A stretch of 64,000 nt of DNA, from IMG/VR virus record IMGVR_UViG_3300034101_005859, positions 62,001-126,000 of that record. One strand, written 5' to 3'. A program made the translations under genes and the position numbers. The DNA comes from a virus. The notes below the pieces were generated by a model. That model did not search any database. It was not told where the DNA came from and worked only from the letters and a program-made list of their open reading frames with translations. Of this stretch, positions 1 to 64,000 are shown piece by piece (positions within the stretch are counted from its first letter, which is position 1; each line of letters opens with the position of its first letter).

Positions 1-3000
1 ATATTTGCCAAAGCCAACAACTTATCCATTGGCATTGTATTAATTTGGCTCATATCGACTCCCATCTTGCCAATTGATGAGAATGTTGCTCCAAGTGAGT
101 TCATGACCTCTTCAAGCTTATTTAATACTTGTCCAAGCAAAGCAAGCTTATCAACAACGATCTGAAGCTCAGATGCTTTCGGGAAAAGATTTGTGATCGG
201 CTCTATGATTCCACTCTTTAAGCTTATCGCCATTCCCGTGAATGATTTCTGGAAGAAGTGTTGATCCCATCTGCCAGTAAGTGATGAGAAAATATTTGTT
301 GCTGATGCGAAGTTGTTGAATGTCTGATTCATTCTGCTCATAACAACTCCAGCAGTATAAACAACTTCTGACATCAAATTTAATTTATTTAACATTTCAT
401 CAAGCTCTTCTGAGTCTGGCATCATTCTGATTGGATTGATAACACCTTCAATTAAAAGATTGGAAATATAACCAAAAGTTCCTGTAAATACCGCCACGCT
501 AAACATTGTTCCAAAACCAACAATATTGGTTCCAAGATCATTAATTGTTTTATTCAATTGTTGAATAAATGGAGGAATTTGAGTGATAAGCAAAAGCATG
601 TTTTTCATTCTGCCATTTGCCTCCTTCATATCATCTTCTGAAGGGAATCCGTGCAATATGGGATTCGCAATTCCATCAACCAAAAATCCAATTACAGCCC
701 CAAAGAATTCCTGATAAATTGGTGCCATTCTAGCAATCATAGGTATAGGAGCTTCTTTCAAACATTGGTTTGGATCAAGTGATCCACCAAACAATTTAAC
801 CAAATTTTTGATTACTCCAGAAACATTGTTTAACAGCATGTTCATTCCAAGCATGATTCTTCCCGCTGTTTGAATGGTCTTAGAGTCTGGCATTTCTTGT
901 ATTACTGGATTTACAATTCCGTCACGCAAGAAAGCTGTAACATTCCTGAAGAATATTGCAAATTTTTCTTTTCCTGCATCTATTTTCTCAGCAGGAGTAT
1001 CCCTTAAATCTGTGTCTGCACTTACAACCAATGGAAGAACATTATTTGCAAAGTTTTTGATTACTAGTGGAATATTTGTCAACAAAGAATTCATAGCCAA
1101 CAAAGTTCTTGATGCCTGTTGAATCTGTTTAAGATCGCCCATTTGTTGCAAAATAGGCATTACCACGCCGTCTCTCAAAAATATTGCAGTAGTATTGAAA
1201 AATTTAGCAAATTTATCCTTGCTGGCAATTATTTTGTCCATTGGAAAATCGGTGTCTATGCTTTCTTCTCCTCCTTCGCTCACCATGCCAACTGCCGATG
1301 CCATGTTCTTGATGAGTGGAGATATATTTCTTGCAATTGTGGCCATAGCCATGATTATTTTTTGAGCCTTGCCCATGTCTACATCACCAAGATTCGTGAA
1401 AACAGGTATTATAATTCCAGTTTTCATGAATTCGGCAATTGATATGAACCAACCCTTAAATTTTTCTTTATTGTCTACAATTTTTTGCATCGGAGCAACT
1501 CCGAAGAATGTGGGAGCATCTGTTGCCAATGAAATTGCTTCTGCAAGATTTTTAATGAGAGGAACAAGTCTTATCGCAATTAGACTCATGGCCTTGATTA
1601 TAACTGCCGCCTTATTCAATTGAGTCGTATCGGTAAATATGGCCACAACAGGATCAACAATCCCATCACGAACAAATACGGCAATTGAATCAAACCAATC
1701 TGTAAATTGTTTTTTGTTATTGACAATTTTTTCCATGGGAGAATCAAAAAACAAACTAACAGGGTCCATCAGAGCCATTACTTCAGCAAGAGATTTGATT
1801 GTTTTTCCTGTAGCGCAAGCAATTGTTGCAACTCCAATTAAAATTGTCTGAGCTTTTCTTAAGTCTTCTGTATTTGGCATAGCAAAGAGAATTGGCCAAA
1901 CAATTCCCCAAGTAACCAAATCAGCTATTTCAAGGAAATATTCTGCAAATTGATTTTTATACTTAGAAATTTTACTTATTGGCGATTCTTGGAAGAAGCT
2001 TACTGGGTCCATTAATCCAACAACATCAGCTAAAGCCTTGATTGTCTTGGCTGCTTCATTCAACAAAACTGAAATAACAGCCAATGTCTTAGCAACTGGC
2101 TTCAATGTTTCAACATTTCCAATCATTGATACTGGAGCAACTATTCCTTCAGAAATAAGATTACTTATATTTTCAAAGAATTTACCAAGTTGACCCTGAG
2201 ATTCATTTATTTTTTCTATTGGAGACTTACCTGTTGCAAAATCTTTCTTTGTAAAAGGCATTATTTTTGTCGAGAATAATTCAACTGCTTTTGCCATCTC
2301 GGTTATTATCATTCCAACAACCATAAGAATTTTAGCAGTAGATTTCAATTTTCCAATATCTTTGAAGTTTGTTTGGACTTCATCGATTATTGAAACAACA
2401 AGTCCAGATACTGTTTTGAAGAAACTCTTCAATTTGTTTTCTGATTCTTTTATAAGTTCTGCTGGAGATTTCTTAAACCAACCTCCTCTCACTAATGGAA
2501 CTAACTTGTTGGAAAGATCGCTTATTACTGTCGTTGTTTTTTCAATAATTGTTGACAAAACAGTTAATGTCTTTGCAAGTAATTTGGCCGGACCAATTTT
2601 TACATTATTACCTAATTCTTGTGCAAGACCCATTACTTCTATTACAAAATTTACAATTGGCTCTCTTATTGTTTGCATGTAAGTAACAGCGCCCCTTAGC
2701 CACCAAGCAACCCAGTCGGGTGCCCAAACAGAATATTTGTCAATTGTTTTCTTAAATTCCATAACAGAAGTTGTAATTTCAGTTATAGCTCCGATAATAG
2801 CATTCACACCTTCAGAAGCACTCTTTGCAAGTCTTGCGCTAAAAGCAGTATTGAGAGCCAATGCAAAATCACTTATTGCTATTCCAAAATTTATAATTGG
2901 TTCTTGAATTATTTGAAAGAATCTAATTGCACCATTCATCCACCAGACAAGCACACCTGCATATAACGCAGTTGTTGAATATTTGTCAATTGTTTCCTTT

Positions 3001-6000
3001 AATTTCATTATGGAATTTGTTATATCGGTTATTGCATCAACTACTGCCGTAACTCCTTCAGAAGCACCTTTTGCAAGTCGTGGACTAAAAACAGCACCAA
3101 GTGCTTTTGCGAAATTTTTTATAACAAGTGCATAATAAAGAATTGGATTCTTAATGGTTATTATTGCATCTGATGCCATATACAACCACATTGGCACCCA
3201 ACCAGTGAAATCATAATTACTAGAAAATCCATATAAAAAATCTGACATGTTTTTCATTGCTGTTCCAATAGTCTTAACGGCATTTAGAACCGCTTCGACT
3301 CCTTCTACAGCACTTTGAACATATTTTGGATTAATGATTGAAACTATTGCTTTTGCCGCAATTATTACTGCCGTCCCAAAAAACACAATAGGAGGAGTTA
3401 AATCTAAGATTGCCCATCCTGCCAAATATAAAATATTAGCTAGAATGCCACTTATTGTTCCCAAAGCACTCATTCCAGACAAGTATGGAATCATTCCCAC
3501 TATTGCAGAACCTATTTTTCTAACACCATCTAATACTGTTTGCATTCCAGAAGTGGCTTCATCTACAAGTCTTGGAGGAATTACTCCGACAATTGACTTT
3601 GCTGCTTTAACTGCTGCATTAGAAAAATCTACCAATACTGGAACTATTGCATTAACTGCATCTGTTGCGTATCCTATTATGAATGATAAGAAAAAGGCTG
3701 TTACGCCAACTCCAGCCAAACCTACCAGTGATGCGGCTGCGCCTGCCAATGCTCCAACAATTCTTGTTGTTGATCCAGCAATTGCTGCTATTCCATCAGC
3801 TACATCATTAGCAGTCTTTGTGTCCATCAGATTTGAAAATGCGGCAGCAGCGTATATGACACCTATTGAAAAAGCAGCAATTAATGGTACTGCTACAGCG
3901 ATAGCAGCGGCCCCGACTCCAAGTAAAGTCCATCCAGCAGGATTATTTATCAAACTAAAAGCCCATCCTAGGCCCATAATAACGCCAACCGCTGCTGCTG
4001 TGGCCAATACTATCTTTCCTACTCCCCAGCCAAGAGCCCAAAGTGTATCTACAACTCCAGTGACTACAGAAGCATCAATTCCTGTAACATAAAGAATTCC
4101 CTGAATAGCCTTTACTAATAATGCTCCAAATGTCACAATACCAACGCTGAATGCACCTATTACTGCTGCTGCCTTAAGAATTTTCATGACATATTCTTTA
4201 GGATTTTTACTTAGTTGCTGGTACATTGCGCTTTCTGTGAATTCCTGCAATACTTCAGCGAACTCAACAGTTGCTACTGCCACACCACTAGCAACAGCAG
4301 CCAATGCGCCAATATTTGCTGCAATTTCAATCGTTGAAGCAGCATCAAGACCAGACATACTAAGAATTTTGCCGGTAATTCCAACCAGTGCTGCTCCAAA
4401 CAAAACTAGAGCAGAACCAATAAGAACCAATGCCAATGCTGTTTTAATTAATGTTCCAGATTGTTTTCTAATTTCTTCTACTTTTGGAGCAAATTCTAGT
4501 ATTTTTTCACTTACAAATACACTTGCTGCCGTAACTGCTGCTGTCACCCCAACAAGAGCGGTTAATGCAGTACCTATTTCCATCATCCTGTTGACATCAA
4601 TATTCAATAATTTCAAAAGCTTATCGCCCAAGAACATGATAGCAGCACCAAGAAGAACAGCGCCAGCAGTAAGAACGGCGGCAGAAGCTGCCGTCTTCAT
4701 CATTGATTTGCCGCCCTGTTCCATGGCTTTTGGATCAAGTACTGATGCATCTGGTGGTCCTGTTGCCGCCCCTCCAGCAGAAGATTCAGCTTCTTTTGTT
4801 TTAGATTCCTTGACTTCTTCTCTTTGAAGTCTTTGATCAACCCTCAACATTCTTACTTCTTTTTTCTGTTCTCTAATTTTAATTTTGTTTACATTTGCAT
4901 CGGTTATTGCATTCTCCATTTGCTGATCTTGAATTTTTTTGTTTATAGCATCTTCTGCGGCATTTGGTTTAGCTTCAGCAGCAGAAGCAGTAGCAGTCGG
5001 AGAAGGAGATTTAACAGATTCAATAGCTTTTTGTATCGAATTATTTGTTAAATCACAACATTTAGCAATATGCTCAAGTGCAGCAATTGCTGTTTTTATC
5101 GACTCATGTGTTCTTTCACAACATACACCCATCAGTTCAATTGAAGTGATCATGTCTTGGAAAACTTTCATGTATTTTCCGCCAGAAATACCGCCAGACT
5201 TATCTGACGCTTCCTTACCAGCAGCACTCTCTGCTTTTTGTGATGCTGAAGTTGGTACTTCGCCCTTGCTACTTAAACCAGCAGCTAAAAATGCATCTAA
5301 TGGTTTTTGGGTAGTTGTTGCTTCTGTTGTAGCTGCTTGGCCAGCAGTTTTTGCTGCTTCTGTTGTAGCTGCTTGGCCAGCAGTTTTTGCCGCTTCTTCT
5401 GGTTGTTGTCCAGATTCTTTTCCTGCTCCAAAAATCAAAGTTTTTATGTTGCCAAAAATACTTTTTTCTGCTTCTTTATCTCCAACCCTTGCTTTTCCAA
5501 ATAAAGCTCCTTTAAGATCTCCAAATGTTTCTGATGATGAAGAAGCAAATTGACCGAATTGGGTTGCAAGTGATCCCATTACGCTAGCTGCCACAGCGCC
5601 TTGTCCAACTATGCTATTCATGCCCTTTGACATGATGTTCTGAGACAAGTTTCTCATATTGTCATTGATTTCACTCAAATATTGATTAGATTGAGTTACT
5701 GGATCAAGTTGCGCTTTTTGAGCAGTAGCAAGTTCTTGTTCTCCTTTGGTAATTTTAGCAGTCAATTCACGAAGTGCTGTTGGGTCTTTGAGGGCTTTTT
5801 CTATTTCAGTCGAATCAATTTTTAATTGAGATTTTCCAGCTTCTTTTAGTCCTTGGTTAACATTTTCCAAGGCTCCTCTAATAGATTCTCTAGCAACTTG
5901 AGTAGAGTCTGTCCAACTAGTTCCCAAAGCTTGTAAATCGCCTTCAAAATCCTTTTTCTTTTCACCAAACTTAGCCAAGGCACCATTCATGTCCTTGGCA

Positions 6001-7691
6001 CCCTTGGCTGCTTCATCGAGGGCTGTCAGCATCTCAAGTTGTTTGCTTGCTTTTAATCTTCTTTGCTCTTCCATTAAATTCTTTTTTTCGTCGGCAGTTA
6101 TGTTTCCTTGCATCTTCTTATTGATATCTGTCAGTCTGTCTCCCAATCCCTTGCCCGCTTCATTAACAGATTCAATCAATGATCGGAATTCCCCTAATTC
6201 CATACCCACAACGGATTTTAACTGAATATTTAGTCTTGTTTTTGCTTCTGCTGATAACTGATCAATTTCTTCAAGGCTACCAACTCCGAAATCTTTTAGA
6301 ATTCCTTGGAATCCCTTGCCTAAAGACTTGATTCCATCCTTTGTATCAAGCAATGTGCCATTCATTGCTTCTCTGAGCTTACCTGTTTTCCCAGCAGCCA
6401 TTAAAATGGCATTTCTTGTTTCGGTAGATGATTCGGTCAGAAGTTTAGCACCGCTTGTCAAACCGCTTTGCAGACTTTGCATCTGACTTTCAACTCCAAG
6501 TTTCTTGGCGTTGGCATTCATTTCAATAACATTCTTGGTTGCAGTAGCAGTAAGATTCGCAGCATTTCTTAGTTGATTGATAATTTCACGGCTTGAATCC
6601 ACAGCGCCTCTAAGTGCCTCTCCAGTAAGACCAGTATTCCTTGCAACATCACGCATTCCACGACCGACTTCAGATATTTGACTATTTGTCATTCGACCTG
6701 ATTGAGCCATGCCTTGAAATGTGTCTTGAAGAGAACCGGCTTCCATTCCAAGTTGTTGTTCGGTATTTAACTGAGTTGTCGTCAAAGAAACAGCCTGTTT
6801 CAAGTCTTTTACGCCACCCTTAAGGGCTTTCATATAAGATTGCTGGAACTTAGTTCTATCAACTCCTGTTGCTCTTACACTTGTGCCTATATCTTCGTAA
6901 ACTCTTTGAAGAGATTTGCTGTTTTTTGTAACTCCAGCAGTTTCATAAGCGGCAGCACGAACATCTCTTGTAAATTGGGCTTCTTCCTTGACAAGACCTT
7001 CTGTTAAATTTGTTTGAATTCCAAGTGATGAATTTATGCTGTCAAAAGTCGATCTAACATCAGAAAGCTGTTGCCTAAATTTATAAGCCGCATCAGTAGA
7101 TTTCCTTTGATAAAGAAGACTGTCAAATTCCGCCTTTACAAGTTTTTTTTGTTCTTCGTTCAATTCTTTTGTTATTTGATAGCCATTAAATTGGCTATCT
7201 GTTATTTTTGCTTGATGGTTATTTTGTTCTACAACATTTTGGATTGCTTTTTCCAATAAACTATTATGTTCTTTATAATTAATTTTCAATTCATTTGAAA
7301 GATTTCTCATTAATTGGCCGGTTTTATAACCACTTGTCTGTGCGTTATTGGCTCTTTCCTGATTGTCGGCGATTTCCTCAGAATTTTTAGCACTTTTAGA
7401 ATCTGGTCCAGTTCCTCCTGATGAAGCTTTTGTTTTAGACCTCGAAGCCTTGCCACTTTTCATGGCATTTACTACTTCGTTAAGCAAAGATTTTTCTTCA
7501 TCTGCTGATTTTTTGAAATCTTTGATAAACTCTGACATCAGACCAGTAAGATCACTGATTGCTTTGGGATCTCCTCCAACTGCCTGAGGATCACCAGTCT
7601 TCAAAGAGCCCAAGGCACTACGAAGAGCATCAATACTTCCTATTAAAGGAGTTATTGTTCTGCCAAGATTGTCGATTGCTGTTTGGTCCAT
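1..7691 (-). CDS. Tail tape-measure-like protein (3' end beyond the window)
   Basis: The minus strand is open from an ATG (upstream CAGG) for about 2,563 codons and runs off the left edge, so the C-terminus is missing. The first ~700 residues are charged, Gln/Lys/Glu-rich and helical. Next comes an Ala/Thr-rich stretch with a near-perfect internal duplication (about 5,310-5,400). After residue ~960 the protein becomes a long series of Ala/Ile/Val/Gly hydrophobic segments. Between about 200 and 2,350 a block of roughly 260 bp recurs, each copy encoding a hydrophobic helix, a conserved Pro-Val/Pro-Ile step and an acidic turn. Length, helical content and repeats fit a tape-measure protein, which sets tail length and is ejected with DNA. 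No lysozyme or peptidase motif was seen in this part. A long structural fibre is the alternative. Confidence 0.65.
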   Translation of the reverse strand, partial: MDQTAIDNLGRTITPLIGSIDALRSALGSLKTGDPQAVGGDPKAISDLTGLMSEFIKDFKKSADEEKSLLNEVVNAMKSGKASRSKTKASSGGTGPDSKSAKNSEEIADNQERANNAQTSGYKTGQLMRNLSNELKINYKEHNSLLEKAIQNVVEQNNHQAKITDSQFNGYQITKELNEEQKKLVKAEFDSLLYQRKSTDAAYKFRQQLSDVRSTFDSINSSLGIQTNLTEGLVKEEAQFTRDVRAAAYETAGVTKNSKSLQRVYEDIGTSVRATGVDRTKFQQSYMKALKGGVKDLKQAVSLTTTQLNTEQQLGMEAGSLQDTFQGMAQSGRMTNSQISEVGRGMRDVARNTGLTGEALRGAVDSSREIINQLRNAANLTATATKNVIEMNANAKKLGVESQMQSLQSGLTSGAKLLTESSTETRNAILMAAGKTGKLREAMNGTLLDTKDGIKSLGKGFQGILKDFGVGSLEEIDQLSAEAKTRLNIQLKSVVGMELGEFRSLIESVNEAGKGLGDRLTDINKKMQGNITADEKKNLMEEQRRLKASKQLEMLTALDEAAKGAKDMNGALAKFGEKKKDFEGDLQALGTSWTDSTQVARESIRGALENVNQGLKEAGKSQLKIDSTEIEKALKDPTALRELTAKITKGEQELATAQKAQLDPVTQSNQYLSEINDNMRNLSQNIMSKGMNSIVGQGAVAASVMGSLATQFGQFASSSSETFGDLKGALFGKARVGDKEAEKSIFGNIKTLIFGAGKESGQQPEEAAKTAGQAATTEAAKTAGQAATTEATTTQKPLDAFLAAGLSSKGEVPTSASQKAESAAGKEASDKSGGISGGKYMKVFQDMITSIELMGVCCERTHESIKTAIAALEHIAKCCDLTNNSIQKAIESVKSPSPTATASAAEAKPNAAEDAINKKIQDQQMENAITDANVNKIKIREQKKEVRMLRVDQRLQREEVKESKTKEAESSAGGAATGPPDASVLDPKAMEQGGKSMMKTAASAAVLTAGAVLLGAAIMFLGDKLLKLLNIDVNRMMEIGTALTALVGVTAAVTAASVFVSEKILEFAPKVEEIRKQSGTLIKTALALVLIGSALVLFGAALVGITGKILSMSGLDAASTIEIAANIGALAAVASGVAVATVEFAEVLQEFTESAMYQQLSKNPKEYVMKILKAAAVIGAFSVGIVTFGALLVKAIQGILYVTGIDASVVTGVVDTLWALGWGVGKIVLATAAAVGVIMGLGWAFSLINNPAGWTLLGVGAAAIAVAVPLIAAFSIGVIYAAAAFSNLMDTKTANDVADGIAAIAGSTTRIVGALAGAAASLVGLAGVGVTAFFLSFIIGYATDAVNAIVPVLVDFSNAAVKAAKSIVGVIPPRLVDEATSGMQTVLDGVRKIGSAIVGMIPYLSGMSALGTISGILANILYLAGWAILDLTPPIVFFGTAVIIAAKAIVSIINPKYVQSAVEGVEAVLNAVKTIGTAMKNMSDFLYGFSSNYDFTGWVPMWLYMASDAIITIKNPILYYALVIKNFAKALGAVFSPRLAKGASEGVTAVVDAITDITNSIMKLKETIDKYSTTALYAGVLVWWMNGAIRFFQIIQEPIINFGIAISDFALALNTAFSARLAKSASEGVNAIIGAITEITTSVMEFKKTIDKYSVWAPDWVAWWLRGAVTYMQTIREPIVNFVIEVMGLAQELGNNVKIGPAKLLAKTLTVLSTIIEKTTTVISDLSNKLVPLVRGGWFKKSPAELIKESENKLKSFFKTVSGLVVSIIDEVQTNFKDIGKLKSTAKILMVVGMIITEMAKAVELFSTKIMPFTKKDFATGKSPIEKINESQGQLGKFFENISNLISEGIVAPVSMIGNVETLKPVAKTLAVISVLLNEAAKTIKALADVVGLMDPVSFFQESPISKISKYKNQFAEYFLEIADLVTWGIVWPILFAMPNTEDLRKAQTILIGVATIACATGKTIKSLAEVMALMDPVSLFFDSPMEKIVNNKKQFTDWFDSIAVFVRDGIVDPVVAIFTDTTQLNKAAVIIKAMSLIAIRLVPLIKNLAEAISLATDAPTFFGVAPMQKIVDNKEKFKGWFISIAEFMKTGIIIPVFTNLGDVDMGKAQKIIMAMATIARNISPLIKNMASAVGMVSEGGEESIDTDFPMDKIIASKDKFAKFFNTTAIFLRDGVVMPILQQMGDLKQIQQASRTLLAMNSLLTNIPLVIKNFANNVLPLVVSADTDLRDTPAEKIDAGKEKFAIFFRNVTAFLRDGIVNPVIQEMPDSKTIQTAGRIMLGMNMLLNNVSGVIKNLVKLFGGSLDPNQCLKEAPIPMIARMAPIYQEFFGAVIGFLVDGIANPILHGFPSEDDMKEANGRMKNMLLLITQIPPFIQQLNKTINDLGTNIVGFGTMFSVAVFTGTFGYISNLLIEGVINPIRMMPDSEELDEMLNKLNLMSEVVYTAGVVMSRMNQTFNNFASATNIFSSLTGRWDQHFFQKSFTGMAISLKSGIIEPITNLFPKASELQIVVDKLALLGQVLNKLEEVMNSLGATFSSIGKMGVDMSQINTMPMDKLLALAN

Positions 7692-7778
7692 TTATACCTG
7701 AAAAAATAACTTAAACTTTAATTATATGAGTATTTATGGCATGATAATACACTTATCACACAGAAATTAAATTATTTG

Positions 7779-8267
7779 TTATGCCGTCATTTCGCCTGTG
7801 GGTGCTGCCTTTTGATTGACAAGCTGGCGTATCTGTTCTCGGACTGATTTTCTTATCGCTTCTATCTCATTTGGATCGAATGATCGAGATAATCCGAGAG
7901 CCTTCACGATAAAAGCGCAATCCAACTTTTTAAGTCTCTGGATTCCATTGCGCTTATACTGACGGAATGCTGAAACTATGTAGTCATTCCCCTTGATGAA
8001 TTGATAGGTAAAATTAGGACTGTCACATACAGTTTGACCGGGAGAAGGGAAAACCATTTTTTTAATTGTCGGGAATGTAAGATAATTCAGGTTTATTCCA
8101 CGAATGTAGTTTGGCCAAATATCAGTAATCAAGACTACTGGATATGGATCATGGCCGGGCTTGTGAAAAGAATAGCCAAATGTAACGAGACTTCCTCTTC
8201 CAACTGCGTTGGTCACGGGCCTTTCATTAGCTCCCGGTAAAAGAGCATCTACAAATGGAACTGCCAT
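7779..8267 (-). CDS. Small virion-associated protein, function unknown
   Basis: 162 residues, directly upstream of the tape-measure gene on the same strand. A central stretch reads GINLNYL and is followed by a basic segment (FRQYKRNGIQRLKK). This layout recalls small conserved myovirus proteins with a G-[IL]-N-L-x-Y-L motif, but no role can be assigned. The C-terminus is charged and helical. Its position among virion genes is the only functional clue. Confidence 0.7.
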   Translation of the reverse strand: MAVPFVDALLPGANERPVTNAVGRGSLVTFGYSFHKPGHDPYPVVLITDIWPNYIRGINLNYLTFPTIKKMVFPSPGQTVCDSPNFTYQFIKGNDYIVSAFRQYKRNGIQRLKKLDCAFIVKALGLSRSFDPNEIEAIRKSVREQIRQLVNQKAAPTGEMTA

Positions 8268-8286
8268 AATTTATCTATGTAGAAAC

Positions 8287-8323
8287 AAAAAAAAGACCCA
8301 AAGCGAACTGTGAGTCTTTTTAA
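8287..8323 (-). terminator. Probable intrinsic terminator
   Basis: On the minus strand an A5-GAC arm pairs with GTC followed by eight T. It lies between the Pmp3-like gene and the 162-residue gene. The stem is short and partly imperfect. Confidence 0.45.
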
Positions 8324-8355
8324 TTTGGAGCTACCGGCAGTAATCACTTCGTTTT

Positions 8356-8565
8356 TCAAGTGTCATTTTTGACACGATCCTTCAGGATAATATAAAGTGC
8401 GTGAATGATACCCGGTAGCCAACCAAACATAGTCAATATAATGTTGATGAAAAGTTGAATGTCAACTCCTCTTTTAATCGCAACTCCCAAAGGAGGGAGA
8501 AATATAGAAAGAATAAGAGCAACGACATCGTAAGATTCATTTTGAGATTTTAATTTTTCTTCCAT
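8356..8565 (-). CDS. Pmp3/YqaE (UPF0057) family small membrane protein
   Basis: 69 residues with two predicted membrane helices. The first contains the family signature LPPLGVAIKRG and the second contains FGWLPGIIHALYII, which together match the Pmp3/UPF0057 pattern closely. Family members are small membrane proteins linked to membrane potential and salt stress. Finding one among virion genes is unusual. It could adjust host membrane potential or be a virion-associated membrane peptide. The start ATG has GGAGAATC upstream. Confidence 0.8.
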   Translation of the reverse strand: MEEKLKSQNESYDVVALILSIFLPPLGVAIKRGVDIQLFINIILTMFGWLPGIIHALYIILKDRVKNDT

Positions 8566-8573
8566 GATTCTCC

Positions 8574-9056
8574 TTACAATCTATTTAGCACAGTGCTGCT
8601 ATAATCAGATCCTCCAGTCTTCACAATCATACCTACTCCATCTTTCTGACCAGTTCTGAGTTCCTCTTCGGCCTTGGCACTTTTATGAAAGAAATTCTTA
8701 ATTTCTTTTCCTATGGCCTCCATAACTTTATTAGCAGCCTCTTTCTCGTCCATATCATCACTCATGAAATCATTGAACATTTCTTCAGCATTCAATTCAT
8801 AAGATTTTCCATATGGTTCAGTACTTTCAAGCTTCTGAATTCTATATGCTATGCCGTCACCAATGTGATAAACACGGACACCTTCAAAACTCAGTTTTTT
8901 GTTATTTGACTTTACAAAAAGATAAGGATCTTCATCCTCATCTTCAAGATGAGAATAAACATGAAGTTTTGCTTTGCGTAGAGCCTTCTCAACAAGTTTC
9001 AATTGTTTCTTTGCCTCACGCTGTTTTCTGTCGATGAATTCAAGAAAAAATTCCAT
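8574..9056 (-). CDS. Hypothetical protein with acidic C-terminal half
   Basis: 160 residues from the ATG preceded by GTAGG; an in-frame ATG 33 nt upstream has no good SD. The N-terminus is aromatic and helical (MEFFLEFIDRK), followed by a basic helix and an EDEDED-like acidic patch, then a mixed domain. It is spaced 8 nt from the Pmp3-like gene. No family is recognised. The opening residues faintly resemble the head-protein tag seen downstream, but the match is weak. Confidence 0.65.
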   Translation of the reverse strand: MEFFLEFIDRKQREAKKQLKLVEKALRKAKLHVYSHLEDEDEDPYLFVKSNNKKLSFEGVRVYHIGDGIAYRIQKLESTEPYGKSYELNAEEMFNDFMSDDMDEKEAANKVMEAIGKEIKNFFHKSAKAEEELRTGQKDGVGMIVKTGGSDYSSTVLNRL

Positions 9057-9082
9057 TTTTCCTACTTCCATAAATATTTTAA

Positions 9083-10420
9083 TCAACAATTTCTTAAGAG
9101 AATTTCAGGCGCACTCGGAACACATCTCATTAAAACTTGCAAGTCGCTAGGATTGCCAGAATAAGGAGTTTCTTTGAGAACAATGCCTCCGAATGAAGAT
9201 GCAGCCTCTTTTAATATATTGTATTGAGCAGTAAGGAATAAAATTCCATCAATTCTTTCCATGAACTCATGTTCTTCTTTGGCGGGCTTTCCTTCGTCAT
9301 CAACACCGCCAGCAGCATCCTTTACATAAATTATTTTAACATCTACATATGGAACAATAGCTCCATCTGTGTCGATCATGGCCTCTGTGTTTTCTCCTTG
9401 CATTAATTTCACAATGAGTTTTCCAGATGTGTATGCATTCCTGATGCTTCCTCCCAAGTCCCAACCAAGAGTGTTGATTGTTCCATCTTGGGTTACGACA
9501 TTGATTAGAAAAGATCTTTTCTTAAATGTGTCTGATATGGCTTCTATTACAATCCTGTGCCTAAGTACTTCTTTTTCTTCAGGACTTCCCTCATCAAGCC
9601 TTTTTTGTTCTGAATCGCTGAGGAATCTTTCTGGATCATCTTCCCTCATACTCCACTTGCCGATATCAACTTTTCCCCACTTATCATTAAATCTTGTTGA
9701 AATTCTGATTGAATAATCACGCTCGTTATAAATCAAATCCTCGTTATTGCCTCCAGAGCCAACTTGGATAGCTCCCAAAAGGCTTGCCATGTATTTCCTG
9801 TGCATGTCGCCTTTCATGCCAAGCAATCCCTTTAGCTTGATTAATGTATTATTCAACTCTGGCATGGTTTGTAGAACAGAAAACATGTGGTTTACCATGC
9901 TTACTGATGGATTGTTTTGATCGAGGTTCTGCTTAATGTTGTTTCTAATGGTTTTAGATGCCTTGTCGATATTGGCATTTTGTCTCAAAAATAGAATTTG
10001 CAGGTTATCTTCGACAAACTTTCTTGGATAAGCCTCTAGATTGGTGTCCCTGATTTGCTGAATTGATTCAATCATTTTGTTAACATCGCCACGGACACTA
10101 GCCTTGAAGAACTCGTTCTTCCAATTTTCAAAATCCTGTTTGCCCTGCTGTTGCGGCATATCAGGAGCTTGTGGATCATTTGCAACATCTGGCATTGATG
10201 ATTGGTCTTGGCCATCTGATTTAGATGCTGCATTTGGACTATTCTGTTGTGTTCCCGGTGATGGAGTAGCCATGTCAGAAGGTGGATTGGCAACATTAGG
10301 ATCGCCAGATGGAGGACCACCAGCACCAACTGGAGAATCTGGTTGTCCCATTGGTGATTGGGGTGCTGCTACATCACCAGACGCTTCGGTAAGCCATGAA
10401 TCCAATGCGTGTCTGCTCAT
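9083..10420 (-). CDS. Virion-type protein with Pro/Gln/Gly-rich N-terminus
   Basis: 445 residues; SD GGAATAAAA before the ATG. Residues 1-14 (MSRHALDSWLTEAS) contain an L-T-E-A step like a prohead-protease cleavage site. Residues ~15-95 are low complexity (Pro, Gly, Gln, Asn, Ser) and look like a flexible linker. The remainder is a mixed alpha/beta domain with no recognised motif. It is 2 nt from the following gene's stop region and co-oriented with virion genes, so a structural role is likely but unproven. Confidence 0.7.
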   Translation of the reverse strand: MSRHALDSWLTEASGDVAAPQSPMGQPDSPVGAGGPPSGDPNVANPPSDMATPSPGTQQNSPNAASKSDGQDQSSMPDVANDPQAPDMPQQQGKQDFENWKNEFFKASVRGDVNKMIESIQQIRDTNLEAYPRKFVEDNLQILFLRQNANIDKASKTIRNNIKQNLDQNNPSVSMVNHMFSVLQTMPELNNTLIKLKGLLGMKGDMHRKYMASLLGAIQVGSGGNNEDLIYNERDYSIRISTRFNDKWGKVDIGKWSMREDDPERFLSDSEQKRLDEGSPEEKEVLRHRIVIEAISDTFKKRSFLINVVTQDGTINTLGWDLGGSIRNAYTSGKLIVKLMQGENTEAMIDTDGAIVPYVDVKIIYVKDAAGGVDDEGKPAKEEHEFMERIDGILFLTAQYNILKEAASSFGGIVLKETPYSGNPSDLQVLMRCVPSAPEILLRNC

Positions 10421-10422
10421 TT

Positions 10423-10941
10423 TTATTCCTTTTTCTTTTTGGCCTGATTTATTGCCCTGATAATTTCCTTGCGATTAAAATTACTCTCATCTGTGCCAAT
10501 ATTTATGTTGTTTTGTTGCAAAGCGTTCAAATGCGGACCTGAATAAGCATATGCGTTTTTCAATTTCAATCTGGTCATCAAGTCTGCTGCCTTTAACATC
10601 TTATCCTGAAGATCAACTTTGGTTTTAATTAAATTTACAAGAGCTTCCTTTGAAGATGTTGTCGCATCACCATCATTCAAAACCATATCTGCAAATGTAT
10701 CAATAAATTCACTAACTTGTTTTCTATCATCACGCATATTAGTCAATATTTCTTCAACAACATCGAGATACTTTTCATCTGATATAAGATGATTATTATC
10801 TGCTGGTGGATTTTGAGGAACATTGATGTTCATGGGAGGCATCAAATTTTCCATCATGTCATTTTCAATATAGGTTGTTTCCTCAACCTTTTCTGGTATA
10901 ATGACTTCTGTGTTTTCACTTATTTTTTCTGTATTTCTCAT
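10423..10941 (-). CDS. Hypothetical helical protein
   Basis: 172 residues. The N-terminal ~55 residues are acidic and Pro/Asn-rich. Residues ~60-135 are predicted helical with heptad-like spacing, and the tail is basic (ending KKKKE). It is the first gene of the leftward virion block and faces a divergent gene across a 41-bp gap, so promoters for both directions must lie at 10,942-10,982. No family recognised. Confidence 0.7.
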   Translation of the reverse strand: MRNTEKISENTEVIIPEKVEETTYIENDMMENLMPPMNINVPQNPPADNNHLISDEKYLDVVEEILTNMRDDRKQVSEFIDTFADMVLNDGDATTSSKEALVNLIKTKVDLQDKMLKAADLMTRLKLKNAYAYSGPHLNALQQNNINIGTDESNFNRKEIIRAINQAKKKKE

Positions 10942-10982
10942 TGCTTAAATATATAGAGTTAGGTCTGCATAAATGGTAAAAT

Positions 10983-11276
10983 ATGTCAACAAAGAACCAA
11001 CTACAAGATAACCTAGATTCTCTTTTAGAGAAGGTTTCAAGACATGATGAACGCATCATGTCTCTTGCTGACGAAAAGGACAACATATTTAATGAGATAG
11101 AACAAATTAAAACTGAATTTTCTAATCTCAAATTAAATCTTGAATCATATAAGTTAAAAGTTGAAAACATTCATGGTTTTTGGGAAAAACTTTTTGATGG
11201 TGGATGGAAAATAGCTCTTATGGTTTTGGGGGCATTAATTTTATATATGTTAAAACTTCAAAGCCCTCCTAGCTAA
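10983..11276 (+). CDS. Coiled-coil protein with C-terminal membrane anchor (XhlA-like layout)
   Basis: 97 residues. Residues ~5-65 form a predicted coiled coil, and residues ~73-92 (WKIALMVLGALILYMLKL) form one transmembrane helix near the C-terminus. This topology matches XhlA/haemolysin-type phage proteins that assist holins, but no sequence motif proves it. It has its own upstream region with ATAAATG 8 nt before the ATG, close to a late-promoter box. Confidence 0.7.
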   Translation: MSTKNQLQDNLDSLLEKVSRHDERIMSLADEKDNIFNEIEQIKTEFSNLKLNLESYKLKVENIHGFWEKLFDGGWKIALMVLGALILYMLKLQSPPS

Positions 11277-11326
11277 AAAAGCAATTCAATCCATAAATAA
11301 AAACACACTTAGAAGCAGGGATCAAT

Positions 11327-12796
11327 ATGAAAAGCTTATTCTCAAAATATATCAAACTTCGTGAAGAAAGCGAAGAAGCCCCAGTTGGAGTTACAGCTAA
11401 GATAAAGCTGCAAAAAAAACAGGGAAGTAATGAATTTACTCCATTTATTATTGACAAGGACAATCATGCAAACTTAGCTCCTTTAATAGGAGCATTTCTA
11501 GATTCTGACAAAGTTGGATTAGGATACACCACAATAGACAGAAACAAGGGCGAAATAGAGCCGCAACTCAAGAAAAAATCAATATTTTTGACAGGAGGAG
11601 CAGTTAGGGACCATCTTCTTGGCAAGACTCCCAAAAACTACGATCTCGTAACTGATGCAACAGCTAGTGAGATCAGGATGATACTCAAATATTCAGGATT
11701 CAAGGAAGTAAAAGGCCAAATAGATAATAATAAATATGATGATTTACCCAATGATGTATCAGGTAAAAAGATTTTCTATGTGAGCAGAACCGATAAAAAA
11801 AGCAAAGAACTTGAAATTGTCGCAGTTGTAAAAGGACAACCTTTTAGACTTTCATCTATGACAAAGTCACCAAAGAGCAGATATTTTGATCCATCCGACA
11901 TTAAATTGGCATCCAGTGTAGAAGAAGATGCAATCAACAGAGATTTCACCATCAATGCAATGTACATTCCTTTAACCAACGATGATGGACCAAACAGCGA
12001 ATTAATCGATCCTTTCGGTGGAGCGCATCACCTGAAATCTGGAGAAATGAAAGCAGTTGGCGGCAAATTCGAGGACAGAATGCAGGAAGACCCAATGACA
12101 GCATTCCGTCTTGTCAATCACTTCAACCGTTTCGGCAAAGGTCAAAATGTACCTGAGGAATACTTAAAGCACATAGGATCTGAAGATGATTACGAAGATA
12201 TTTCTCCTGATAAAATCAAGGATGAATTCGTTAATGGTCTGGAAAATCCAGATGTCAATGCCAAAAAATTCTTGAAAACATATCACTCAACAGGTTTGTT
12301 AAACATCGTATTCCCAAATATTCATATAGATATTGAAGATGTTCCTAACGACATGAGATGTGATAGATGGATGGCTGCTGCTTGGATTCTTAGAAACAAC
12401 AACCCAACTGATGTTAAAGATGTGCTTATAGCAGGAGGGTGGAGCAAGCAGGAAGCAAGCGACATTGCATACCTCGTCAGATTCTATCAATGGGGCAAAT
12501 CAAAGTTTGACATAAATCAATTCTACAATATGATTCAGTCCCATACTGGTTTGACAAAAGCCAAAATCCGAGAATGGATGCATTTGGCAAATATGCATGG
12601 AAAAGAGGTTGACCAGTTTTTACATTTTAACAAAGATGATCTAAATTCGCACAACACAGATGAATTTGGCAACAAGAAGATCAATCCAATTTTCATACAA
12701 TTTCTTGGAAGAGAACCTGTTGGATCTGAACCTGATGAAATGAGAAAAATACTGATGACCAAAAGATGGAAAGAAATGAACGACAGAATTTTATGA
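11327..12796 (+). CDS. Class II nucleotidyltransferase: poly(A) polymerase / CCA-adding type (I)
   Basis: 489 residues; SD CAGGG before the ATG and a CATAAATA box about 37 nt upstream. The head domain has GGAVRD at 90-95, the metal-site region near 103-110 and the conserved RDFTINAM motif, followed by an EDPMTAFRLVNHFNRF-type neck helix. This is the PcnB/CCA-adding superfamily fold, which adds nucleotides to RNA 3' ends. The usual D-x-D metal motif reads N104-Y-D106, so the first Asp is replaced and activity may be altered. Its stop overlaps the HAD gene start (ATGA), suggesting joint expression. A tRNA lacking CCA is encoded at 54.8 kb. Confidence 0.85.
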   Translation: MKSLFSKYIKLREESEEAPVGVTAKIKLQKKQGSNEFTPFIIDKDNHANLAPLIGAFLDSDKVGLGYTTIDRNKGEIEPQLKKKSIFLTGGAVRDHLLGKTPKNYDLVTDATASEIRMILKYSGFKEVKGQIDNNKYDDLPNDVSGKKIFYVSRTDKKSKELEIVAVVKGQPFRLSSMTKSPKSRYFDPSDIKLASSVEEDAINRDFTINAMYIPLTNDDGPNSELIDPFGGAHHLKSGEMKAVGGKFEDRMQEDPMTAFRLVNHFNRFGKGQNVPEEYLKHIGSEDDYEDISPDKIKDEFVNGLENPDVNAKKFLKTYHSTGLLNIVFPNIHIDIEDVPNDMRCDRWMAAAWILRNNNPTDVKDVLIAGGWSKQEASDIAYLVRFYQWGKSKFDINQFYNMIQSHTGLTKAKIREWMHLANMHGKEVDQFLHFNKDDLNSHNTDEFGNKKINPIFIQFLGREPVGSEPDEMRKILMTKRWKEMNDRIL

Positions 12797-13386
12797 AAAA
12801 CTTTCTTGAATATCTGTGTATGAAAGAATCAACAGCGGAAAAAAGACTGGTCATTTACGATTTTGATGGAACATTGTTTCATTCACCAGAAGAACACAAT
12901 GGCAAACAAATGTATTATGACATCACCAATAAAAATTGGCCATTCAAGGGTTGGTGGGGAAGAAAAGAAACACTATCTCCTCCATTAGTTCCACAAAATC
13001 CAGATTCAAGCTGGTATGTGAGCAATGTTGTTGAATCACAGAAGAGTGATTCACAAGATTCTAATGCCACAGTAATCCTCATGACAGGCAGAGCAATTCA
13101 TCTTAAAAATCGTGTCATGGAAATTTTGGAAAATGCAGGAATGCATTTCCACGACACATTTTTTGCAGGACAACCGGGCACAAAGGGAGAAAACACCTTT
13201 GAAATAAAATCCAACAATATAAAAAATTTAATGAATTCTGATTATGAAGTATTAGAAATATGGGAAGACAGGCCCGAACATGTACATGAATTTTCAAAAC
13301 TTGGATTAAAACTTAAGGAAGAAAATCCAAATCTTAAAACAGTAATTATACATGATGTGAAAAGAGGCTCTAAAGAAAAATTCTGA
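12793..13386 (+). CDS. HAD phosphatase of the RNA-repair (HAD_SAK) type
   Basis: 197 residues, start ATG overlapping the preceding stop. HAD motif I is D23-F-D25-G-T, motif II is T98-G-R100, and EDRPEH near residue 160 supplies the acidic motif. The spacing, including the LFxxP segment after motif I and the W-E-D-R-P-x-H ending, fits the 'Swiss Army Knife RNA repair' HAD family. Coupling to a nucleotidyltransferase supports a role in healing RNA ends, for example after host anticodon nucleases. The first residues (MKNFLEYL) loosely resemble the head tag. Confidence 0.75.
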   Translation: MKNFLEYLCMKESTAEKRLVIYDFDGTLFHSPEEHNGKQMYYDITNKNWPFKGWWGRKETLSPPLVPQNPDSSWYVSNVVESQKSDSQDSNATVILMTGRAIHLKNRVMEILENAGMHFHDTFFAGQPGTKGENTFEIKSNNIKNLMNSDYEVLEIWEDRPEHVHEFSKLGLKLKEENPNLKTVIIHDVKRGSKEKF

Positions 13387-13403
13387 TCCTGTTAGGGGGA
13401 CGA

Positions 13404-13748
13404 ATGGGATATGAAGTTTACAGAAAAATAATCAAAGTTCTCAGGGAAAATCTACCTCCAGCATATCCAGTCATTGTTAGGCGTGTCAAACTGGTAGGAA
13501 TTGACGGAGACTGCATGTTGGACGAAAAGAAGTTCTACATCAGAATCAACAAAGAAATGGACGAAGGTTCAGCAATAGACTGCCTCATTCATGAATGGGC
13601 TCACGCCAGAGCTTGGAATCACCTTCATGATTCGCTAGACGACAAAGAATTTGAACTAAGATCGCACGATGCATCATGGGGAGTGGCTTATAGCGAGGTC
13701 TATAGGACATACGAACATCATTTCTTATTTGGAAAAGACTCAAAATAA
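13404..13748 (+). CDS. Small zinc-metalloprotease-like protein (HExxH)
   Basis: 114 residues; strong SD (TAGGGGG) 7 nt before the ATG. H63-E-W-A-H67 is a zinc-binding HExxH motif inside a helix, followed by a conserved-looking HDASWGVAYSEVYR segment that could supply a third ligand. It is a minimal SprT/ImmA-like metallopeptidase by layout. It sits 18 nt after the HAD gene and probably shares its transcript. Substrate unknown. Confidence 0.7.
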   Translation: MGYEVYRKIIKVLRENLPPAYPVIVRRVKLVGIDGDCMLDEKKFYIRINKEMDEGSAIDCLIHEWAHARAWNHLHDSLDDKEFELRSHDASWGVAYSEVYRTYEHHFLFGKDSK

Positions 13749-13764
13749 ATTACTACATTATCTC

Positions 13765-14637
13765 ATGAATTACTTCGTAAGCGTCAACCTAAAAGCATAT
13801 CACGATTGGCAACTAGAATTATTGATTGAAAGCTTCAACATTAATTCTGCCACCGACAAACTATTTGTCGGTATCAGCAAGGGTAGCTGCCACAGATACC
13901 CTTATATCAACCATGTTAATTCATTGAAAAATGGTTTCATTTACGATGATTTCGGCAAGAAAAAAGGTTTTGAACCACTTAACGAAATTTATCAAATCAA
14001 TCACTTGCTAATGACAAATAAAATGAAAACCCCATTGTGCGTCATAAAACCACATATGGTTATGAAGAAGCCAATAGAAAAACTAATTAAAACACTTGAT
14101 GCTAGAGCCTTCATATATGTCCAAGACCCATTTTTTACATTTGACAAAGCTGTTGAAAATTGTGGAGAATTCTGGAAAGAATTCGACAAGGAAAAAGAAC
14201 TATACGAAAACAATTGGTTTAACCTTGGAAAAGTCTATGTTCTGGCTGGATTCCCAGAATGGTTCGTTCAGAAAATAATCCGAATTGCCGAAACATTGAT
14301 CGTCAATCAAATCATGGCCAATAAAACTGTTTGGTCTGAAACAATTAGACTTGCTTGGGTTATGTCGATCATAGAATCGGCAAAAGACATAGAAATTATT
14401 CCAAACTTTGGACTTTCTGCCATCATGAATGATAGTACAGACTCAGTATTCATTGACTATGAACATGGACTTCCTCCAGATTTCAGCAATTCCATGTTCA
14501 CATTCCCGCCTCCAAAATTTATTTCTTTTGGAGACCCAATAGAAAAAATATCAACTTGCATCTCAACACCAAATTCACATTTCATGTCTAAGATGGCAAA
14601 AAATATTCTAAATAAAAGAAAAGTAAAAATTAAATAA
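13765..14637 (+). CDS. Putative glycosyltransferase-like protein
   Basis: 290 residues from an ATG 17 nt after the previous stop; a longer in-frame reading overlapping the protease gene is less likely. The opening, VSVNLKAYHDWQLELLIESF, resembles GT-A-type nucleotide-sugar transferases that begin with a beta strand and a Trp-Gln helix. No clear DxD was found, though several Asp pairs occur. The protein ends convergent with, and overlapping by 8 nt, the SpeD-like gene. Function is tentative. Confidence 0.55.
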   Translation: MNYFVSVNLKAYHDWQLELLIESFNINSATDKLFVGISKGSCHRYPYINHVNSLKNGFIYDDFGKKKGFEPLNEIYQINHLLMTNKMKTPLCVIKPHMVMKKPIEKLIKTLDARAFIYVQDPFFTFDKAVENCGEFWKEFDKEKELYENNWFNLGKVYVLAGFPEWFVQKIIRIAETLIVNQIMANKTVWSETIRLAWVMSIIESAKDIEIIPNFGLSAIMNDSTDSVFIDYEHGLPPDFSNSMFTFPPPKFISFGDPIEKISTCISTPNSHFMSKMAKNILNKRKVKIK

Positions 14638-15016
14638 TTACATTTTCAATCATTTTTGGCAATGAATCATTCCTGTCTATCAAAAAGTATCCCGCATGAA
14701 CCAAGTCCATGGTTTCCCTTACAAAGTTAAGGATTTTTTCTGCTGAAAAATCCTTGCAAGAATAAACATCCATTCTGATATATGGGTTTTCTTCTTTATG
14801 CCACACATGAATACTGGCGTGACTTGTCTCAATTACAACTGTTCCAGTAACACCTTCATTACCTTCTGTGTCACAATATCTCGCAACCGGATCAATCAAA
14901 ATTTGCATGTCTATAATATTAACAAGCTGCGTAAGCCATTTAACACACATATCGGCTGAAACAATGGGATTTCTTACTGTCGCATTCAAAACCATATGCT
15001 TATGATTTTTTTCCAT
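14630..15016 (-). CDS. speD: S-adenosylmethionine decarboxylase-like protein (SpeD family, I)
   Basis: 128 residues from the ATG with SD GAGG at 5 nt; an upstream TTG frame is unlikely. The motif E63-T-S65-H66 carries the serine that in SpeD enzymes self-cleaves to form the pyruvoyl cofactor, with H70 and C87 (VYSC) in the expected places. AdoMet decarboxylase makes decarboxylated SAM for spermidine synthesis. This copy has an untagged N-terminus, unlike the second SpeD at 21.6 kb. Confidence 0.75.
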   Translation of the reverse strand: MEKNHKHMVLNATVRNPIVSADMCVKWLTQLVNIIDMQILIDPVARYCDTEGNEGVTGTVVIETSHASIHVWHKEENPYIRMDVYSCKDFSAEKILNFVRETMDLVHAGYFLIDRNDSLPKMIENVII

Positions 15017-15076
15017 TTTTACCTCAAAAATAAAATCTAAATAGCTCAATCAAATTAGCTCTAGTTCGGTGTAAAC

Positions 15077-15310
15077 ATGCAAAGAATTTACCATGAAAAA
15101 GGTGTCATTCACATCACACAAGATGGCATTAATTTTACAATAAGTAATCAAAAAGAATTTTTGAACGCAATCAAAAAAATTAATGAAATTCATTTTGACA
15201 AAGATGAAAAAATAAATTTTTTCAAGAGAATGGGATTGATCGATCTATTACACCATTTCAGAAAAGAACAAATAATTTTTTATGATCGATATCGGTTAGG
15301 GAAATACTGA
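15077..15310 (+). CDS. Hypothetical protein
   Basis: 77 residues, Ile/Lys/Phe-rich, with a predicted beta hairpin followed by helices. The SD is weak (CGGTG). It lies 24 nt before the ClpP-like gene on the same strand. No family recognised. Confidence 0.6.
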   Translation: MQRIYHEKGVIHITQDGINFTISNQKEFLNAIKKINEIHFDKDEKINFFKRMGLIDLLHHFRKEQIIFYDRYRLGKY

Positions 15311-15334
15311 AAAAAATAAGAAAGGACATACAAA

Positions 15335-15937
15335 ATGTTCAAGAAGTTATTGGTTGATTCTGTCATACGAGCGAAACACAATGAACTGATTGATCAGCCA
15401 GTTATTGTTGTAGTCACTACATTTGATGACAATGGGGTGAGAATTTTCCGTGAAGATATGGAAAAGGCTCATCATACTGGTCAACCACTGATCCCTGTTC
15501 TTATCGACTCATACGGAGGAAGTGTTTATGGTTGCCTTAGTATGATTAACTATTTGAAAAAGGCATCTCTTCCAGTCCACACAATTGTTACTGGTAAAGC
15601 CATGTCTGCTGGAGCAATACTTTTCGGAATGGGAAAAACCAGATGGATGGCAGAACACGCCACACTCATGCTTCACGATGCGGCAACTTGGACAGGAGGA
15701 AAAATAGAAGAAGTTAAGAGTGATGCAAAAGAACTAGAAAGACTCAACAAGCTAATATTCAGTTTGTTGGCTGAAAACTGCGGCCAACAAACCGATTATT
15801 TTGATAAAATCATTCACGAAAAAGGACACGCAGACTGGTTTCTTACATCAAAAGAAGCAAAAAAACACAAAATTTGCACCAACATTGGAGTTCCAGAAAT
15901 GACTGCAACAATAAGAGTGACATATAGTTTTGCTTAA
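15335..15937 (+). CDS. ClpP-like serine protease
   Basis: 200 residues, the usual ClpP length; SD AAAGGA. The catalytic triad is visible: S91 in GKAMSAGA, H114 in LMLHDAA and D167 in the DWFLTSKEA segment. The strand-turn DSYGGSVYG also matches the family. ClpP-like peptidases form barrel oligomers that need an ATPase partner, or in phages act as prohead maturation proteases. It could be the enzyme that trims the N-terminal tags of the packaged proteins encoded downstream, but no fusion to a scaffold or capsid is present, so this is inference. Confidence 0.85.
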   Translation: MFKKLLVDSVIRAKHNELIDQPVIVVVTTFDDNGVRIFREDMEKAHHTGQPLIPVLIDSYGGSVYGCLSMINYLKKASLPVHTIVTGKAMSAGAILFGMGKTRWMAEHATLMLHDAATWTGGKIEEVKSDAKELERLNKLIFSLLAENCGQQTDYFDKIIHEKGHADWFLTSKEAKKHKICTNIGVPEMTATIRVTYSFA

Positions 15938-16029
15938 AGTTGGCTTTACAATCGATTCAATTCTCAGTAAAAAGTAAGTGTGTAATATGTCATCCGTCGA
16001 TGAAAGCAGCAAACAAAGGAGTTGTACAC

Positions 16030-16332
16030 ATGAGCAAAACAGTAAATTCAACTAAGCCAAAAAGAATTGTCGAAACCAAAGCATTTGATCAATGCTATGG
16101 TTTGGGCGAAGAAACGGTTAAAATAATTGACGCAGATATCGATCAAGTAATCTGCTTCATCGCCAAGAAAAATGACGAAGAACAAGTGTATTTCCCCAAA
16201 CCAGCCTCTCTTGCCCAAATTGAAGCAATCATTGAACTAATTCGGCGCAAAAAATTCAATCGATTTATGGACGAAGGTAAAATTGAAAAAGCACAAGAAT
16301 ATGCTAACAGAAAATTTCATGTTGAAAATTAA
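16030..16332 (+). CDS. Hypothetical protein
   Basis: 100 residues; the start is set by AAGGAG 8 nt before the ATG, which rejects a longer in-frame reading from 15,940. Predicted alpha/beta with a charged helical C-terminus. It is followed by a strong intrinsic terminator and is likely the last gene of the ClpP transcript. No family recognised. Confidence 0.7.
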   Translation: MSKTVNSTKPKRIVETKAFDQCYGLGEETVKIIDADIDQVICFIAKKNDEEQVYFPKPASLAQIEAIIELIRRKKFNRFMDEGKIEKAQEYANRKFHVEN

Positions 16333-16368
16333 TTTAATTTACATCGACCGATGTAATTAAATCCTACC

Positions 16369-16536
16369 TCAATGCCTCTTTTTCTTAGCGGGATGTTTAA
16401 CATCCCGCTTTTTCAACCATTCATTAAATCCAATAAAACCCTCCCCACACATGGGCATGGGTGATACCGGATCATGGAATTGCATGGGTATCGTTTTGTC
16501 AGGATACATTTTATATTTATTTTTTTTCTTTTTCAT
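16369..16536 (-). CDS. Small basic protein
   Basis: 55-codon ORF beginning with a Lys-rich run and ending PAKKKRH, with a Pro/Met-rich centre. It starts 3 nt after the stop of the GT8-like gene on the same strand, suggesting translational coupling, but no SD is visible. Its 3' part overlaps the terminator of the opposite-strand gene. Real status uncertain. Confidence 0.4.
   Translation of the reverse strand: MKKKKNKYKMYPDKTIPMQFHDPVSPMPMCGEGFIGFNEWLKKRDVKHPAKKKRH
16387..16413 (+). terminator. Intrinsic terminator
   Basis: A ten-bp stem (AGCGGGATGT against ACATCCCGCT, short loop) followed by five T on the plus strand. It ends the ClpP-gene transcript. Confidence 0.8.
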
Positions 16537-16539
16537 GAA

Positions 16540-17367
16540 TTATTTATGCAGATAAACACATTTAAGTTTTAGATTAGATTTGAAATCACCTGATCTAAAA
16601 TACTTTTTCCAAGAACGAATATAGTTGGGTGTCTGAGTGTGATGTATCAAACAATCCGTGAATCTTCTAGTAGTCTGTATTTCCCGAAAAGTTGAATGCC
16701 TGAAATTAATTTTATTGTCCAAAACAAACAATGTGAAAGCAATCTCTTCTCTTCCCCCCTTACCATTACTGCCCTCAAACCTTTCATAATCAGCCATCCA
16801 TCTTCCGACTGGATGATCAACACCTTTTACAGACATGCTCAAATCATAAACTTGACTACCATAATCACGAAGCAAACCCTTATTGAAAAGAACAACACCA
16901 GAATTGAAAGGTGTCACATCCAAGCCATTGTAAGGAAAATTATTGCCCCATCTACCCCATTCATTTATATCTGCAACCAAGTCATGATAATTCAAAGCAT
17001 TAAAAAATGGAGTCAAATCTCCAAATATGAATGTGTCAGCATCAAGAAGTAGTATTTGATCATCCTCAACATTCTGGAAAGCAATCCTGTGAATCGGGTG
17101 ATAACCCTTTTCTTCCTTCAAATCTAAATCATGCACAAAGTTAAATTCAACATCGAACTTTTTCAACGATTCAACAAATGTATCTTTACTAAAAATATCC
17201 AAACCAAAATCAAAATTCACAGGAGAATATCTATTATCATTCTGATTATCACACACATATAGAATTTCAACCTTAATGTCCTTGTTGAATTTTCTCAATG
17301 TATAAATACTGAACCAAGCCATCTGCATATAAAATGGCGATTCATTCAACAAATAAAGTATTTTCAT
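16540..17367 (-). CDS. Glycosyltransferase family 8-like protein
   Basis: 275 residues. A Rossmann-like N-terminus leads to D109-A-D111 in LLLDADTFIFGDL, the GT8 metal/nucleotide-sugar motif. It is followed by FNSGVVLFNK, also typical of the family, and a C-terminal H-H-T segment. It probably transfers a sugar to a host or phage surface molecule or to modified DNA. The start ATG lies 3 nt from the stop of the next upstream gene, so the two are co-expressed. Confidence 0.75.
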   Translation of the reverse strand: MKILYLLNESPFYMQMAWFSIYTLRKFNKDIKVEILYVCDNQNDNRYSPVNFDFGLDIFSKDTFVESLKKFDVEFNFVHDLDLKEEKGYHPIHRIAFQNVEDDQILLLDADTFIFGDLTPFFNALNYHDLVADINEWGRWGNNFPYNGLDVTPFNSGVVLFNKGLLRDYGSQVYDLSMSVKGVDHPVGRWMADYERFEGSNGKGGREEIAFTLFVLDNKINFRHSTFREIQTTRRFTDCLIHHTQTPNYIRSWKKYFRSGDFKSNLKLKCVYLHK

Positions 17368-17370
17368 TGG

Positions 17371-18321
17371 TCAAAAACCATAAATTCTTTTACACCATTC
17401 TTCGCCAAAATAATCTTTGGCAAAATCCCTGATGTTTTGCGCTTCTGGTAAAGTTCTGAATAATTCAATATATTCTTTACTTCTTTTCAAATCAACCTTT
17501 TCCATGTTGCCCTCAACCCTGCAATGAGGACAAATATGACTAGTATTGTTGCTCACTATCTTTGTTTGTCTTGCCCTATCAATCTCTTCCCTATCACTCG
17601 GCATACTAATCCTGAATACACGCTCAATATTCCATTTCATAAATTTTTTAAGATCTGAATCTTGGTAATTTCTTGTATCTCTGTTTGTGACCATAGCAAG
17701 ATAAATTGAATAAACATTGAAGTTATGGGCCTGCAATAACTCAAAATACCAACCATCATAATTCAATTCCTTGCCGACCTCAGAACCATTCGTGAAAGCA
17801 ACCCACTCGTCTATAATGTAAAAGGGCTTGTCATTCCACTTGTCGTTCTGTTCTACAAAATAAAGTTTGAAACTTGGACCTTGCAATTTTTCAGGTATCT
17901 CTCTGGCAACATCCTTGATTGTAATAAATGGTTCTTTAAGCACAATCGACCTATCTTGAAGCAAATAAAAACCGTTTAATGGCTCCTTGCTGTAAACTTT
18001 GTTTCTTATTGCGGCGCTAATTCCATGCGAAACCTGATGAGCCCATGTGATTTTGTTCCGATCATTATAATTGTGGCCAGCAACAATATGACTTTCCAAG
18101 TCTCCAAGAACAACACCCAAGTCAGGATTGCTCACCTCACGAATGCGACTTAACTTCTTCCATCTAGGCTCTTCTGTTAAAAATGGTTTTTCATTGGTCG
18201 AAACCTTGATTGCGACCTCTTCTTTGACAACATCATCAACCTTTGTTTGCTTTCTTCCACCAATTCCAAAAAAGAAAAAATACGATAAAATTAGCAAAAC
18301 AGCAATCATTATGTATTTCAT
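17371..18321 (-). CDS. Membrane-anchored or exported protein, function unknown
   Basis: 316 residues from the ATG preceded by GAGG at 7 nt; an ATG two codons earlier is too close to the SD. Residues ~3-20 form a hydrophobic signal/anchor (IMIAVLLILSYFFFFGIGG). The body has a His-containing motif WAHQVSHG and, near the C-terminus, a C-P-H-C pair that may bind metal. The family is not recognised; a periplasmic enzyme is possible. It lies between GT8-like and C39-like genes on the same strand. Confidence 0.7.
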   Translation of the reverse strand: MKYIMIAVLLILSYFFFFGIGGRKQTKVDDVVKEEVAIKVSTNEKPFLTEEPRWKKLSRIREVSNPDLGVVLGDLESHIVAGHNYNDRNKITWAHQVSHGISAAIRNKVYSKEPLNGFYLLQDRSIVLKEPFITIKDVAREIPEKLQGPSFKLYFVEQNDKWNDKPFYIIDEWVAFTNGSEVGKELNYDGWYFELLQAHNFNVYSIYLAMVTNRDTRNYQDSDLKKFMKWNIERVFRISMPSDREEIDRARQTKIVSNNTSHICPHCRVEGNMEKVDLKRSKEYIELFRTLPEAQNIRDFAKDYFGEEWCKRIYGF

Positions 18322-18338
18322 GACCATACCTCTAAAGG

Positions 18339-18965
18339 CTATATATTACCCTTTATGTAAACATAGGAACAAGGATAAATTTCTAAAGAACTTAACCAAA
18401 AAGCAACCCACCAGCTTCTTTTATTGCCACGCAAATCACCACTCCAATTCCAAGCTCTCTTAAACTCACTTTCACTTAATCCTTCAACTTCTCCATTACT
18501 TGGATTAGCAAAATAAATGAAACCATCTCCATATCCAACAACAACAATGTAATGCCAATTCCACTCTCCACTTCTAACCAATACTATTGAAGGCCTTCCA
18601 GAACTGATAATATTTTTCAAATGACTCAAATCACCCTTTTTCAATAATGCCGTAAAACCATAAGAAATCAAACAGTCTCTAATAAATGATGGAACAGTCA
18701 TCCCAAAATCCTTGCCATCCATAGTATACCAAACTGTTTTTGTCAATTTTTTCACATCGTCAATTTTCGCATCAACACCATAAAAACGAAGCAACATAGA
18801 AGTAGATGTTGGACCACATGTAATATCATCTGGTTGAATCAGCAAATCAACAAATTTATTCATGTAGTAAGGAGGATAATTCAAATTGCAAATATCATAT
18901 ATTATTGACGCTAAAGTCAAAGAAAGAATAAAAAATGTCACTCTTATAATTGCTGGAGGGAACAT
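18339..18965 (-). CDS. C39-like cysteine peptidase with N-terminal signal/anchor
   Basis: 208 residues from an ATG with AGG about 7 nt upstream. Residues ~6-24 are a hydrophobic export segment. The peptidase core shows C50 in ITCGPTSTS, H138 in NWHYIVVVGY and N154 in YFANPSNGE, the Cys-His-Asn/Asp triad of C39-type papain-fold peptidases. It may act outside the cytoplasm, perhaps on peptidoglycan peptides or a bacteriocin-like substrate. It is divergent from the gene at 18,967, with overlapping promoters. Confidence 0.7.
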   Translation of the reverse strand: MFPPAIIRVTFFILSLTLASIIYDICNLNYPPYYMNKFVDLLIQPDDITCGPTSTSMLLRFYGVDAKIDDVKKLTKTVWYTMDGKDFGMTVPSFIRDCLISYGFTALLKKGDLSHLKNIISSGRPSIVLVRSGEWNWHYIVVVGYGDGFIYFANPSNGEVEGLSESEFKRAWNWSGDLRGNKRSWWVAFWLSSLEIYPCSYVYIKGNI

Positions 18966-18966
18966 T

Positions 18967-19590
18967 ATGTACCTAATTACAGATGGTGATGACAAAACAT
19001 TAAAAAATGTTCTTTGGACAGAAAACTGCACAAATGAACAATTTGAAAATCCAAATTATCTATTCAGCGTTTATGATGATCCAATTTTGGCTCTTATGAT
19101 GAATGCAGCATACGAAGGATTCAAGAATCCTCACATCTGGAAAGTAGAAGGAGAAAAGACATTATCCTTTGGTTTTAGATATGAATGTAAAAAACTAAAG
19201 GCAATTAAAAGAATAGAAATCACAGAACCAACAAGTATTCAAAGAATAGCATTTTCCATACTTTGCAGCATTCATTTAATGAAAAATCAATTCTATAAAA
19301 TTTGGGCCAAGAATTATCTTAACGGAAACAACAGAACAAAAGAAACAGCAGACTGCGTCATGCAACAATTGCAAAACATTGAAATGAATAAGGCAAAAGA
19401 TCAACAAGAAGAATATGTCAGTTGCGGCATCGCATCAATTATGGCAGTATTAGTCGATTCTTGGCAGTTTTCAGCCAATGCGGCACACAGGGCCTACTAC
19501 GACAGTCCAGAAAAAGACAGAATCGATTTGATAAAACTGGCCAACATTGCATTCACAATAAGCCCAGAAGAAATTTCACAAGTTATCTAA
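18967..19590 (+). CDS. Conserved-type phage hypothetical protein
   Basis: 207 residues; start set by TGGAGGG before the ATG. A beta-rich N-terminus (first ~75 residues) is followed by a helical domain containing the pattern FSILCSIHLMKNQFYKIWAK. The C-terminus is helical. No enzyme motif was found. Confidence 0.7.
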   Translation: MYLITDGDDKTLKNVLWTENCTNEQFENPNYLFSVYDDPILALMMNAAYEGFKNPHIWKVEGEKTLSFGFRYECKKLKAIKRIEITEPTSIQRIAFSILCSIHLMKNQFYKIWAKNYLNGNNRTKETADCVMQQLQNIEMNKAKDQQEEYVSCGIASIMAVLVDSWQFSANAAHRAYYDSPEKDRIDLIKLANIAFTISPEEISQVI

Positions 19591-19617
19591 AAAATTATTT
19601 TGATTCATAGATAATTC

Positions 19618-21456
19618 ATGGAATCTGCAATTATATTCGACAGAACTAAATACAAAAACTTTGATAAAATATATCAAGAAGTTGCTATTCAATATTTTGA
19701 ATCAGAATACTTTGAATCAGAATACTTTGAATCAGATTTTTTTAACCTCAGCAAAAGCCCTTTTCTTCAAGGCTTTTCATCTTCTTTCAAAAGCTCTTAC
19801 GATGCCCCAGAACAACATTTTGAAAAATTTAGAGACGCAGTACTTCCCTACATCAAAGCAGCTTATCAAGGCGCTTCTACTATTTCAAATAACACAGGAA
19901 TAACTTTTCCTCTAGTTCTTAGCATGTCAGTAGCTGGACTTACAGCAACATCTAGTGCTGCTATTCCCTTGGCTGCAATTATGTATTTTGCAAGACAGCC
20001 TTTGAACAAACTATTTGGAAAAGGCGTTTCTGCTGCTGTTGATGCTGTCATGGGGCCTGATCAAAATGATAAAAAATTATCTCCCGAACCTGATAAAAAA
20101 TTATCTCCCGAAAACGATATGGGCGGAAATCTTCAAAAATACGCACAAGCTCTTTTCAATAATCTCTTAAAAATAGGCAAAAGAGAGTTGAACCCAGAAC
20201 AATGGAGAAACTTTGCTGCTACTTATAATAAAATCAATGACCAAGCAAGAAAAATTCCATATGGCCCACAAACCAAAAATCTAAAAGACACGCTTGGTCA
20301 AATTGTTAATTTTCTGAAACAAAAAAAGCCTGTTACCGCAGAAAGTTTTGACTACGAATTGCTAAACCCTGAATTAAATTTTTCAATCACAAATGGTTTA
20401 TCATTTAGAAATTGGCTCAAAATAGATGAATCAATTTATATGACAGAAGAAGAAAAACAAGGCTTTTTTAGCAGGATGGCTAAAGGTCTTGGTAGTTTTT
20501 TTGGCGCAACAACAGGATATGTCGCTGGCGCAACAAAAAATCTTTTTACAGGACTCGCTAATCGTGTAAAAGAAATTTATAAATATGTGACAAATAATCC
20601 AAAAATGGTAGTAAAATTGGCAGCTATTGTAGCTGTTTCAATAGTTACTGGCGGAGCTTTAGGTAGAGTATCACATTCAATTCAAGACGCTATAAGTCAA
20701 AAAGTTGCCGCCTTAGTCCCAGATGTTAATCCTCAAGATGTTCAAAGCGCAGTTGCACAAGTAGCTCCTGTTGCTGTTGCAGCAGATATGGCTCAAGCCA
20801 AAGGTCAAGCAGTAGCAGATTTGGCTCAAGCCAAAGGTCAAGCAGCAGTCGATGTTGCTCAAGCTAAAGGTCAAGCAGCAGTCGATGTTGCTCAAACAAA
20901 AGCCCAAGCAGCAGTCGATGCTAAAGCTCAAGCAGCAGTCGATGCTAAAGCCCAAGCAGCAGTCGATGCTAAAGCCCAAGCGGCAGCAGATGCTAAAGCC
21001 CAAGCAGCAGTCGATGCTAAAGCCAAAGCGGCAGCAGATGCTAAAGCTCAAGCAGCAAATGCAGCCACCGCTGCAAAACATAGCCTTACTAGCACGGTAG
21101 CCATTAAACAAGCAAAAATGGAAATTATTGAAAAGATACAAAAAGGTGAAATTAAAGATTATGAATCATTGCAAAACGCAATTAGAGAAACTAAAGATAA
21201 ATTTCATGATTTAATTAAAGACCCTTTCTCTAGAGGCGGAGAATTATCATACCAAACAAAGAGACTATTTGACTCTAGACTTGACATGCAAATTACTGCC
21301 ATTGCAGGAAATGGACCAACCGGCAATGCTGCTGAATTAGCACTAAAAATCATCAAGAACGCTGGTGGCACACCAGATGTTGATAAATTATCCAATCTTT
21401 CAAAGCAAATTTCTGATATTGCTAAAGCAAGAAGCCAACCTTTATTGCCAGATTAA
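19618..21456 (+). CDS. Large Ala-rich repeat protein with membrane-active segments
   Basis: 612 residues. The N-terminus has three tandem copies of a YFESE unit. Two hydrophobic segments (residues ~98-125 and ~340-365) could cross or insert into membranes. Residues ~388-480 are a heptad-like tandem array built on the unit AQAAVDAK, predicted to be one long helix. An internal stretch near residue 260 reads LSFRNWLKIDES, similar to the tag of neighbouring head proteins. Only a weak initiation signal is present. Possibly an injected or structural protein; no family is recognised. Confidence 0.7.
   Translation: MESAIIFDRTKYKNFDKIYQEVAIQYFESEYFESEYFESDFFNLSKSPFLQGFSSSFKSSYDAPEQHFEKFRDAVLPYIKAAYQGASTISNNTGITFPLVLSMSVAGLTATSSAAIPLAAIMYFARQPLNKLFGKGVSAAVDAVMGPDQNDKKLSPEPDKKLSPENDMGGNLQKYAQALFNNLLKIGKRELNPEQWRNFAATYNKINDQARKIPYGPQTKNLKDTLGQIVNFLKQKKPVTAESFDYELLNPELNFSITNGLSFRNWLKIDESIYMTEEEKQGFFSRMAKGLGSFFGATTGYVAGATKNLFTGLANRVKEIYKYVTNNPKMVVKLAAIVAVSIVTGGALGRVSHSIQDAISQKVAALVPDVNPQDVQSAVAQVAPVAVAADMAQAKGQAVADLAQAKGQAAVDVAQAKGQAAVDVAQTKAQAAVDAKAQAAVDAKAQAAVDAKAQAAADAKAQAAVDAKAKAAADAKAQAANAATAAKHSLTSTVAIKQAKMEIIEKIQKGEIKDYESLQNAIRETKDKFHDLIKDPFSRGGELSYQTKRLFDSRLDMQITAIAGNGPTGNAAELALKIIKNAGGTPDVDKLSNLSKQISDIAKARSQPLLPD
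20779..21066 (+). repeat. In-gene tandem repeat encoding Ala-Gln-Ala-Val-Asp-Ala-Lys units
   Basis: About ten units of 24-36 bp based on GCTCAAGCMAAAGSTCAAGC and shorter GATGCTAAAGCCCAAGC. All are in frame, so unit number can change by recombination without breaking the gene. Confidence 0.85.
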
Positions 21457-21587
21457 AGACTCATAATATATAAACATGCTTTCGCCATCATCATTCGGAC
21501 AAGAATTAGATAAAGTTTTCCCAAAGAAGTAATTTATCAAATGATTAAATATGATCGGAAATATTATTCCACAAATTAAGGTAAATT

Positions 21588-22115
21588 ATGATTGATTTCA
21601 AAAAATGGCTAATTGAAGAAGAACAATCAGAAATAATTCACACTCCAACAGGTGATTATTGCTCTGGATTAAGCCTTAATGTTGATTTTTGGTATCATCC
21701 TGAAAAAAGCGATTTTCTACAGGTCGCCAATAAGGAAACACTTATTGATTCACTAGTCAAAGCAGCCGAACATGGAAACATGAAAGTTTTCGACAAAAGA
21801 CTGACTCTTTATGACAACAAGCCAGAATCAGGATTCACATATCTCATCGTCCTAGGACAAAGCCACATCGTAGTCCACACATGGCCAGAAAAAGGACTTC
21901 TCAATATTGATGTTTTCACATGCGGAAGTGAAGGCGATCCAAAAGCAATCATCCAATGGATGGAAACAAATTTCCCGCCAATTCACAAGAGAGTCGGCCA
22001 AAATGAGCGTGGAGTTAGAAAACACATGCAACATGTTGGAGAAAAATTGGACAAACCATCTGATATCATACCTGACTCAAAATTCAAAAATCTTAAATCA
22101 ATAAGAAAATTCTGA
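21588..22115 (+). CDS. speD: S-adenosylmethionine decarboxylase-like protein with N-terminal tag (SpeD, II)
   Basis: 175 residues; SD AAGG. Q91-S92-H93 with H97-T-W-P-E and C112 in DVFTCG are the hallmarks of the SpeD proenzyme: S92 becomes the pyruvoyl group and C112 assists. The first ten residues, MIDFKKWLIE, match the tag shared with the proteins at 23.5-36.3 kb, so this enzyme may be packaged in the head. A ~50-residue extension follows the core. MetK, its substrate supplier, lies 243 nt downstream. Confidence 0.85.
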   Translation: MIDFKKWLIEEEQSEIIHTPTGDYCSGLSLNVDFWYHPEKSDFLQVANKETLIDSLVKAAEHGNMKVFDKRLTLYDNKPESGFTYLIVLGQSHIVVHTWPEKGLLNIDVFTCGSEGDPKAIIQWMETNFPPIHKRVGQNERGVRKHMQHVGEKLDKPSDIIPDSKFKNLKSIRKF

Positions 22116-22122
22116 GGATTAA

Positions 22123-22269
22123 TTAATTTTTCTTGTTCCAAAACCAATTCCAGATTGGCTTAAAAAGCCAAACTGCTATATATCCAATCACAGACCTGCA
22201 AGCAGAAATCAAAATAAATGTCGCCAAAAAACCCAAAGATTGCGACTTTACCTCTTGATCTTTTTTCAT
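22123..22269 (-). CDS. Small single-pass membrane protein
   Basis: 48 residues with one predicted membrane helix (LGFLATFILISAC onward) and a Trp/Lys-rich tail (NWFWNKKN). AAGGA lies 11 nt before the ATG. It occupies the gap between the plus-strand speD and metK genes, on the opposite strand. Confidence 0.55.
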   Translation of the reverse strand: MKKDQEVKSQSLGFLATFILISACRSVIGYIAVWLFKPIWNWFWNKKN

Positions 22270-22357
22270 GATTTTTATTTTCCTTCACTAACATAAAATC
22301 CAAATATATCATAGGAATATTACTACATTAATCTGAAACCAAAATGAGGTAAATCAT

Positions 22358-23485
22358 ATGTATCTTTGGACAAGCGAAGCAGTTTCAAACGGTCATCCAG
22401 ACAAGGTCGCAGACCAAATAGCAGATACCATTCTTGATGCATACTTGGAATTAGAACCAAATAGCCGTGTCGCAGTCGAAGTAACATGTTGCAAAGAACT
22501 CGTACTCGTTACAGGTGAAACATCATCATCAAAAAAACTCGACATTGAAAAACTTGTCCGTAGAAAAATAACCGAAATAGGCTACAACTCACCAGAAACA
22601 AGCTATGACGGAAATACAATTAAAATTCTTGATCACCTCAATAGACAATCATCGCAAATTGCTCAAGCAGTAGCTAAAGAAGATGGAAATATCGGAGCGG
22701 GCGACCAAGGACTTATGTTCGGATTTGCTTGCAATGAAACAAAACCACTCATGCCTCTTGCCCATCATCTAAGCTTTGTGGCAATTAACGCACTTAAAGA
22801 AAATAGAACAATTTCTAATACACTTTTACCAGACGCAAAAAGCCAAGTAACCATAGCATATGACAATGATGGAAATCCAAAATATATCGATACAATACTT
22901 GTCTCAACTCAACATCGTGAAGGTGTTTTCAAAAATATAGAAAAACTTCATGAATATGTCCATGAAATCGTTTATCCGGCAATTACTAAAGATTTTGGCC
23001 AATTAGTGAACAATACAACTAAATGGTTATACAACCCTGCTGGACTTTGGACTCTTGGAGGGCCAGCAGCAGATACAGGACTAAGCGGCAGAAAAATCGT
23101 CGTTGATAATTACGGAGCAGATTGCCCAATAGGAGGAGGAAGCTTTAGCGGCAAAGACCCAACTAAAGTAGACAGAAGTGCAGCATACGCAGCAAGACAT
23201 GTAGCCAAAAACTTGGTATCACAAGGATTCGCCAAAAAATGCCAAGTTCAAGTATCATACGCAATAGGAGTAATAGAACCTGTTTCAATCCGTGTGCAAA
23301 CATTCGGAACAGGAAATGATGAAGAACTCACACAACTCATCACTAAAAATGTACCACTCAATCCCAAATCAATCATCGATAGACTTCAACTTCGACAACC
23401 AATTTATTCAGCTACAGCAAGCGGAGGACATTTCGGAAGAAATGAATTTTCTTGGGAAAAAATTGACTTGAAATTGAATAAATAA
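22358..23485 (+). CDS. metK: S-adenosylmethionine synthetase
   Basis: 375 residues, full family length; SD GAGG. The N-terminal SEAVSNGHPDKVADQIADT, the central GAGDQGLMFG, and GGGSFSGKDPTKVDRSAAY are the three MetK signatures, including ATP- and Met-binding residues. It makes SAM from Met and ATP. With two SpeD proteins in this window it would feed decarboxylated SAM production, and it may also supply DNA methylation. It is close to the tagged ParB-like gene (3 nt gap). Confidence 0.95.
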   Translation: MYLWTSEAVSNGHPDKVADQIADTILDAYLELEPNSRVAVEVTCCKELVLVTGETSSSKKLDIEKLVRRKITEIGYNSPETSYDGNTIKILDHLNRQSSQIAQAVAKEDGNIGAGDQGLMFGFACNETKPLMPLAHHLSFVAINALKENRTISNTLLPDAKSQVTIAYDNDGNPKYIDTILVSTQHREGVFKNIEKLHEYVHEIVYPAITKDFGQLVNNTTKWLYNPAGLWTLGGPAADTGLSGRKIVVDNYGADCPIGGGSFSGKDPTKVDRSAAYAARHVAKNLVSQGFAKKCQVQVSYAIGVIEPVSIRVQTFGTGNDEELTQLITKNVPLNPKSIIDRLQLRQPIYSATASGGHFGRNEFSWEKIDLKLNK

Positions 23486-23488
23486 AAC

Positions 23489-23974
23489 ATGAACTTCAAA
23501 GATTTTCTTATTTTCTGTGAATCTAACCCTCTTGAATACAAGGTTGTCCAAAGACCTAGGTTAAACCCTAATTTGGGATATATCCCCCTTAGCGATAAAA
23601 TTGCAATTGAAGCAGAAAAAGAATTCAAAGCTGGAAGAATGGATTTGATGCCATTCCTCAAAAAACAACGAGTTGGATTCAGAGCTATAATCAATGGAAC
23701 TGAATATCTTAACTCGATGGATGGAGTGTTTGTCAAAAAAATATATCCAATATCAGGATTCAAAGGGAGCGCAATAGGACAAAGAGAACTTTATTCTCCT
23801 AGAACAGTTACAAAATATACAGCATATCTAAAAAGATATCCAAATAAAGATACAGAAGCAATAACAGTACAAGGAACACCCGATAATTACTCGGTTAGAG
23901 ACGGACATCATAGAATGCAATCATACAAAAACGCAGGAAGAACAGAAATTCCAGTTTGGATAGAAGCAAAGTGA
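23489..23974 (+). CDS. Tagged protein with ParB/sulfiredoxin-like domain
   Basis: 161 residues. N-terminus MNFKDFLIF is a variant of the shared tag; a TAAATA box sits 4 nt before the ATG and no SD is seen. The C-terminus YSVRDGHHRMQSYKNAG followed by IPVWIE is the D-G-H-H-R core of the ParB/Srx fold, found in nucleases, CTPases and some kinases. It could act on DNA or nucleotides after injection. Confidence 0.7.
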   Translation: MNFKDFLIFCESNPLEYKVVQRPRLNPNLGYIPLSDKIAIEAEKEFKAGRMDLMPFLKKQRVGFRAIINGTEYLNSMDGVFVKKIYPISGFKGSAIGQRELYSPRTVTKYTAYLKRYPNKDTEAITVQGTPDNYSVRDGHHRMQSYKNAGRTEIPVWIEAK

Positions 23975-23985
23975 AGATTATTGAT

Positions 23986-24579
23986 TCACGAAACAACATC
24001 GATTCTATCAAGACTAATTAATTCTGGATTTTTAACTCTAATTTCTTTTTCTTTTGGATTAGATTCCCCCAAATCCAATGATAATCCACTAGTGTCAACT
24101 TTTAATATGCAAATATTTGGATTTCCAGAAAGCCTTCTCTTTAATCCAGATCCAAAAATCAATGGGAAATGACCATCAAATATTTGAGGAAGCATATGAA
24201 AAAACAACTGCATCTTTTCATGTTCATCTTTTTTTGGATATATCATATTTTTTGTTAAATCAATCAGATATCTGCCATTAGAAGAAAGAGGAAACTTTTT
24301 AAGCAATCTGTCCCACATTTTATCGCTATACATGTAATCCGAATCATTTAACATATCTCGGACTTCTTCTAATGCCTCTTTATAATAATAGGCCCATTTC
24401 AAATCATAAGTAAAACTAACAGAATTTTGATGACTACCACCCATTACAGTCGAACCGGGCGGCAATTGCGATGAAGTCTTGAATCCAGTTTTCAAAACTT
24501 CATCACAAGATGGAGTTACATGATAAAGATATCTTGGAAAAGAATCAGAACTCTCTAACCAAGACTTAAAATAAATCAT
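23986..24579 (-). CDS. Tagged ADP-ribosyltransferase-like protein
   Basis: 197 residues. MIYFKSWLES is the tag. The body opens LYHVTPSCDEVLKTGF, a pattern seen at the start of many ADP-ribosyltransferase and DarT-like folds (Tyr-His, then I/L-x-x-G). It ends with a KEKEIRV-type segment that could supply the catalytic Glu. Assignment is by pattern only. The box GATAAATA lies 4 nt before the ATG. The start overlaps the preceding gene's stop (ATGA). T4 packages the ADP-ribosyltransferase Alt in a similar way. Confidence 0.55.
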   Translation of the reverse strand: MIYFKSWLESSDSFPRYLYHVTPSCDEVLKTGFKTSSQLPPGSTVMGGSHQNSVSFTYDLKWAYYYKEALEEVRDMLNDSDYMYSDKMWDRLLKKFPLSSNGRYLIDLTKNMIYPKKDEHEKMQLFFHMLPQIFDGHFPLIFGSGLKRRLSGNPNICILKVDTSGLSLDLGESNPKEKEIRVKNPELISLDRIDVVS

Positions 24580-24863
24580 GCCTTATTTATCTCTCTCGAA
24601 ACCAAAGTAATTGGTTTGACAATCAAAATTTTACTTTCAAATTTCATCTTTCTCAATTTATCCTTAAAACTCCAAAAAGCACTCTTCAAACCCAATCCAT
24701 GAGAACGAAATATCTCAGTACCATCCAAAACCAATGAAATCGAAACATGAACCTTTTTGGGCAAATTCAAACCTTTCTTTGCAGCCAAAGCTGACTTAAA
24801 AGCATTCTTGTCTTTACCAACAAAATCAGAACCAGAACAACGAATTACAGTCGTGTATTGCAT
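24576..24863 (-). CDS. Hypothetical protein
   Basis: 95 residues; start chosen at the ATG with GGAGTGC upstream. Basic, with a helix-strand layout. It overlaps the downstream tagged gene by 4 nt and is probably co-translated with it. No family recognised. Confidence 0.6.
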   Translation of the reverse strand: MQYTTVIRCSGSDFVGKDKNAFKSALAAKKGLNLPKKVHVSISLVLDGTEIFRSHGLGLKSAFWSFKDKLRKMKFESKILIVKPITLVSREINKA

Positions 24864-24965
24864 TTCAAGCACTCCTATGAAATCAAAGAAACCAATACCT
24901 ATTCGTCAAGAAAAATCCAAAATTCAGCAAAACCAAAAAATTTTTCTAATACCATAAATAATCTC

Positions 24966-26186
24966 ATGAAATTCAAACTTTGGCTTGAAAACGAAGAAAA
25001 AGCAGAATATATCAACATCGAAATACCGATGCCTAATGATATCATGGTTCTTAATGATCTATTCAAGAAACACAACAAGAAACTTTATGCAGTAGGAGGA
25101 GTAATTCGTGACTTCCTCATAAGCCATTTTCACATGGCTGGAAAAGGTTCTGGACCAAAAGATGTCGATCTCACCACAGATGCAACACCAGATCAAATAA
25201 CAGCAATTCTTAAAAGCCAAGATTCTCTTAGACACGGAATTAAAGTACTTCCAAAAGGAGAAGCATTCGGTGTCATTTCCGCAATCCTTAATGGCAACGA
25301 ATATGAAATAGCTACTTTCCGTGAAGAATATTATGATCCAATATCAGGTGATGGAAGAAGACCTGATAAAGTAAGCTTCTCAACAGCAGATAAAGATGCG
25401 AGCAGGCGTGACCTCACCATGAATGCCCTTTTCTATGACATCGATAAAAAAACTATTCTTGACTTCAACACAACAAATGGAAAAGGCCAAGGAATTGAAG
25501 ACATCAAAAACCTTGTCGCAAGACCAGTAGGCAATCCATATGACAGATTCAGAGAAGATAAACTCAGAGTACTAAGATTGATCCGATTCTTCAGTAGATT
25601 TAATGCAAACAGAATCAAAGACCAACTTGATTCCGATACTCTCGGAGCAATAGAAAAATACAAAACACTAGAAGGTGTATCAGGAGAAAGAATAGTTGCA
25701 GAATTCATGAGCGGATTCAAATCAGCAAAAGACAAATCAAGCTACCTCAAAAATTACCAAGAATTGGGACTATTCCCAGCAGTACTACCCGGACTTATTG
25801 TAAATACTCAAAACATCGAAAGCGTCAAAAGCTTCCCAGCTTCTCTAGCATTCATTTTGAGAGATAACACAGAACCAACAGAAGTAAGAAAGAAACTATC
25901 AGCACTCAAATACACAAACGATGTTTCAGACAAAGTTGAACTACTACTCAAACTCAACAACCTCGAAACATCACCAATCATTCCTCTAATCAAAAGAAAA
26001 GAAATTCTTCAAGGATCAAAAGATGATATCTTAGAATTTGCCAAACTACAAAAAAATAACATCATTCATAAGTTCGCTGACTATAAACAACAAACTAATT
26101 CAAAAGATTTTATGCACATGAAAGGCCCTGAAATAGCCAACTCCATGAATCAAAAAGAAAAAGAAATTTTTCTCGGAAATATGTAA
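24966..26186 (+). CDS. Tagged class II nucleotidyltransferase: CCA-adding / poly(A) polymerase type (II)
   Basis: 406 residues from MKFKLWLENE; the box CCATAAATA is 5 nt before this ATG, and an upstream in-frame ATG is rejected. G44-G-V-I-R-D49, the intact metal motif D66-V-D68, RRDLTMNALFYDI and the EDKLRVLRLIRFFSRF neck helix are all present. Unlike the first copy (11.3 kb) the D-x-D is complete, so this one should be active. The tag-like N-terminus suggests delivery with the DNA, perhaps to repair host-cleaved tRNA ends at the start of infection. Confidence 0.85.
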   Translation: MKFKLWLENEEKAEYINIEIPMPNDIMVLNDLFKKHNKKLYAVGGVIRDFLISHFHMAGKGSGPKDVDLTTDATPDQITAILKSQDSLRHGIKVLPKGEAFGVISAILNGNEYEIATFREEYYDPISGDGRRPDKVSFSTADKDASRRDLTMNALFYDIDKKTILDFNTTNGKGQGIEDIKNLVARPVGNPYDRFREDKLRVLRLIRFFSRFNANRIKDQLDSDTLGAIEKYKTLEGVSGERIVAEFMSGFKSAKDKSSYLKNYQELGLFPAVLPGLIVNTQNIESVKSFPASLAFILRDNTEPTEVRKKLSALKYTNDVSDKVELLLKLNNLETSPIIPLIKRKEILQGSKDDILEFAKLQKNNIIHKFADYKQQTNSKDFMHMKGPEIANSMNQKEKEIFLGNM

Positions 26187-26237
26187 ATAGTTAATTTAAC
26201 ACATATATAATTAAACAAAATTTAATTTAAGGCAAAA

Positions 26238-26621
26238 ATGAAATTCAATAAATGGCTATCCAAAAGATTGAAAATTGAAAGCCAAGTTCAGGAAATGAAA
26301 ATATTGCCAGATGATAAATATCATCACTCCTTAAGATCAAAAGGAATATCAGTAGAAATTAGAAAATCAGGATCAAAATACGAACTCCTTTTTCACAAAG
26401 ATGATACATTTTCAAGAAGAACAACAAAAGCAGGGGAAATCATAGATTTGAGAAAAACTCAAGAAGAAGGAGGATTTGGAACAGGACAATATAGAATGAT
26501 GACATCAGGTGGCAAAGGTTATGTCATAAATATTAATGATATAAACAACAGAGAAGACCTCCCAGAAATACTCAAATCCTTTGACCGTAAATCCAACTAC
26601 TTCCAGTACGGTGACGAATAA
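26238..26621 (+). CDS. Hypothetical protein with tag-like N-terminus
   Basis: 127 residues beginning MKFNKWLSKRLKIES, a diverged version of the tag. SD AAGG precedes the ATG. The rest is charged and beta-rich (Gly/Arg/Lys). No family recognised. Confidence 0.65.
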   Translation: MKFNKWLSKRLKIESQVQEMKILPDDKYHHSLRSKGISVEIRKSGSKYELLFHKDDTFSRRTTKAGEIIDLRKTQEEGGFGTGQYRMMTSGGKGYVININDINNREDLPEILKSFDRKSNYFQYGDE

Positions 26622-26648
26622 ATGACCGAAATAGACTAATTATCAATG

Positions 26649-27770
26649 TCAAGGCAAAACTAAATCAATTTTCCTTCCACCCAAATTGCCTTCATTCCAA
26701 AAAATTGATGTTAAATAATTTCTTTCCGCAAAAACATTGTCCCAATCCTTGAATAAGGACACATAATCCTTCTTCTTTTTAACATTAACGAATGTCATTC
26801 CCCAAGATGAAGGGTAATGCTTAACCAAGATGTAATCATCCTCGTAATTCAAGGATTCAATTCCAAAGAAATTTTTCACACCATTGTCTGCCCTTTCCCA
26901 ATTCCTTCCTCCTATAAACTCATTCTTGCCATCAGGCCAATCAGTATCATGAAATACTATCCAACCTCCATCACGAACATGTTCATACCAGTAATATAAC
27001 TCACACATCACCTGCTCATATGCGTGTATAGTGTCAACAAACAATACAGAAACATCTCCCTTATTCCATATCTTACCAATACTACTCGAATCCCCAAAAA
27101 TTCTTTTGTAACTCGTATTCGACAAAACAAAATTTTCAGTCATCGAGAAATCAACATCAACTCCATAAACCTCATTATTTCTCTCATTAGCATAATTCAA
27201 CATCATCATGCTACTCACTCCAGTCCTCACACCCAAATCAACAAATATCGAGTTCGAGAAACAAGAAACAACATTCTCAAACTCAATGATGTTCCTTCCC
27301 AAATCATTAAAATCACAATTCATACGGAAAAAATTGTTTATGTCAACGATACAAGAATCAATTTTACCTTCATCCAAAAGAAATTTACCAAAATCGAAAT
27401 CTTTAAGCAAATCCTCAGAAAAGCAAAGATTTATCAAAGACCTATTTAACCAAGATGAACCAGATTCTTCTTTTTTTTCCTTGGAAAGCCACCAAATGGC
27501 CATCCTTATCCTTTTCAAACCAAGCCTCTTAATCATATAATCCCTCGTATACAATGAAGGGAAAATTATCACATTCTCATATGAATCATCAACTTGTGAA
27601 CTCGATTTGAGAAAATCAAAACAATTACCATAAAGAATTTCAACATCGAAATCAATTCCCTCATAAACCATAATTGCATCATGACCACAACTATTCAAAC
27701 TCGAACACAAATGATGCATGGATTTCGACGATGAAGATGTAATGTAAGGACAATATATAAAATACTTCAT
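26649..27770 (-). CDS. Two-domain protein: glycosyltransferase-like N-terminus, class I methyltransferase C-terminus
   Basis: 373 residues from the ATG with GGAGAG at 4 nt. Residues ~1-165 have the beta-alpha layout of a GT-B half-domain. The C-terminal half shows a SAM-binding strand and glycine turn (VDLGVRTGVSSM), the acidic strand end VYGVDVD, and the D-x-I-H-x-Y ... GGWIVFHD pattern of the Methyltransf_24 type. It may modify a surface glycan. It faces the tagged block convergently. Confidence 0.65.
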   Translation of the reverse strand: MKYFIYCPYITSSSSKSMHHLCSSLNSCGHDAIMVYEGIDFDVEILYGNCFDFLKSSSQVDDSYENVIIFPSLYTRDYMIKRLGLKRIRMAIWWLSKEKKEESGSSWLNRSLINLCFSEDLLKDFDFGKFLLDEGKIDSCIVDINNFFRMNCDFNDLGRNIIEFENVVSCFSNSIFVDLGVRTGVSSMMMLNYANERNNEVYGVDVDFSMTENFVLSNTSYKRIFGDSSSIGKIWNKGDVSVLFVDTIHAYEQVMCELYYWYEHVRDGGWIVFHDTDWPDGKNEFIGGRNWERADNGVKNFFGIESLNYEDDYILVKHYPSSWGMTFVNVKKKKDYVSLFKDWDNVFAERNYLTSIFWNEGNLGGRKIDLVLP

Positions 27771-27965
27771 TTTTCTCTCCATTTGACCCAAACTAATCGA
27801 GAATCATTTTTTTGAAAAAAACTTTAATGAGGGCCAACATAATAAAAATTAATTTCATAAGCCAATTGTTAAAAAGATCTTTAGAAAATTAATTAAAACA
27901 ACGAGAAATTTCAGTAATAGACAAATAACTTCATCCAAAATTCATGTATTTGAGATTAAAATTTT

Positions 27966-27973
27966 TATAAATA
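27966..27973 (+). promoter_or_regulatory. Late-promoter-like box TATAAATA
   Basis: Exact match to the T4 late-promoter -10 element, ending 4 nt before the ATG at 27,978. A start site about six nt downstream would fall at the initiation codon, giving a leaderless mRNA. A TAAATA box with the same 4-5 nt spacing precedes most of the tagged genes to 35.9 kb. Confidence 0.6.
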
Positions 27974-27977
27974 ATGC

Positions 27978-28139
27978 ATGGAAGAAATAATCTACATAAT
28001 TCAACATATAACAACAAATAACCCAGCACTACCTAATTCTCAACAAGAATTAATTAGCACCCTGTCATTTATCGCAATAATGCCAATAACAACTATCTTC
28101 ATACTCTACTCAATCTATGAAGAATATTTTAACTGCTAA
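27978..28139 (+). CDS. Small membrane protein
   Basis: 53 residues with one hydrophobic segment (TLSFIAIMPITTIFILYSIY). No SD, but a perfect TATAAATA box upstream. Its 3' end is duplicated upstream of the gene at 28,666. The ~200 bp before it (27,771-27,965) are AT-rich with no other ORF seen. Confidence 0.55.
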   Translation: MEEIIYIIQHITTNNPALPNSQQELISTLSFIAIMPITTIFILYSIYEEYFNC

Positions 28140-28181
28140 TCTAAATAAATCATGATATCATTCAGAATATTCCTTGAAAAT
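28088..28181 (+). repeat. Direct repeat copy 1: 3' end of small gene, promoter box and tag
   Basis: This ~94-bp block recurs at 28,601-28,695 with few changes. It spans the end of the 53-residue gene, the TAAATA box and the first ten codons (tag) of the next gene. Confidence 0.85.
28141..28147 (+). promoter_or_regulatory. CTAAATA box before tagged gene 28,152
   Basis: Box ends 4 nt before the ATG; no SD in the intervening or upstream bases. Confidence 0.5.
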
Positions 28182-28577
28182 CAAGAAGATAAGTCTGATT
28201 TAGACAAAGCCAAAGATGTTGCCAATAATATTGCAAAAATTCTTCAATGCAAAAAGGTCGGAACATGCATGGCTTTTGCCACTTGGTTCACTAAAGTAGC
28301 CCTCAAAAAAGGAATCACAAACTTCATCGTAGTTGAAGGATGGGTCAAATATAAACAAGAAGACAAATTGAGACAACATACTTGGATTGAAATGAATGGA
28401 GAAAAAATAGACCCTACTTTCGATCAGTTTTCGCATTATTTAGAAAAACCTTCTTATGTCAGCAAAGTTAAAGCCAGATATACACCAGAAGAATATTTAA
28501 CCTTAGATAAAAAATACCCACTATCAAAATCAGACTGGATTGATGCTATTAATGAATTTCCCAGAAAACGAAGGTAA
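28152..28577 (+). CDS. Tagged transglutaminase-like / papain-fold protein
   Basis: 141 residues; tag MISFRIFLEN. A Cys in KKVGTCMAFATWF, His in RQHTWIEMNG and Asp in KIDPTFDQF follow the Cys-His-Asp order and spacing of transglutaminase-like proteins. Such enzymes cut or modify amide bonds; as an injected protein it could modify a host target. Function is inferred from motif order only. Confidence 0.6.
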   Translation: MISFRIFLENQEDKSDLDKAKDVANNIAKILQCKKVGTCMAFATWFTKVALKKGITNFIVVEGWVKYKQEDKLRQHTWIEMNGEKIDPTFDQFSHYLEKPSYVSKVKARYTPEEYLTLDKKYPLSKSDWIDAINEFPRKRR

Positions 28578-28600
28578 CCGCACCATGCAACAACTTCCAT

Positions 28601-28695
28601 AACAACCTTGTTCATCCTCTACTCAATCTATGAAGAATATTTTAACTGCTAATTCTAAATAAAACATGATATCATTCAGAATATTCCTAGAAAAT
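28601..28695 (+). repeat. Direct repeat copy 2
   Basis: Copy of 28,088-28,181. Here the fragment of the small membrane gene has no start of its own, so it is a by-product of the duplication that placed a second promoter box and tag in front of the next gene. Confidence 0.85.
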
Positions 28696-28962
28696 AAAAA
28701 CAAAAAACAACTAGTCGGAAATTGCGTCAATTCATTCGACGAAGACGGAAACTGCACAATCCCACAAATTCCATACAAAGACACCACACAATTCGCCCAA
28801 TCTGAAGAAAATGCAACACAAATAAATAAAGACCAATTCATGCAAAATGTCAATTTGCCAAATAATCTTAAAGACATAGATGCTATCTATCTCCACGATA
28901 AAAATCATGATTTGTTTATGCTATACGATGACGAAAAAGATGTTCATTATTTCTTCGTGTGA
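28666..28962 (+). CDS. Tagged small acidic protein
   Basis: 98 residues; tag MISFRIFLEN identical to the preceding gene because of the duplication. The body is Asp/Asn-rich and unlike its neighbour, with a beta-rich C-terminus. It overlaps nothing and ends 14 nt before the next gene. No family recognised. Confidence 0.65.
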   Translation: MISFRIFLENKNKKQLVGNCVNSFDEDGNCTIPQIPYKDTTQFAQSEENATQINKDQFMQNVNLPNNLKDIDAIYLHDKNHDLFMLYDDEKDVHYFFV

Positions 28963-28976
28963 TACTAAATATCAAC

Positions 28977-30437
28977 ATGAATAATTCAAAAACATTTTCA
29001 TTCAAAGAATGGTTTTTTAATGAATCCAAAGCAATTATTTTTCCACCAGAAATACAACAAAAATTGCATGAAATTGCAAACAAAATGCTGCCAATACTAA
29101 TTGAACTAAAAAAAGAAGAAGGCAAAATAGAATCAGATAAATACAAATTTGTTGATACAATTGAATTTAATGATCCTTATCAAAACAAAAAAAGAACATA
29201 TGATGTTTGGGCAGTTAGAACAATTGAATCAAAAAGTAAAACTGGTGGCTGGCAACAAGCTTTTTCCCAAAGACCACATATAGTAATTACAACAAATATG
29301 GCATTTCCAGAATTAGAAAAAAATCAACAATGGTTGGATTCTTTGGAAAAAGGAACATCGCATGAAATAATTTACAAATTCGTCTATAATAACAAAGAAA
29401 AAGTACTAGAAGATTTATACGATACTTTATCTCATGAACTAGCTCACGCATACGACCCAACTTTATCAAAAGGATATAGATATAAAAGTGGTTCTCCTGA
29501 AGAATATATGAAAAAAGAAAAAGCATTAAGAGGCAGAGGTCCAATATCAACCCTTTTAGACAAAACTGGTGTTGGTAAATTGTTTGGCAGAAAAAACCCA
29601 GAAGAAGAATTTCAACAACATCTAAAAGATTCAGAAAAAACAAAACTCGCTCCTTATTTGTCTGCTTCTGAACACGATGGTACAGAAGAAGGAAGAAAAA
29701 AAGCATTCGGCAAATATTTTGAACAAGAACCAGAATTCATAGCAAATGTATCTGGATGGGCTAACTATGTCATCAATTACGCAAGACAATCTATCAAAAA
29801 TGACGACCCAAGCGCAATGGTTATAAAACAAATAACAGTTTTCAAAGACTTGATAAATTATATCAGAGAAGGAAAATCACATAGAGAAAAATTTAATCCT
29901 TTAATTCAATCAAATGGATTCAAAGATGTAAAATCTTACATGACTAGGTTTAAGGAAAAGAAACCAAGCATGTACAGAAAACTACTTGAAAAAATATCAA
30001 ATGTTGCACTTGAAGCTTATAACATAATAAGCAAACATATCAAAGACAACAACATAGAATCACAAGTCACGCCAGAAATAAGAAAATGGTTACATGAAAA
30101 TAAAATTGTTGATCCATCAATAAAAGTAACTCGTATCCTTAAGACGATAGGAGCAAAAAATATCAACACACAAGAACAGTATTCGGGAACCATCAAACAA
30201 CAAACAATTAATTTCCGTACAAACAAATCAAATGTACACAACAAAAAATATAAAACAGATGAATATAAATTTATGATAAGATATGAATATCCAAAAAACT
30301 CAGTCGATGAAAAAATGTTAAACAACTTGGAATATGTTATCTCTATACCAGATGATAATAACTATGAATTCGTACCAATCAAAAAAGTAAAAGGAATTGC
30401 AAATCTTGAAAGTTACATGACAGAAGTATTAAGATAA
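28977..30437 (+). CDS. Tagged zinc-metalloprotease-like protein
   Basis: 486 residues from MNNSKTFSFKEWFFNE, a slightly extended tag; ACTAAATA lies 5 nt before the ATG. H153-E-L-A-H157 within LSHELAHAYD is the zinc motif, and a downstream EPEFIANVSGW supplies a likely glutamate ligand, the HExxH-plus-E gluzincin-like layout. The C-terminal ~200 residues are Lys/Ile-rich with no motif. A packaged protease could be injected to cut host proteins. Confidence 0.7.
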   Translation: MNNSKTFSFKEWFFNESKAIIFPPEIQQKLHEIANKMLPILIELKKEEGKIESDKYKFVDTIEFNDPYQNKKRTYDVWAVRTIESKSKTGGWQQAFSQRPHIVITTNMAFPELEKNQQWLDSLEKGTSHEIIYKFVYNNKEKVLEDLYDTLSHELAHAYDPTLSKGYRYKSGSPEEYMKKEKALRGRGPISTLLDKTGVGKLFGRKNPEEEFQQHLKDSEKTKLAPYLSASEHDGTEEGRKKAFGKYFEQEPEFIANVSGWANYVINYARQSIKNDDPSAMVIKQITVFKDLINYIREGKSHREKFNPLIQSNGFKDVKSYMTRFKEKKPSMYRKLLEKISNVALEAYNIISKHIKDNNIESQVTPEIRKWLHENKIVDPSIKVTRILKTIGAKNINTQEQYSGTIKQQTINFRTNKSNVHNKKYKTDEYKFMIRYEYPKNSVDEKMLNNLEYVISIPDDNNYEFVPIKKVKGIANLESYMTEVLR

Positions 30438-30473
30438 TGTTAAAAAATTAGTTTCAATATGATTAAATAAAAT

Positions 30474-30881
30474 ATGACCAGCTTCAAAAAATTTTTAGAA
30501 AACCAAATTCCACCAAATGCAATACCACTCAATATAGATGATATATATATAACTAAAATAAAAGCAGGAGATGGAATAAACTATATCATCTATGATAATG
30601 AAAAAATGATCGGACATATAAGCGGATTTGAACAAGAATTCGGTCAATTCAAAAATATGTTCCATCTATACAAAACCGAACTGAAATCCGAAACCAGAAA
30701 TGACCAAAAATACCAAAACAAAAACATCTACAGAACAGCTATTCAAAAAGTAGCTAACCTTTACTCCAAAGGTCTATTCGTAAACAAATATGAAGCATCT
30801 TCATTATTACGAAAATCACTAGAAAAAATGAACACATACGAATTAGTCAATGACGAAGTCATAACCATTAAACCAGAATAA
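30474..30881 (+). CDS. Tagged protein, possible GNAT-like fold
   Basis: 135 residues; tag MTSFKKFLEN, box ATTAAATA 4 nt upstream. A strand pair (YIIYDNEKMIGHISG) followed by helices resembles the core of acyltransferases, but the acetyl-CoA loop is not clear. Function not assigned. Confidence 0.6.
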   Translation: MTSFKKFLENQIPPNAIPLNIDDIYITKIKAGDGINYIIYDNEKMIGHISGFEQEFGQFKNMFHLYKTELKSETRNDQKYQNKNIYRTAIQKVANLYSKGLFVNKYEASSLLRKSLEKMNTYELVNDEVITIKPE

Positions 30882-30892
30882 GGAATATTCTA

Positions 30893-31402
30893 ATGATCAA
30901 TTTCAAACAATTTTTAATCGAAGACCAAATACTAAGAAGCCAATTAGAAAATCCTGAATATGAGGTTGTCATAACTGGAAGAACAATAGACCAACCAACT
31001 CTCGAAATAAAAAACATAGGTTCAATAAGACTTTATTGGAATTCAAAATATTACTCAGTACATAGCATAAAAGGTCAATCAAAAGGAGCAGGAACAATTT
31101 TATACTTTGCCGCCCTTGAATTCGTAGTCAAATACGCAATAAAACCAGTAAACGCACTACTAGCATCAGACACAACACTATCTCCAGATGCAATAAGAAC
31201 AAGAAAAAGAATACAAGACCACTACGGACAATTTATAACTGTTTACCCACACCCAGAACTAAAAAATGTCAAAAAACACAACTGGACAGACGAAAGATTA
31301 CCCGCAACTCCCGAAGAAGCAAGCATGTGGAGACTCAAAACTCTTAACCACCCATTCTACTTCAAATTCATTTCAGAAAATCCACAAGTAATCATAAACT
31401 AA
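30893..31402 (+). CDS. Tagged protein, possible acyltransferase-like
   Basis: 169 residues; tag MINFKQFLIE. This gene has an SD (AAGGA), unlike most tagged genes. GQSKGAGTILYFAALEF resembles motif A of GNAT acetyltransferases (R/Q-x-x-G-x-G/A). The downstream half is helical and basic. Spacing to the previous gene is 11 nt, which suits SD-based coupling. Confidence 0.6.
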   Translation: MINFKQFLIEDQILRSQLENPEYEVVITGRTIDQPTLEIKNIGSIRLYWNSKYYSVHSIKGQSKGAGTILYFAALEFVVKYAIKPVNALLASDTTLSPDAIRTRKRIQDHYGQFITVYPHPELKNVKKHNWTDERLPATPEEASMWRLKTLNHPFYFKFISENPQVIIN

Positions 31403-31435
31403 ACAATTATCAACTTGATAAAATCATAAAAATAA

Positions 31436-31443
31436 ACTAAATA
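31436..31443 (+). promoter_or_regulatory. ACTAAATA box before tagged gene 31,449
   Basis: Box ends 5 nt before the ATG; no SD. Confidence 0.5.
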
Positions 31444-31448
31444 TTATC

Positions 31449-32039
31449 ATGATATCCTTCAAAAAATTCATCGAAAATAGAACAAATAGACCACAAAGTG
31501 AACCATCATATGGTAATTTTTCCAATATGAACTCGCAATACATCAAGGAAGGAACCAAGATATACAGAGGTGTCAGATTGCCAGTTGAATCACGAAAAAT
31601 GAAAATCAGAGATATTCTCATTCAAGGAACAGAATTCAAAAAAAATAAAGGTCAATCAGACCCTTGGAGTCTTGAATTTCCAGTTGCTGAAAGATTCGCA
31701 ACTGGAAGCGCAATAAGCTCACAAGGATACCTTCTAGGAAAAGAAAATACAGTCAACATTATCGTAGAAGCAGAACTTGATGGGCCAAACAGAGATCAAA
31801 TAGATTGGAAACAGTGGGGCAAAACTATACTTGGACATGGAGTTTCTAAAGGATCTGATGTTGAATCATATTGGAACCCACACAAAATAGGTCAAGTCGG
31901 AATAGAAGATTCACACATCGAAAACGAAGTTCCTATACTCCACTCTGCTTATCCAACACTCAAATTGATAGCAATATATGTCAAAAACCCAGAAACAAAA
32001 AAATGGACTAAAAAAACAGAACCAGAAATATTAGGATAA
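31449..32039 (+). CDS. Tagged ADP-ribosyltransferase-like protein (R-S-E type)
   Basis: 196 residues; tag MISFKKFIEN. The three ART elements are in order: R40 in KIYRGV, S74 in SDPWSLEF, and E158-x-E160 in HIENEVPIL. This is the R-S-E arrangement of arginine-type ADP-ribosyltransferases, the class of T4 Alt, which is packaged and injected to modify host RNA polymerase. The tag plus ART layout makes this the clearest Alt analogue in the window. Confidence 0.65.
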   Translation: MISFKKFIENRTNRPQSEPSYGNFSNMNSQYIKEGTKIYRGVRLPVESRKMKIRDILIQGTEFKKNKGQSDPWSLEFPVAERFATGSAISSQGYLLGKENTVNIIVEAELDGPNRDQIDWKQWGKTILGHGVSKGSDVESYWNPHKIGQVGIEDSHIENEVPILHSAYPTLKLIAIYVKNPETKKWTKKTEPEILG

Positions 32040-32115
32040 ATAAATAAGAAAACAAATCTAGTATCATATCACATCCAAGCTATGAAACAAGAAATTTAAG
32101 AAAATTCAAACAAAA

Positions 32116-32123
32116 ACTAAATA
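32116..32123 (+). promoter_or_regulatory. ACTAAATA box before tagged gene 32,128
   Basis: Box ends 4 nt before the ATG; the ~20 bases around box and ATG are nearly identical to those at 32,988-33,007. Confidence 0.5.
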
Positions 32124-32127
32124 AACC

Positions 32128-32970
32128 ATGATCACCTTCAAACAATTTCTCGAAGGAAAAGCAGAAAATAGGGCCTATTCCCTAGTAAGAGCAAAATTTA
32201 ACCAACCACTTACATTACAAAATTCTGTCCTATTTCCTGTTTCACATGGTCAAGAAGTAGTAACTGACGACCAAAGTGTCAATAAAATGAAAGATTTAAT
32301 GCAAAAAGGCACTACTGTTTGGCATGAAGGAAATCAGGCTGAACATATTGTTGTCGATTTCCTGCAAAAAAACCAATTAGAAAACCTGCCTCTTCTTTCA
32401 TGGGAGCCAGAAGAACATGGTAAAAAAATTAACTCTCAAGGATCGTTGTTAAATGATATCTTCGGCGGAGATACGAAAAATATGTTGTATATGATATACT
32501 CACATCCAGATGTTGCAAATAAGATGGCAAAAGGTGGTCATCAAATTAAAAATAACCATAAAAAAGGAACTTCTCAAATAAAGTGGAATTCTACATCTTC
32601 TTATATTCCTACAATTTTAGAATTGTTAATTAAATCATCTAGTGGCGATCAACAAGCATGGGCATCTAAATCAGCACAAGCATCACCTGAAAATATAAGA
32701 AAATTACTTTCACAAACACCACATTTGTCTGTAATGCTTGATATGGAAGCAACACCGCAAAATATGCACAAGTTTTTGAGTCTAGGACAAAACTTGGCTT
32801 ATAATATATTTTATGTCAAAGGGCGAACAAACACAAACCAACTTGCAAATTTGGAGTCAGAGGTTCAAATCCAGCGTGATACTCATTTATTAGAATTAAT
32901 GAAAAATCAAGGAGGTATATTTTTCGCTGGTAGCGATCATGTTGGCAATGTGAGAAAAATTCTGAAATGA
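32128..32970 (+). CDS. Tagged protein, function unknown
   Basis: 280 residues; tag MITFKQFLEG. The body is alpha/beta with a Gly/Ser-rich middle and a C-terminal FFAGSDHVGNVRKIL segment. No recognised motif. It probably belongs to the packaged set. Confidence 0.65.
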   Translation: MITFKQFLEGKAENRAYSLVRAKFNQPLTLQNSVLFPVSHGQEVVTDDQSVNKMKDLMQKGTTVWHEGNQAEHIVVDFLQKNQLENLPLLSWEPEEHGKKINSQGSLLNDIFGGDTKNMLYMIYSHPDVANKMAKGGHQIKNNHKKGTSQIKWNSTSSYIPTILELLIKSSSGDQQAWASKSAQASPENIRKLLSQTPHLSVMLDMEATPQNMHKFLSLGQNLAYNIFYVKGRTNTNQLANLESEVQIQRDTHLLELMKNQGGIFFAGSDHVGNVRKILK

Positions 32971-32987
32971 TAAAACCATAAACAAAA

Positions 32988-32995
32988 ACTAAATA
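32988..32995 (+). promoter_or_regulatory. ACTAAATA box before tagged gene 33,000
   Basis: Box ends 4 nt before the ATG; no SD. Confidence 0.5.
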
Positions 32996-32999
32996 AACC

Positions 33000-33503
33000 A
33001 TGATCACCTTCAAACAATTTGTCGAAAATCAAGACAAGATGAGTGCTATAAACACACAACAAGCACTTCAGGGAAAACCACAACAATGGATACAAGCATT
33101 AACAAAACTTCCATCAATTCTTCAAAAAGAAATTCTAGACGAAAGAAAAGAACCAACACAAGAAGACATTGATTGGGTCTCTTCTTTTCAAGTCGGACCA
33201 GAACCAGTTAAATACAACATGACCGATTTGCTTAAAAACCCAAACAACCTTTCATCAATAACACGAACTCCATCAGAAGTTGTTCAAGAAATAAATCAAA
33301 AATGGGGATTACAAATAAAACCGGGAAAGGTTTATGATCCAACACCTAATCGATATAAGGACACGGCACTAAAATTCACTGGAGAAACAGCTAAACCTTC
33401 CGTAATGGTAGATGGGGAAATTGTTTTTGGAGTAGGTCGCTTTATTTCTGCCCTTTTAAGAGGCGATAAACAAATGATGGTGTGGGACATCAAAACAAAA
33501 TAA
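33000..33503 (+). CDS. Tagged protein with degenerate ParB-like C-terminus
   Basis: 167 residues; tag MITFKQFVEN. The C-terminal VMVDGEIVFGVGRFISALLRGD resembles the ParB/Srx D-G-x-x-R helix-turn, but His is absent and the Arg is shifted. The middle is Pro- and Gln-rich. Function unknown. Confidence 0.6.
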   Translation: MITFKQFVENQDKMSAINTQQALQGKPQQWIQALTKLPSILQKEILDERKEPTQEDIDWVSSFQVGPEPVKYNMTDLLKNPNNLSSITRTPSEVVQEINQKWGLQIKPGKVYDPTPNRYKDTALKFTGETAKPSVMVDGEIVFGVGRFISALLRGDKQMMVWDIKTK

Positions 33504-33545
33504 ATATATCACCTCATATATTTACAAACAAAAAATAAATAAACC

Positions 33546-33593
33546 ATGATAACATTCAAACAATTCCTAGAATTACAACATTTTTTTGTTTAA
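33546..33593 (+). pseudogene. Orphan tag: 15-codon remnant
   Basis: A TAAATA box, 4-nt spacer and ATG lead into MITFKQFLEL, a perfect tag, which stops after only five more codons. It is probably what is left of a deleted tagged gene, or a tag cassette waiting for a new body. The next tagged gene starts 13 nt later. Confidence 0.7.
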
Positions 33594-33606
33594 GGATAAA
33601 TATAAC

Positions 33607-34641
33607 ATGACTACTTTCAAACAATGGCTTCTTAAAGAAGAAATTGACAGTAATGGCAAAACAGCAATAGTTTATCATAGAACCGACGAAATTGAAAATG
33701 CACTTTCAATACTCCAACATGGATCTAAATCCGATTATGATAAAGACGACCCTATGTTATCCAAGTATCCTATGTTATCCAATTTTGATAAAAGCTTTCA
33801 ACCAAATAGTATGTTCTTCGTCTTTGATCTTGAAAGCACTATGGGAAAGGCAGAAACTTACGGAAATGCTATAATAAAATTCAAAATCACTGATCTTGAT
33901 AAATATCTTGTATTCCATACAAATATGGCTAAAAGAATTCATGGCGACAATTACAAATTAAGTGATCAACTTAGGAAATTCAAAATTTCACAAAAATTCA
34001 CACAAAATTATCTTGATGATATAGACGAAAAACTAGTCACAAATCAATATAACCACATCACTGATGTTAATCCTTTTTTAATTGAAAACGAATGGATAAA
34101 AAGTAAAATAAAAGGCGTTATTTATTGGGGATATGATGATGGATATTGCTTGCTTAAATTCCGTCCAGTAAATGACGGAACAATTACTATGATCGGATAT
34201 GCGACCGACCCACACAAATATTATGAAAAAGATGGGATGATAAAAAGCAAAAATAGAATGAAAGATTTAGAAAAATCTCAAAATTGGACAACATCAACAG
34301 ATATAGCCAAATTCAAATCTATTGATAAAACCCCATACGGACAAAGAGAAAAATATCTTAAAATAAAAGAAAAAAATCCAACTGTCTTGGAAATAATCAA
34401 AAAACTTAAACTAGAGAAAAATATTGAAAAAGATGAATTATTAAAAATAATGAATTCTGTTAAAAATAAAGACGAATTTGCAAAAATGATTATACAAAAT
34501 AAAAAAGAATTAACAGTTGATGATATTTCATTGTTAATGAAATATTCAACAGACTTCTGGGGAATTTGTTCATTTATAATGAAGAATAGACCAGAATTGT
34601 CTAATTATGTTTCTCAAGCTATGTCTCGTTCTCGTAGATAA
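33607..34641 (+). CDS. Tagged protein, ADP-ribosyltransferase-like N-terminal pattern
   Basis: 344 residues; tag MTTFKQWLLK; GGATAAATA box 4 nt before the ATG. The pattern VYHRTDEIENALSILQHGS, then MFFVFDLES, recalls ART-like folds (Tyr-His-Arg, then I-L-x-x-G). The C-terminal ~90 residues are helical and Lys-rich and may be a separate domain. Assignment is weak. Confidence 0.6.
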   Translation: MTTFKQWLLKEEIDSNGKTAIVYHRTDEIENALSILQHGSKSDYDKDDPMLSKYPMLSNFDKSFQPNSMFFVFDLESTMGKAETYGNAIIKFKITDLDKYLVFHTNMAKRIHGDNYKLSDQLRKFKISQKFTQNYLDDIDEKLVTNQYNHITDVNPFLIENEWIKSKIKGVIYWGYDDGYCLLKFRPVNDGTITMIGYATDPHKYYEKDGMIKSKNRMKDLEKSQNWTTSTDIAKFKSIDKTPYGQREKYLKIKEKNPTVLEIIKKLKLEKNIEKDELLKIMNSVKNKDEFAKMIIQNKKELTVDDISLLMKYSTDFWGICSFIMKNRPELSNYVSQAMSRSRR

Positions 34642-34675
34642 ACTTTATTTAACAGTTAACAAAATTCAAACACCA

Positions 34676-34683
34676 ACTAAATA
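34676..34683 (+). promoter_or_regulatory. ACTAAATA box before tagged gene 34,689
   Basis: Box ends 5 nt before the ATG; no SD. Confidence 0.5.
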
Positions 34684-34688
34684 TTACC

Positions 34689-35270
34689 ATGATCACATTC
34701 AAACAATTTCTCGAAAATCAAGAACAAAAAGAAGAACAACCACAAATAAAACAAAGATCAATACCAGTAGGTGGATTCGGAGGATGGAAAATTCACCTCA
34801 GAACAGGATTAGATGACAAAAAAAGAAACGATGCCTATAAACTTGTCCTAAAAATAATTGAAAATAGCGGCAACAAATGGAAATCAAAAATATTAGGAGG
34901 AGGTGAACCAGACGAAAAAGATATTACCATCTACTGCGGACCAAAAGAAGAAGTCAACAGAGCAGCTATGTACATTAAAAACATGCCAGAACTATATGAC
35001 ATGCTGGAGCCACCAGAACCAGATTCTGATGTTTCAAAAGGTAATATTGAAATATTACCAAAAATTTACGCAAGATTTAGCGCATCAATACTAAACACTT
35101 CACCATATACATTCAGTCAATACGGCTGCAAAGGATGGTCTATGTTATATTCTGAAATGCTTAATAGTGGACAAGCTCGTATGGGTAATCGAATATTCGA
35201 CAAAGAAAAAGCTTGCAAAAAATCTTACCTCGTATTATCAAAATTATTCGGCACAGATTTTACTGGATGA
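34689..35270 (+). CDS. Tagged protein, function unknown
   Basis: 193 residues; tag MITFKQFLEN followed by a Gln/Glu linker. The core holds WKIHLRTGLDDKKRNDAYK, then DITIYCG, giving an alpha/beta domain of unknown type; faint resemblance to type III effector-like folds cannot be tested here. A C-terminal KGWSMLYSEML helix is present. Confidence 0.65.
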   Translation: MITFKQFLENQEQKEEQPQIKQRSIPVGGFGGWKIHLRTGLDDKKRNDAYKLVLKIIENSGNKWKSKILGGGEPDEKDITIYCGPKEEVNRAAMYIKNMPELYDMLEPPEPDSDVSKGNIEILPKIYARFSASILNTSPYTFSQYGCKGWSMLYSEMLNSGQARMGNRIFDKEKACKKSYLVLSKLFGTDFTG

Positions 35271-35284
35271 CAATAAATATTACC

Positions 35285-35878
35285 ATGAAAACATTCAAGC
35301 AATTCATGGAAAATAAATTTTTCATATACAAAGAAAATAATGAATATGATGAATACATCTTATCTAAAGAAAAATATGAAAAAGAAATGGAAAAATATAA
35401 AAAAGAACTAGATGAATACAAAAATCAATCCAGATCAATAAAAAAAGAATTCGCACAAAAATTAATGGACGCAGCAAACAAAAATTGGGACGAAGGAAAA
35501 AATGTAATATTCAACACAATGACAAAAACATCAGTAGTTACACCAAAAAACAGAAGCGCAATAAGAATAAATGGATCAGAACTGGAAATAGCATCAGGCA
35601 AAAAATGGACAAGCCTTTCTGGACAACCAACACTCACTATGGCTTATAATCTGAATATTCAACCACCAAATATGCCAGATAAACCAGATAAACCCGAAGA
35701 ACCAGATGAACCATTAGCTTATAAACTAACTCCAGATCAATATGTCAATATCAAAGGAGGTGAAGAATTATGGAGAAATGTACACAAACAAGCAATTGCA
35801 CACGAACTAGAATCAAACCTAGTTGAACCAAATGACTATCAAAAAATATTCGACCTTTACCCAGACCTTAAAAAATAA
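35285..35878 (+). CDS. Tagged coiled-coil protein
   Basis: 197 residues from MKTFKQFMEN; an in-frame ATG 72 nt upstream is rejected because the AATAAATA box and tag mark this start. Residues ~22-60 are a Lys/Glu/Tyr coiled coil. A Pro-Asp-Lys linker (PDKPDKPEEPDEP) separates a C-terminal helical domain. No family recognised. Confidence 0.65.
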   Translation: MKTFKQFMENKFFIYKENNEYDEYILSKEKYEKEMEKYKKELDEYKNQSRSIKKEFAQKLMDAANKNWDEGKNVIFNTMTKTSVVTPKNRSAIRINGSELEIASGKKWTSLSGQPTLTMAYNLNIQPPNMPDKPDKPEEPDEPLAYKLTPDQYVNIKGGEELWRNVHKQAIAHELESNLVEPNDYQKIFDLYPDLKK

Positions 35879-35885
35879 AAAAACC

Positions 35886-35893
35886 ACTAAATA
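35886..35893 (+). promoter_or_regulatory. ACTAAATA box before tagged gene 35,898
   Basis: Box ends 4 nt before the ATG; no SD. Confidence 0.5.
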
Positions 35894-35897
35894 AATC

Positions 35898-36278
35898 ATG
35901 AAAACATTCAAACAATTCCTAGAATCCTACAGAATGGAAGACCAGACATTCTCAGATAACAACGGAACATACTCAGTTCCAAAAATAGTCAAATACGCAA
36001 CAGAAAATAAATTAATACAAAATCTACCAATAGAACCACTACTTCACAACCTAGAACCATCTCCTCATGAATCAGGATCAGAACTTCCCGGCCACCCAGA
36101 ATTCATCGAAAGAGCAGAACAAACTGAACTCAAATACCCAATCATAGTAGTCCAATACCAAGACGGACTATTTATAGCTGACGGTGTACATAGACTCTAT
36201 AAAGCAAATTCCAAAAACCATAAAAATATCAAAGCATACCTAATCAACCAAAATGAACTAGAACAATTCAAAATGTAA
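35898..36278 (+). CDS. Tagged protein with ParB/Srx-like motif
   Basis: 126 residues; tag MKTFKQFLES. The C-terminal YPIIVVQYQDGLFIADGVHRLYKA contains the D-G-V-H-R core of the ParB/sulfiredoxin fold, close to the full motif. It is the last gene of the tagged block before the strand switch. Confidence 0.7.
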   Translation: MKTFKQFLESYRMEDQTFSDNNGTYSVPKIVKYATENKLIQNLPIEPLLHNLEPSPHESGSELPGHPEFIERAEQTELKYPIIVVQYQDGLFIADGVHRLYKANSKNHKNIKAYLINQNELEQFKM

Positions 36279-36582
36279 TACCATAATCAACAAAAATCCC
36301 CACTCCACATTTTTTTAAGATGCCATCATTATAAGATTTCAAACTTTTTCAGCATTTATCCAAAATTGTCAGGACTAAATCTTTGCAAAAATCTAGGAAA
36401 AATAAAAAAATGCTAATGAATAAAAAAGGAGGGGGTCATAGTAGGGACCGGCGGTAGGGTGGCTATCTGCTGCTATAACTTTTTAGCAAATAATTTTTGA
36501 ATTATTTTTTTTGTAAAAATATTTTTAGAGTACAAGTGTGTAAAAATATTTTAGAGTACAAGTGCGTAAAATAATTTTGAAA
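36279..36582. other. Strand-switch region with a GC-rich island
   Basis: About 300 bp between convergent gene blocks with no convincing gene. Most is very AT-rich, but 36,426-36,475 is G-rich (GGAGGGGG, then GGGACCGGCGG, GGTAGGGTGG). Two direct copies of the 18-bp motif AGAGTACAAGTGYGTAAA follow at about 36,527-36,570. Confidence 0.6.
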
Positions 36583-36627
36583 TAAAAAAAAGTAACACTG
36601 TGATGTCACTCGCATCACAGTGTTACT
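36583..36627 (-). terminator. Intrinsic terminator (15-bp perfect stem)
   Basis: Perfect inverted repeat AGTAACACTGTGATG with a 7-nt loop, then eight T on the minus strand. It ends the 29-residue gene unit. Confidence 0.9.
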
Positions 36628-36634
36628 AAATCTA

Positions 36635-36724
36635 TCATCCTGCAATCGTGTCATATAGACACGAAGCAGACATGATGGCCACCATTGTGGCCGTGAATAA
36701 AAATACAAAGTCAGCAAGATTCAT
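36635..36724 (-). CDS. 29-residue membrane peptide
   Basis: MNLADFVFLFTATMVAIMSA and nine more residues: one membrane helix. AAGGAG lies 6 nt before the ATG; an overlapping ATG 5 nt earlier stops at once. It has its own leader (R1) and terminator, so it is a complete unit despite its size. Confidence 0.7.
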   Translation of the reverse strand: MNLADFVFLFTATMVAIMSASCLYDTIAG

Positions 36725-36770
36725 TTCATTCTCCTTGTTGTTGGTTATCGTCACACATCTTACATCCATA

Positions 36771-36805
36771 TATCGGCTTTGCTTCTCCCCTTTCCGAAGC
36801 AGTTT
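36771..36805 (-). repeat. R1 structured leader, copy 1
   Basis: Minus-strand core is AAACTGCTTCGG, a short variable loop, then GAAGCAAAGCCGATA. GCTTC/GAAGC forms a stem (helix A). In this copy the bases before the core (CCCCTTTCC) can instead pair with the loop (GGAAAGGGG), forming helix B. R1 recurs 26 times between stop codons and the SD of the next gene. Confidence 0.9.
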
Positions 36806-36837
36806 GGAAAGGGGACATTGATGTCTATATTGTCATT

Positions 36838-37020
36838 TCAAGAGCGAACACCATCCTGATACTCATTCTCGACAAAGTCCTTCGCACAGGAAGGACAGTA
36901 AGCCGAACCAAGCTTTCCGTTCCCGTATATGTGGGAATTCTGCTCCTTCAAGCTCCACTCTGGAATGAGCTTGATGTGCTTCTCGCAACTGTCGCATCTG
37001 CCGTCATCGTGGTAAGCCAT
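36838..37020 (-). CDS. Small zinc-ribbon-like protein
   Basis: 60 residues; AAGGAG 7 nt before the chosen ATG (an ATG two codons earlier is too close). CDSC near the N-terminus and CPSC near the C-terminus form a C2/C2 zinc-ribbon arrangement. Own R1 leader upstream. Function unknown. Confidence 0.75.
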   Translation of the reverse strand: MAYHDDGRCDSCEKHIKLIPEWSLKEQNSHIYGNGKLGSAYCPSCAKDFVENEYQDGVRS

Positions 37021-37067
37021 GATCATTCTCCTTGTTGTTGGTTATCGTCACACATCTTACACCCATA

Positions 37068-37102
37068 TATCGGCTTTGCTTCTCCCCTTTCCGAAGCAGT
37101 TT
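37068..37102 (-). repeat. R1 leader, copy 2
   Basis: Precedes the zinc-ribbon gene. Loop GGAAAGGGG; upstream flank TTGTCC pairs with a GGACAA further upstream instead of with the loop. Confidence 0.9.
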
Positions 37103-37170
37103 GGACAACAGACAATCTTGTCCTTTATTGTCGGGACTGAGAGTACAAGTGCGTAAAAGTAATGACAAAT

Positions 37171-37194
37171 AAAAAAGGGGGCCGAAGCCCCCTT
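37171..37194 (-). terminator. Intrinsic terminator
   Basis: GGGGGC-TTCG-GCCCCC followed by six T on the minus strand, a stable UUCG-type tetraloop. Confidence 0.9.
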
Positions 37195-37197
37195 TCA

Positions 37198-37512
37198 TCA
37201 GTCTCCACGACTGTGATAAATTTCTACTTTCAAAACCCCTTCAGTTTCATTCGTCATCTCTATGTTGTAATAATAAGGCAGGTTATCTGGTGCGTGGCAC
37301 CCGTTGGCCTTTATCCCTGCCCTTTGATACTTCTCGTAGGCTTTGACGAGCCTCTTGTAAAGGCTGTCTAAGGCTTCTCGCTTGCGAGCGATGTAGCCAG
37401 CACCCAATTCACGATCAACCGTGAACGGGACAGCGTAATATACGCTGTCGCCGTAAGCCTTTGACTCTGAACCAATGAACCGAGACCGGGTTGTGTGCAG
37501 CATGTTAGCCAT
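37198..37512 (-). CDS. Hypothetical protein
   Basis: 104 residues; AAGGAG 7 nt before the ATG. Centre is a long basic helix (residues ~40-65), C-terminus beta-rich. Own R1 leader and terminator. No family recognised. Confidence 0.75.
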   Translation of the reverse strand: MANMLHTTRSRFIGSESKAYGDSVYYAVPFTVDRELGAGYIARKREALDSLYKRLVKAYEKYQRAGIKANGCHAPDNLPYYYNIEMTNETEGVLKVEIYHSRGD

Positions 37513-37546
37513 TGTCTTTCTCCTTGTGGTTATCGTCACACCCATA

Positions 37547-37581
37547 TATCGGCTTTGCTTCTCGGCTTTCCGAAGCAGTTT
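37547..37581 (-). repeat. R1 leader, copy 3
   Basis: Loop GGAAAGCCG, which allows an extra GG/CC pair inside helix A. Precedes the gene ending at 37,198. Confidence 0.9.
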
Positions 37582-37650
37582 GGACAACAGACAATCTTGT
37601 CCTTTATTGTCAGGACTGAGAGTACAAGTGCGTAAAAGTAATGACAAATA

Positions 37651-37682
37651 AAAAAGGTATGAGGTGATATCACCTCATACCT
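37651..37682 (-). terminator. Intrinsic terminator, duplicated sequence
   Basis: 14-bp perfect stem AGGTATGAGGTGAT with T5. The same hairpin sequence occurs at 38,058 and 38,501, showing that whole units were duplicated. Confidence 0.9.
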
Positions 37683-37687
37683 AACCA

Positions 37688-37918
37688 TCAGGCTCTGAGA
37701 AGCCTGATTTCTGTGCGGGGTCCGCCGATAGAGGCCTTAACGGCCTCTAGTACCCCAGCATCTGTGCCCATCAGGCACTCAGCTCGTCCAAATTTTAGTA
37801 TCACCCTGACGGGTGAACCCTTTACTGCTCCAGCAATACAGCGGGATTCTTTGGCCATCACAGCCGCAACTATTGCCTTGTCGGCCCCCATACGAATCAG
37901 GTTGTTGAGGTTAGCCAT
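37688..37918 (-). CDS. Hypothetical protein
   Basis: 76 residues starting MANLNNLIRMGADKA; AAGGAGAATGATC before the ATG. Ala/Val/Arg-rich, small alpha/beta domain. Own leader and terminator. No family recognised. Confidence 0.75.
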   Translation of the reverse strand: MANLNNLIRMGADKAIVAAVMAKESRCIAGAVKGSPVRVILKFGRAECLMGTDAGVLEAVKASIGGPRTEIRLLRA

Positions 37919-37954
37919 GATCATTCTCCTTGTTGTGGTTTCGTTACACCCATA

Positions 37955-37989
37955 TATCGGCTTTGCTTCTCGGCTTTCCGAAGCAGTTT
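37955..37989 (-). repeat. R1 leader, copy 4
   Basis: Loop GGAAAGCCG; precedes the gene ending at 37,688. An AGTACAAGTGCGTAAAA motif (R2) lies about 40 nt upstream. Confidence 0.9.
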
Positions 37990-38057
37990 GGACAACAGAC
38001 AATCTTGTCTTTAATTGTCGGGACTGAGAGTACAAGTGCGTAAAAGCAATGACAAAT

Positions 38058-38092
38058 AAAAAAAGGTATGAGGTGATATCACCTCATACCTT
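38058..38092 (-). terminator. Intrinsic terminator, second copy of the 37,651 hairpin
   Basis: Identical stem GGTATGAGGTGAT/ATCACCTCATACC with a longer T tract. Confidence 0.9.
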
Positions 38093-38096
38093 ACCA

Positions 38097-38312
38097 TCAG
38101 TCTGCCATATCCATGTTGCTCAACATATCGTTGAGCTTCCTTTCTATATCTTCTAGAGATTTTTCCTTCAATGTGATATACTCGGGGCAAGGTGCCCCGT
38201 AGAAGGTGGCCAATCCTTTTTCCTGCACCACCGCCTCTTTTTGGCGGCGCACCACCTTTTTCATCTTATAGATGTCATTGATGTCTTTGATGGTCGCAAT
38301 GTTCATGTTCAT
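38097..38312 (-). CDS. Hypothetical helical protein
   Basis: 71 residues; GAGG 8 nt before the ATG. Almost entirely helical with a basic patch (KKVVRRQK). Own leader and terminator. No family recognised. Confidence 0.7.
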   Translation of the reverse strand: MNMNIATIKDINDIYKMKKVVRRQKEAVVQEKGLATFYGAPCPEYITLKEKSLEDIERKLNDMLSNMDMAD

Positions 38313-38382
38313 GGTCGAATCCTCAATTGTGAGACAAGTCTGAGGCGATGGCCTCGATTGTTTCCTTGTCACCACACCCATA

Positions 38383-38417
38383 TATCGGCTTTGCTTCTCG
38401 GCTTTCCGAAGCAGTTT
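38383..38417 (-). repeat. R1 leader, copy 5
   Basis: Loop GGAAAGCCG; lies about 70 nt before the start at 38,312, farther than usual. Confidence 0.9.
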
Positions 38418-38500
38418 GGACAACAGACATTCTTGTCTGTAATTCTGGAGCGAGGCCAAAGCGAAGCTCAGAGTACAAGTGCGTAAAAGTAATGGCAAAT

Positions 38501-38533
38501 AAAAAAAGGTATGAGGTGATATCACCTCATACC
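38501..38533 (-). terminator. Intrinsic terminator, third copy of the 37,651 hairpin
   Basis: Same stem followed by seven T; ends the 69-residue gene. Confidence 0.9.
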
Positions 38534-38539
38534 ATGTCT

Positions 38540-38749
38540 TTATATTAGCTGGATAAAATCAGAGTGGATTCTATCCACGGTTCCATCCTGCCACAAGATG
38601 GTATAAACCATTTTCTTATCGGGAGGCACAGATAGGATCTGTCCACGCTCGTCAGCGTGGTACATGTGATCGCCGTCACATTTTATTTTGGCCCCGATTA
38701 CGAAGCCGCTGAAATCCCGCATCTTGACAGTGATATTATAGCTGTTCAT
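38540..38749 (-). CDS. Hypothetical beta-rich protein
   Basis: 69 residues; GGAG 7 nt before the ATG. Predicted small beta barrel with a central GDHMYHADERGQ turn and a final WQDGTVDRIHSD segment, reminiscent of SH3-like folds. Own leader and terminator. Confidence 0.7.
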   Translation of the reverse strand: MNSYNITVKMRDFSGFVIGAKIKCDGDHMYHADERGQILSVPPDKKMVYTILWQDGTVDRIHSDFIQLI

Positions 38750-38788
38750 CTTTCAGTCTCCGTGGTGTTGTTATTGGTTACACCATAC

Positions 38789-38823
38789 TATCGGCTTTGC
38801 TTCTCGGAATTCCGAAGCAGTTT
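38789..38823 (-). repeat. R1 leader, copy 6
   Basis: Loop reads GGAATTCCG, a compensated GG/CC variant that keeps the inner pairs of helix A. Confidence 0.9.
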
Positions 38824-38891
38824 GGACAACAGACCTGCTTGTCTATAATTGTCGGGACTGAGAGTACAAGTGCGTAAAAGCAATGACAAAT

Positions 38892-38929
38892 AAAAAAATA
38901 AGAGAGACATTTAGTCTCTCTTATTTTTT
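38892..38929 (-). terminator. Intrinsic terminator
   Basis: 12-bp stem AATAAGAGAGAC/GTCTCTCTTATT with a T tract on the minus strand. Confidence 0.85.
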
Positions 38930-38934
38930 GTTAA

Positions 38935-39246
38935 TTAACCACGGACGAATCCGGGCACTGAAACAATATGCCCTTTGTCGTTACGGACACAGTCATGGTG
39001 ACCCGTGGCTGGGGAAACCACATCCTGCCTCTTGGCAGCTTGAGCCACCAAGGCCGATGTAATAAGCAAAACACCGTCCTGCTGGACGGGAAGGCCTACA
39101 ACATCACCGAAGGTGAGTGTTGCCACACCATCACCATCGAATGGTGAATGTGACGACGAAACACGAGCCACAACCCCAGATGGGGGGAAAACCCGCCCAT
39201 CGTTGAGGTTGATCGCATGAGGTGTCAAATTGACAAAATTTGCCAT
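38935..39246 (-). CDS. Conserved phage protein of the NLTPH type
   Basis: 103 residues; AAGGAG 7 nt before the ATG. VNLTPHAINLNDG near the N-terminus, then PPSGVVARVS, and ITSALVAQAAKR are the conserved blocks of a protein family I recognise from bacterial and phage genomes, with no established function. A diverged relative may be the gene at 46,051. Confidence 0.75.
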   Translation of the reverse strand: MANFVNLTPHAINLNDGRVFPPSGVVARVSSSHSPFDGDGVATLTFGDVVGLPVQQDGVLLITSALVAQAAKRQDVVSPATGHHDCVRNDKGHIVSVPGFVRG

Positions 39247-39280
39247 GATCATTCTCCTTGTGGTTATCGTTACACCCATA

Positions 39281-39315
39281 TATCGGCTTTGCTTCTCCCC
39301 TTTCCGAAGCAGTTT
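39281..39315 (-). repeat. R1 leader, copy 7
   Basis: Loop GGAAAGGGG with upstream CTCTTTCC, so helix B is kept through a G-U pair. Confidence 0.9.
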
Positions 39316-39342
39316 GGAAAGAGGAGAAACTTGTCTGTATTA

Positions 39343-39447
39343 CGAGGTTGATATGTATAAGTTGATATGCATAAGTTGATATGCAGAGTTTCATATGCAG
39401 AGTTTCATATGCAGATGTTGATATGCATAGTTTCATATTATCATATA
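39343..39447. repeat. Tandem array of ~16-bp CATATG/ATGCA units
   Basis: Seven or so units alternate between AAGTTGATATGCAT and AGAGTTTCATATGCAG. Each holds a palindromic core (CATATG or ATGCAT). The array fills the gap before the NLTPH leader and is not seen elsewhere in the window. Confidence 0.75.
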
Positions 39448-39660
39448 TCAAGCAAAAACATATGCACTTTCTATAATTTCCAAAGCTTTCTTAAAAGAAT
39501 CGATCACTGATACTGACATTTCTTTTTCTTCGCAATTCTCAATATAAAAAACTATATCATCATCATTATCATTTAATGATGATATTACCTTTTTTATTTT
39601 TCCGAGCATATCAACCGAAGCACAGAATAGTTTTTTGCTTTTAGCCATTACACAAAACAT
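39448..39660 (-). CDS. Hypothetical acidic protein
   Basis: 70 residues; AAGGAG 5 nt before the ATG. A short Asp/Asn-rich loop (NDNDDD) sits between two helices. Followed by the CATATG array. No family recognised. Confidence 0.65.
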   Translation of the reverse strand: MFCVMAKSKKLFCASVDMLGKIKKVISSLNDNDDDIVFYIENCEEKEMSVSVIDSFKKALEIIESAYVFA

Positions 39661-39707
39661 GTTGACTCCTTTGTGGTCAAGAAATTGTGTATAAAAGAAA
39701 TAGAAAT

Positions 39708-39750
39708 AAAAAAAACATACATGATGGCATATTGTGATGCCATCATGTAT
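39708..39750 (-). terminator. Intrinsic terminator
   Basis: 13-bp stem ATACATGATGGCA/TGCCATCATGTAT with a run of T on the minus strand. Confidence 0.85.
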
Positions 39751-39771
39751 TATAATTTGATATAAATGATT

Positions 39772-39809
39772 CTTGTAGAATACTCTACTTGCTTGTAGAA
39801 TACTCTACG
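39772..39809. repeat. R3 array, 2 units
   Basis: Unit CTTGTAGAATACTCTACTTG (20 bp) holds the near-palindrome TAGAATACTCTA. The array begins right at the stop codon of the gene at 39,811 and lies before the terminator, so it is in the transcribed 3' region. Confidence 0.85.
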
Positions 39810-39810
39810 G

Positions 39811-40071
39811 TTATTTTGCATCTGGATCTTGTGTCCAGATAGAACCTAGTTCAGAAAACTTTTTAAGTGAAACCAGATACCTTTCTTGATTGTAGTAAGG
39901 CTTCTTTGAAACGATGTTGACATATTTCATCTCGCTTCTTAAGCGAGCGTTTTTAGCGCAGATTTGAGCCTGCTGTTGAGACTCGCACTCTATAACATAC
40001 TTATTGATGAGGCCTTCAGCCTGACCCCATCCACTCATGAACTTATCAGTCATCGTGACATATATGGCCAT
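39811..40071 (-). CDS. Hypothetical protein
   Basis: 86 residues; GGAG 6 nt before the chosen ATG. Alpha/beta with a Gln/Ala-rich helix and a C-terminal Tyr-rich part. Flanked by R3 arrays on both sides. No family recognised. Confidence 0.7.
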   Translation of the reverse strand: MAIYVTMTDKFMSGWGQAEGLINKYVIECESQQQAQICAKNARLRSEMKYVNIVSKKPYYNQERYLVSLKKFSELGSIWTQDPDAK

Positions 40072-40159
40072 CTTCATCTCCATTGGGTTATAGTAAAAAA
40101 TCAAGATTGAAGACATATATTTTCACACATCTCAACCAGATGGAATGGTGTCCAGATCA

Positions 40160-40252
40160 TCGAATACTCTACTTGCTTGTAGAATACTCTACTTGCTTGT
40201 AGAATACTCTACTTGCTTGTAGAGTATTCCATGTCTTGTAGAATACTCTACT
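40160..40252. repeat. R3 array, 5 units
   Basis: Five 20-bp units; the fourth is inverted (TAGAGTATTC). It starts directly after the stop codon of the 26-residue gene and lies upstream of the gene at 40,071. Confidence 0.85.
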
Positions 40253-40333
40253 TTAGAATCCTCCCCAAAATTGATTGAGGATTGCCCACACTAAGTCTGC
40301 AATACCAAGCAACTCACATAATTGGAAAATCAT
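40253..40333 (-). CDS. 26-residue hydrophobic peptide
   Basis: MIFQLCELLGIADLVWAILN plus six residues. AAGGAG lies 6 nt before the ATG. Amphipathic or membrane-associated. Too short for usual gene finders, but the SD and position support it. Confidence 0.6.
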   Translation of the reverse strand: MIFQLCELLGIADLVWAILNQFWGGF

Positions 40334-40370
40334 TTCTCTCTCCTTTTGGTTGTTGTTGCATCCTTATTTG

Positions 40371-40841
40371 TTAGGCTGCTTCAGCAGCCTCAACAGTCTC
40401 TACTGCTTCACTGCCAATGCTGACGATGTTGTCAGCCTTTACAGTGAAGCATTCAACAGGATCTGTCCTGTTGGCCTCACTTGGAGTGAGGTAGCTGTTG
40501 AAAACAGCTTTGTCAACGGCCTGCCCGTTGACAAGGTACTTAACAGTAACCTTGCCGTTTACGGCAGGGTACAGGCGCAGATAATTTGCGCCATTGTGTT
40601 CGATCAGGTAGGGGAACCTGACCCACCTGCCCCAAGGCAAGGGCTGAACCTCGCCTCTCTCGTTATTTTCGATGCCTTCCCGCACCGATTTGAGGTTGGC
40701 AAAGTTAATGCCAGCCCTGAAGACTCCGGTTGTTTCTTTGCGAAGAATCGTGCCCTTGTGGGCAGAAGAAGGCTTTTTTTCTGTCTGGAAAGAAACCTTG
40801 ATGAACTGACCTTTTGTCGCAAAAAATTGAGCAACGCTCAT
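40371..40841 (-). CDS. Hypothetical protein, beta-rich
   Basis: 156 residues; GGAG about 8 nt before the ATG. First ~130 residues are strand-rich; the tail is Glu/Ala/Val-rich (VETVEAAEAA). Own R1 leader. GC content is higher than neighbours. No family recognised. Confidence 0.75.
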   Translation of the reverse strand: MSVAQFFATKGQFIKVSFQTEKKPSSAHKGTILRKETTGVFRAGINFANLKSVREGIENNERGEVQPLPWGRWVRFPYLIEHNGANYLRLYPAVNGKVTVKYLVNGQAVDKAVFNSYLTPSEANRTDPVECFTVKADNIVSIGSEAVETVEAAEAA

Positions 40842-40877
40842 TGTCTAGTCTCCGTGTTGTTGTTGGTTACACCCATA

Positions 40878-40912
40878 TATCGGCTTTGCTTCTCCCCTTT
40901 CCGAAGAAGTTT
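40878..40912 (-). repeat. R1 leader, copy 8
   Basis: Core starts AAACTTCTTC; helix A is reduced to CTTC/GAAG, while helix B (CCCCTTTCC) is intact. Confidence 0.9.
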
Positions 40913-40940
40913 GGAAAGGGGATAAACTTGTCTGTAATTG

Positions 40941-41042
40941 TCAGTATCGCTCGTAGCTGGTGGTGCTATTCTCCCACTTTTCTGCTAGCATTTTTCTCGC
41001 ACAATATATTCCAATAGCACCCAAAATTATCAAGCTGATCAT
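40941..41042 (-). CDS. 33-residue membrane peptide
   Basis: MISLIILGAIGIYCARKM plus a polar tail of 15 residues. AAGGAG lies 8 nt before the ATG. One membrane helix; own R1 leader. Confidence 0.65.
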   Translation of the reverse strand: MISLIILGAIGIYCARKMLAEKWENSTTSYERY

Positions 41043-41080
41043 CTTTCATTCTCCTTGTTGTTGGTTTCGTTACACCCATA

Positions 41081-41115
41081 TATCGGCTTTACTTCTCGGC
41101 TTTCCGAAGGAGTTT
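41081..41115 (-). repeat. R1 leader, copy 9
   Basis: ACTCCTTC faces GAAGTAAAG: the outer pair is lost but CTTC/GAAG is kept. Confidence 0.9.
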
Positions 41116-41183
41116 GGACAACAGACAATCTTGTCCTTTATTGTCGGGACTGAGAGTACAAGTGCGTAAAAGGAATGGCAAAT

Positions 41184-41222
41184 AAAAAAGAGCATGAAGG
41201 GTTTAATTACCCTTCATGCTCC
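41184..41222 (-). terminator. Intrinsic terminator
   Basis: Stem AGCATGAAGGG/CCCTTCATGCT followed by T6 on the minus strand. Confidence 0.85.
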
Positions 41223-41228
41223 ACAATA

Positions 41229-41465
41229 TCATCCAAGCTCGGCTACAAGCTTGGATACGCCTAGTAACCTGTTTACAGGCACCTTGGCTGGCTTCCAAGG
41301 TGAGGGCTTGGAAGCCAGCCCTTCAGGATGGACCTCATAGCTACCCTCACGGTAGCCGAGTCCTTCCATCACCTCACGCAGATCGCTGCGGAAGTGATAG
41401 GAAACTTCGACCCCCCTGTTAGGGGTTTCGACTAGAGAAACAAAAGCATACTTCCTTCTCTTCAT
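41229..41465 (-). CDS. Hypothetical basic protein
   Basis: 78 residues; AGGAG 8 nt before the ATG. Strand-helix-strand N-terminus, then a Pro/Lys-rich segment (KPSPWKPAKVP) and a short helix. Own leader and terminator. No family recognised. Confidence 0.7.
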   Translation of the reverse strand: MKRRKYAFVSLVETPNRGVEVSYHFRSDLREVMEGLGYREGSYEVHPEGLASKPSPWKPAKVPVNRLLGVSKLVAELG

Positions 41466-41504
41466 CTCTCGCACTCCTGAAGAATCATTTTCGCCACACC
41501 CATA

Positions 41505-41539
41505 TATCGGCTTTACTTCTCCCCTTTCCGAAGCAGTTT
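41505..41539 (-). repeat. R1 leader, copy 10
   Basis: Downstream arm reads GAAGTAAAG; helix B is intact (CCCCTTTCC/GGAAAGGGG). Confidence 0.9.
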
Positions 41540-41563
41540 GGAAAGGGGACATTGATGTCTGTA

Positions 41564-41785
41564 TTACGCCCTGTTCAAGTCAGGGTTCTTGCTTATTATG
41601 TCGGCAAGAAGGGACTTTGCAGTTCGTCCCTTATAGCCTAGATTCCTTGCTAGGCCGATGTAATCGGCCCTTGTGAGGCGCATTTGGCCTCCAGTCAACA
41701 CATGTATCTGGAGTGCTTTTACAAGCACTACCAGTTGGTAGCGGCGAGTATTTTCTTCGCCCTTGATTACGCATGATTCGCTCAT
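41564..41785 (-). CDS. Hypothetical helical protein
   Basis: 73 residues; AAGGAG 7 nt before the ATG. C-terminal LTRADYIGLARNLGYKGRTA looks like a small helix-turn-helix or SAP-like fold. Own R1 leader. Function unknown. Confidence 0.7.
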   Translation of the reverse strand: MSESCVIKGEENTRRYQLVVLVKALQIHVLTGGQMRLTRADYIGLARNLGYKGRTAKSLLADIISKNPDLNRA

Positions 41786-41823
41786 CTTTCGTCTCCTTGG
41801 TGTTGTTGTTGGTTACACCCATA

Positions 41824-41858
41824 TATCGGCTTTGCTTCTCCCCTTTCCGAAGCAGTTT
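41824..41858 (-). repeat. R1 leader, copy 11
   Basis: Loop GGAAAGGGG with CCCCTTTCC upstream. Confidence 0.9.
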
Positions 41859-41934
41859 GGAAAGGGGACATTGATGTCTGTAATTCTGGAGCGAGGCTCA
41901 GAGTACAAGTGCGTAAAGGTGAATTTGGAATTAC

Positions 41935-41985
41935 TGATAGTACAAGTGTGTAAAAATTTTTTGTAAACTTGTACTCTGAGCTTCG
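41935..41985. repeat. R2 motif as an inverted pair
   Basis: AGTACAAGTGTGTAAAAA faces TTTTTTGTAAACTTGTACT, forming a long palindrome. Single copies of this motif elsewhere lie about 40 nt upstream of R1 in one orientation. Confidence 0.75.
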
Positions 41986-41990
41986 CTTTT

Positions 41991-42023
41991 GAAAAAAAAG
42001 GAGTAGGATTGTATCCTACTCCT
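41991..42023 (-). terminator. Intrinsic terminator
   Basis: AGGAGTAGGAT/ATCCTACTCCT stem, then a T tract on the minus strand. Confidence 0.85.
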
Positions 42024-42032
42024 AGAGACTCG

Positions 42033-42341
42033 TCAATCTATTTCAATGTCATCCTTGATTTCACACAAGGTGTCATCCTCGTCTATAGACGGATTTTCCT
42101 CCTTGCGAAGAAGGAAATACGCCTTAAATATCGCCTCCTTGCGAGCGGAAAAGAGGCGGTGATCCTCCTCAAGCTTATGCAGCTTGGCACGGAGTTCCCC
42201 TATGGCGTACTCCGTGCCGGAAAGACGGAGTTCCGTCTGACCCCAGATGGATCTCAGGGTAATCTTGTCCCTTTGGGCGATGCCCTCAAGGGAATTCTCG
42301 ACCCAAGCGATGCCCTGATCCGAGTAATTATTAGCGGCCAT
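42033..42341 (-). CDS. Hypothetical coiled-coil protein
   Basis: 102 residues; GGAGG 8 nt before the ATG. Residues ~20-75 are helical with heptads; the tail is acidic (NPSIDEDDTLCEIKDDIEID). Own leader and terminator. Confidence 0.7.
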   Translation of the reverse strand: MAANNYSDQGIAWVENSLEGIAQRDKITLRSIWGQTELRLSGTEYAIGELRAKLHKLEEDHRLFSARKEAIFKAYFLLRKEENPSIDEDDTLCEIKDDIEID

Positions 42342-42401
42342 GAGTGATGCCTCCGTGCCCCGTGCGTGTGAGGGGCGACCATTGGTTTCGTTACACCCAT
42401 A

Positions 42402-42436
42402 TATCGGCTTTGCTTCTCGGCTTTCCGAAGCAGTTT
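42402..42436 (-). repeat. R1 leader, copy 12
   Basis: Loop GGAAAGCCG; flank TTGTCC. Confidence 0.9.
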
Positions 42437-42488
42437 GGACAACAGACAATCTTGTCTGTAATTGGCCTCTTCGAGGCGACAGCGAAGC

Positions 42489-42535
42489 TCAGAGTACAAG
42501 TATGTAAAGAGTTTTTACACACTTGTACTCTCATA
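42489..42535. repeat. R2 motif as an inverted pair
   Basis: GAGTACAAGTATGTAAA and TTTTACACACTTGTACTC form an ~18-bp stem around a short spacer. Confidence 0.75.
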
Positions 42536-42545
42536 TTAAATACAT

Positions 42546-42587
42546 AAAAAAATTCAGATGGGAGCATGTGTCGCTCCCATCTGAATT
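42546..42587 (-). terminator. Intrinsic terminator
   Basis: 14-bp stem ATTCAGATGGGAGC/GCTCCCATCTGAAT with T7 on the minus strand. Confidence 0.9.
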
Positions 42588-42590
42588 GGC

Positions 42591-42836
42591 TTATTTGTTG
42601 AGGTGAGCGAAGGCCTCTTCATCTTCTAGGATCATGTCTGTTTCTAGATTGATGTAGGCATGTTTGCCAAGGCGAGGGTTGAAGCAGTAGAGTAGAGTTG
42701 CTCCGCTCCTTGAACGGAACGGAACTTCTGTTCCTCCGCATGCAGGAACCCAAGCGTCAAGACGGTTGTAAACCGCCTTGTTGAATTCCTCGACTTGCTT
42801 CTGGACTTCCTCTTTTGACTTTGTAAGACTAGCCAT
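42591..42836 (-). CDS. Hypothetical protein
   Basis: 81 residues; GAGGG before the ATG. Helical N-terminus, then a beta-rich half with two Cys (PACGG, LYCFN). Own R1 leader. No family recognised. Confidence 0.7.
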   Translation of the reverse strand: MASLTKSKEEVQKQVEEFNKAVYNRLDAWVPACGGTEVPFRSRSGATLLYCFNPRLGKHAYINLETDMILEDEEAFAHLNK

Positions 42837-42879
42837 TTGAAAACCCTCATGAAAAGAATCATTGTCGCCACATCATAAT

Positions 42880-42914
42880 ATCGGCTTTGCTTCTCCCCTT
42901 TCCGAAGCAGTTTG
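42880..42914 (-). repeat. R1 leader, copy 13
   Basis: Follows ATGATGTGG rather than the usual ATGGGTG on its 3' side; loop GGAAAGGGG. Confidence 0.9.
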
Positions 42915-42947
42915 GAAAGAGGACATTCTTGTCTATAATTGTAGGAA

Positions 42948-43118
42948 TTAAGAAGCAGACATTAGCCAACGGCTATATGTTTCCTTGATGATTTTGGATG
43001 AGCAAAATAGTATTTCATCTTCTTGTGGTTTGCTTACTGGCAATTGATTTTGGCCGATTACGATGTTTATTTTGAGCATACCATCCAATGCATCGGAATC
43101 AAAAATGTTGCCATCCAT
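42948..43118 (-). CDS. Hypothetical protein
   Basis: 56 residues starting MDGNIFDSDALDG; GGAG 9 nt before the ATG. Acidic N-terminus, Trp-containing helical C-terminus. Ends just before an R1 copy, and its own terminator-containing upstream region lies at 43,162. Confidence 0.6.
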   Translation of the reverse strand: MDGNIFDSDALDGMLKINIVIGQNQLPVSKPQEDEILFCSSKIIKETYSRWLMSAS

Positions 43119-43161
43119 GATAGGAACTCCATTTTAATTGTGGTTTGTGACAATATGGGCA

Positions 43162-43203
43162 TAAAAAAAAGAAGGGTCATCCATTTATTGTGGATGACCC
43201 TTC
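43162..43203 (-). terminator. Intrinsic terminator
   Basis: 13-bp stem GAAGGGTCATCCA/TGGATGACCCTTC plus eight T on the minus strand. Confidence 0.9.
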
Positions 43204-43244
43204 TTTTATATAAGTATAATTCTATATCGTGCAATACCATATAT

Positions 43245-43321
43245 GCTTGTAGAGTATTCTATATGCTTGTAGAGTATTCTATGTGCTTGTAGAATACTCT
43301 ATTTGCTTGGGGAATACTCTA
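43245..43321. repeat. R3 array, 4 units
   Basis: Units vary in orientation (TAGAGTATTCTA and TAGAATACTCTA). It lies between the stop of the gene at 43,349 and its terminator. Confidence 0.85.
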
Positions 43322-43348
43322 TATCATTATTTGTATTCTGATCACATA

Positions 43349-43762
43349 TTATACTTTTACTGTTTTGACTTCTGTTACTGTTGCTTTGACCTTGGTTTTG
43401 CCAGTTCTTGTTTTCTTTGGAAGGTTTCCAAGCACATCTTGGACACGCTCCATGGCATCATCGTAGTCTTTCAAGAAGTGGCCAAGGTGAGTCGATCCAG
43501 ACTCATTGAGTCTGATGGCATCACTCATGGCTTTAGTGATAAGATCAATTGTGCATTCACGAATGGCACCTAGTCTTTCTAGGAGACAGGCCATTAGGAG
43601 CTTCTGAGGAACTTGCACTGTTGGAGTGTAAAGTTCCTCATTATCTTTTGTGATGTTACCCTTAATGTGAAGGGTGACGACCTCATCAACCTGATATTGA
43701 CCGGGTTTGAGTTCAGGTGATTTCAGGCTTTTAAGAAGGGCCACAATAATCGCATCATTCAT
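43349..43762 (-). CDS. Conserved-type phage protein
   Basis: 137 residues; GGAG 8 nt before the ATG. An N-terminal helix, a beta segment (VVTLHIKGNI), a long helical part, and a Lys/Thr/Val-rich tail. I believe related proteins occur in other phages, but no function is known. An R3 array lies on each side. Confidence 0.7.
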   Translation of the reverse strand: MNDAIIVALLKSLKSPELKPGQYQVDEVVTLHIKGNITKDNEELYTPTVQVPQKLLMACLLERLGAIRECTIDLITKAMSDAIRLNESGSTHLGHFLKDYDDAMERVQDVLGNLPKKTRTGKTKVKATVTEVKTVKV

Positions 43763-43784
43763 ATTATGAACTCCGTATATCAAC

Positions 43785-43896
43785 CTATAGAGTATTATAC
43801 ACCGTGTAGAATACTCTATGTCTTGTAGAATACTCTATGTCTTGTAGAATACTCTACTTGCTTGTAGAGTATTCTACTTGCTTGTAGAGTATTCGA
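43785..43896. repeat. R3 array, 6 units
   Basis: Six 20-bp units, mixed orientation, between the stop at 43,900 and the start at 43,762. Confidence 0.85.
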
Positions 43897-43899
43897 TGT

Positions 43900-44223
43900 T
43901 CATTTGGAAGCAGGTTGTTCTGCTGCCACAAATTCAGAATCATCCCAATCTTTTGGCCAATTGTTTTCTACCCTGTTAAGGTATTCAATGTGATCATCAT
44001 CTGCATCATTGAAAATAAACCGGATGCTGTAGTAGTTTCCAAAATCATGAGGGTTGCTATGAACCTTCAGGAGACTACCAGCAGGTGGAACCCCGAACTT
44101 TCGGCAGAGAATCTTTATTGTTTCCCTTGCCTCCTCTCTTGCCTTGATAGGATCGTAATTCGATCCCAACATCTGTCCTTCTACTTCATACGGTGTTGTG
44201 TCCCAATCGTAAAAATCACGCAT
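43900..44223 (-). CDS. Hypothetical protein, paralogue of 50,562
   Basis: 107 residues; AAGGAG 7 nt before the chosen ATG (the ATG one codon earlier is also possible). Shares with the gene at 50,562 the pattern A-R-x-T-[IL], PPxGSLL, IRFIFN and a C-terminal acidic/Trp helix. Function unknown. Confidence 0.7.
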   Translation of the reverse strand: MRDFYDWDTTPYEVEGQMLGSNYDPIKAREEARETIKILCRKFGVPPAGSLLKVHSNPHDFGNYYSIRFIFNDADDDHIEYLNRVENNWPKDWDDSEFVAAEQPASK

Positions 44224-44263
44224 CATATTTCTCCTTTTGATTGTTGGTTGTTGAGGTTGAAAA

Positions 44264-44581
44264 CTAATTGTTGATCGACTCTGGGAAGTATTCCCAGATT
44301 TCTAATTCTGTGAATCCCACAGACAGGGTTTGACCTGTGCTGCGGAAATTGTTCGGCAATTGAGCCAGAATTTGAGGAACCCATTCCTCATTTTCCCCAT
44401 ATGTTTTTACGAGGATGTATCCTTTCTTGATTGTTTCCTCGATGTTAGCCGTTATTTTACCAAACAGGGAATTATCCTCTTGGTTGTAAGCAACCAAAGC
44501 AATATTCCCATTATTGTTGTAACGGGACTCCTTTATCGTTACTTTGTAGCTTTCGCCAAAAACCGTGATGTTAGCATTCAT
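44264..44581 (-). CDS. DUF4313-like conserved protein
   Basis: 105 residues; GGAG 7 nt before the ATG. Order of blocks (IALVAYNQED, FGKITANIEE, ILVKTYGENEEW, GFTELEIWEY) fits the phage/plasmid DUF4313 type, function unknown. Own R1 leader. Confidence 0.6.
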   Translation of the reverse strand: MNANITVFGESYKVTIKESRYNNNGNIALVAYNQEDNSLFGKITANIEETIKKGYILVKTYGENEEWVPQILAQLPNNFRSTGQTLSVGFTELEIWEYFPESINN

Positions 44582-44619
44582 CTTTCGTCTCCTTGGTGTT
44601 GTTGTTGGTTACACCCATA

Positions 44620-44654
44620 TATCGGCTTTGCTTCTCGGCTTTCCGAAGCAGTTT
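44620..44654 (-). repeat. R1 leader, copy 14
   Basis: Loop GGAAAGCCG with CGCCTTTCC upstream: helix B is shortened to CTTTCC/GGAAAG. Confidence 0.9.
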
Positions 44655-44726
44655 GGAAAGGCGACATTCTTGTCTGTAATTCTGAAGCGAGGCTCAGAGT
44701 ACAAGTGTGTAAAAGGAATGACAAAT

Positions 44727-44752
44727 AAAAAAAGAGCCAGAAGGCTCTTTTT
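44727..44752 (-). terminator. Intrinsic terminator
   Basis: AAAGAGCC-TTCT-GGCTCTTT stem with a T tract. Confidence 0.85.
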
Positions 44753-44760
44753 TATTTTGG

Positions 44761-45039
44761 TTAAAGCTCAATCTGTGTCTTATCATGAAGATAAATCGAT
44801 GGTGTCTCACTAGGAATTAGGAAAAAGAACTTAACATCCATCTCCTGTGGGATCAGAGGCTTTAATTTCAGATATGCATATCTGATATCACTTTCCATTG
44901 AGGCATAGCATACTTCTATACCATTCACTTCAATGCTATAATGATTGTTATCACGGTATATGTGATGAAGATCCAATGAAATTGCTGCATCGATGATGGT
45001 GTTGATGGTGGTGTTGGTGTTGGTGTTGGTGTTGCTCAT
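44761..45039 (-). CDS. Hypothetical protein with Asn-Thr repeat N-terminus
   Basis: 92 residues; AAGGAG 7 nt before the ATG. Residues 2-10 repeat Asn-Thr (hexanucleotide slippage is likely at 45,000-45,030). Small alpha/beta body. Own R1 leader and terminator. Confidence 0.7.
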   Translation of the reverse strand: MSNTNTNTNTTINTIIDAAISLDLHHIYRDNNHYSIEVNGIEVCYASMESDIRYAYLKLKPLIPQEMDVKFFFLIPSETPSIYLHDKTQIEL

Positions 45040-45077
45040 CTTTCGTCTCCTTGGTGTTGGTTATCGTTACACCCATA

Positions 45078-45112
45078 TATCGGCTTTGCTTCTCAGCTTT
45101 CCGAAGCAGTTT
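45078..45112 (-). repeat. R1 leader, copy 15
   Basis: Loop GGAAAGCTG; helix B shortened to CTTTCC/GGAAAG. Confidence 0.9.
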
Positions 45113-45147
45113 GGAAAGGCGACATTGTTGTCTGTAATTCTGAAGCG

Positions 45148-45192
45148 AGGCTCAGAGTACAAGTGCGTAAAAGGATTTTACACACTTGTACT
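45148..45192. repeat. R2 motif as an inverted pair
   Basis: AGTACAAGTGCGTAAAA and TTTTACACACTTGTACT, four-nt spacer. Confidence 0.75.
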
Positions 45193-45207
45193 ATTTGTTG
45201 TGGGCAA

Positions 45208-45247
45208 TAAAAAAATAGTATCAGGATTTGTTTTATCCTGATACTAT
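45208..45247 (-). terminator. Intrinsic terminator (second of a tandem pair)
   Basis: ATAGTATCAGGAT/ATCCTGATACTAT stem with T6; lies 46 bp downstream of another terminator. Confidence 0.85.
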
Positions 45248-45293
45248 TGGTGACAATTTATCAATTATGATGAACAATTTTGTAATTTAAGAT

Positions 45294-45342
45294 TAAAAAA
45301 AAAGAACCCTGATTCTAACCTTTTGTGGTTAGAATCAGGGTT
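45294..45342 (-). terminator. Intrinsic terminator (first of a tandem pair)
   Basis: AACCCTGATTCTAACC/GGTTAGAATCAGGGTT, a 16-bp perfect stem, then nine or more T. Confidence 0.9.
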
Positions 45343-45348
45343 ATTATA

Positions 45349-45462
45349 TCAATCTGCCATATCATATCGCCATTTTATCTTATCCTCATTCCAGTCTAAT
45401 ACTTCATCTGGTTCTATTGCCATTTCGATATCATCATACTTGACATTAAGTTCTTCACTCAT
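45349..45462 (-). CDS. 37-residue acidic protein
   Basis: AAGGAG 9 nt before the ATG marks this start and rejects a longer reading. Asp/Glu-rich with a C-terminal WRYDMAD. It follows the gene at 45,503 by 40 nt. Confidence 0.6.
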   Translation of the reverse strand: MSEELNVKYDDIEMAIEPDEVLDWNEDKIKWRYDMAD

Positions 45463-45502
45463 GTGGCAATACTCCTTATTGTTTAATGGATTGGTTAATG
45501 AA

Positions 45503-45679
45503 TCATTGGCATGCATTACAGATTCCTGCATCAATCAGTATTTGCGCTGTTCTTCCAAAGATTCCTTGAAGCTTCCATGCAAGACCTGTATCAATCAACT
45601 TTTGCCATGCTTCGATAACTACATGTTCTTCTTCTTCTTGAACTCCTTCTGCAATCATCACTGCATCAAATTCACTCAT
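45503..45679 (-). CDS. Small conserved-type phage protein
   Basis: 58 residues; AAGGA 7 nt before the ATG. WQKLIDTGLAWKLQGIFGRT followed by AQILIDAGIC is a pattern I associate with small helical phage proteins. A CxxC ends the protein. Function unknown. Confidence 0.7.
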   Translation of the reverse strand: MSEFDAVMIAEGVQEEEEHVVIEAWQKLIDTGLAWKLQGIFGRTAQILIDAGICNACQ

Positions 45680-45725
45680 GAAGGAATCCTTTCTTCGTCA
45701 TATTGTGACGATTTTATAAACATAA

Positions 45726-45832
45726 TTAGTAGTCATCTGGTTCAATTGTTTCGCCAAGATCGATTAGTTCTTGGTATCTATTTTTCCCTGATTCTATCCA
45801 TCAACAATAGCATCTTGTATATCCAAGATGAT
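45726..45832 (-). pseudogene. Truncated duplicate of the zinc-ribbon gene's 3' half
   Basis: Directly abuts the intact gene's stop codon. It encodes the same NHLGYxRCYC ... YQELIDLGETIEP series but has an in-frame TGA after the CYC and no start. A ~105-bp tandem duplication that has decayed. Confidence 0.75.
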
Positions 45833-46030
45833 TTAGCAGTCATCTGGTTCTGGTTCAATTGTTTCGCCAAGATCGATTAGTTCTTGGTATCCATTTCCTC
45901 CTGATTCGCTCCATCCACAATAACATCTTGCATATCCAAGATGATTATTGCAATTGTTACAAATTTTTGCTCCACAATATTGTGTGAAGACAAATCTTCC
46001 TCCACAAGAGCAATTTTCTTGTTTGTTCAA
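45833..46030 (-). CDS. Small zinc-ribbon protein (TTG start)
   Basis: 65 residues. AAGGAG lies 7 nt before a TTG, which is the best start; no ATG fits. CSC, QYC, CNNC and CYC make a dense Cys set, followed by GWSESGGNGYQELIDLGE, a block I recognise as recurrent in phage small proteins. Likely zinc-binding; function unknown. Confidence 0.75.
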   Translation of the reverse strand: MNKQENCSCGGRFVFTQYCGAKICNNCNNHLGYARCYCGWSESGGNGYQELIDLGETIEPEPDDC

Positions 46031-46050
46031 TTGAATTCTCCTTGTTGATT

Positions 46051-46455
46051 TCAATCAATAGAAGACCAGTTGTTGATATCAACGATCTTTTCATTAGGAG
46101 AAGACCTTGCTGTATCAACAGTAGCATTGAAGGCTACGACATTGTCGAATGCTCCATTAGGTCCAAAAGTGTCATGCAGTGCTTGAAGGAATTGGAATGG
46201 AACGAGTATGATGTCTACTGATTTGGCAATTTCATTTAGGCAATCATATTGTTCTGAAGATACGACGAAAAATGTTTTTGTAACATTCATTCCTTTTATT
46301 TGCCTAGCAACACTGAAATTTTTCTTCAGAGTGAATTTGTTGCAAAAATCTTTATCTTGAGGAGGAGACTCTGTTCCGTCTGAAAACTTGAAACTGTGAG
46401 GTGATAGAGTGACTAATTTAGCACCATTAGCAAGAACATGAGTGTTGTATTGCAT
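46051..46455 (-). CDS. Hypothetical protein, possible NLTPH relative
   Basis: 134 residues; AAGGAG 6 nt before the [21 protein letters not shown] near the N-terminus echoes VNLTPH ... DG ... PPSG of the gene at 38,935. The rest differs. Preceded by the longest R3 array. Confidence 0.65.
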
Positions 46456-46473
46456 ATCAATCTCCTTTTAATG

Positions 46474-46601
46474 GCTTGTGGAATACTCTGCGAGGCTTGT
46501 GGAATACTCTGCGAGGCTTGTGGAATACTCTACGAGGCTTGTGGAATACTCTACGAGGCTTGTGGAATACTCTACGAGGCTTGTGGAATACTCTACGGTT
46601 T
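46474..46601. repeat. R3 array, 6 units (GG variant)
   Basis: Six nearly identical 21-bp units, CTTGTGGAATACTCTRCGAGG. Homogeneous, so recently amplified or kept uniform. Confidence 0.9.
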
Positions 46602-46625
46602 GTTTTATAAAACTGGGCATAGCAA

Positions 46626-46886
46626 TTAATTATCATCAATAAGATCGATTCCAAGGCAACCACCATCACCAGTTGTATAACCAATCCGATACAACTTGCT
46701 TCCAATTGTGGTTCTGAAATTTATCCTATAGTTCAATGTTGCTGGTTCACCATTAACAGAATCAGGCAGATCATCAGGGATATATTCCCTGATAGCATTG
46801 ATGAATTGATCTCGATCTTTTTCATCAAGATCAATTAGATTGTAGGCTTCATCTCCTTGCAAGAAGACGATTGGATAGTGCTTCAC
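46626..46886 (-). CDS. Hypothetical protein (GTG start)
   Basis: 86 residues. The upstream gene's TAA overlaps the SD (TAAGGAG), which is 6 nt from a GTG; this sets the start. Alpha/beta with a Gly-rich C-terminal turn (YTTGDGGCLG). Translationally coupled to the gene before it. Confidence 0.65.
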   Translation of the reverse strand: MKHYPIVFLQGDEAYNLIDLDEKDRDQFINAIREYIPDDLPDSVNGEPATLNYRINFRTTIGSKLYRIGYTTGDGGCLGIDLIDDN

Positions 46887-46896
46887 TAAATTCTCC

Positions 46897-47082
46897 TTAT
46901 GGTTGGCCATTGCAATCAAGTGCTGCTTTTTCCAAATCTGTTCTATAGATTGGACTATCTATTTGAAAGAAGATAGCTTCGTCTCTTTTGATCTCTGCAT
47001 ATGCTTCCTTGCATTGATTGCAGAGATTGATATCATGATCATGATCTTTGTTGCAGAAGAAAAGTTTGCAAAACTTTTTCAT
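46897..47082 (-). CDS. Small Cys-rich protein
   Basis: 61 residues; AAGGAG 5 nt before the ATG. CKLFFC and CNQC could form a zinc site, as in the gene at 36,838. Coupled to the following GTG gene. Confidence 0.65.
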   Translation of the reverse strand: MKKFCKLFFCNKDHDHDINLCNQCKEAYAEIKRDEAIFFQIDSPIYRTDLEKAALDCNGQP

Positions 47083-47091
47083 ATTTTCTCC

Positions 47092-47490
47092 TTAGTAACC
47101 AAGTGCCTTGGCCCACCTGTTAATGCCTTGCCATTCCTTGCGAGGCATTGCATCGATGATTTTATTTACGATCAGATCAAGTTCTTTTGCAAGAACTTGA
47201 CCATCTTGATATGTGCCGGGAAGATCAACGAATGCCAATACAGGCAGACATTGGTGTTGTGGAGTAGGGCTAACATGAAAAGCAACCATTCGCCAGAGAT
47301 AAGCAACCTTACCAGTCTTATCAGTTGGTCGTCGCAACTTCCTGCCATTCTCTTCAAAAATGGAATATTCGATCTTAGGTTTTCCAGCCCTAAGCCTACC
47401 CTTATTCTTGCCTTGATTGGCAATAATTCCAGAAGCGATTTCACGCTCTTCAACGCTCAGGTGATCGATAGGAATGATTGGCATAGTCAT
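47092..47490 (-). CDS. Hypothetical protein
   Basis: 132 residues; AAGGAG 7 nt before the ATG. Basic N-terminal half with helical and strand elements, Trp-rich segments (YLWRMVAFH, EWQGINRW). Own R1 leader and upstream terminator. Confidence 0.7.
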   Translation of the reverse strand: MTMPIIPIDHLSVEEREIASGIIANQGKNKGRLRAGKPKIEYSIFEENGRKLRRPTDKTGKVAYLWRMVAFHVSPTPQHQCLPVLAFVDLPGTYQDGQVLAKELDLIVNKIIDAMPRKEWQGINRWAKALGY

Positions 47491-47524
47491 TGTCTTTCTC
47501 CTTGTGGTTATCGTTACACCATAA

Positions 47525-47559
47525 TATCGGCTTTGCTTCTCCGCTTTCCGAAGCAGTTT
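47525..47559 (-). repeat. R1 leader, copy 16
   Basis: Loop GGAAAGCGG; 3' flank TTATGGTG instead of TATATGGGTG. Confidence 0.9.
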
Positions 47560-47627
47560 AGACAAAAGACAATCTTGTCTGTAATTGATTTGGCTTGAGA
47601 GTACAAGTGTGTAAAAAAATGGAAACC

Positions 47628-47664
47628 AAAAAAAAAGAGGCAAGCATTTTACTGCTTGCCTCTT
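47628..47664 (-). terminator. Intrinsic terminator
   Basis: AAGAGGCAAGCA/TGCTTGCCTCTT stem, then T9. Confidence 0.9.
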
Positions 47665-47674
47665 ATATCAACTT

Positions 47675-48067
47675 TTATTCTTCTACAATATCAACTTTGG
47701 CAATTTCATCAAAGTAATCTTGAGCATTGTCGCCATACCAGTTGTTTACTTCCTGATTCAAGTAGAAGTATATGGCAGACAATCCATTATTTTCCATGGG
47801 GTTATTACCCACTCCTGAATCTTCGTATGATCTGATCAAATCTTTCTTGTGAAGATACCATATATCTTCAATATTTTTATCATATACAGGGATTAGTCCA
47901 TCAATAAGTTCATGTACTGAACCAGAGTAGTCCAGATCGCTTATATCTGGAAGGCTATCTGATTTGTTTTCCTCGACATAATCTTTGAGAATTTCTTTTA
48001 CTCCATCAATCGCATCATTGACGAGATCAGGAAGCTGGTCTTCAATATCAATCGTAATCTTAGCCAT
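47675..48067 (-). CDS. Hypothetical acidic protein
   Basis: 130 residues; AAGGAG 7 nt before the ATG. Very acidic, mostly helical, with a Tyr/Trp-rich C-terminal half. Acidic character like DNA-mimic proteins, but no direct evidence. Confidence 0.7.
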   Translation of the reverse strand: MAKITIDIEDQLPDLVNDAIDGVKEILKDYVEENKSDSLPDISDLDYSGSVHELIDGLIPVYDKNIEDIWYLHKKDLIRSYEDSGVGNNPMENNGLSAIYFYLNQEVNNWYGDNAQDYFDEIAKVDIVEE

Positions 48068-48105
48068 TGTCTTTCTCCTTGTTAGAACTGTTACTGTTAG
48101 AACTG

Positions 48106-48243
48106 TTACTCATCAACACTCAGGATTTCAATTCTCCAATGAGTGTTACACTCAAGTGTCACTTTGATTTGACACTTATTCCTGAATAATTCTGCCGAAA
48201 CCTGAGCCATCATCTCAATTTCACACTTTGGAATAAAAATCAT
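48106..48243 (-). CDS. 45-residue hypothetical protein
   Basis: AAGGAG 7 nt before the ATG. Three Cys and a strand-rich C-terminus. Short double repeat GTTAGAACTGTTACT lies just after its stop. No family recognised. Confidence 0.6.
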   Translation of the reverse strand: MIFIPKCEIEMMAQVSAELFRNKCQIKVTLECNTHWRIEILSVDE

Positions 48244-48276
48244 TGTCTTTCTCCTTGCCGATTGGTTACACCCATA

Positions 48277-48311
48277 TATCGGCTTTGCTTCTCCCCTTTC
48301 CGAAGCAGTTT
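48277..48311 (-). repeat. R1 leader, copy 17
   Basis: Loop GGAAAGGGG, CCCCTTTCC upstream. Confidence 0.9.
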
Positions 48312-48335
48312 GGAAAGGGGATAATCTTGTCCAGA

Positions 48336-48698
48336 TTAAGAAGGACGATAAACTCCTCTACCATTTGTGTATAGGACTTGATATCTTTCGTTATCTACAT
48401 CTTTGCCATTTTCAACCCAATTTGGTTGTACTCTTGGGTTGTATGTGATAGCAGATGATGATAGTTCTTCTTTTACAGTTTGGATTTCCAGATCTTGGCA
48501 TTCTATCCAAGCGCATACTGTTTTGTTTGCGCCTTGATTGATTTGATTTGCTATTTTCTTACTGTTCCTCAGCTTGCATTCTTTCATGACGATTCGTGTT
48601 GATTCAGGATCATAGTAATTGACCTCTGAACCAACTTTGACTTGCCATTTCCTGTAGTTTTCGCCATTGGCGAGATGGAATCGAACTTTGATTTTCAT
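48336..48698 (-). CDS. Conserved-type phage protein (RFHLxxGENYRKWQ)
   Basis: 120 residues; AAAGGA before the ATG. KVRFHLANGENYRKWQVK and the Cys-containing KTVCAWIECQ are blocks I recall from environmental phage proteins. Beta-rich. Function unknown. Confidence 0.7.
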   Translation of the reverse strand: MKIKVRFHLANGENYRKWQVKVGSEVNYYDPESTRIVMKECKLRNSKKIANQINQGANKTVCAWIECQDLEIQTVKEELSSSAITYNPRVQPNWVENGKDVDNERYQVLYTNGRGVYRPS

Positions 48699-48714
48699 TG
48701 CATTCCTTTCGCAA

Positions 48715-49017
48715 TTAGATGCCCACATGACCGTCTTTAACTCCTTGCCAGTAGTCTTCGACTACTTTTTCAAGATCAAGGTCTTTATAAACACTGTCGT
48801 ATGGGAAAAGTTCAATCACTTCCTTAGTTTCAATATCATCTGGTTTATATTCAATCACTTTGTCTTGGTCTTCATCGTAAAAACCGATTTTCTCCAACCA
48901 GATGTCACATTTGTGAATCTCGACATCATTCCATTTATCAACAGTAAACTCGTAACCAAAGGTCACATCAAAAAGTTTCCCTTTGTATTTCAATTCTTCG
49001 CAGCGAATAGTTGCCAT
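48715..49017 (-). CDS. Hypothetical acidic protein
   Basis: 100 residues; AAGGAG 7 nt before the ATG. Beta-rich N-terminus, acidic C-terminus. Own R1 leader; the next gene to the right is on the other strand. Confidence 0.7.
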   Translation of the reverse strand: MATIRCEELKYKGKLFDVTFGYEFTVDKWNDVEIHKCDIWLEKIGFYDEDQDKVIEYKPDDIETKEVIELFPYDSVYKDLDLEKVVEDYWQGVKDGHVGI

Positions 49018-49051
49018 TGTCTTTCTCCTTGTGGTTATCGTTACACCATAA

Positions 49052-49086
49052 TATCGGCTTTGCTTCTTCGCTTTCCGAAGCAGTTT
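49052..49086 (-). repeat. R1 leader, copy 18
   Basis: Loop GGAAAGCGA creates CTTCG/CGAAG in place of the usual pairing. Confidence 0.9.
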
Positions 49087-49226
49087 GGTCAATAGACTTG
49101 CTTGTCCAGAATTGCTTTGTTGATGGTAAGTCTGGAGTACAAGTGTGTAAGATGTAAACTGAAAGTACAAGTTTGTAAAAGCAAAAAAATCATTTCATAT
49201 ATACTTGTACTCTAACTGGTGGTTTT

Positions 49227-49589
49227 ATGTATAGTGCTGTTAATCTGGATAAAGAAAGCAGGATGCGTTTGTTGGGAATTTTCAGTAAATTGCCTTCTGA
49301 ATGGGAGTTGATTTGTCATCATATGACCATTGATCTTGGTAAACCAAGCCCTGATATTGAAGCAAGAATTGGTGAAGAAGTTCATCTTATAGCTGATAAA
49401 ATTGCTCAAGATGATAAGAACATTGCAATAGAAGTTAAGACTGATGTGCCAAGCAGAAATAAAATTAAACACATCACAATAGCTGTCAATAGATCTGCTG
49501 GTGGTAAACCAGCATTATCTAATATGCTTACAGATTGGAAAGAAATGCCAACAATTTATCTGTCAGGAATAATTGAAATCAATAAATAA
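49227..49589 (+). CDS. 2H-phosphoesterase-like protein
   Basis: 120 residues, the only plus-strand gene in this block; SD GGTGG. Two H-x-T motifs, H32-M-T34 in CHHMTIDLG and H82-I-T84 in KHITIAVN, are the 2H signature and spaced correctly for a two-lobed domain. 2H enzymes cut 2',3'-cyclic phosphates or cyclic oligonucleotides; the T4 anti-CBASS protein Acb1 is one. Candidate roles: RNA-end repair or removal of a host signal nucleotide. An ACTTGTACTCT motif lies just upstream in the same orientation. Confidence 0.7.
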   Translation: MYSAVNLDKESRMRLLGIFSKLPSEWELICHHMTIDLGKPSPDIEARIGEEVHLIADKIAQDDKNIAIEVKTDVPSRNKIKHITIAVNRSAGGKPALSNMLTDWKEMPTIYLSGIIEINK

Positions 49590-49790
49590 TCACAACACAT
49601 AATTTTCAGTAAGGGATAGTTCAGATTTTCAGTGCAGAACTTATAATTTCATTGCAGCACTTATATTCATCCATAAAAAATCATCATAAAATAAAATCTT
49701 TATATTTCATTTTCATAATTTGTCATTCTTGGATTTGCATAAATGAAAATGTGATTCATCACAGTTTTCTAATATGATAAAATTTTGGCC
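49590..49790. other. Gap without a convincing gene
   Basis: About 200 bp. A short direct repeat is visible (GCAGAACTTATAATTTCATT, then GCAGCACTTATA). Otherwise AT-rich with nothing recognised. Confidence 0.6.
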
Positions 49791-49826
49791 AAAAAAAAAG
49801 GCCCCCCTGCTTTGAGGCAGGGGGGT
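49791..49826 (-). terminator. Intrinsic terminator
   Basis: CCCCCCTGC/GCAGGGGGG stem followed by nine T on the minus strand. Confidence 0.95.
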
Positions 49827-49836
49827 GTAGTGATAA

Positions 49837-50316
49837 TCAGTAGGACTCTTCTGTGGAGTTGCGGCCAACACGGCCAGCACATTCAGGCCCAAGTCCAGTT
49901 TCGATTGACTCAGGTACTGTTAGTTTGCGGCCACATCGGCCACACTTCCCTTCATGATGGACTGCAAATCCCTTCTCAATCAGTGGTTCTGGGTTGTTTT
50001 CCCAGATCAACTGCAATGCACGATTGAGAAGTCGAACTGGGAGGCTTTCGCCATTCATGCACGACTTTGCTGTCGTGCGAACTGAACCATTATCTGGGTT
50101 AAGCATTCCCAGATAGGTGTAGTTAGCGTAATTATCTGGTCCAGTTAGCAAAGACACAAAATATGTGTCTTTGAATCCGTTTGTCCCTTCCTTGAACCGC
50201 ACCTTGAATGTATAATGAGGCTTAAGTGCCTCTTCTACTGCGTAATGCTCAGGAAGAGCTAATGTGAAGGTAGCGTTTCCTGCCACAACAAAGTCCTTGG
50301 AAACGATCTTGCTCAT
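49837..50316 (-). CDS. DUF6011-like zinc-ribbon protein
   Basis: 159 residues; GGAG 7 nt before the ATG. The C-terminus CGRCGRKLTVPESIETGLGPEC is the DUF6011 zinc-ribbon pattern. The N-terminal ~110 residues are a beta-rich domain. Own R1 leader and terminator. Function unknown. Confidence 0.75.
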   Translation of the reverse strand: MSKIVSKDFVVAGNATFTLALPEHYAVEEALKPHYTFKVRFKEGTNGFKDTYFVSLLTGPDNYANYTYLGMLNPDNGSVRTTAKSCMNGESLPVRLLNRALQLIWENNPEPLIEKGFAVHHEGKCGRCGRKLTVPESIETGLGPECAGRVGRNSTEESY

Positions 50317-50361
50317 CGACTTCTCCATTCTTTTTGGTTATCGTTGCTGGTTACACCACAA

Positions 50362-50396
50362 TATCGGCTTTGCTTCTCCGCTTTCCGAAGCAGTTT
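50362..50396 (-). repeat. R1 leader, copy 19
   Basis: Loop GGAAAGCGG; no helix-B partner upstream. Confidence 0.9.
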
Positions 50397-50450
50397 TTAT
50401 AATCGAGATAATATGATTGTTTTATAAATTGTGATATCAATTTATAAGCA

Positions 50451-50565
50451 CATAGAATACTCTACGAGCTTGTAGAATACTCTACGAGGCACATAGAATA
50501 CTCTACGAGCTTGTAGAATACTCTACGAGGCACATAGAATACTCTACGAGCTTGTGATATACTAT
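50451..50565. repeat. R3 array, 6 units (alternating)
   Basis: Two unit types alternate: CACATAGAATACTCTACGAG and CTTGTAGAATACTCTACGAG. The last unit runs into the stop codon of the gene at 50,562. Confidence 0.85.
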
Positions 50566-50894
50566 GAATCGTATTTTTCAGGAAAGTTATCAAAAATTTT
50601 GAGTAGATAATCTGAGTGTTCTTTTGATTCTTTGTTAAATGTAAATCTTATTGTAAGACATATTAAAATATGTGGTTCCAATGTCTCATCGATACGAAGG
50701 GTCTCATCGATACGAAGGAGCGATCCTTCTGGAGGTTGACCGGAGACTCTCAGGATTTGATCGAGTGTGCGTCTTGCATCTGCCATGGCAGCATTTAGGT
50801 CATAATTTGGACTAAGTTTATCATGTATAGGTTCTTGTCTTGGTGTTATATCGAAGTCACACGATTCAACCAGATGGAATGGTGTCCAGATCAT
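50562..50894 (-). CDS. Hypothetical protein, paralogue of 43,900
   Basis: 110 residues; AAGGAG 8 nt before the ATG. Contains a perfect in-frame 18-bp duplication giving RIDETL twice. Same domain plan as the gene at 43,900. Confidence 0.7.
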   Translation of the reverse strand: MIWTPFHLVESCDFDITPRQEPIHDKLSPNYDLNAAMADARRTLDQILRVSGQPPEGSLLRIDETLRIDETLEPHILICLTIRFTFNKESKEHSDYLLKIFDNFPEKYDS

Positions 50895-50911
50895 CTTAAT
50901 TACTCCTTAAT

Positions 50912-51130
50912 TTATGATTTCCTTATAGATGCCACTGCTTTATATCCAGAATCATTAAGAGAATCTTCTTCGTTATCCCAGATTAATGTTCTATCTCCTC
51001 CATCAGATAGGTCACCATCATGACCTATTTCTACATCATTGCCATAAAGTTTACGAACAGCTTCGATTACTGAATCGTAATCTGCATAAATTGAAGAGCT
51101 ATCACCATTAGAGAAATCAATCTTGTACAT
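50912..51130 (-). CDS. Hypothetical acidic protein
   Basis: 72 residues; AAAGGA before the ATG. Asp/Gly-rich centre. Overlaps the preceding gene's end by 14 nt. No family recognised. Confidence 0.7.
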   Translation of the reverse strand: MYKIDFSNGDSSSIYADYDSVIEAVRKLYGNDVEIGHDGDLSDGGDRTLIWDNEEDSLNDSGYKAVASIRKS

Positions 51131-51608
51131 TATTGTTCCTTTCTGTTCTATTACACCACTCAGGTACTGATCTTAGTGTCCACTTATGTAAGTGATTTTT
51201 GGCTTTCACATAATAGTCACGATATGCCTTGACAGGATTATCGTTCTTAAATTCATCTGGCATTGCTTGTGCAAATGGTGTCATTCCACAATTGGGGAAA
51301 ATATCAATAAATCTCATGCAATAATTAATTACTTCTTCACACTTATGAACCTTCTTATATCGGAAAGTATATTCCTTGCAAAGTTCTATTCCCAAATCAC
51401 ATAACCATTTGAAATTGGATCTTGATTGGCCAGCCCAAATTGTACATGGATGTTTAGCATGAACTGGAAGGTATGGATTTTCTATTTTTAATTGGCTTAA
51501 ATTAGTGCAAAGCATTTGAGCCGATTCAAGTGGCATCTTGACAACATGACGATCTACATGCCACTTTGCTGCTTGATTAACATCATGAGAAAGAACAAAG
51601 ATGTTCAT
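51117..51608 (-). CDS. Pyr_excise-family-like protein (pyrimidine dimer glycosylase fold)
   Basis: 163 residues. MNIFVLSHDVNQAAKWHVDRHV, KMPLESAQMLC, HPCTIWAGQS, LCKEYTFRYKK and MTPFAQAMPDE are the ordered blocks of a phage family related by pattern to T4 endonuclease V-type proteins. It may repair or process DNA, though the catalytic N-terminal Thr of T4 EndoV is not evident. SD AAGGAA (AAAGGAATATC). Confidence 0.7.
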   Translation of the reverse strand: MNIFVLSHDVNQAAKWHVDRHVVKMPLESAQMLCTNLSQLKIENPYLPVHAKHPCTIWAGQSRSNFKWLCDLGIELCKEYTFRYKKVHKCEEVINYCMRFIDIFPNCGMTPFAQAMPDEFKNDNPVKAYRDYYVKAKNHLHKWTLRSVPEWCNRTERNNNVQD

Positions 51609-51617
51609 GATATTCCT

Positions 51618-51815
51618 TTAGTCATAATAACCCTCAGGATGAGGAGGGTTTGGTGGGCCTTTATAGTTTGGGTTTGCAACCCATGTGTCATAATTTGTGA
51701 GAAGCCAAGGTGACTCATCACCTTTATCAACTGCATCAACAATTGCTTGGTGAACTGCGTGTTGGTATGGACTGTCATACCAGAAATCTTTGTGTTCCCT
51801 TTCACTATCAAACAT
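51618..51815 (-). CDS. Hypothetical protein
   Basis: 65 residues; AAGGAA before the ATG. Trp/Tyr/Pro-rich, ends NPPHPEGYYD. Next to the Pyr_excise-like gene (9 nt). No family recognised. Confidence 0.65.
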   Translation of the reverse strand: MFDSEREHKDFWYDSPYQHAVHQAIVDAVDKGDESPWLLTNYDTWVANPNYKGPPNPPHPEGYYD

Positions 51816-51829
51816 ATTACTTTTCCTTG

Positions 51830-51991
51830 TTATTCACTTTCCAATGAAGTATAGATCACACTAACTATTGCACTTCCAAGCATAGCAAGTGGTATTGCGT
51901 ATATTGCTGAACGGAAGTACATAAATCCAAAGTATCCGAGTCCAAAGAAACCCAATAACTTGGCGAATTCTAAAGGGTAATTGGCCTTCAT
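51830..51991 (-). CDS. Small two-helix membrane protein
   Basis: 53 residues from the ATG with GGAG at 6 nt; a reading 10 codons longer is rejected. Two hydrophobic segments separated by FRS. Possible holin-like or exclusion peptide; unproven. Confidence 0.65.
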   Translation of the reverse strand: MKANYPLEFAKLLGFFGLGYFGFMYFRSAIYAIPLAMLGSAIVSVIYTSLESE

Positions 51992-52014
51992 GTTATTCTC
52001 CATTGTAAATAATA

Positions 52015-52212
52015 TCAACATTCTATTGTGAAGTTACCAGTTGATATCATCTTGTTCATCATTTTTAACAATTCGTCATAGTATTGATCGTTAATGTCCA
52101 AATCTTCAAGTATTGATTCCAAAGCTTTTTTATGTTTCTTTAGATGTTCCAGTATTTCAGTTATATGGATGAAATCGGAATTATTGAAACAAGAAGGCGT
52201 ATTGCTTGTCAT
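52015..52212 (-). CDS. Hypothetical helical protein
   Basis: 65 residues; GGAG 7 nt before the ATG. Almost all helix, with Lys and Met clusters. No family recognised. Confidence 0.65.
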   Translation of the reverse strand: MTSNTPSCFNNSDFIHITEILEHLKKHKKALESILEDLDINDQYYDELLKMMNKMISTGNFTIEC

Positions 52213-52224
52213 TGTCAGACTCCA

Positions 52225-52431
52225 TTAATTAGGTGTTGATGACTTTTTAGCCCCGCAGATTTGCAGGCTAGTTCCAGTCTGTACAGAGATAGGTGTTCCC
52301 CACTCATCGATTCTTGCCTTCAATTGCATCACTTTGTCTCTTGCTGTTTCATCAGCAGAGATTGTAAAGGTTTCATTGTTCGCAAAAAGGAATGTGATGT
52401 TGACTGTGACCTGTGCTGCCAACTTTTTCAT
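52225..52431 (-). CDS. Hypothetical protein
   Basis: 68 residues; AGGAG 6 nt before the ATG. Two strands, a helix and a final strand; small beta-grasp-like order but no signature. Own R1 leader. Confidence 0.65.
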   Translation of the reverse strand: MKKLAAQVTVNITFLFANNETFTISADETARDKVMQLKARIDEWGTPISVQTGTSLQICGAKKSSTPN

Positions 52432-52461
52432 GTTTGACTCCTGTTGTTTGAGACATATTTA

Positions 52462-52496
52462 TATCGGCTTTACTTCTCGCAAAACCGAAGGAGTTT
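52462..52496 (-). repeat. R1 leader, copy 20
   Basis: Loop GGTTTTGCG; arm GAAGTAAAG faces ACTCCTTC. Confidence 0.85.
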
Positions 52497-52511
52497 TCTA
52501 AAGGAAATGAT

Positions 52512-52541
52512 TGAGCCTTGTAGAATACTCTACAAGGCTCA
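52512..52541. repeat. R3 unit, single
   Basis: GCCTTGTAGAATACTC and its mirror form one longer palindrome directly after the stop at 52,548. Confidence 0.8.
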
Positions 52542-52547
52542 AAATTG

Positions 52548-52979
52548 TCACCAGTTCCAGCAAATTTCCCATCCTACATTTGGAGGGCCGTTATAAGGTG
52601 GGTTCTCAGTCATGATTAACTTGAGATTAGTCTTTACAACCTTAGCCCTCAAAACTGGATTACCATCTTTGGGGATTATGATCTTTGGTTCTTGCCATTC
52701 TGGGAGATCAGGAGGCAATGGTGGATAAATGTGAATTGGTCTTACTTCGATGACCTTGACTCTTCCTGTTGGCATTGCAGGAGCAGGAACAGTATTTAAT
52801 GGTATTGGTGGACCTGCTGGTGGTAAGTCTCTATCCTGATATAATTCAGGAGGAGGTAGTGTTTCAACTATCCTTCTTGGGCCGGGATAGATGATTGTGC
52901 AGTTTGGTGGTAAATCATTATTTTTGTTTAAGCAAGAACAACCTGCTACTAGAACAACCAAAAGCATCATGCTTCTCAT
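52548..52979 (-). CDS. Proline-rich lipoprotein
   Basis: 143 residues; AGGAG 7 nt before the ATG. MRSMMLLVVLVAGC ends in a lipobox (L-V-A-G-C15), so it should be lipidated and sit in a membrane. The mature part is Pro-rich (~20 percent). Candidates: outer-membrane spanin or superinfection-exclusion lipoprotein. No adjacent inner spanin was seen. Confidence 0.75.
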   Translation of the reverse strand: MRSMMLLVVLVAGCSCLNKNNDLPPNCTIIYPGPRRIVETLPPPELYQDRDLPPAGPPIPLNTVPAPAMPTGRVKVIEVRPIHIYPPLPPDLPEWQEPKIIIPKDGNPVLRAKVVKTNLKLIMTENPPYNGPPNVGWEICWNW

Positions 52980-53088
52980 GGTAATTCTCCTATTGTTGGC
53001 CCTTGGCCATTTCACTTATTGCATATAGAACAAGTGATTCAAAAACCTTATGCAAAGCCTTTGTGGCCATCGAAAGAAATCTGACCAT

Positions 53089-53136
53089 AAAAAAAACTCC
53101 CTTTGTCAGAGGCAATCATTGCCAATGACAAAGGGA
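53089..53136 (-). terminator. Intrinsic terminator
   Basis: TCCCTTTGTCA/TGACAAAGGGA stem with an internal GGCAA/TTGCC and T7 on the minus strand. Confidence 0.9.
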
Positions 53137-53174
53137 AAATACACTAATTTTCTTACATAATAAAAGCCAATTTC

Positions 53175-53420
53175 TTAGTTGTCCTTCACCTCTACTTCAT
53201 CGGTAGCAAATTTAACATTCTGGCAAGATGTTTCAAATGGGGTAAATGAGTCGTCATCTGAGACGAATCGAAACATTTCAATCCATCCTGTTTCATTACT
53301 TTTAACTACAAATGATTTGACGAATGCTTTGAACTTTTTTCCTTTTTCAAAGCTATCATTTTCACTTTTGAATGGCTTTCTTACAACGAAATCATATACT
53401 CTAGGCAGTTTGGCTTTCAT
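53175..53420 (-). CDS. Hypothetical protein
   Basis: 81 residues; AAGGAG 8 nt before the ATG. Strand-rich, basic N-terminus and acidic C-terminus. Start overlaps the preceding stop by 4 nt. Confidence 0.7.
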   Translation of the reverse strand: MKAKLPRVYDFVVRKPFKSENDSFEKGKKFKAFVKSFVVKSNETGWIEMFRFVSDDDSFTPFETSCQNVKFATDEVEVKDN

Positions 53421-53791
53421 TGATCTTGCTCCTTGTATTCTTGTTCTGGTAATGAACCTGTTCTGATAATTGTCTGGCAATAATCGTGGATGAAATTGTT
53501 GTGCAATCTTTCATCACGATGTTCATCTTGCGGGTCTAGCATGATCTCTTTATAGAACATGACGACACGCAACCATCCAGCCATCTTGCGTTCATCCCTT
53601 TCAGCATTGGGATTTGAAGATGGTATTCTCCTGTTCTTTTCGATCCACTTTGTTACTACATTGTGCATTCCAACTATTCTTTTGATAGTCAGATCAGGAT
53701 CTTCGTTGACATACTCCATTTCGTCATCGAAGATAAAGGGAACTCCATAAGAATCGGCTATCTGCTGGTCACTCTGGTACTTAGGTTTCAT
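53417..53791 (-). CDS. Hypothetical helical protein
   Basis: 124 residues; AGGAG 7 nt before the ATG. Mostly helical, with HRDERLHNNFIHDYCQ near the end. Coupled to the next gene. No family recognised. Confidence 0.7.
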   Translation of the reverse strand: MKPKYQSDQQIADSYGVPFIFDDEMEYVNEDPDLTIKRIVGMHNVVTKWIEKNRRIPSSNPNAERDERKMAGWLRVVMFYKEIMLDPQDEHRDERLHNNFIHDYCQTIIRTGSLPEQEYKEQDQ

Positions 53792-53800
53792 CAGATTCTC

Positions 53801-54358
53801 CTAAACTGAGACAGATAGGTTAGCCTGAAAAAATTCCTTGGGGATGTATGCCACAATCTTCTTTCTTCCGTCAGCAGGATCGTCCTGCAACTTCATTTGC
53901 AGTTCACATCTATCAGATTCATAGAAAAGAGTCTTTGTTCTTTCATTCGACTTTGACCAACCATTACATCTTGCTTCGTCGAGCATTTCATTGATCACAT
54001 CAATTGCTTTTTGCTTCTCAACAATAATGATCTTATTTTCAATCAGGACTGCATATTCTTTTGCCAATCCAATCATGTCTCTTCCCATTTTGTTCTTGTC
54101 ACTCTTGAATCCAACGAATGTATCAAAGACTTCAAACAAAAGATCACTTCCAGATTCACGATACTTGATTTGTATTCCAACACGCTTTCCTTGCTTGTTT
54201 ACATACCAAGCATCAACTTTTTGTAATATGTCTTCGCTGTTTGTTGGTTGAGATAGTTTCATTCCTATCTCGTTGAGTTTCGCAATAATTGCTGACTCAA
54301 CTTTCTTTCCAGCTTCGACTCTTTCACGGGTTTGCTTAGTTGCGATGCTGTTATTCAT
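53801..54358 (-). CDS. PD-(D/E)xK nuclease-like protein
   Basis: 185 residues; AGGAGG 5 nt before the ATG. After an N-terminal helix the core reads VDAWYVNKQGKRVGIQIKYRE: Asp then Q-x-K on the next strand is the D-(x)n-[EQ]xK catalytic layout. Likely a nuclease or a decayed nuclease fold; target unknown. R1 leader present. Confidence 0.65.
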   Translation of the reverse strand: MNNSIATKQTRERVEAGKKVESAIIAKLNEIGMKLSQPTNSEDILQKVDAWYVNKQGKRVGIQIKYRESGSDLLFEVFDTFVGFKSDKNKMGRDMIGLAKEYAVLIENKIIIVEKQKAIDVINEMLDEARCNGWSKSNERTKTLFYESDRCELQMKLQDDPADGRKKIVAYIPKEFFQANLSVSV

Positions 54359-54376
54359 TGTGTCCTCCTGACAGAT

Positions 54377-54411
54377 TATCGGCTTTACTTCTTCCTTTTC
54401 CGAAGAAGTTT
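54377..54411 (-). repeat. R1 leader, copy 21
   Basis: Both arms changed together: ACTTCTTC faces GAAGAAGT, an 8-bp perfect helix A. Strong covariation evidence. Confidence 0.9.
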
Positions 54412-54422
54412 TCAATGGGCAT

Positions 54423-54462
54423 AAAAAAAGACAGGTGCAGTTTTGTGCTGCACCTGTCTTTT
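54423..54462 (-). terminator. Intrinsic terminator
   Basis: AAAGACAGGTGCAG/CTGCACCTGTCTTT stem with T7. Confidence 0.95.
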
Positions 54463-54465
54463 GTA

Positions 54466-54747
54466 TTACTTAATCTTTTGGATTTCTTTTGGCCTTACTA
54501 TTTGGCCTTCTTTATCAACTTCAACAAAGTAGCTGTTAGAGATAAAGAGCCTTTTGATAAGAGTTGGGATATCTGTCCTGACTAATGAGTAGACATTGAT
54601 GCGCCATCTGTTGTCATAGACATTGAATCCACGACTGTGACTATAGTTATCTGGTATGCCAATCTTGTCATGAAGGTTTTTCATGACAATTTCAGATGAT
54701 ATTTCCTTAAATTGTTTCTGTTCTTTCTTAGTAGCAGTAGCAGTCAT
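54466..54747 (-). CDS. Hypothetical protein
   Basis: 93 residues; GGGGG before the ATG. Helical N-terminus, beta-rich centre, basic C-terminus. It follows the tRNA gene by 23 nt on the same transcript. No family recognised. Confidence 0.7.
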   Translation of the reverse strand: MTATATKKEQKQFKEISSEIVMKNLHDKIGIPDNYSHSRGFNVYDNRWRINVYSLVRTDIPTLIKRLFISNSYFVEVDKEGQIVRPKEIQKIK

Positions 54748-54770
54748 ATTGCCCCCTTTTTAACTGAACA

Positions 54771-54844
54771 TGACCTCGTTGGGATTTGAACCCAAGACCC
54801 ACGCATTAAAAGTGCGTTGCTCTACCGGACTGAGCTACGAGGTC
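54771..54844 (-). tRNA. tRNA-Lys(TTT)
   Basis: Cloverleaf reads GACCTCG acceptor stem with CGAGGTC, anticodon stem ACGCA/TGCGT with loop CTTTTAA (anticodon TTT, codon AAA), T stem TTGGG/CCCAA and discriminator A. No CCA is encoded, so it needs a CCA-adding enzyme. Codon AAA is abundant in this AT-rich genome. R1 lies 15 nt upstream. Confidence 0.95.
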
Positions 54845-54859
54845 TTTGATTCACTACCT

Positions 54860-54894
54860 TATCGGCTTTGCTTCTAGGAAATCCGAAGCAGTTT
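54860..54894 (-). repeat. R1 element, copy 22, before the tRNA
   Basis: Loop GGATTTCCT keeps GG/CC. It overlaps the stop codon of the upstream gene and is followed by a tRNA, not an ORF, hinting at a role in RNA processing rather than translation. Confidence 0.9.
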
Positions 54895-55540
54895 AAGCCC
54901 TTCCTTCATTGATAGCTTTTCTATGGAGGAATTCAGACCATGATCCCATGAAGCTCTTGGGATATTCTACGCTTTCAAATGTGAATGTCCTCTTGTTTTT
55001 CCACAACATTGTATGAAACATTCCAGCCTTGCCGGGGTGAATGTCACCAACTTCTATCATGTTACCATGTCCCGGCCAAACCTTCTTACCATTCTCATCA
55101 ATATCTACTGTTCCAATCAAATATGCCTTTTCTTCTCCATAAGGCTTGAAAACAATTGATTCCTGATCATACTTGTTTCCCAATTTCATCATATTTTGCT
55201 TAAACTCTTCATTCCATTTAGAATTCACTTCATCATTGTGCCTAGATTCATCTTCTGGAGTTGTCTCCGTATTCACCTTCATAGGCTTAGATGCAATAAA
55301 CAAAACATCTTCTTGGACAGGATTCTTCTCTCCTTCTGTTCCATATCCTTCTACATAACGACCCTTCATCTTCACAAAACCAAATCCACCACCTCTAACA
55401 TCTGATATAAGATTCTCTGTTCTTATCTTATTCTCTTCCTTGCCGTATATTCCTCTTGATGCTGATACAATGGAAAAAGAATTGTTTTCAAAGTGGCCTA
55501 ATACACGAGTAAGACTTTTAGATGCAGATTCGTTCAACAT
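54893..55540 (-). CDS. Hypothetical protein, DUF3293-like N-terminal pattern
   Basis: 215 residues; AAGGAG 7 nt before the ATG. SIVSASRGIYGKEEN, then LISDVRGGGFGFVKMKGRYVE, resembles the I-[IV]-[ST]-A ... E-N ... L-x-G pattern of DUF3293-type phage/bacterial proteins. Function unknown. Confidence 0.65.
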   Translation of the reverse strand: MLNESASKSLTRVLGHFENNSFSIVSASRGIYGKEENKIRTENLISDVRGGGFGFVKMKGRYVEGYGTEGEKNPVQEDVLFIASKPMKVNTETTPEDESRHNDEVNSKWNEEFKQNMMKLGNKYDQESIVFKPYGEEKAYLIGTVDIDENGKKVWPGHGNMIEVGDIHPGKAGMFHTMLWKNKRTFTFESVEYPKSFMGSWSEFLHRKAINEGRA

Positions 55541-55542
55541 GA

Positions 55543-55725
55543 TTAATCTCCTTCATTTTTATTTGAACCTATATTCTTTACATATTCAAGCCATACCCAA
55601 AATAATTCTTCTTTATTTTCCGAAAATAAAGTAGTTTTCGTCATTTTAATTTGGGAATGGCTATCCATAATTTTAACTCTTTCTGAAAACAACTGTCTTA
55701 AAACATTCTCTCCAAAATCAGTCAT
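55543..55725 (-). CDS. Hypothetical small protein
   Basis: 60 residues beginning MTDFGENVLRQLF; start overlaps the stop of the upstream gene (ATGACTGA), so likely by re-initiation. Helical, Trp-rich C-terminus. No separate SD. Confidence 0.5.
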   Translation of the reverse strand: MTDFGENVLRQLFSERVKIMDSHSQIKMTKTTLFSENKEELFWVWLEYVKNIGSNKNEGD

Positions 55726-56494
55726 CTTGTGTTTGATCTTCGCTTTCATCATCTTCATATGTCGATCCTTCTGGCTCATCATCTCGATAAAGCATGAGAA
55801 GATCACGCTCCAAGTCAACCTCAAAGTAGTCCCCAAATCTATCAGAATCAACATATTCTCTCATGACTGGGGAAAATTCTTGCTTATAAAGAAAATCATC
55901 AGTGTGGAACTTGATGTAATGATATCTGAACTTCTCAAGAACATTAGTTTCTTCTTCACCGATCAAATCCTTGAAAATTTCCCAACTGTGTGACCTGAAT
56001 GCTTTGTATTCAGGATTATTGAGAATTAAGTTTCTTACTGCTCCATTTCGGCAGTTAAAACATTCAATATCATCATCAGTAAATCCTTTGTAATTACAGT
56101 TCCTACAACCCTTAGTAACTCCTCTCTCAAGAATGCTTAGTGTCAAATGATCAAAAGGATTTGTTGGGCAAAATCCATATTGATAACACCAAAAAACTTT
56201 CTTATCCTTGCTCTCAAATGAGTGTTCGTAAACATTGGTTCCCTTGAGAGGAACATTTATAATCCTTGAGCCAATTGATTTTATTCCACTCTTCTGGCAA
56301 ATCCTGTTCACATAAGCTGCCAATGTGTATTCAAACAATGTCCTCTGATAGTGTCCACCAAAGTGGATGTCAGTTCCTGTATGTGTGAACATTCCTGCAA
56401 TCAATGCATCGTGAGGAGGTTTGTTTTTATTGATTATCACTTCACTCATTTCGGTTACAGCGGCCCTTCCCCAATTCGATTCGATATTGAACAT
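55718..56494 (-). CDS. Hypothetical protein with internal zinc ribbon
   Basis: 258 residues; AGGAGTCAAGGAA before the ATG. CRNCNYKGF and IECFNCRNG form a C4 ribbon at ~128-150, followed by a helical part and an acidic tail. Function unknown. Confidence 0.7.
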   Translation of the reverse strand: MFNIESNWGRAAVTEMSEVIINKNKPPHDALIAGMFTHTGTDIHFGGHYQRTLFEYTLAAYVNRICQKSGIKSIGSRIINVPLKGTNVYEHSFESKDKKVFWCYQYGFCPTNPFDHLTLSILERGVTKGCRNCNYKGFTDDDIECFNCRNGAVRNLILNNPEYKAFRSHSWEIFKDLIGEEETNVLEKFRYHYIKFHTDDFLYKQEFSPVMREYVDSDRFGDYFEVDLERDLLMLYRDDEPEGSTYEDDESEDQTQDD

Positions 56495-56581
56495 TTCCTT
56501 GACTCCTATTGTGTTCTAGCATCATCATAATATCCCAATTTGAATTGATCATAAAATGACAAATTGCTGGACTTGGAAACG

Positions 56582-56622
56582 AAAAAAGGCCCCCTCCTTG
56601 CTTTTGTGCAAGGAGGGGGCCT
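56582..56622 (-). terminator. Intrinsic terminator
   Basis: GGCCCCCTCCTTGC/GCAAGGAGGGGGCC stem with T6 on the minus strand. Confidence 0.95.
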
Positions 56623-56642
56623 TGTAGAATACTCTACTCAAG
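56622..56642. repeat. R3 unit, single
   Basis: CTTGTAGAATACTCTACTCAAG next to the terminator stem. Confidence 0.7.
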
Positions 56643-56662
56643 ATTATGAGAAGAACTTTTTG

Positions 56663-56724
56663 AAGTCTGGCAGGTCATGCCCTTTAGGACAATAACATCT
56701 TGCCCCAAAAAACCTGCCAGACTT
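56663..56724 (-). ncRNA. Candidate structured RNA (13-bp hairpin)
   Basis: AAGTCTGGCAGGT pairs perfectly with ACCTGCCAGACTT across a 36-nt loop. It is bracketed by an upstream and a downstream intrinsic terminator, so it would form a ~120-nt transcript of its own. A 38-codon ORF overlaps it but lacks an SD; a Cys-containing frame has no start. Confidence 0.45.
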
Positions 56725-56735
56725 GTATCGAGAAA

Positions 56736-56772
56736 TAAAAAATCAACCATCTGAAAAAATCCAGATGGTTGA
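56736..56772 (-). terminator. Intrinsic terminator of the ubiquitin-like operon
   Basis: CAACCATCTG/CAGATGGTTG stem followed by ATTTTTTATTT on the minus strand. Confidence 0.85.
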
Positions 56773-56781
56773 AAGAAGGCA

Positions 56782-56958
56782 CTAGCAGATTACTGTCAAT
56801 CGCCTAACCAGTTGACGACCTTTCACCTGCCGTTTATTCGCCATGCCCAGTTGCCTTGCGAGTACCCCATTGCAGACCGTCTGGAAACGATCTGGGCAAC
56901 CAATAAGAGAAAATTCAAGGTTCTTGAATTTTCTCTCACACATAGAACATGGTTTCAC
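56782..56958 (-). CDS. Small Cys-rich basic protein at the end of the Ubl operon
   Basis: About 58 residues if it starts at a GTG; an ATG five codons on is also possible, and neither has good SD spacing. CSMC and a later GCPDRFQTVC suggest a zinc site; the C-terminus is Arg/Lys-rich. It lies 55 nt after the Ubl stop, across a GC-rich GGGTGG/CCACCC hairpin, and before the operon terminator. Real status moderately likely. Confidence 0.45.
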   Translation of the reverse strand: MKPCSMCERKFKNLEFSLIGCPDRFQTVCNGVLARQLGMANKRQVKGRQLVRRLTVIC

Positions 56959-57013
56959 CCTCTGTACGAGTGGGTGGGAGGAGGGTGGTTTTGCCCCCCA
57001 CCCGCTGGCAGAA

Positions 57014-57289
57014 TTAACCCTTCTTGCCAGCTTGCTTGATGAACTCAAGTGTTGAGTTCTCAGTAATGAGAAAGTCATCTCCAACCTTAACACCATTCAC
57101 AAAGGCCACAGCATCTGCTGGGATATTGTGAGTCTGGGAGAATGTGTTGCGTACAGCAGCAACAGTGTGGTTGGCCAAGGGATACATCCCATCTGCCGTA
57201 CCATGGATGACTTTTACAAGACTTTGAGCCAATTGGCCCAAAGATTCATTAGTCTGAACGCTGTTAGAAAAACCAGTAGTATTGCTCAT
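57014..57289 (-). CDS. Ubiquitin-like beta-grasp protein ending in Gly
   Basis: 91 residues from the ATG with GGGGG upstream. VKVIHGTADG starts the first strand, residues 38-56 form the helix, and VNGVKVGDDFLI leads to the last strand LEFIKQAG and the C-terminus KKG91. This order and the terminal Gly fit ThiS/MoaD/Prok_Ub-type modifiers, activated by E1 adenylation at the last Gly. It directly follows the E1 gene. The N-terminal ~20 residues are a flexible Ser/Thr/Asn-rich extension. Confidence 0.75.
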   Translation of the reverse strand: MSNTTGFSNSVQTNESLGQLAQSLVKVIHGTADGMYPLANHTVAAVRNTFSQTHNIPADAVAFVNGVKVGDDFLITENSTLEFIKQAGKKG

Positions 57290-57304
57290 GGTAACCCCCA
57301 TTAA

Positions 57305-58033
57305 TCAGGAAACAAACCGATCACGAACAACACCTGACATGACCACCATGTCAAGTAAAACCTCTCCATACTTCTCAGGACTCTTCAAAACCTTACTTCT
57401 AAATACCTCACTATCGGTGAGATTGTAAAATGCTGAAAGCATATTCGCTGCAATCAGATTGTTCACAATCACCAACTGAGGAGTTTGTTCAGCCTGACGA
57501 CTACAAGAACCCGGCTGATTCAACTGACTAGGATGCAAGTCGTCAGGACTTGCAATCTCTGGATGATATTGTGATGCAAGGGGAGGAGTCAAATCTTTTC
57601 CATCACGACGAATGTGAATTAACACATTGCCATCATGAAGATCGTTACCACCACTTATGACCGTGATATTGTTTAACTCGATAGCTCTGTCACTCACAAT
57701 CTTACGACTGTTGTGATTGTCAACAGCCAAAATCACAATGTCGTTCTCACGAATGTGAGGAACAATATTGTCTTCGCTAAGGAAAACAGGATGATCGACA
57801 ATCCTGATCCTTCCAAACTTTTGTCTCAACTGATTGGCAGTGACTGTTGCCTTGGGGCCAATCTCGTTAAAGTCTTGCCTCTCGGCATTCCTTGCCTCAA
57901 ACTCGTCTCCATCTATTAGATGGACCTCGGCAACAGGAAATTTCTTGGCCTCGTAATTAATGAAACGACAAAGGACAGGAAGAAGACACAATCCAATTCC
58001 TCCTGTCCCTACAACCTTAACCTTTTGCATCAT
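57305..58033 (-). CDS. ThiF/E1-like adenylating enzyme
   Basis: 242 residues; AAGGGG before the ATG. G9-T-G-G-I-G14 nucleotide loop, D41-G-D43, N49 and R52-Q53 for ATP, D105-N and R110, and a likely catalytic C177 in PGSCSRQ, followed by Q186 and N191-N192. All E1 hallmarks are in place. It should adenylate the Ubl's C-terminus and form a thioester. No ubiquitin-fold domain or JAB is fused. Confidence 0.9.
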   Translation of the reverse strand: MMQKVKVVGTGGIGLCLLPVLCRFINYEAKKFPVAEVHLIDGDEFEARNAERQDFNEIGPKATVTANQLRQKFGRIRIVDHPVFLSEDNIVPHIRENDIVILAVDNHNSRKIVSDRAIELNNITVISGGNDLHDGNVLIHIRRDGKDLTPPLASQYHPEIASPDDLHPSQLNQPGSCSRQAEQTPQLVIVNNLIAANMLSAFYNLTDSEVFRSKVLKSPEKYGEVLLDMVVMSGVVRDRFVS

Positions 58034-58065
58034 CAACCCCCCTTAAAACTTTCACCACACCCATA

Positions 58066-58100
58066 TATCGGCTTTGCTTCTCCCCTTTCCGAAGCAGTTT
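58066..58100 (-). repeat. R1 leader, copy 23
   Basis: Loop GGAAAGGGG; precedes the E1 gene and splits the JAMM and E1 genes. Confidence 0.9.
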
Positions 58101-58139
58101 TAACAAAACTTATAAAAGATGGGTTGATATCAAGATATA

Positions 58140-59135
58140 TCAATCACCATCCCATTCACGAATTCCGTAGTAATTTTCTTCTGACCTGTAGATTGAGTCT
58201 CTACCTCGGCTACGGTTGTGTTGATTAAGTTTCCACATATCATACCATTCTTCGTCATCACTATCCTTCTTGGACTTGATATCTTGATAAGTCCAAGAAG
58301 AGCTAGGAGCAGAATCAGTGATTGGTGAGACGAACTTGGTTACTTTTTCCATCCAAGCTGGAAGGACATTTGCCAAGAATTCAGCATGATCAGACTTTTC
58401 TTGTTCATTGAGTTCATCGAGTCTGAACCAATACTCAGTTCTTTTGGTTGTACGCTCGTAGACAGACCCACGATGACTATATTCTTCTTTTTCCGTAACT
58501 TCCTCTTCCGAATCAGCAACAAGTCCATCTGCGACATCTGTTGGATTCATTTTCGTTCTATTGTTGTTAAAGCAAATGCTGCTTGCGATACTAAACTTGT
58601 CGGAATTAACATGGCCAAATGTCAGGTGAATACCATCAAAGCTGGCCTCGTCTGCCTCGTCAGTTCCACTGTGGAATGCACTAAAATCACAATGAGAGTG
58701 AATAGTTCCAACCATCTGCCATCCAGCACCTTCGCTGCCGATATAATCACGCTCCTCAAAAGAAACAGTATCTGTTCTGTCGTAATCAACTGAACAATAG
58801 CTCACTGTTTGGTTTGGGCACCAAAGCTTATAGTCATTCAACTTCTTTGAATAAAGAAGAGTCAAATAAGACTCGCTTCTGTGATTGGAAAAGACAGTTC
58901 TGAAGAATGTCTTTGCCTGATACATGATCTTGACAGGGATGTTTGGCAAAGTGAACTTTGTATTCAGCTTTGCATTGTCAAGAAAAGGAATGGAGCCAAC
59001 CTTGACAAGAGATGAACCATGTAGCCTCTCCACTCGGAGATAAATGCCGTCTTTGGCAACAACATAATATGTTCCATTTTCAGGAGGAGTAAAACCATTA
59101 GAAGCTAAATAAACTGGAAATGTAACAATCGACAT
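58140..59135 (-). CDS. JAB/JAMM isopeptidase (deubiquitinase-like)
   Basis: 331 residues; AAGGAG upstream of the ATG. E88 (SES), H146-S-H148 and S156-G-T-D159 form the JAMM zinc motif with the normal spacing, so it should be active. It would remove the Ubl from targets or trim its tail. The C-terminal ~150 residues are acidic, then basic and Tyr/Arg-rich, with no motif. The gene is 26 nt after the stop of the AT-hook gene. Confidence 0.85.
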   Translation of the reverse strand: MSIVTFPVYLASNGFTPPENGTYYVVAKDGIYLRVERLHGSSLVKVGSIPFLDNAKLNTKFTLPNIPVKIMYQAKTFFRTVFSNHRSESYLTLLYSKKLNDYKLWCPNQTVSYCSVDYDRTDTVSFEERDYIGSEGAGWQMVGTIHSHCDFSAFHSGTDEADEASFDGIHLTFGHVNSDKFSIASSICFNNNRTKMNPTDVADGLVADSEEEVTEKEEYSHRGSVYERTTKRTEYWFRLDELNEQEKSDHAEFLANVLPAWMEKVTKFVSPITDSAPSSSWTYQDIKSKKDSDDEEWYDMWKLNQHNRSRGRDSIYRSEENYYGIREWDGD

Positions 59136-59161
59136 ACTTGATTCTCCTTAATTGTTGATGA

Positions 59162-60610
59162 TTAAGAAACTTTCCTTGGCCTTCCACGCTTTCTCAGAGT
59201 CTCACCATTAGGACCAACAAGACAACCACTGCTTGCTACCAAGTCGATGCTTTTCTCAATATCTGGAGGAAGAGATTCCTTCTTTGGCCTTCCACGGCGA
59301 GGCTTAGAAAGAACAGCACCTTGTTCATCAAAATTCTGTTGCAACTTGGCCTTAATGGATTCAACACTTTTCAACTCATCTTGCAAATAGTTGTAAATGT
59401 TGAAAAGCTCAAGCTGAACAAGGTTCCTTAGATTGTCCCAAGACTCTTTCTGAGAATTAAAATTGCTGATCTGGTATCCCAAATTCCTTTCCCTAACGGA
59501 AATATCTCTCTCCAAATTACTAAGCCTGCTCTCGTCTTCAAAGACCTTATCCTTATGCTCGGAATGAGCAACTTTCCAAAGATTGGAATAGGCTTGATTG
59601 ACCATATAATTCAAATTATTTGTCAGTACTGTTAAATGAGCCGAATTTCTATTCTCTTCTGCAACATCAACACTATTCAGACTGCTGATAACACTTGAGA
59701 CATAATTTTCAGTCTCGCTCTGAATTACGCCTGTAATGTTGTTGAGCAGAACAGCACGATTATTGCGACTACTATAGTCACTTGAAATAAACTGACTAAC
59801 AGGACCATAAGATTCATAAAGGCAACTATTGGAAAGCACAAAAAGAGGATCTGCTGCACTTTTCTTGTGCCATGCTGCCATGCAACCATGAATGTTGACA
59901 TTGCTGCCATTATCACCGTTTTTACGGTATTCTTGTGAGAAGTTTCTATCCAACCATATCCTGAAATACTCGGATAAGTCAATGTTGAACTCACTCTGCC
60001 AGAAAAGGTTGATTATTTCATTGCACTTCGTCGAAATATCAACTTCCAGATTATAAGAACTACTTGCCTGATTCATAATATCACCAAGACACAAACTGTT
60101 TCCCATGTTGGGCAACTGCAAACGCTCAACATTGGAATCGAGAGAAGAAATTGGTTTCTTCGACCCAGAAATTCTCACCTGAATCAACCTCAAGGTGTTG
60201 TTATTGTTCGCCGAAAAAACAATGTAGAATTGCACGAAAGGCAATGCCACATTGTAGTTTTGACCAAGAAAATTAATCACACGAACAGTTGGCTTCTGCT
60301 CAATGACAATGTTAACATCTCTACCTTCACGATGGACAAACCTTGTCCCTTCTGGGAAAACAATTAATTGATTAGATTGATTGTTGACCCAAGAATTACA
60401 ATAGCCCTCAAGCTGAGATGTAATCTTTTCTTTAAGGTTCGCAACATCCTTATCACAAGAATCATTGATTACTGAACCAAAATTATTCTTGAGCCTCGAC
60501 AAAACAATGCTTGTGCCATTTCTCATGGCATCTGCTGCTTCTCGGAATTGACTTGAAGACTTGATGTCTTCACAAACAGCAATCAACTTGGCTTCTGTTT
60601 CACTACTCAT
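59162..60610 (-). CDS. Prok-E2-like protein with coiled coil and two AT-hooks
   Basis: 482 residues; AAGGGGG upstream and ATGA overlap with the previous gene. Residues ~80-180 are strand-rich and end in LPNMGNSLCLGD: a conserved-looking Pro-Asn then Leu-C174-Leu-Gly, similar to the P-N ... C-x-G of PRTRC protein B / Prok-E2_D. C174 is a candidate thioester cysteine. Residues ~350-430 form a coiled coil. PRRGRPKK (437-444) and KRGRPRK (474-480) are two classical AT-hooks that bind the minor groove of AT-rich DNA. The E2 call is inference. Confidence 0.6.
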   Translation of the reverse strand: MSSETEAKLIAVCEDIKSSSQFREAADAMRNGTSIVLSRLKNNFGSVINDSCDKDVANLKEKITSQLEGYCNSWVNNQSNQLIVFPEGTRFVHREGRDVNIVIEQKPTVRVINFLGQNYNVALPFVQFYIVFSANNNNTLRLIQVRISGSKKPISSLDSNVERLQLPNMGNSLCLGDIMNQASSSYNLEVDISTKCNEIINLFWQSEFNIDLSEYFRIWLDRNFSQEYRKNGDNGSNVNIHGCMAAWHKKSAADPLFVLSNSCLYESYGPVSQFISSDYSSRNNRAVLLNNITGVIQSETENYVSSVISSLNSVDVAEENRNSAHLTVLTNNLNYMVNQAYSNLWKVAHSEHKDKVFEDESRLSNLERDISVRERNLGYQISNFNSQKESWDNLRNLVQLELFNIYNYLQDELKSVESIKAKLQQNFDEQGAVLSKPRRGRPKKESLPPDIEKSIDLVASSGCLVGPNGETLRKRGRPRKVS

Positions 60611-60900
60611 GTGCGATTCCCCCTTCTTTGTTTTATCGGCTTTGCTTCTTCCGATTCCGAAACAGTTTTATCAAAAGGCATTCCAATGTAATCATATGCT
60701 TCTTCTATGTTTTTGAATCTAGGGCTATTTTGTTCTATCTGAAGAATTCCCTTCCAATCAAATTTTTGAAGGTAATACACAAAACCTTGATCTATGCTCG
60801 AAGAAAAAACACAAGGATAGAAATGAAAATTTTTAACGGAAAATGGTTTGAGTTCTTTTTCACTTTTAGGCCAATCCTTTTCCTTTTTTTTAATTGTCAT
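60607..60900 (-). CDS. Hypothetical protein of the Ubl operon
   Basis: 97 residues; GAGG 8 nt before the ATG; overlaps genes on both sides by 4 nt (ATGA). The C-terminal ~20 codons are encoded by an R1 copy. Basic N-terminus, aromatic centre. No family recognised. Confidence 0.65.
   Translation of the reverse strand: MTIKKKEKDWPKSEKELKPFSVKNFHFYPCVFSSSIDQGFVYYLQKFDWKGILQIEQNSPRFKNIEEAYDYIGMPFDKTVSESEEAKPIKQRRGNRT
60634..60668 (-). repeat. R1 element inside a coding sequence, copy 24
   Basis: TGTTTC faces GAAGCA (one G-U pair). It is read in frame as SESEEAKPIK in the preceding gene, and the next gene's SD follows it. Confidence 0.85.
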
Positions 60901-62012
60901 GATGAAGTCCTCTTCAACCTTGAAGCAAGATTGCTCCTCCATTCATCCATTCTAGAAACAGACATCTGGAAAAGCTCTTTCACCTTTTCCACAACAGGAC
61001 TATTTCTAACAAAACCTGAGATAAATCTTTTTGGAGAATATCCATAATCAGAACAGTAGAAATGGTCAAATCCATAATGAATAGGATTTGCCCCTTGGTT
61101 TGTATAATTAATTTTCAATCCCCAAGAATCAACAACTGTCGATTTAATATAAAGACTAGGATTCATTGGATCTAATTGATACTTGTCAAGATTATTCAAA
61201 ACCTGAGATGAAATATGAGCAAGCATTATAGACTGGGCAGGGAAAAGAAACTTGTTGATTTCACCTAACCTTTCGGGATCAAAAGAATTCTGATCAAAAT
61301 TATTACTCGTACAATTCTGGGTCTTTATAGACCTTAAAAAATGACCCAAAACTAAATCATAACTATCACGACCAAAGTTGCTTAAACCAAGAAAGTAATT
61401 GTTGTCTTGAACTATTGAATCAGAATGATGTAGAGTCAAAACCTTCAATAAAGAACTGAATAAGTGAAAAGATTTTTCGTCATAGTATTCAAGATTAAAA
61501 TTTCGTTGTCTTAAACTGTTTTGTGTTGAATTGTTGATGCTATAAGTTAAATCAAGACGATCATAATCAACACGACCTGATAATCTTCTGTTTTTCCTAG
61601 CTCTTGTGACATTGACGAATCCCAAACCAATTGCATTGAGAAAAGAATTGATGTTGGCAGTTGTTGGTTTTTTAGACCTCAAACCAATTATCGTTTCATA
61701 ATCAACCTTGAAAGAATCGTTGGATTGAGAAGAAAGTCGATAAACAATACTACGATCATTTTGAACGCACCATTCTGCCATTTCATCAATGGTTGCGAAA
61801 TTCATATCAGACTTGCTGATATAAAAACGGATATTACCGCTTTCTTCCCTTTGGCCAGCAATGTACTTGCCAGTTTCTTCCCTGCAATAAGGAAGTGCCA
61901 AATTCCACCTACCCGAACTATCACGATTGACATAATGAACAGGTTTGGAAACACCATTCCCAAAGTCGTAAATGAAATGAGAATTCTTCAAAGAATCAAC
62001 CAAACTACTCAT
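60897..62012 (-). CDS. Unknown protein of the Ubl operon
   Basis: 371 residues; AAGGAG 6 nt before the ATG. Mixed alpha/beta, with a basic patch KNRRLSGR, a His/Ser-rich centre, and a C-terminal helix ending RLKRTSS. No catalytic motif recognised. Its placement between a DNA-binding E2-like gene and a RuvB-like ATPase suggests a target or adaptor role. Confidence 0.7.
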   Translation of the reverse strand: MSSLVDSLKNSHFIYDFGNGVSKPVHYVNRDSSGRWNLALPYCREETGKYIAGQREESGNIRFYISKSDMNFATIDEMAEWCVQNDRSIVYRLSSQSNDSFKVDYETIIGLRSKKPTTANINSFLNAIGLGFVNVTRARKNRRLSGRVDYDRLDLTYSINNSTQNSLRQRNFNLEYYDEKSFHLFSSLLKVLTLHHSDSIVQDNNYFLGLSNFGRDSYDLVLGHFLRSIKTQNCTSNNFDQNSFDPERLGEINKFLFPAQSIMLAHISSQVLNNLDKYQLDPMNPSLYIKSTVVDSWGLKINYTNQGANPIHYGFDHFYCSDYGYSPKRFISGFVRNSPVVEKVKELFQMSVSRMDEWRSNLASRLKRTSS

Positions 62013-62015
62013 GAT

Positions 62016-62351
62016 TTACTCCTTATCAATGATGAGCATTGCCTGCTCAAGTGCCTTATTGATAGTACCTGATATATTGTCAACAAAACTTTGTAGCCTT
62101 TGGGCACAAGCAAAGAGTGCTTCTTTCTTAGTCTTGTAGCACTCTTCCATGATTACTGGCTTCTCATCAAAAGAACCATTATCTTGGATTCTGGCACACA
62201 ATGAATACTCAGGAAGAATAACCTTCCACTTGAACAAATGGAAAAATGCACAATCACGAGGTTCGTAATTCTGACTCAACCCCGCAAAATTTGTGTAAAC
62301 TATATCACCAGCAATACATTCAGAAGTCTTGACCTTGTTGTCTTCTGGCAT
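62016..62351 (-). CDS. Hypothetical protein of the Ubl operon
   Basis: 111 residues; GAGGAG 6 nt before the ATG. Beta-rich first half with several Cys, helical second half. It ends 3 nt before the next gene. No family recognised. Confidence 0.65.
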   Translation of the reverse strand: MPEDNKVKTSECIAGDIVYTNFAGLSQNYEPRDCAFFHLFKWKVILPEYSLCARIQDNGSFDEKPVIMEECYKTKKEALFACAQRLQSFVDNISGTINKALEQAMLIIDKE

Positions 62352-62370
62352 TGAATTCTCCTCAACCATA

Positions 62371-62405
62371 TATCGGCTTTGCTTCTTCCCAATCCGAAGC
62401 AGTTT
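62371..62405 (-). repeat. R1 leader, copy 25
   Basis: Loop GGATTGGGA; first of two R1 copies in a row upstream of 62,351. Confidence 0.9.
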
Positions 62406-62442
62406 CAAGAATTAGTGATCAACATGATTGGTTGCACCCATA

Positions 62443-62477
62443 TATCGGCTTTGCTTCTTGCCAATCCGAAGCAGTTT
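62443..62477 (-). repeat. R1 leader, copy 26
   Basis: Loop GGATTGGCA; 37 nt from copy 25, with no gene between them. Confidence 0.9.
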
Positions 62478-62498
62478 CAAAAAATCACGATGAAGACA

Positions 62499-62538
62499 AA
62501 GTACAAGTGCGTAAAATCAACTTACGCACTTGTACTCT
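62499..62538. repeat. R2 motif as an inverted pair
   Basis: AGTACAAGTGCGTAA and TTACGCACTTGTACT around an 8-nt spacer. Confidence 0.8.
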
Positions 62539-62551
62539 GCAACCAACTGAA

Positions 62552-62586
62552 AATAAAATAAGAGAATCCATATGGATTCTCTTATT
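62552..62586 (-). terminator. Intrinsic terminator
   Basis: AATAAGAGAATCCAT/ATGGATTCTCTTATT, 15-bp perfect stem, weak T tract. It follows the RuvB-like gene, so that gene may be a separate transcript. Confidence 0.8.
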
Positions 62587-62607
62587 GTTAACCTTGATTC
62601 AAAGAAA

Positions 62608-63816
62608 TCAAATCATAGATTCGATTTCTTTGATCAGACTTTTCATGAATGATTTCTTTTGTTCTTCACTACCAAGTCTTTTAAGTACTTCCACAATTAC
62701 ATACTTGGGATCAATGTTGACAGAAGGACCATTCGGATCATGAGCTAACTGGTCAAACAACCTCATGTCAACTAAGAGACGACTTCCTTCATCAGTAAGA
62801 ATATAACCTCTGGTACTGCTCTTAATCAGAGAACTCTGATCTTCTGTTTCTGCAATCAATGTTGGAATAATGTAATTCTCAAGCTCCTCTTCCTTCCTTC
62901 CAATCATCGTAGCCAAGTTCTTTTTACTGAGAGCGCCACCCTCGAGGTTCTTCAAAACCTTCATCTGATTCTCATTGAATCCATATTCATTGATTCCTTC
63001 GTCATTAGCCACCGACTTGGCTATTTCTTTCCACGACATGTCATTATGCATTTTCCTATACATTTCCATGTACCTAGCAAATTGTAATGCCTGCCTAGGA
63101 ACCCTTGGATTATAATGAGAAACAAGGTTGCAGACTTCCTCAGACAAATCAGGATGATTATTTCCTACAATCTTCGCAACATCCTTCTTGCCAAGATATT
63201 GAAGATGAATTGGATTAAACCTAGTCCTAAATGCATCAAATAACTTTCCCTCATCTGTAGTGGCAACCATCCATGTTGCCGCATATGTGTCCAGAATCCT
63301 TCCGCTCTCTGTCTGCATGATGGCATCGCCAAACTCGGTAGCCTTGAGCAAACCTTGAATGATTCCATCAGATAAAGCATGGACCTCGTCAAAGAACAAA
63401 ACACAGGGAGGCAAAACATGCTTGCCTTCATCTAAATCAACCAATCCAATACCTGCACGGCTTAAAACACCGTCTATAAAGTCGAATACATCATCAAGGG
63501 CCTTAACACCCTTTGGACTTATTTCGATGAATGGGAGCCTTACTGCTTCACCATAGATCCTTGCCAAAGTCGTCTTTCCTGCACTTGCTGGCCCAAATAT
63601 GCTAAAGCTCAAATCCCTCATCATGTGATTAGGGTGACCCAAAGCATGATAGGCCGCAACCTGCAACTTCTTCACTGCCTTGTCGTTTCCAACAAACTTG
63701 TGAAAAGGACTCTCTTTGGCTTTCCTGTCTACAAGAACCAACTTCTCTTCCTCAGTTGGCGCTTTTCTTCTCAGAGAATCGCCTTCCCCAAAAAATATAA
63801 AATGAGGCTGTTCCAT
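62608..63816 (-). CDS. RuvB-like AAA+ ATPase
   Basis: 402 residues; AAGGAAGG upstream of the ATG. Walker A G75-P-A-S-A-G-K-T82, Walker B VLFFDEVH (139-146), sensor 1 near T186, and arginine finger FRTRF. The C-terminus (YGFNENQMKVLKNLEGGALS onward) matches the RuvB winged helix. RuvB drives Holliday-junction branch migration; here it may work on replication or on Ubl-linked DNA complexes. It lies just upstream of the cassette. Confidence 0.85.
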   Translation of the reverse strand: MEQPHFIFFGEGDSLRRKAPTEEEKLVLVDRKAKESPFHKFVGNDKAVKKLQVAAYHALGHPNHMMRDLSFSIFGPASAGKTTLARIYGEAVRLPFIEISPKGVKALDDVFDFIDGVLSRAGIGLVDLDEGKHVLPPCVLFFDEVHALSDGIIQGLLKATEFGDAIMQTESGRILDTYAATWMVATTDEGKLFDAFRTRFNPIHLQYLGKKDVAKIVGNNHPDLSEEVCNLVSHYNPRVPRQALQFARYMEMYRKMHNDMSWKEIAKSVANDEGINEYGFNENQMKVLKNLEGGALSKKNLATMIGRKEEELENYIIPTLIAETEDQSSLIKSSTRGYILTDEGSRLLVDMRLFDQLAHDPNGPSVNIDPKYVIVEVLKRLGSEEQKKSFMKSLIKEIESMI

Positions 63817-63871
63817 TAATCACCTTCCTTAAAACCAAATACCTCGTTTTATCAAATCAATAAAATCAAAA

Positions 63872-63897
63872 TCCTTGTGGAATACTCCACAAGGATA
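63872..63897. repeat. R3-like palindrome
   Basis: ATCCTTGTGGA/TCCACAAGGAT, an 11-bp stem built on the R3 core GGAATACTCC. It lies upstream of the RuvB-like gene; the rest to 64,000 shows no gene. Confidence 0.75.
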
Positions 63898-64000
63898 TAC
63901 CTCATGATATATTTTTAACTCTCTCTCTTAGAACAAGGAAGTGATATTCTTTGATAGTAAATTTTATCTTTTGGATTTGTTTGATATTTATTTCTTTCCC

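Follow-up and report, generated by a model that had tools for sequence, protein, structure and literature searches.

Ubiquitin-like (Ubl) conjugation in bacteria is known chiefly from two sources, host anti-phage systems and the PRTRC genes of plasmids, whose function is unknown. Multiubiquitin/DUF6527 operons and the Bub (BubCD) and Bil systems each combine a Ubl with a ThiF-type E1; Bub and Bil also have a JAMM protease, which in BubCD is fused to the E1. CBASS Cap2/Cap3, which includes an E1–E2 fusion, provides E1-to-E2 transfer and JAMM-dependent removal in principle. In phages, the lambda-type tail proteins I and K pair a Ubl with a JAB protease in the context of tail assembly, without an E1 or E2 (PMC1779556). 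The plasmid PRTRC system ('type 6d', Iyer et al. 2006; A, B, C and ThiF) has the order Ubl-F-E2-JAMM-E1, F being an alpha-helical protein. A search limited to the open literature returned no description of a phage-borne PRTRC-type module, which is weak evidence of absence.

A four-gene Ubl module in a large phage genome

The window analysed here is a 64,000-nucleotide stretch (positions 62,001 to 126,000) of IMG/VR record IMGVR_UViG_3300034101_005859, which covers 136,667 bp of a very large phage genome. The record's minus strand carries, in close succession, genes for an E2-like protein, a JAMM protease, an E1/ThiF enzyme and a Ubl. The first-pass annotation had proposed a co-directional, tightly packed, phage-encoded conjugation and removal cassette; all of its ORFs were found at the coordinates given beforehand, and the assignment is supported by profile searches, by sets of about 100 relatives for each protein, by an E1 tree and by a model of the Ubl structure. 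We read the four proteins as a phage module for reversible Ubl conjugation that may act on nucleic acid, with bound proteins as the likeliest targets, and place the probability of this reading at roughly 0.78.

Plasmid PRTRC contains the same four parts by profile homology. The likeness extends to the sub-order E2-JAMM-E1, an E1 cysteine in a shared alignment column, a GxKG end on the Ubl and an N-terminal extension on the JAMM protein. By contrast with PRTRC, the window has its Ubl at the 3′ end (E2-JAMM-E1-Ubl), and neither PRTRC_parB nor D was found in the 136.7-kb record, itself only a genome fragment. The earlier statement that the set matches no nameable system stands for the gene order and falls for the parts, which profile–profile comparison ties to PRTRC/type 6d. 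Judged by sequence, the parts match this known lineage, with order, fusions and accessories alone differing, and the window belongs to a branch parallel to PRTRC with an order of its own. Unlike BubCD, which matched the window E1 profile weakly in the PDB (1.3e-4), the window encodes E1 and protease in separate genes. The multiubiquitin E1 is 395 aa long, against 243 aa here, and sits on a very long tree branch of unsure place. In contrast to CBASS, E1 and E2 are separate and accompanied by a dedicated Ubl, and PADLOC E1–E2 models matched only at 5e-5.

Three upstream genes of unknown function had been counted as partners. These ORFs of 111 aa (60607..60942), 371 aa (60897..62012) and 130 aa (62016..62408), all on the minus strand and co-directional with the module, have no homologue at other related loci except L014/L150, which represents the same phage population as the window. 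With no profile match, no likeness to any F-like set and no conservation, they were rejected as module parts or as PRTRC_F. The module therefore comprises four genes. On its other side, a 258-aa protein with a CxxC...CxxC zinc knuckle (55718..56494, minus strand) is a candidate accessory only; a homologue also adjoins the module at L151 and L152 (E 6e-16), and it is perhaps a fifth member. ORF 56782–57096, which sets the start of the reported finding, overlaps the Ubl gene in another frame and is probably not a gene.

The E1 is distinct from MoeB and ThiF

The E1/ThiF adenylating enzyme (243 aa; 57305..58036, minus strand) matched Pfam ThiF (PF00899) above cut-off (E 3e-15), and its best NCBIfam model was PRTRC_ThiF (TIGR03736; 1.2e-12, below its curated cut-off). 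With a deep E1 profile, hhalign gave 99.6% to plasmid PRTRC_ThiF and 100% to other phage modules. The candidate thioester cysteine, previously listed as Cys177, is indeed conserved (110 of 119 sequences in the deep set, and invariant in a 14-row alignment that includes PRTRC); counted from the TTG start, it is Cys178 (57503..57505). The E1 tree places the window enzyme in a sister branch to PRTRC and not nested within it (80/84 against 82/72).

Such an E1 might instead serve sulfur transfer, activating the Ubl to a thiocarboxylate for tRNA or metabolite thiolation in the manner of ThiF–ThiS or MoeB–MoaD, with the JAMM protein only maturing the Ubl. E1 plus Ubl would be enough for this, and the Ubls of relatives weakly resemble ThiS/TGS (E about 0.02). 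However, the two CxxC zinc motifs of both E. coli MoeB and ThiF are absent from the window E1 and occur as a pair in only 6 of 119 relatives, and the tree sets it apart from these enzymes at 98/93. Neither ThiG nor MoaE, the two partners searched for, was found in the 136,667-bp record. Moreover, among the viral loci of this branch left intact by contig ends, nearly all combine E1 and JAMM with an E2-like protein whose cysteine is near-invariant. A cofactor enzyme, which the first-pass annotation had named as a refuting outcome, was rejected for the E1 on the CxxC, tree and ThiG/MoaE results, and a sulfur-carrier role for the set is very unlikely.

The JAMM protease and the Ubl

The JAMM (JAB) protease (331 aa; 58140..59135, minus strand) is intact, as first described. 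It matched PRTRC_A (TIGR03735) at 1.6e-9 and Prok-JAB at 4.7e-5, slightly below cut-off, and its deep profile gave 98.3% to plasmid PRTRC and 100% to other phage modules in hhalign. The motif H146-S-H148-x7-S156-x2-D159 (58659..58700) and the upstream E88 (58872–58874) are conserved, with each of the five E-H-H-S-D residues kept in 107 of 108 relatives. Its N-terminal region can be aligned to PRTRC_A; columns corresponding to the strictly conserved Arg and Trp of PRTRC JAB-N are absent from the 108-row alignment at positions 22–49, the stretch that matches the PRTRC 'RPW'.

The Ubl gene (57014..57301, minus strand) encodes 95 aa, or 91 aa from a second ATG, which is probably the start and is preceded by a GGGGG box. 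The protein ends in LEFIKQAGKKG, and the final GKKG (57017..57028), corresponding to a GxKG ending in relatives, is the predicted adenylation and conjugation end. By itself the window Ubl matched no family in the profile libraries searched, with no direct PRTRC_C or Prok_Ub match. AlphaFold nevertheless models it as a beta-grasp (b-b-a-b-b-b; core pLDDT about 75–86), and in a Foldseek search of the PDB all 50 matches listed were ubiquitin-fold proteins, including ubiquitin, NEDD8, SUMO, ISG15, MoaD and TGS, although their E-values were weak, starting at about 2e-3. The 91-residue product had been proposed as a Gly-ended beta-grasp protein, and the model agrees. A deep Ubl profile gave 61.6% to plasmid PRTRC_C and 89.6% to phage PRTRC_C-like Ubls in hhalign; five-sequence Ubl and E2 profiles gave only 10–11% against PRTRC and became informative with about 100 sequences.

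The terminal Lys-Gly is kept in 91 of 92 Ubl relatives. The exact GxKG end is found in 53 of the 92 and tails of 1–14 residues in 35, and Bacillus phage KLEB27-3 and Vibrio phage D69 have tandem Ubls; such tails and repeats would need a processing protease. Many relatives carry a Rho_N/SAP domain on the Ubl (above cut-off for Rho_N in L021), and their modules adjoin phage RNA polymerase genes.

A candidate E2 with AT-hooks

The E2-like protein (482 aa; 59162..60610, minus strand) has an E2 domain at about residues 80–260, predicted long helices and two C-terminal AT-hooks (RGRPK, 59282..59296; RGRPR, 59174..59188). The conserved-cysteine segment noted earlier proved real: Cys174, the candidate active site in the motif LPN....C.G (60089..60091), is found in 101 of 103 relatives, and one relative with the same gene order as the window (L023) scores above the Pfam Prok-E2_D (PF14460) cut-off; the window protein itself falls below detection with this model. 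The deep profile gave 97.4% to phage E2s and 85.3% to PRTRC_B with the cysteines aligned. The absolutely conserved histidine that follows the cysteine in PRTRC E2s is absent; its column is variable, and F-N-x-D (N in 90 of 103) stands where PRTRC_B has F-S-H. Compared with PRTRC_B, the window protein also has a long C-terminal region, which bears the AT-hooks. Two RGRP[RK] motifs occur in only 1 of 218 ORFs of the record, this one, and again in the L151 E2; the hooks are confined to the sublineage of the window.

The missing histidine, and a fold search that matched no E2 with a poor model (mean pLDDT 54), would also suit a DNA-binding scaffold in a set that merely makes and trims the Ubl. The near-invariance of Cys174 and the relative above the Prok-E2_D cut-off argue against a scaffold, which we consider improbable. 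With a structure model this poor and no E2 match in the fold search, it is the profiles and the cysteine that carry the E2 assignment.

The module is widespread in viruses

By hand count over the viral contigs found, 72 of 80 distinct contigs have the order E2-JAMM-E1-Ubl. The kit recurs in the same order in some 70 other phage contigs, so ubiquitin-style tagging appears to be something that certain phages carry out for themselves. RNA polymerase, SbcC-like and radical-SAM genes form a conserved block around the module in about 65 of 76 viral loci, with the polymerase beta and beta′ families adjoining the module; in the record of the window itself, the RNA polymerase and radical-SAM neighbours are all missing. 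PRTRC-ordered versions occur in KLEB27-3, D69 and Salmonella phage Arash. In these phages, ME3 and IMG/VR loci L025–L033, E1, JAMM and E2 are homologous to those of the window and the Ubl likewise ends in KG (GNKAA in ME3). Unlike in the window, the order is mostly Ubl-(F-like)-E2-JAMM-E1, and some have clear Prok_Ub/PRTRC_C Ubls, at times 3–5 in tandem.

This setting bears on what the tag might be for. Bacterial Ubl systems are known to act in phage conflict (PMC10097602), and the same chemistry could be turned around, with the phage placing its Ubl on host defence proteins or on virion proteins of competitors in a reversal of Bil- or CBASS-linked conjugation. In favour of such a weapon, a gene of the Pfam S-AdoMet_lyase family is located 1.5 kb from the cassette, among small unknown ORFs. 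Yet the block shared by most viral loci is conserved rather than a variable region, and we think this use somewhat unlikely. The phage's own virion or packaged proteins could also be marked, with the enzymes loaded into the particle. In Arash, mass spectrometry of gradient-purified particles detected the homologues of E1 (Gp246; 5 unique peptides), JAMM (Gp247; 3) and E2 (Gp248; 2) along with the phage RNA polymerase (PMC10585845). However, the same list of 116 proteins includes primase, ligase and helicases (PMC10585845), so carry-over is possible and indeed likely, and Arash is only distantly related and differs in gene order; a particle tag is unlikely.

Proposed mechanism

We infer the chemistry, directionality and targets of reversible conjugation as follows. 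The E1 would adenylate the Ubl at its C-terminal Gly and capture it on Cys178. From there the Ubl would move to Cys174, and the E2-like protein would attach it to an amine on the target. By cutting after the Gly, the JAMM protease would both trim precursors, such as the tailed or tandem Ubls of relatives, and remove the tag. Because AT-hooks are present on the window E2 and Rho_N/SAP domains on many relatives' Ubls, conjugation may be sited on nucleic acid; these sequence features hint at nucleic-acid-associated targets, most likely proteins, of phage or host origin, that are bound to DNA or RNA, such as RNA polymerase in the related lineage. A more specific version is tentative: a phage-made Ubl branch distinct from PRTRC might modify nucleic-acid-bound machinery, including the multisubunit RNA polymerase that phages of that related lineage encode, and be directed to it by DNA- or RNA-binding parts fused to its E2 or Ubl.

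Phages possess a complete, widespread and, from its sequence, apparently active Ubl-conjugation set whose genomic setting is stable and which would give them a protein-tagging system of their own. Its cultured relatives in Salmonella (Arash), Bacillus (KLEB27-3) and Vibrio (D69) offer a way to study its function, and would bring within reach the long-standing question of what the PRTRC family does.

Among named phages, no nucleotide-level relative of window positions 40–64 kb was found. The nearest huge-phage relative, LR756511, whose major capsid protein is 81% identical to that of the window's phage, was rejected as a carrier of the cassette: it has a different ThiF and JAMM pair instead. 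One of the 22 copies of a dispersed 45-bp repeat in the window (58057..58101, plus strand) lies in the gap between the JAMM and E1 genes and is counted outside the module.

Components of the predicted conjugation cassette

In transcription order along the minus strand, ORFs of 130, 371 and 111 amino acids precede a 482-aa E2-like protein (59162–60610), a 331-aa JAMM protease (58140–59135), a 243-aa E1/ThiF protein (57305–58036) and a 95-aa ubiquitin-like protein (Ubl; 57014–57301). With four components homologous to known parts and catalytic residues that are near-invariant, this is a real and probably active phage-borne module for Ubl conjugation and deconjugation, as the first-pass annotation had proposed. 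The Gly-ended beta-grasp protein, the E1 with ATP residues and a candidate cysteine, the intact JAMM protease and the E2-like conserved-Cys segment claimed there all held up, as follows.

The E1 matched Pfam ThiF (3e-15) and, as its top NCBIfam model, PRTRC_ThiF (1.2e-12), and the JAMM protein matched PRTRC_A (1.6e-9). The window proteins are divergent, because they score under the curated NCBIfam cut-offs. In alignments of 92–119 relatives, the E1 glycine loop, D42, D44, R53, K62 and D106 were kept in at least 97%, E1 Cys178 was present in 110 of 119, and JAMM E88, H146, H148, S156 and D159 were each found in 107 of 108.

Profile searches with the window Ubl alone gave no convincing family match. 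Its AlphaFold model has a b-b-a-b-b-b topology with core pLDDT of about 75–86, the tail and most of residues 1–36 being of low confidence, and all 50 listed Foldseek matches in the PDB were ubiquitin-fold (probability 0.97–1.00, best E 2.3e-3). K94 and G95 were present in 91 of 92 relatives. The C terminus is exactly GxKG in 53 of 92, and 35 of 92 carry 1–14 extra residues, often just one Cys; a processing protease is therefore expected. Many relatives' Ubls are about 155 aa with an N-terminal Rho_N/SAP-type domain; Rho_N was detected in three of five scanned (best 1.1e-8), that of locus L021 exceeding the cut-off.

The 482-aa protein alone likewise gave no convincing family match in profile searches, and its structure model was too poor to back an E2 assignment. 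A profile seeded solely from the Vibrio phage D69, Bacillus phage KLEB27-3, Salmonella phage Arash and faecal-contig proteins retrieved it (E 0.008). With a profile of about 100 sequences, hhalign matched the window-branch E2 to those same phage E2s at 97.4% and to PRTRC_B at 85.3%, with the Cys aligned. Cys174 was kept in 101 of 103 relatives, and the E2 of locus L023 exceeded the Prok-E2_D cut-off. Two AT-hook cores lie at the C terminus; this is the sole ORF among the record's 218 with two RGRP[RK] motifs, and the E2 of related locus L151 likewise carries two. Separately, the E2 profile matched three closely spaced ORFs (348–370 aa) in L153 (3460–7907), and in its sister locus, L154, the Cys motif is borne by two E2-like ORFs, a possible E2 duplication.

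Relatives and gene order

A tblastn search of named phages brought up ThiF and JAMM pairs in D69, Acinetobacter phage ME3, KLEB27-3, a faecal contig and Arash; the E1 of Arash and the JAMM genes of KLEB27-3 and ME3 were recognised from neighbourhood reading or alignment. An E2-like gene lies near the pair in all five. The Ubl ends in KG in these neighbourhoods (GNKAA in ME3; the faecal contig stops before the Ubl position) and forms a tandem array of four copies in KLEB27-3 and of three in D69. The KLEB27-3 Ubl matched Prok_Ub (3.9e-27) and PRTRC_C (6.9e-17), and the E2 of locus L028 matched PRTRC_B (1.5e-12). Plasmid PRTRC loci share the order usual in these phages, Ubl-(F-like)-E2-JAMM-E1.

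IMG/VR scans with E1 and JAMM alignments assigned 80 separate viral contigs to the window's branch, 72 of which by hand count have E2-JAMM-E1-Ubl on one strand; several others are truncated at a contig edge. The earlier view that the gene set and order match nothing nameable gives way to a recurrent order built of parts profile-homologous to PRTRC. Among genome contigs, the module also occurred in those of metagenome-assembled genomes, most of them from CPR bacteria or archaea and possibly viral or misbinned, and a variant order, Ubl-E2-JAMM-E1, in Chloroflexi, Planctomycetota and others. The closest relatives are L151/L152 (JAMM 53% identical; E1 60% over 231 columns) and L153/L154.

In ME3, the JAMM gene (L018 2733–5843) is apparently split directly after ...MDIH, and its halves are separated by an annotated tRNA-Met and by ORFs that seem to encode homing endonucleases; the interruption looks like an intron. 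The 66-aa Arash Ubl ORF (L019 107–307) is absent from the GenBank annotation, which instead calls an overlapping ORF in another frame, Gp251.

Relation to PRTRC

Iyer et al. described operon type 6d (PMC1779556), which we identify from its gene content as PRTRC. Its E2 histidine was described as absolute, whereas the window's branch lacks it and has F-N-x-D instead (N in 90 and D in 83 of 103). Deep-profile comparison of this branch with PRTRC gave 99.6% for E1, 98.3% for JAMM, 85.3% for E2 and 61.6% for Ubl. In a tree of 69 E1 proteins, the module E1s stood apart from MoeB and ThiF (98/93), which argues against a cofactor enzyme. The window's branch (40 rows, 80/84) lay beside, not within, the group that unites PRTRC with phages of PRTRC order (82/72); support for both groups is moderate, and several rows are long-branched. 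Neither PRTRC ParB nor PRTRC D was found in the 136.7-kb record, itself probably a fragment. On these grounds we describe the module as a putative sister variant working as PRTRC is predicted to, not as a PRTRC member. Our search of open papers found no description of a phage-borne form.

Outside the module E1s in the tree lie second ThiF-like proteins (about 286 aa), encoded between Ubl and RNA polymerase genes at about 19 loci (L020 9247–10104, L021, L022, L047, L058 and others); the three read end in ETGAA.

Neighbourhood and possible targets

About 65 of 76 viral loci share a recurrent block that runs from an SbcC-like ATPase through radical SAM, WYL_2, E2, JAMM, E1 and Ubl, in many cases followed by another ThiF, to RNA polymerase beta' and beta. 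None of the RNA polymerase, radical-SAM and small-ORF families tested has a homologue in the window's record. Gradient-purified Arash particles yielded Gp246 (E1), Gp247 (JAMM) and Gp248 (E2) with 5, 3 and 2 unique peptides; phage RNA polymerase beta gave the strongest signal, and carry-over is possible (PMC10585845). Together, the E2 AT-hooks, the Rho_N/SAP domains on Ubls, the RNA polymerase block and the Arash particle proteins hint at nucleic-acid-associated targets.

The three partners once assigned to the set drop out: the 371-, 111- and 130-aa ORFs have no counterpart beside the module at other related loci. The sole candidate partner is a 258-aa zinc-knuckle protein (55718–56494), whose homologue adjoins the module in L151/L152.

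Source record and further features

The window spans bases 62,001–126,000 of a 136,667-bp viral record, which encodes a gp23-type major capsid protein, portal and terminase. The capsid protein shares 81% identity with that of LR756511, an uncultured phage of 595 kb, and the record therefore probably represents part of a huge-phage genome. In LR756511 itself (L043 7617–9542) the pair is a different one, a small ThiF of 217 aa and a JAMM of 158 aa (HTHPNFSAHYSGRD) with a 214-aa ORF in between.

Gaps within the module are 26 bp (E2–JAMM), 103 bp (JAMM–E1) and 3 bp (E1–Ubl), the second containing one copy of a dispersed 45-bp repeat (ACACCCATATATCGGCTTTGCTTCTC...TTCCGAAGCAGTTTG). There are 22 copies on the plus strand at 36762–62478 (at most 9 mismatches), in a single orientation and with a small GCTTC...GAAGC hairpin, and further copies beyond the window; the repeat is possibly a regulatory or mobile element. 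The phage also has an S-AdoMet_lyase-family gene (54893–55540; Pfam, barely over cut-off) and an S-adenosylmethionine synthetase gene (22358–23485). In locus L009, an intein splicing domain lies inside the T4-type portal gene (12026–14533), and a 525-aa protein (3323–4900) combines a Mom-like region with further endonuclease-like matches.

Follow-up and report, generated by a model that had tools for sequence, protein, structure and literature searches.

Is a 482-residue phage protein that combines an E2-like LPN...Cys segment with two C-terminal AT-hook cores a ubiquitin-like conjugating enzyme that works on DNA, and if so, what could it be doing in a phage? The protein is encoded within a stretch of 64,000 bases (the window) that corresponds to bases 62001-126000 of a 136,667-base IMG/VR virus record, which is possibly a fragment of a larger genome. 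Outside the window, the same record encodes a major head protein, a head maturation protease, and portal and baseplate proteins; hence, the source is a tailed phage. The gene begins with ATG and sits among tightly packed genes, its start codon overlapping the stop codon of the upstream gene 60607-60942; downstream, it is followed, in this order, by genes for a JAB protease, an E1 and a small ubiquitin-like modifier (Ubl) (Table 1). Below we argue, with a probability that we would put at roughly 60%, that the product is a DNA-tethered E2-like enzyme of the Prok-E2_D/PRTRC_B lineage, which would serve a '6d'-type system for ubiquitin-like conjugation in the phage.

Table 1. The E2-like gene, its landmarks and its neighbours (positions in the window)
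Feature	Position (strand)	Description
E2-like protein	59162..60610 (-)	482 aa; helical N-terminus 1-79; E2_D-like domain ~80-215; helices and predicted coiled coil ~235-431; AT-hook tail 435-482
L166-P167-N168	60107..60115 (-)	counterpart of eukaryotic E2 HPN; Leu for His, Asn kept
C174	60089..60091 (-)	in SLCLGD; predicted catalytic cysteine; invariant in both domain alignments
AT-hook 1	59279..59296 (-)	core RGRPKK, residues 439-444; counterpart RGRPRK in L022, different codons
AT-hook 2	59171..59188 (-)	core RGRPRK, residues 475-480; counterpart RGRPRK in L022, different codons
JAB/JAMM protease (PRTRC_A-like)	58140..59135 (-)	E88, H146, H148, S156, D159 intact
Promoter-like repeat copy (dispersed)	58058-58080 (-)	just upstream of the E1-Ubl genes
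E1/ThiF adenylyltransferase (PRTRC_ThiF-like)	57305..58036 (-)	glycine-rich loop, invariant C178
Ubl	57014..57301 (-)	95 aa, predicted beta-grasp; C-terminus IKQAGKKG
Conserved neighbour	55718..56494 (-)	258 aa; one CxxC...CxxC zinc ribbon

Relatives and affinities of the E2-like domain

A 98% copy of the E2-like protein is found in another IMG/VR contig. A search pattern derived from the JAB active site led to one more distant phage, for which there are two contigs (L022 and L023); its protein at the E2 position shows 28% identity over 476 residues and has the same architecture, including the coiled coil and two C-terminal RGRPRK hooks. Another phage (L005) carries two tandem paralogues (L005:4896-6922), with 27% and 21% identity to the window protein over the full alignment; both keep the LPN and cysteine motif, end before the hook tail and have no AT-hooks, and the two might make up an E2 pair. 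The gene order E2-JAB-E1-Ubl is common to the three phage lineages. A tblastn search of the GenBank phage collection yielded no homologue of the E2-like protein, and searches of GTDB genomes with E2 patterns and the JAB motif gave no match, so that no bacterial copy is seen at that sensitivity. A match to Proteus phage 10 (E 10), with no annotated E1 or JAB neighbour, was dropped.

In eukaryotic E2s, the catalytic cysteine comes a few residues after the HPN motif, so the LPN...C of the phage protein reads as the same site with leucine in place of histidine. The sequence-only reading of this DNA had noted an LPN...LCLG segment like that of Prok-E2_D; the segment is indeed present (residues 166-168 and C174), and the likeness to the family is borne out by relatives and by profile-profile comparison, but not by any significant score for the protein alone. 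Direct Pfam, NCBIfam and PHROG scans returned nothing significant, PF14460 (Prok-E2_D) and TIGR03737 (PRTRC_B) giving no match, whereas among the relatives PF14460 picks up an L005 homologue at E 4.9e-4 and the L022 protein at E 0.016, both below the family cut-off. In hhalign, the profile of the E2-like family matched an E2_D/PRTRC_B profile of seven sequences (a plasmid protein annotated as PRTRC_B, another annotated as E2 ligase family D, and same-place proteins of other plasmid and phage cassettes) with a probability of 94.1-94.4% and E values of 1.3e-7 and 9e-8, cysteine falling on cysteine; as controls, the same profile gave E 0.39 against the JAB alignment and E 0.73 against the E1 alignment. 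When the domains of four homologues from the three phage lineages were aligned with those of seven PRTRC_B/E2_D proteins from plasmids and cultured phages, four columns proved invariant in all 11 sequences, the Asn of LPN and C174 among them. A lack of conservation of this cysteine had been named beforehand as a refutation, and Cys is found in all these homologues.

Like the Prok-E2_D/PRTRC_B proteins of type 6d operons (PMC1779556), the phage protein combines a predicted beta-meander, PxN...CxG and a predicted helix with F..S.F, and its gene lies beside those for a JAB, a ThiF-type E1 and a Ubl; unlike those proteins of ~240 aa, it has ~480 aa, with N-terminal helices, a coiled coil and two AT-hooks in addition. 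Judging by the alignments, residues ~80-215 are a divergent member of the Prok-E2_D/PRTRC_B lineage.

A histidine C-terminal to the cysteine, described as absolutely conserved in 6d E2s and seen as a substitute (Iyer et al. 2006, PMC1779556), is absent from the phage family, where EFNID, EFNTD, QFGGD and VFGSG stand instead of FTH/FNH; it is also missing in several plasmid or phage E2_D members. This absence, along with the leucine at the place of the HPN histidine, would suit a scaffold of E2/RWD type without catalysis, one that binds DNA and brings in the Ubl or the E1 but forms no thioester of its own, and some bacterial E2-like proteins of the neighbouring operon type 6e are predicted to be inactive. 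However, the predicted-inactive 6e domains lack the cysteine (PMC1779556), whereas in the phages it is invariant in every homologue, both L005 paralogues included, and the Asn of HPN is kept; a dead scaffold thus appears distinctly unlikely.

Structure prediction, the other check envisaged at the outset, gave a favourable but not decisive answer. Modelled at full length, the protein reaches a poor pLDDT of 50; modelled alone, the domain (pLDDT 68, pTM 0.65) is a six-stranded meander followed by the Cys loop (pLDDT <50) and then a helix. A structure search with this moderate-confidence model found Ube2W over 97 residues at 3.6 A with Z 5.3, that is, below 8 and, at Z ~5, within the range that the tool calls common; most of the top 20 matches are E2s (Ube2W, UBE2L6, Rad6, Cdc34, UFC1) and RWD-type proteins, and many E2 chains fall within the top 30. 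Foldseek against the PDB produced no significant E2 match, listing non-significant urate oxidase and NTF2-like chains, and an HMM search of PDB sequences returned no E2. Among viral models, the third-ranking Foldseek match (probability 0.90) was the Acinetobacter phage ME3 protein encoded directly before 'PRTRC system protein A'. An E2/RWD fold of the domain is considered likely, not proven.

The AT-hook tail

The two AT-hook cores reported at the end of the protein, RGRPKK and RGRPRK, are both there, and both have counterparts in the 28%-identical relative. In 200,000 shuffles of the protein, one core arose in 6 and two cores in none, and no other GRP cores with basic flanks occur in open frames of at least 60 aa across the window. 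The codons of the cores differ, GGA AGG CCA in the window protein corresponding to GGT CGG CCT or CCC in L022, and the hooks are separated by a linker that differs from one phage to the other in length and in sequence. Hooks that persist in different codons while the linker diverges point to selection at the protein level; a chance origin of the two hooks was rejected on the shuffling together with the codon divergence. A GRP core with Arg/Lys flanks, repeated and conserved, is what defines the motif here; the Pfam AT_hook model scored below its cut-off on the protein alone (E 0.38), and PF02178 gave 16.0 bits on AT-hook 2 (E 0.0034 for one genome), a single-motif score that falls short of the 17.4-bit cut-off.

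AT-hooks bind to short AT tracts whatever the genome, and some AT-hook motifs bind RNA. Since the motifs are short, an active E2 might use its C-terminal basic motifs for RNA binding, for general nucleic-acid affinity, or to hold an acidic partner, for instance the complex of Ubl and E1; the L005 paralogues, if active, manage without hooks, and the locus of the hook-bearing L022 relative, with 48% GC, is not AT-rich. Against this, two exact GRP centres retained at 28% identity in different codons are the hallmark of minor-groove hooks, not of some loosely basic stretch, and we consider such another role unlikely. DNA tethering of the E2 is the reading that we prefer, on the understanding that the hookless L005 paralogues make tethering inessential to the system. 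The further suggestion of the sequence-only reading, that conjugation takes place on AT-rich DNA and possibly on the phage's own genome, gained no support of its own; with 48% GC at the L022 locus (37% in the window), AT-rich phage DNA was dropped as the specific target.

The same phage encodes a second AT-hook protein outside the window (L035:5114-5491, that is, G000:C1:129113-129490), also present in the 98% virus copy. This protein of ~105-125 aa carries GRP motifs towards both ends, GRPKK on the N-terminal side and KRGRPRK on the C-terminal side, and its middle looks, by eye, HTH-like.

Operon partners and genome context

Across eight phage and plasmid proteins, the E1 cysteine and ATP-site residues do not vary, nor do any of the JAMM residues. 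IKQAG[KV]KG closes the Ubl across the three lineages, with a terminal glycine in all three; the L005 homologue of the Ubl matches TGS (beta-grasp) at 2.2e-4, and the link of the Ubl to PRTRC_C is weak (E 0.007, probability 5%). A single C-terminal glycine of the modifier suffices for conjugation by Cap2 in CBASS (PMC10097602), and the phage Ubl likewise has a single glycine at its end. With intact E1, JAB and Ubl C-terminus, the kit looks, at the level of sequence, catalytically complete. The zinc-ribbon protein has a homologue (L022:6477-7283, E 5e-20) encoded directly upstream of the L022 E2 gene, and it may be an accessory or substrate-recruitment factor.

A Gly-ending Ubl, a JAB, an E1 and an E2-like protein, all adjacent, make up the set of a 6d-type operon. 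A PRTRC cassette comprises, in addition to ThiF, a ParB-related protein and PRTRC A-F; in contrast, the phage-borne set has only A-, B- and ThiF-like proteins and a distant Ubl, and neither the PRTRC_parB nor the PRTRC_C profile matched anything in the 137-kb record, which may itself be a fragment.

The single C-terminal glycine and the ThiF-type E1 would also be compatible with a ThiS/MoaD-like sulfur carrier pathway, in which the E2-like protein would act as a thiol relay, with the modification of DNA or tRNA as a possible purpose, and JAB proteins occur in sulfur-carrier operons too (PMC1779556). The genes, however, have their affinities with PRTRC_A/PRTRC_ThiF and E2_D, for which conjugation is the predicted role, and the tested neighbours included no recognisable rhodanese, sulfurtransferase or biosynthesis gene, so that sulfur transfer seems very improbable and conjugation remains the preferred function.

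Next to the operon lies a gene (62608-63816) for a RuvB-like AAA protein, also matched as a clamp loader, with 42% identity to its counterpart in LR756511, an uncultured huge phage of 595 kb; another neighbour (54893-55540) encodes an S-adenosylmethionine lyase-like protein (Pfam PF23780, E 5.4e-7) with a possible anti-restriction role. These neighbours fit an early or replication-phase region and prove nothing. By eye, the genome that has this lyase-like gene also encodes a MetK-like S-adenosylmethionine synthetase and two SpeD-like decarboxylase candidates (22358-23485, 21588-22115 and 14630-15049).

A dispersed element, AAACTGCTTCGGAA...GAAGCAAAGCCGATATATGGGTG, occurs in 22 copies within 36763-62457, on the minus strand, and in 6 further copies in L035; the copies, all on the same strand, lie mostly 10-70 bases 5' of start codons, two of them preceding 62016-62408, and the element resembles a promoter or leader repeated across the phage genome. 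Elsewhere, many consecutive plus-strand ORFs in 28959-36278, otherwise different proteins, begin (by eye) like M-I-[ST]-F-K-[QK]-[FW]-[LI]-E-N, perhaps a repeated leader for targeting or packaging.

A proposed DNA-tethered conjugation system and its known counterparts

The gene set, the catalytic residues, the homology and the persistence of the hooks can be read from the sequences themselves; as to the thioester chemistry, the DNA binding, the targets and the outcome, we infer the following cycle. The Ubl would be adenylated at its C-terminal glycine by the E1 and passed, probably via C178 of the E1, to C174 of the E2-like protein and then to target lysines; the JAB would take the tag off. 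The coiled coil probably oligomerises the E2, and the long helical stretch predicted at ~322-431, ahead of the hooks, could be the coiled coil by which two E2s pair, giving four hooks per dimer. With the two C-terminal AT-hooks docking the E2 in the minor groove of AT tracts, the preferred targets would be DNA-bound proteins of replication, transcription or the nucleoid, either of the phage or of the host: nucleoid or RNA polymerase factors are the candidates on the host side, and the phage's own replication proteins are the alternative. Tentatively, and at somewhat less than even odds, we envisage that this AT-hook-anchored system tags DNA-bound proteins on the phage or host chromosome, as a counterpart of chromatin-tethered SUMO/ubiquitin ligation.

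The E1-E2-JAB logic is common to this kit, the CBASS Cap2/Cap3 systems and BilABCD. The latter two are bacterial defences against phages, whereas here the genes are the phage's, two separate proteins make up E1 and E2, and AT-hooks are part of the E2. JAB, E1-like and E2_D-like proteins also lie close together in the PRTRC-like cassettes of Acinetobacter phage ME3, Bacillus phage KLEB27-3 and Vibrio phage D69, but the E2-like proteins of these phages are shorter and have no AT-hooks; D69 and KLEB27-3, unlike the window phage, encode tandem poly-Ubl proteins, with three repeats ending TGTKG in D69 (L007:1400-2191) and four PRTRC_C matches in one frame in KLEB27-3 (OM634661, 172984-173637).

A survey of 224 jumbo phage genomes makes no mention of JAB or E2-like proteins (PMC7824862). 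E2_D operons are already known, and some cultured phages carry them, partly annotated and, as far as the open literature that was searched shows, without study. The AT-hook-bearing E2_D form, kept in two diverged phages, is to our knowledge undescribed: the open papers searched describe no E2-like protein with AT-hooks, in keeping with the remark of the sequence-only reading.

Ubiquitin-like conjugation in bacteria is known mainly as a defence against phages. Here, a phage appears to encode the whole set of proteins for conjugation and deconjugation of the E2_D type, which is poorly studied, with the E2 fused to a predicted DNA anchor. The predicted anchor hints that the substrates of 6d/PRTRC-type systems may be proteins on DNA, so that the function of the plasmid and phage operons becomes a testable question.
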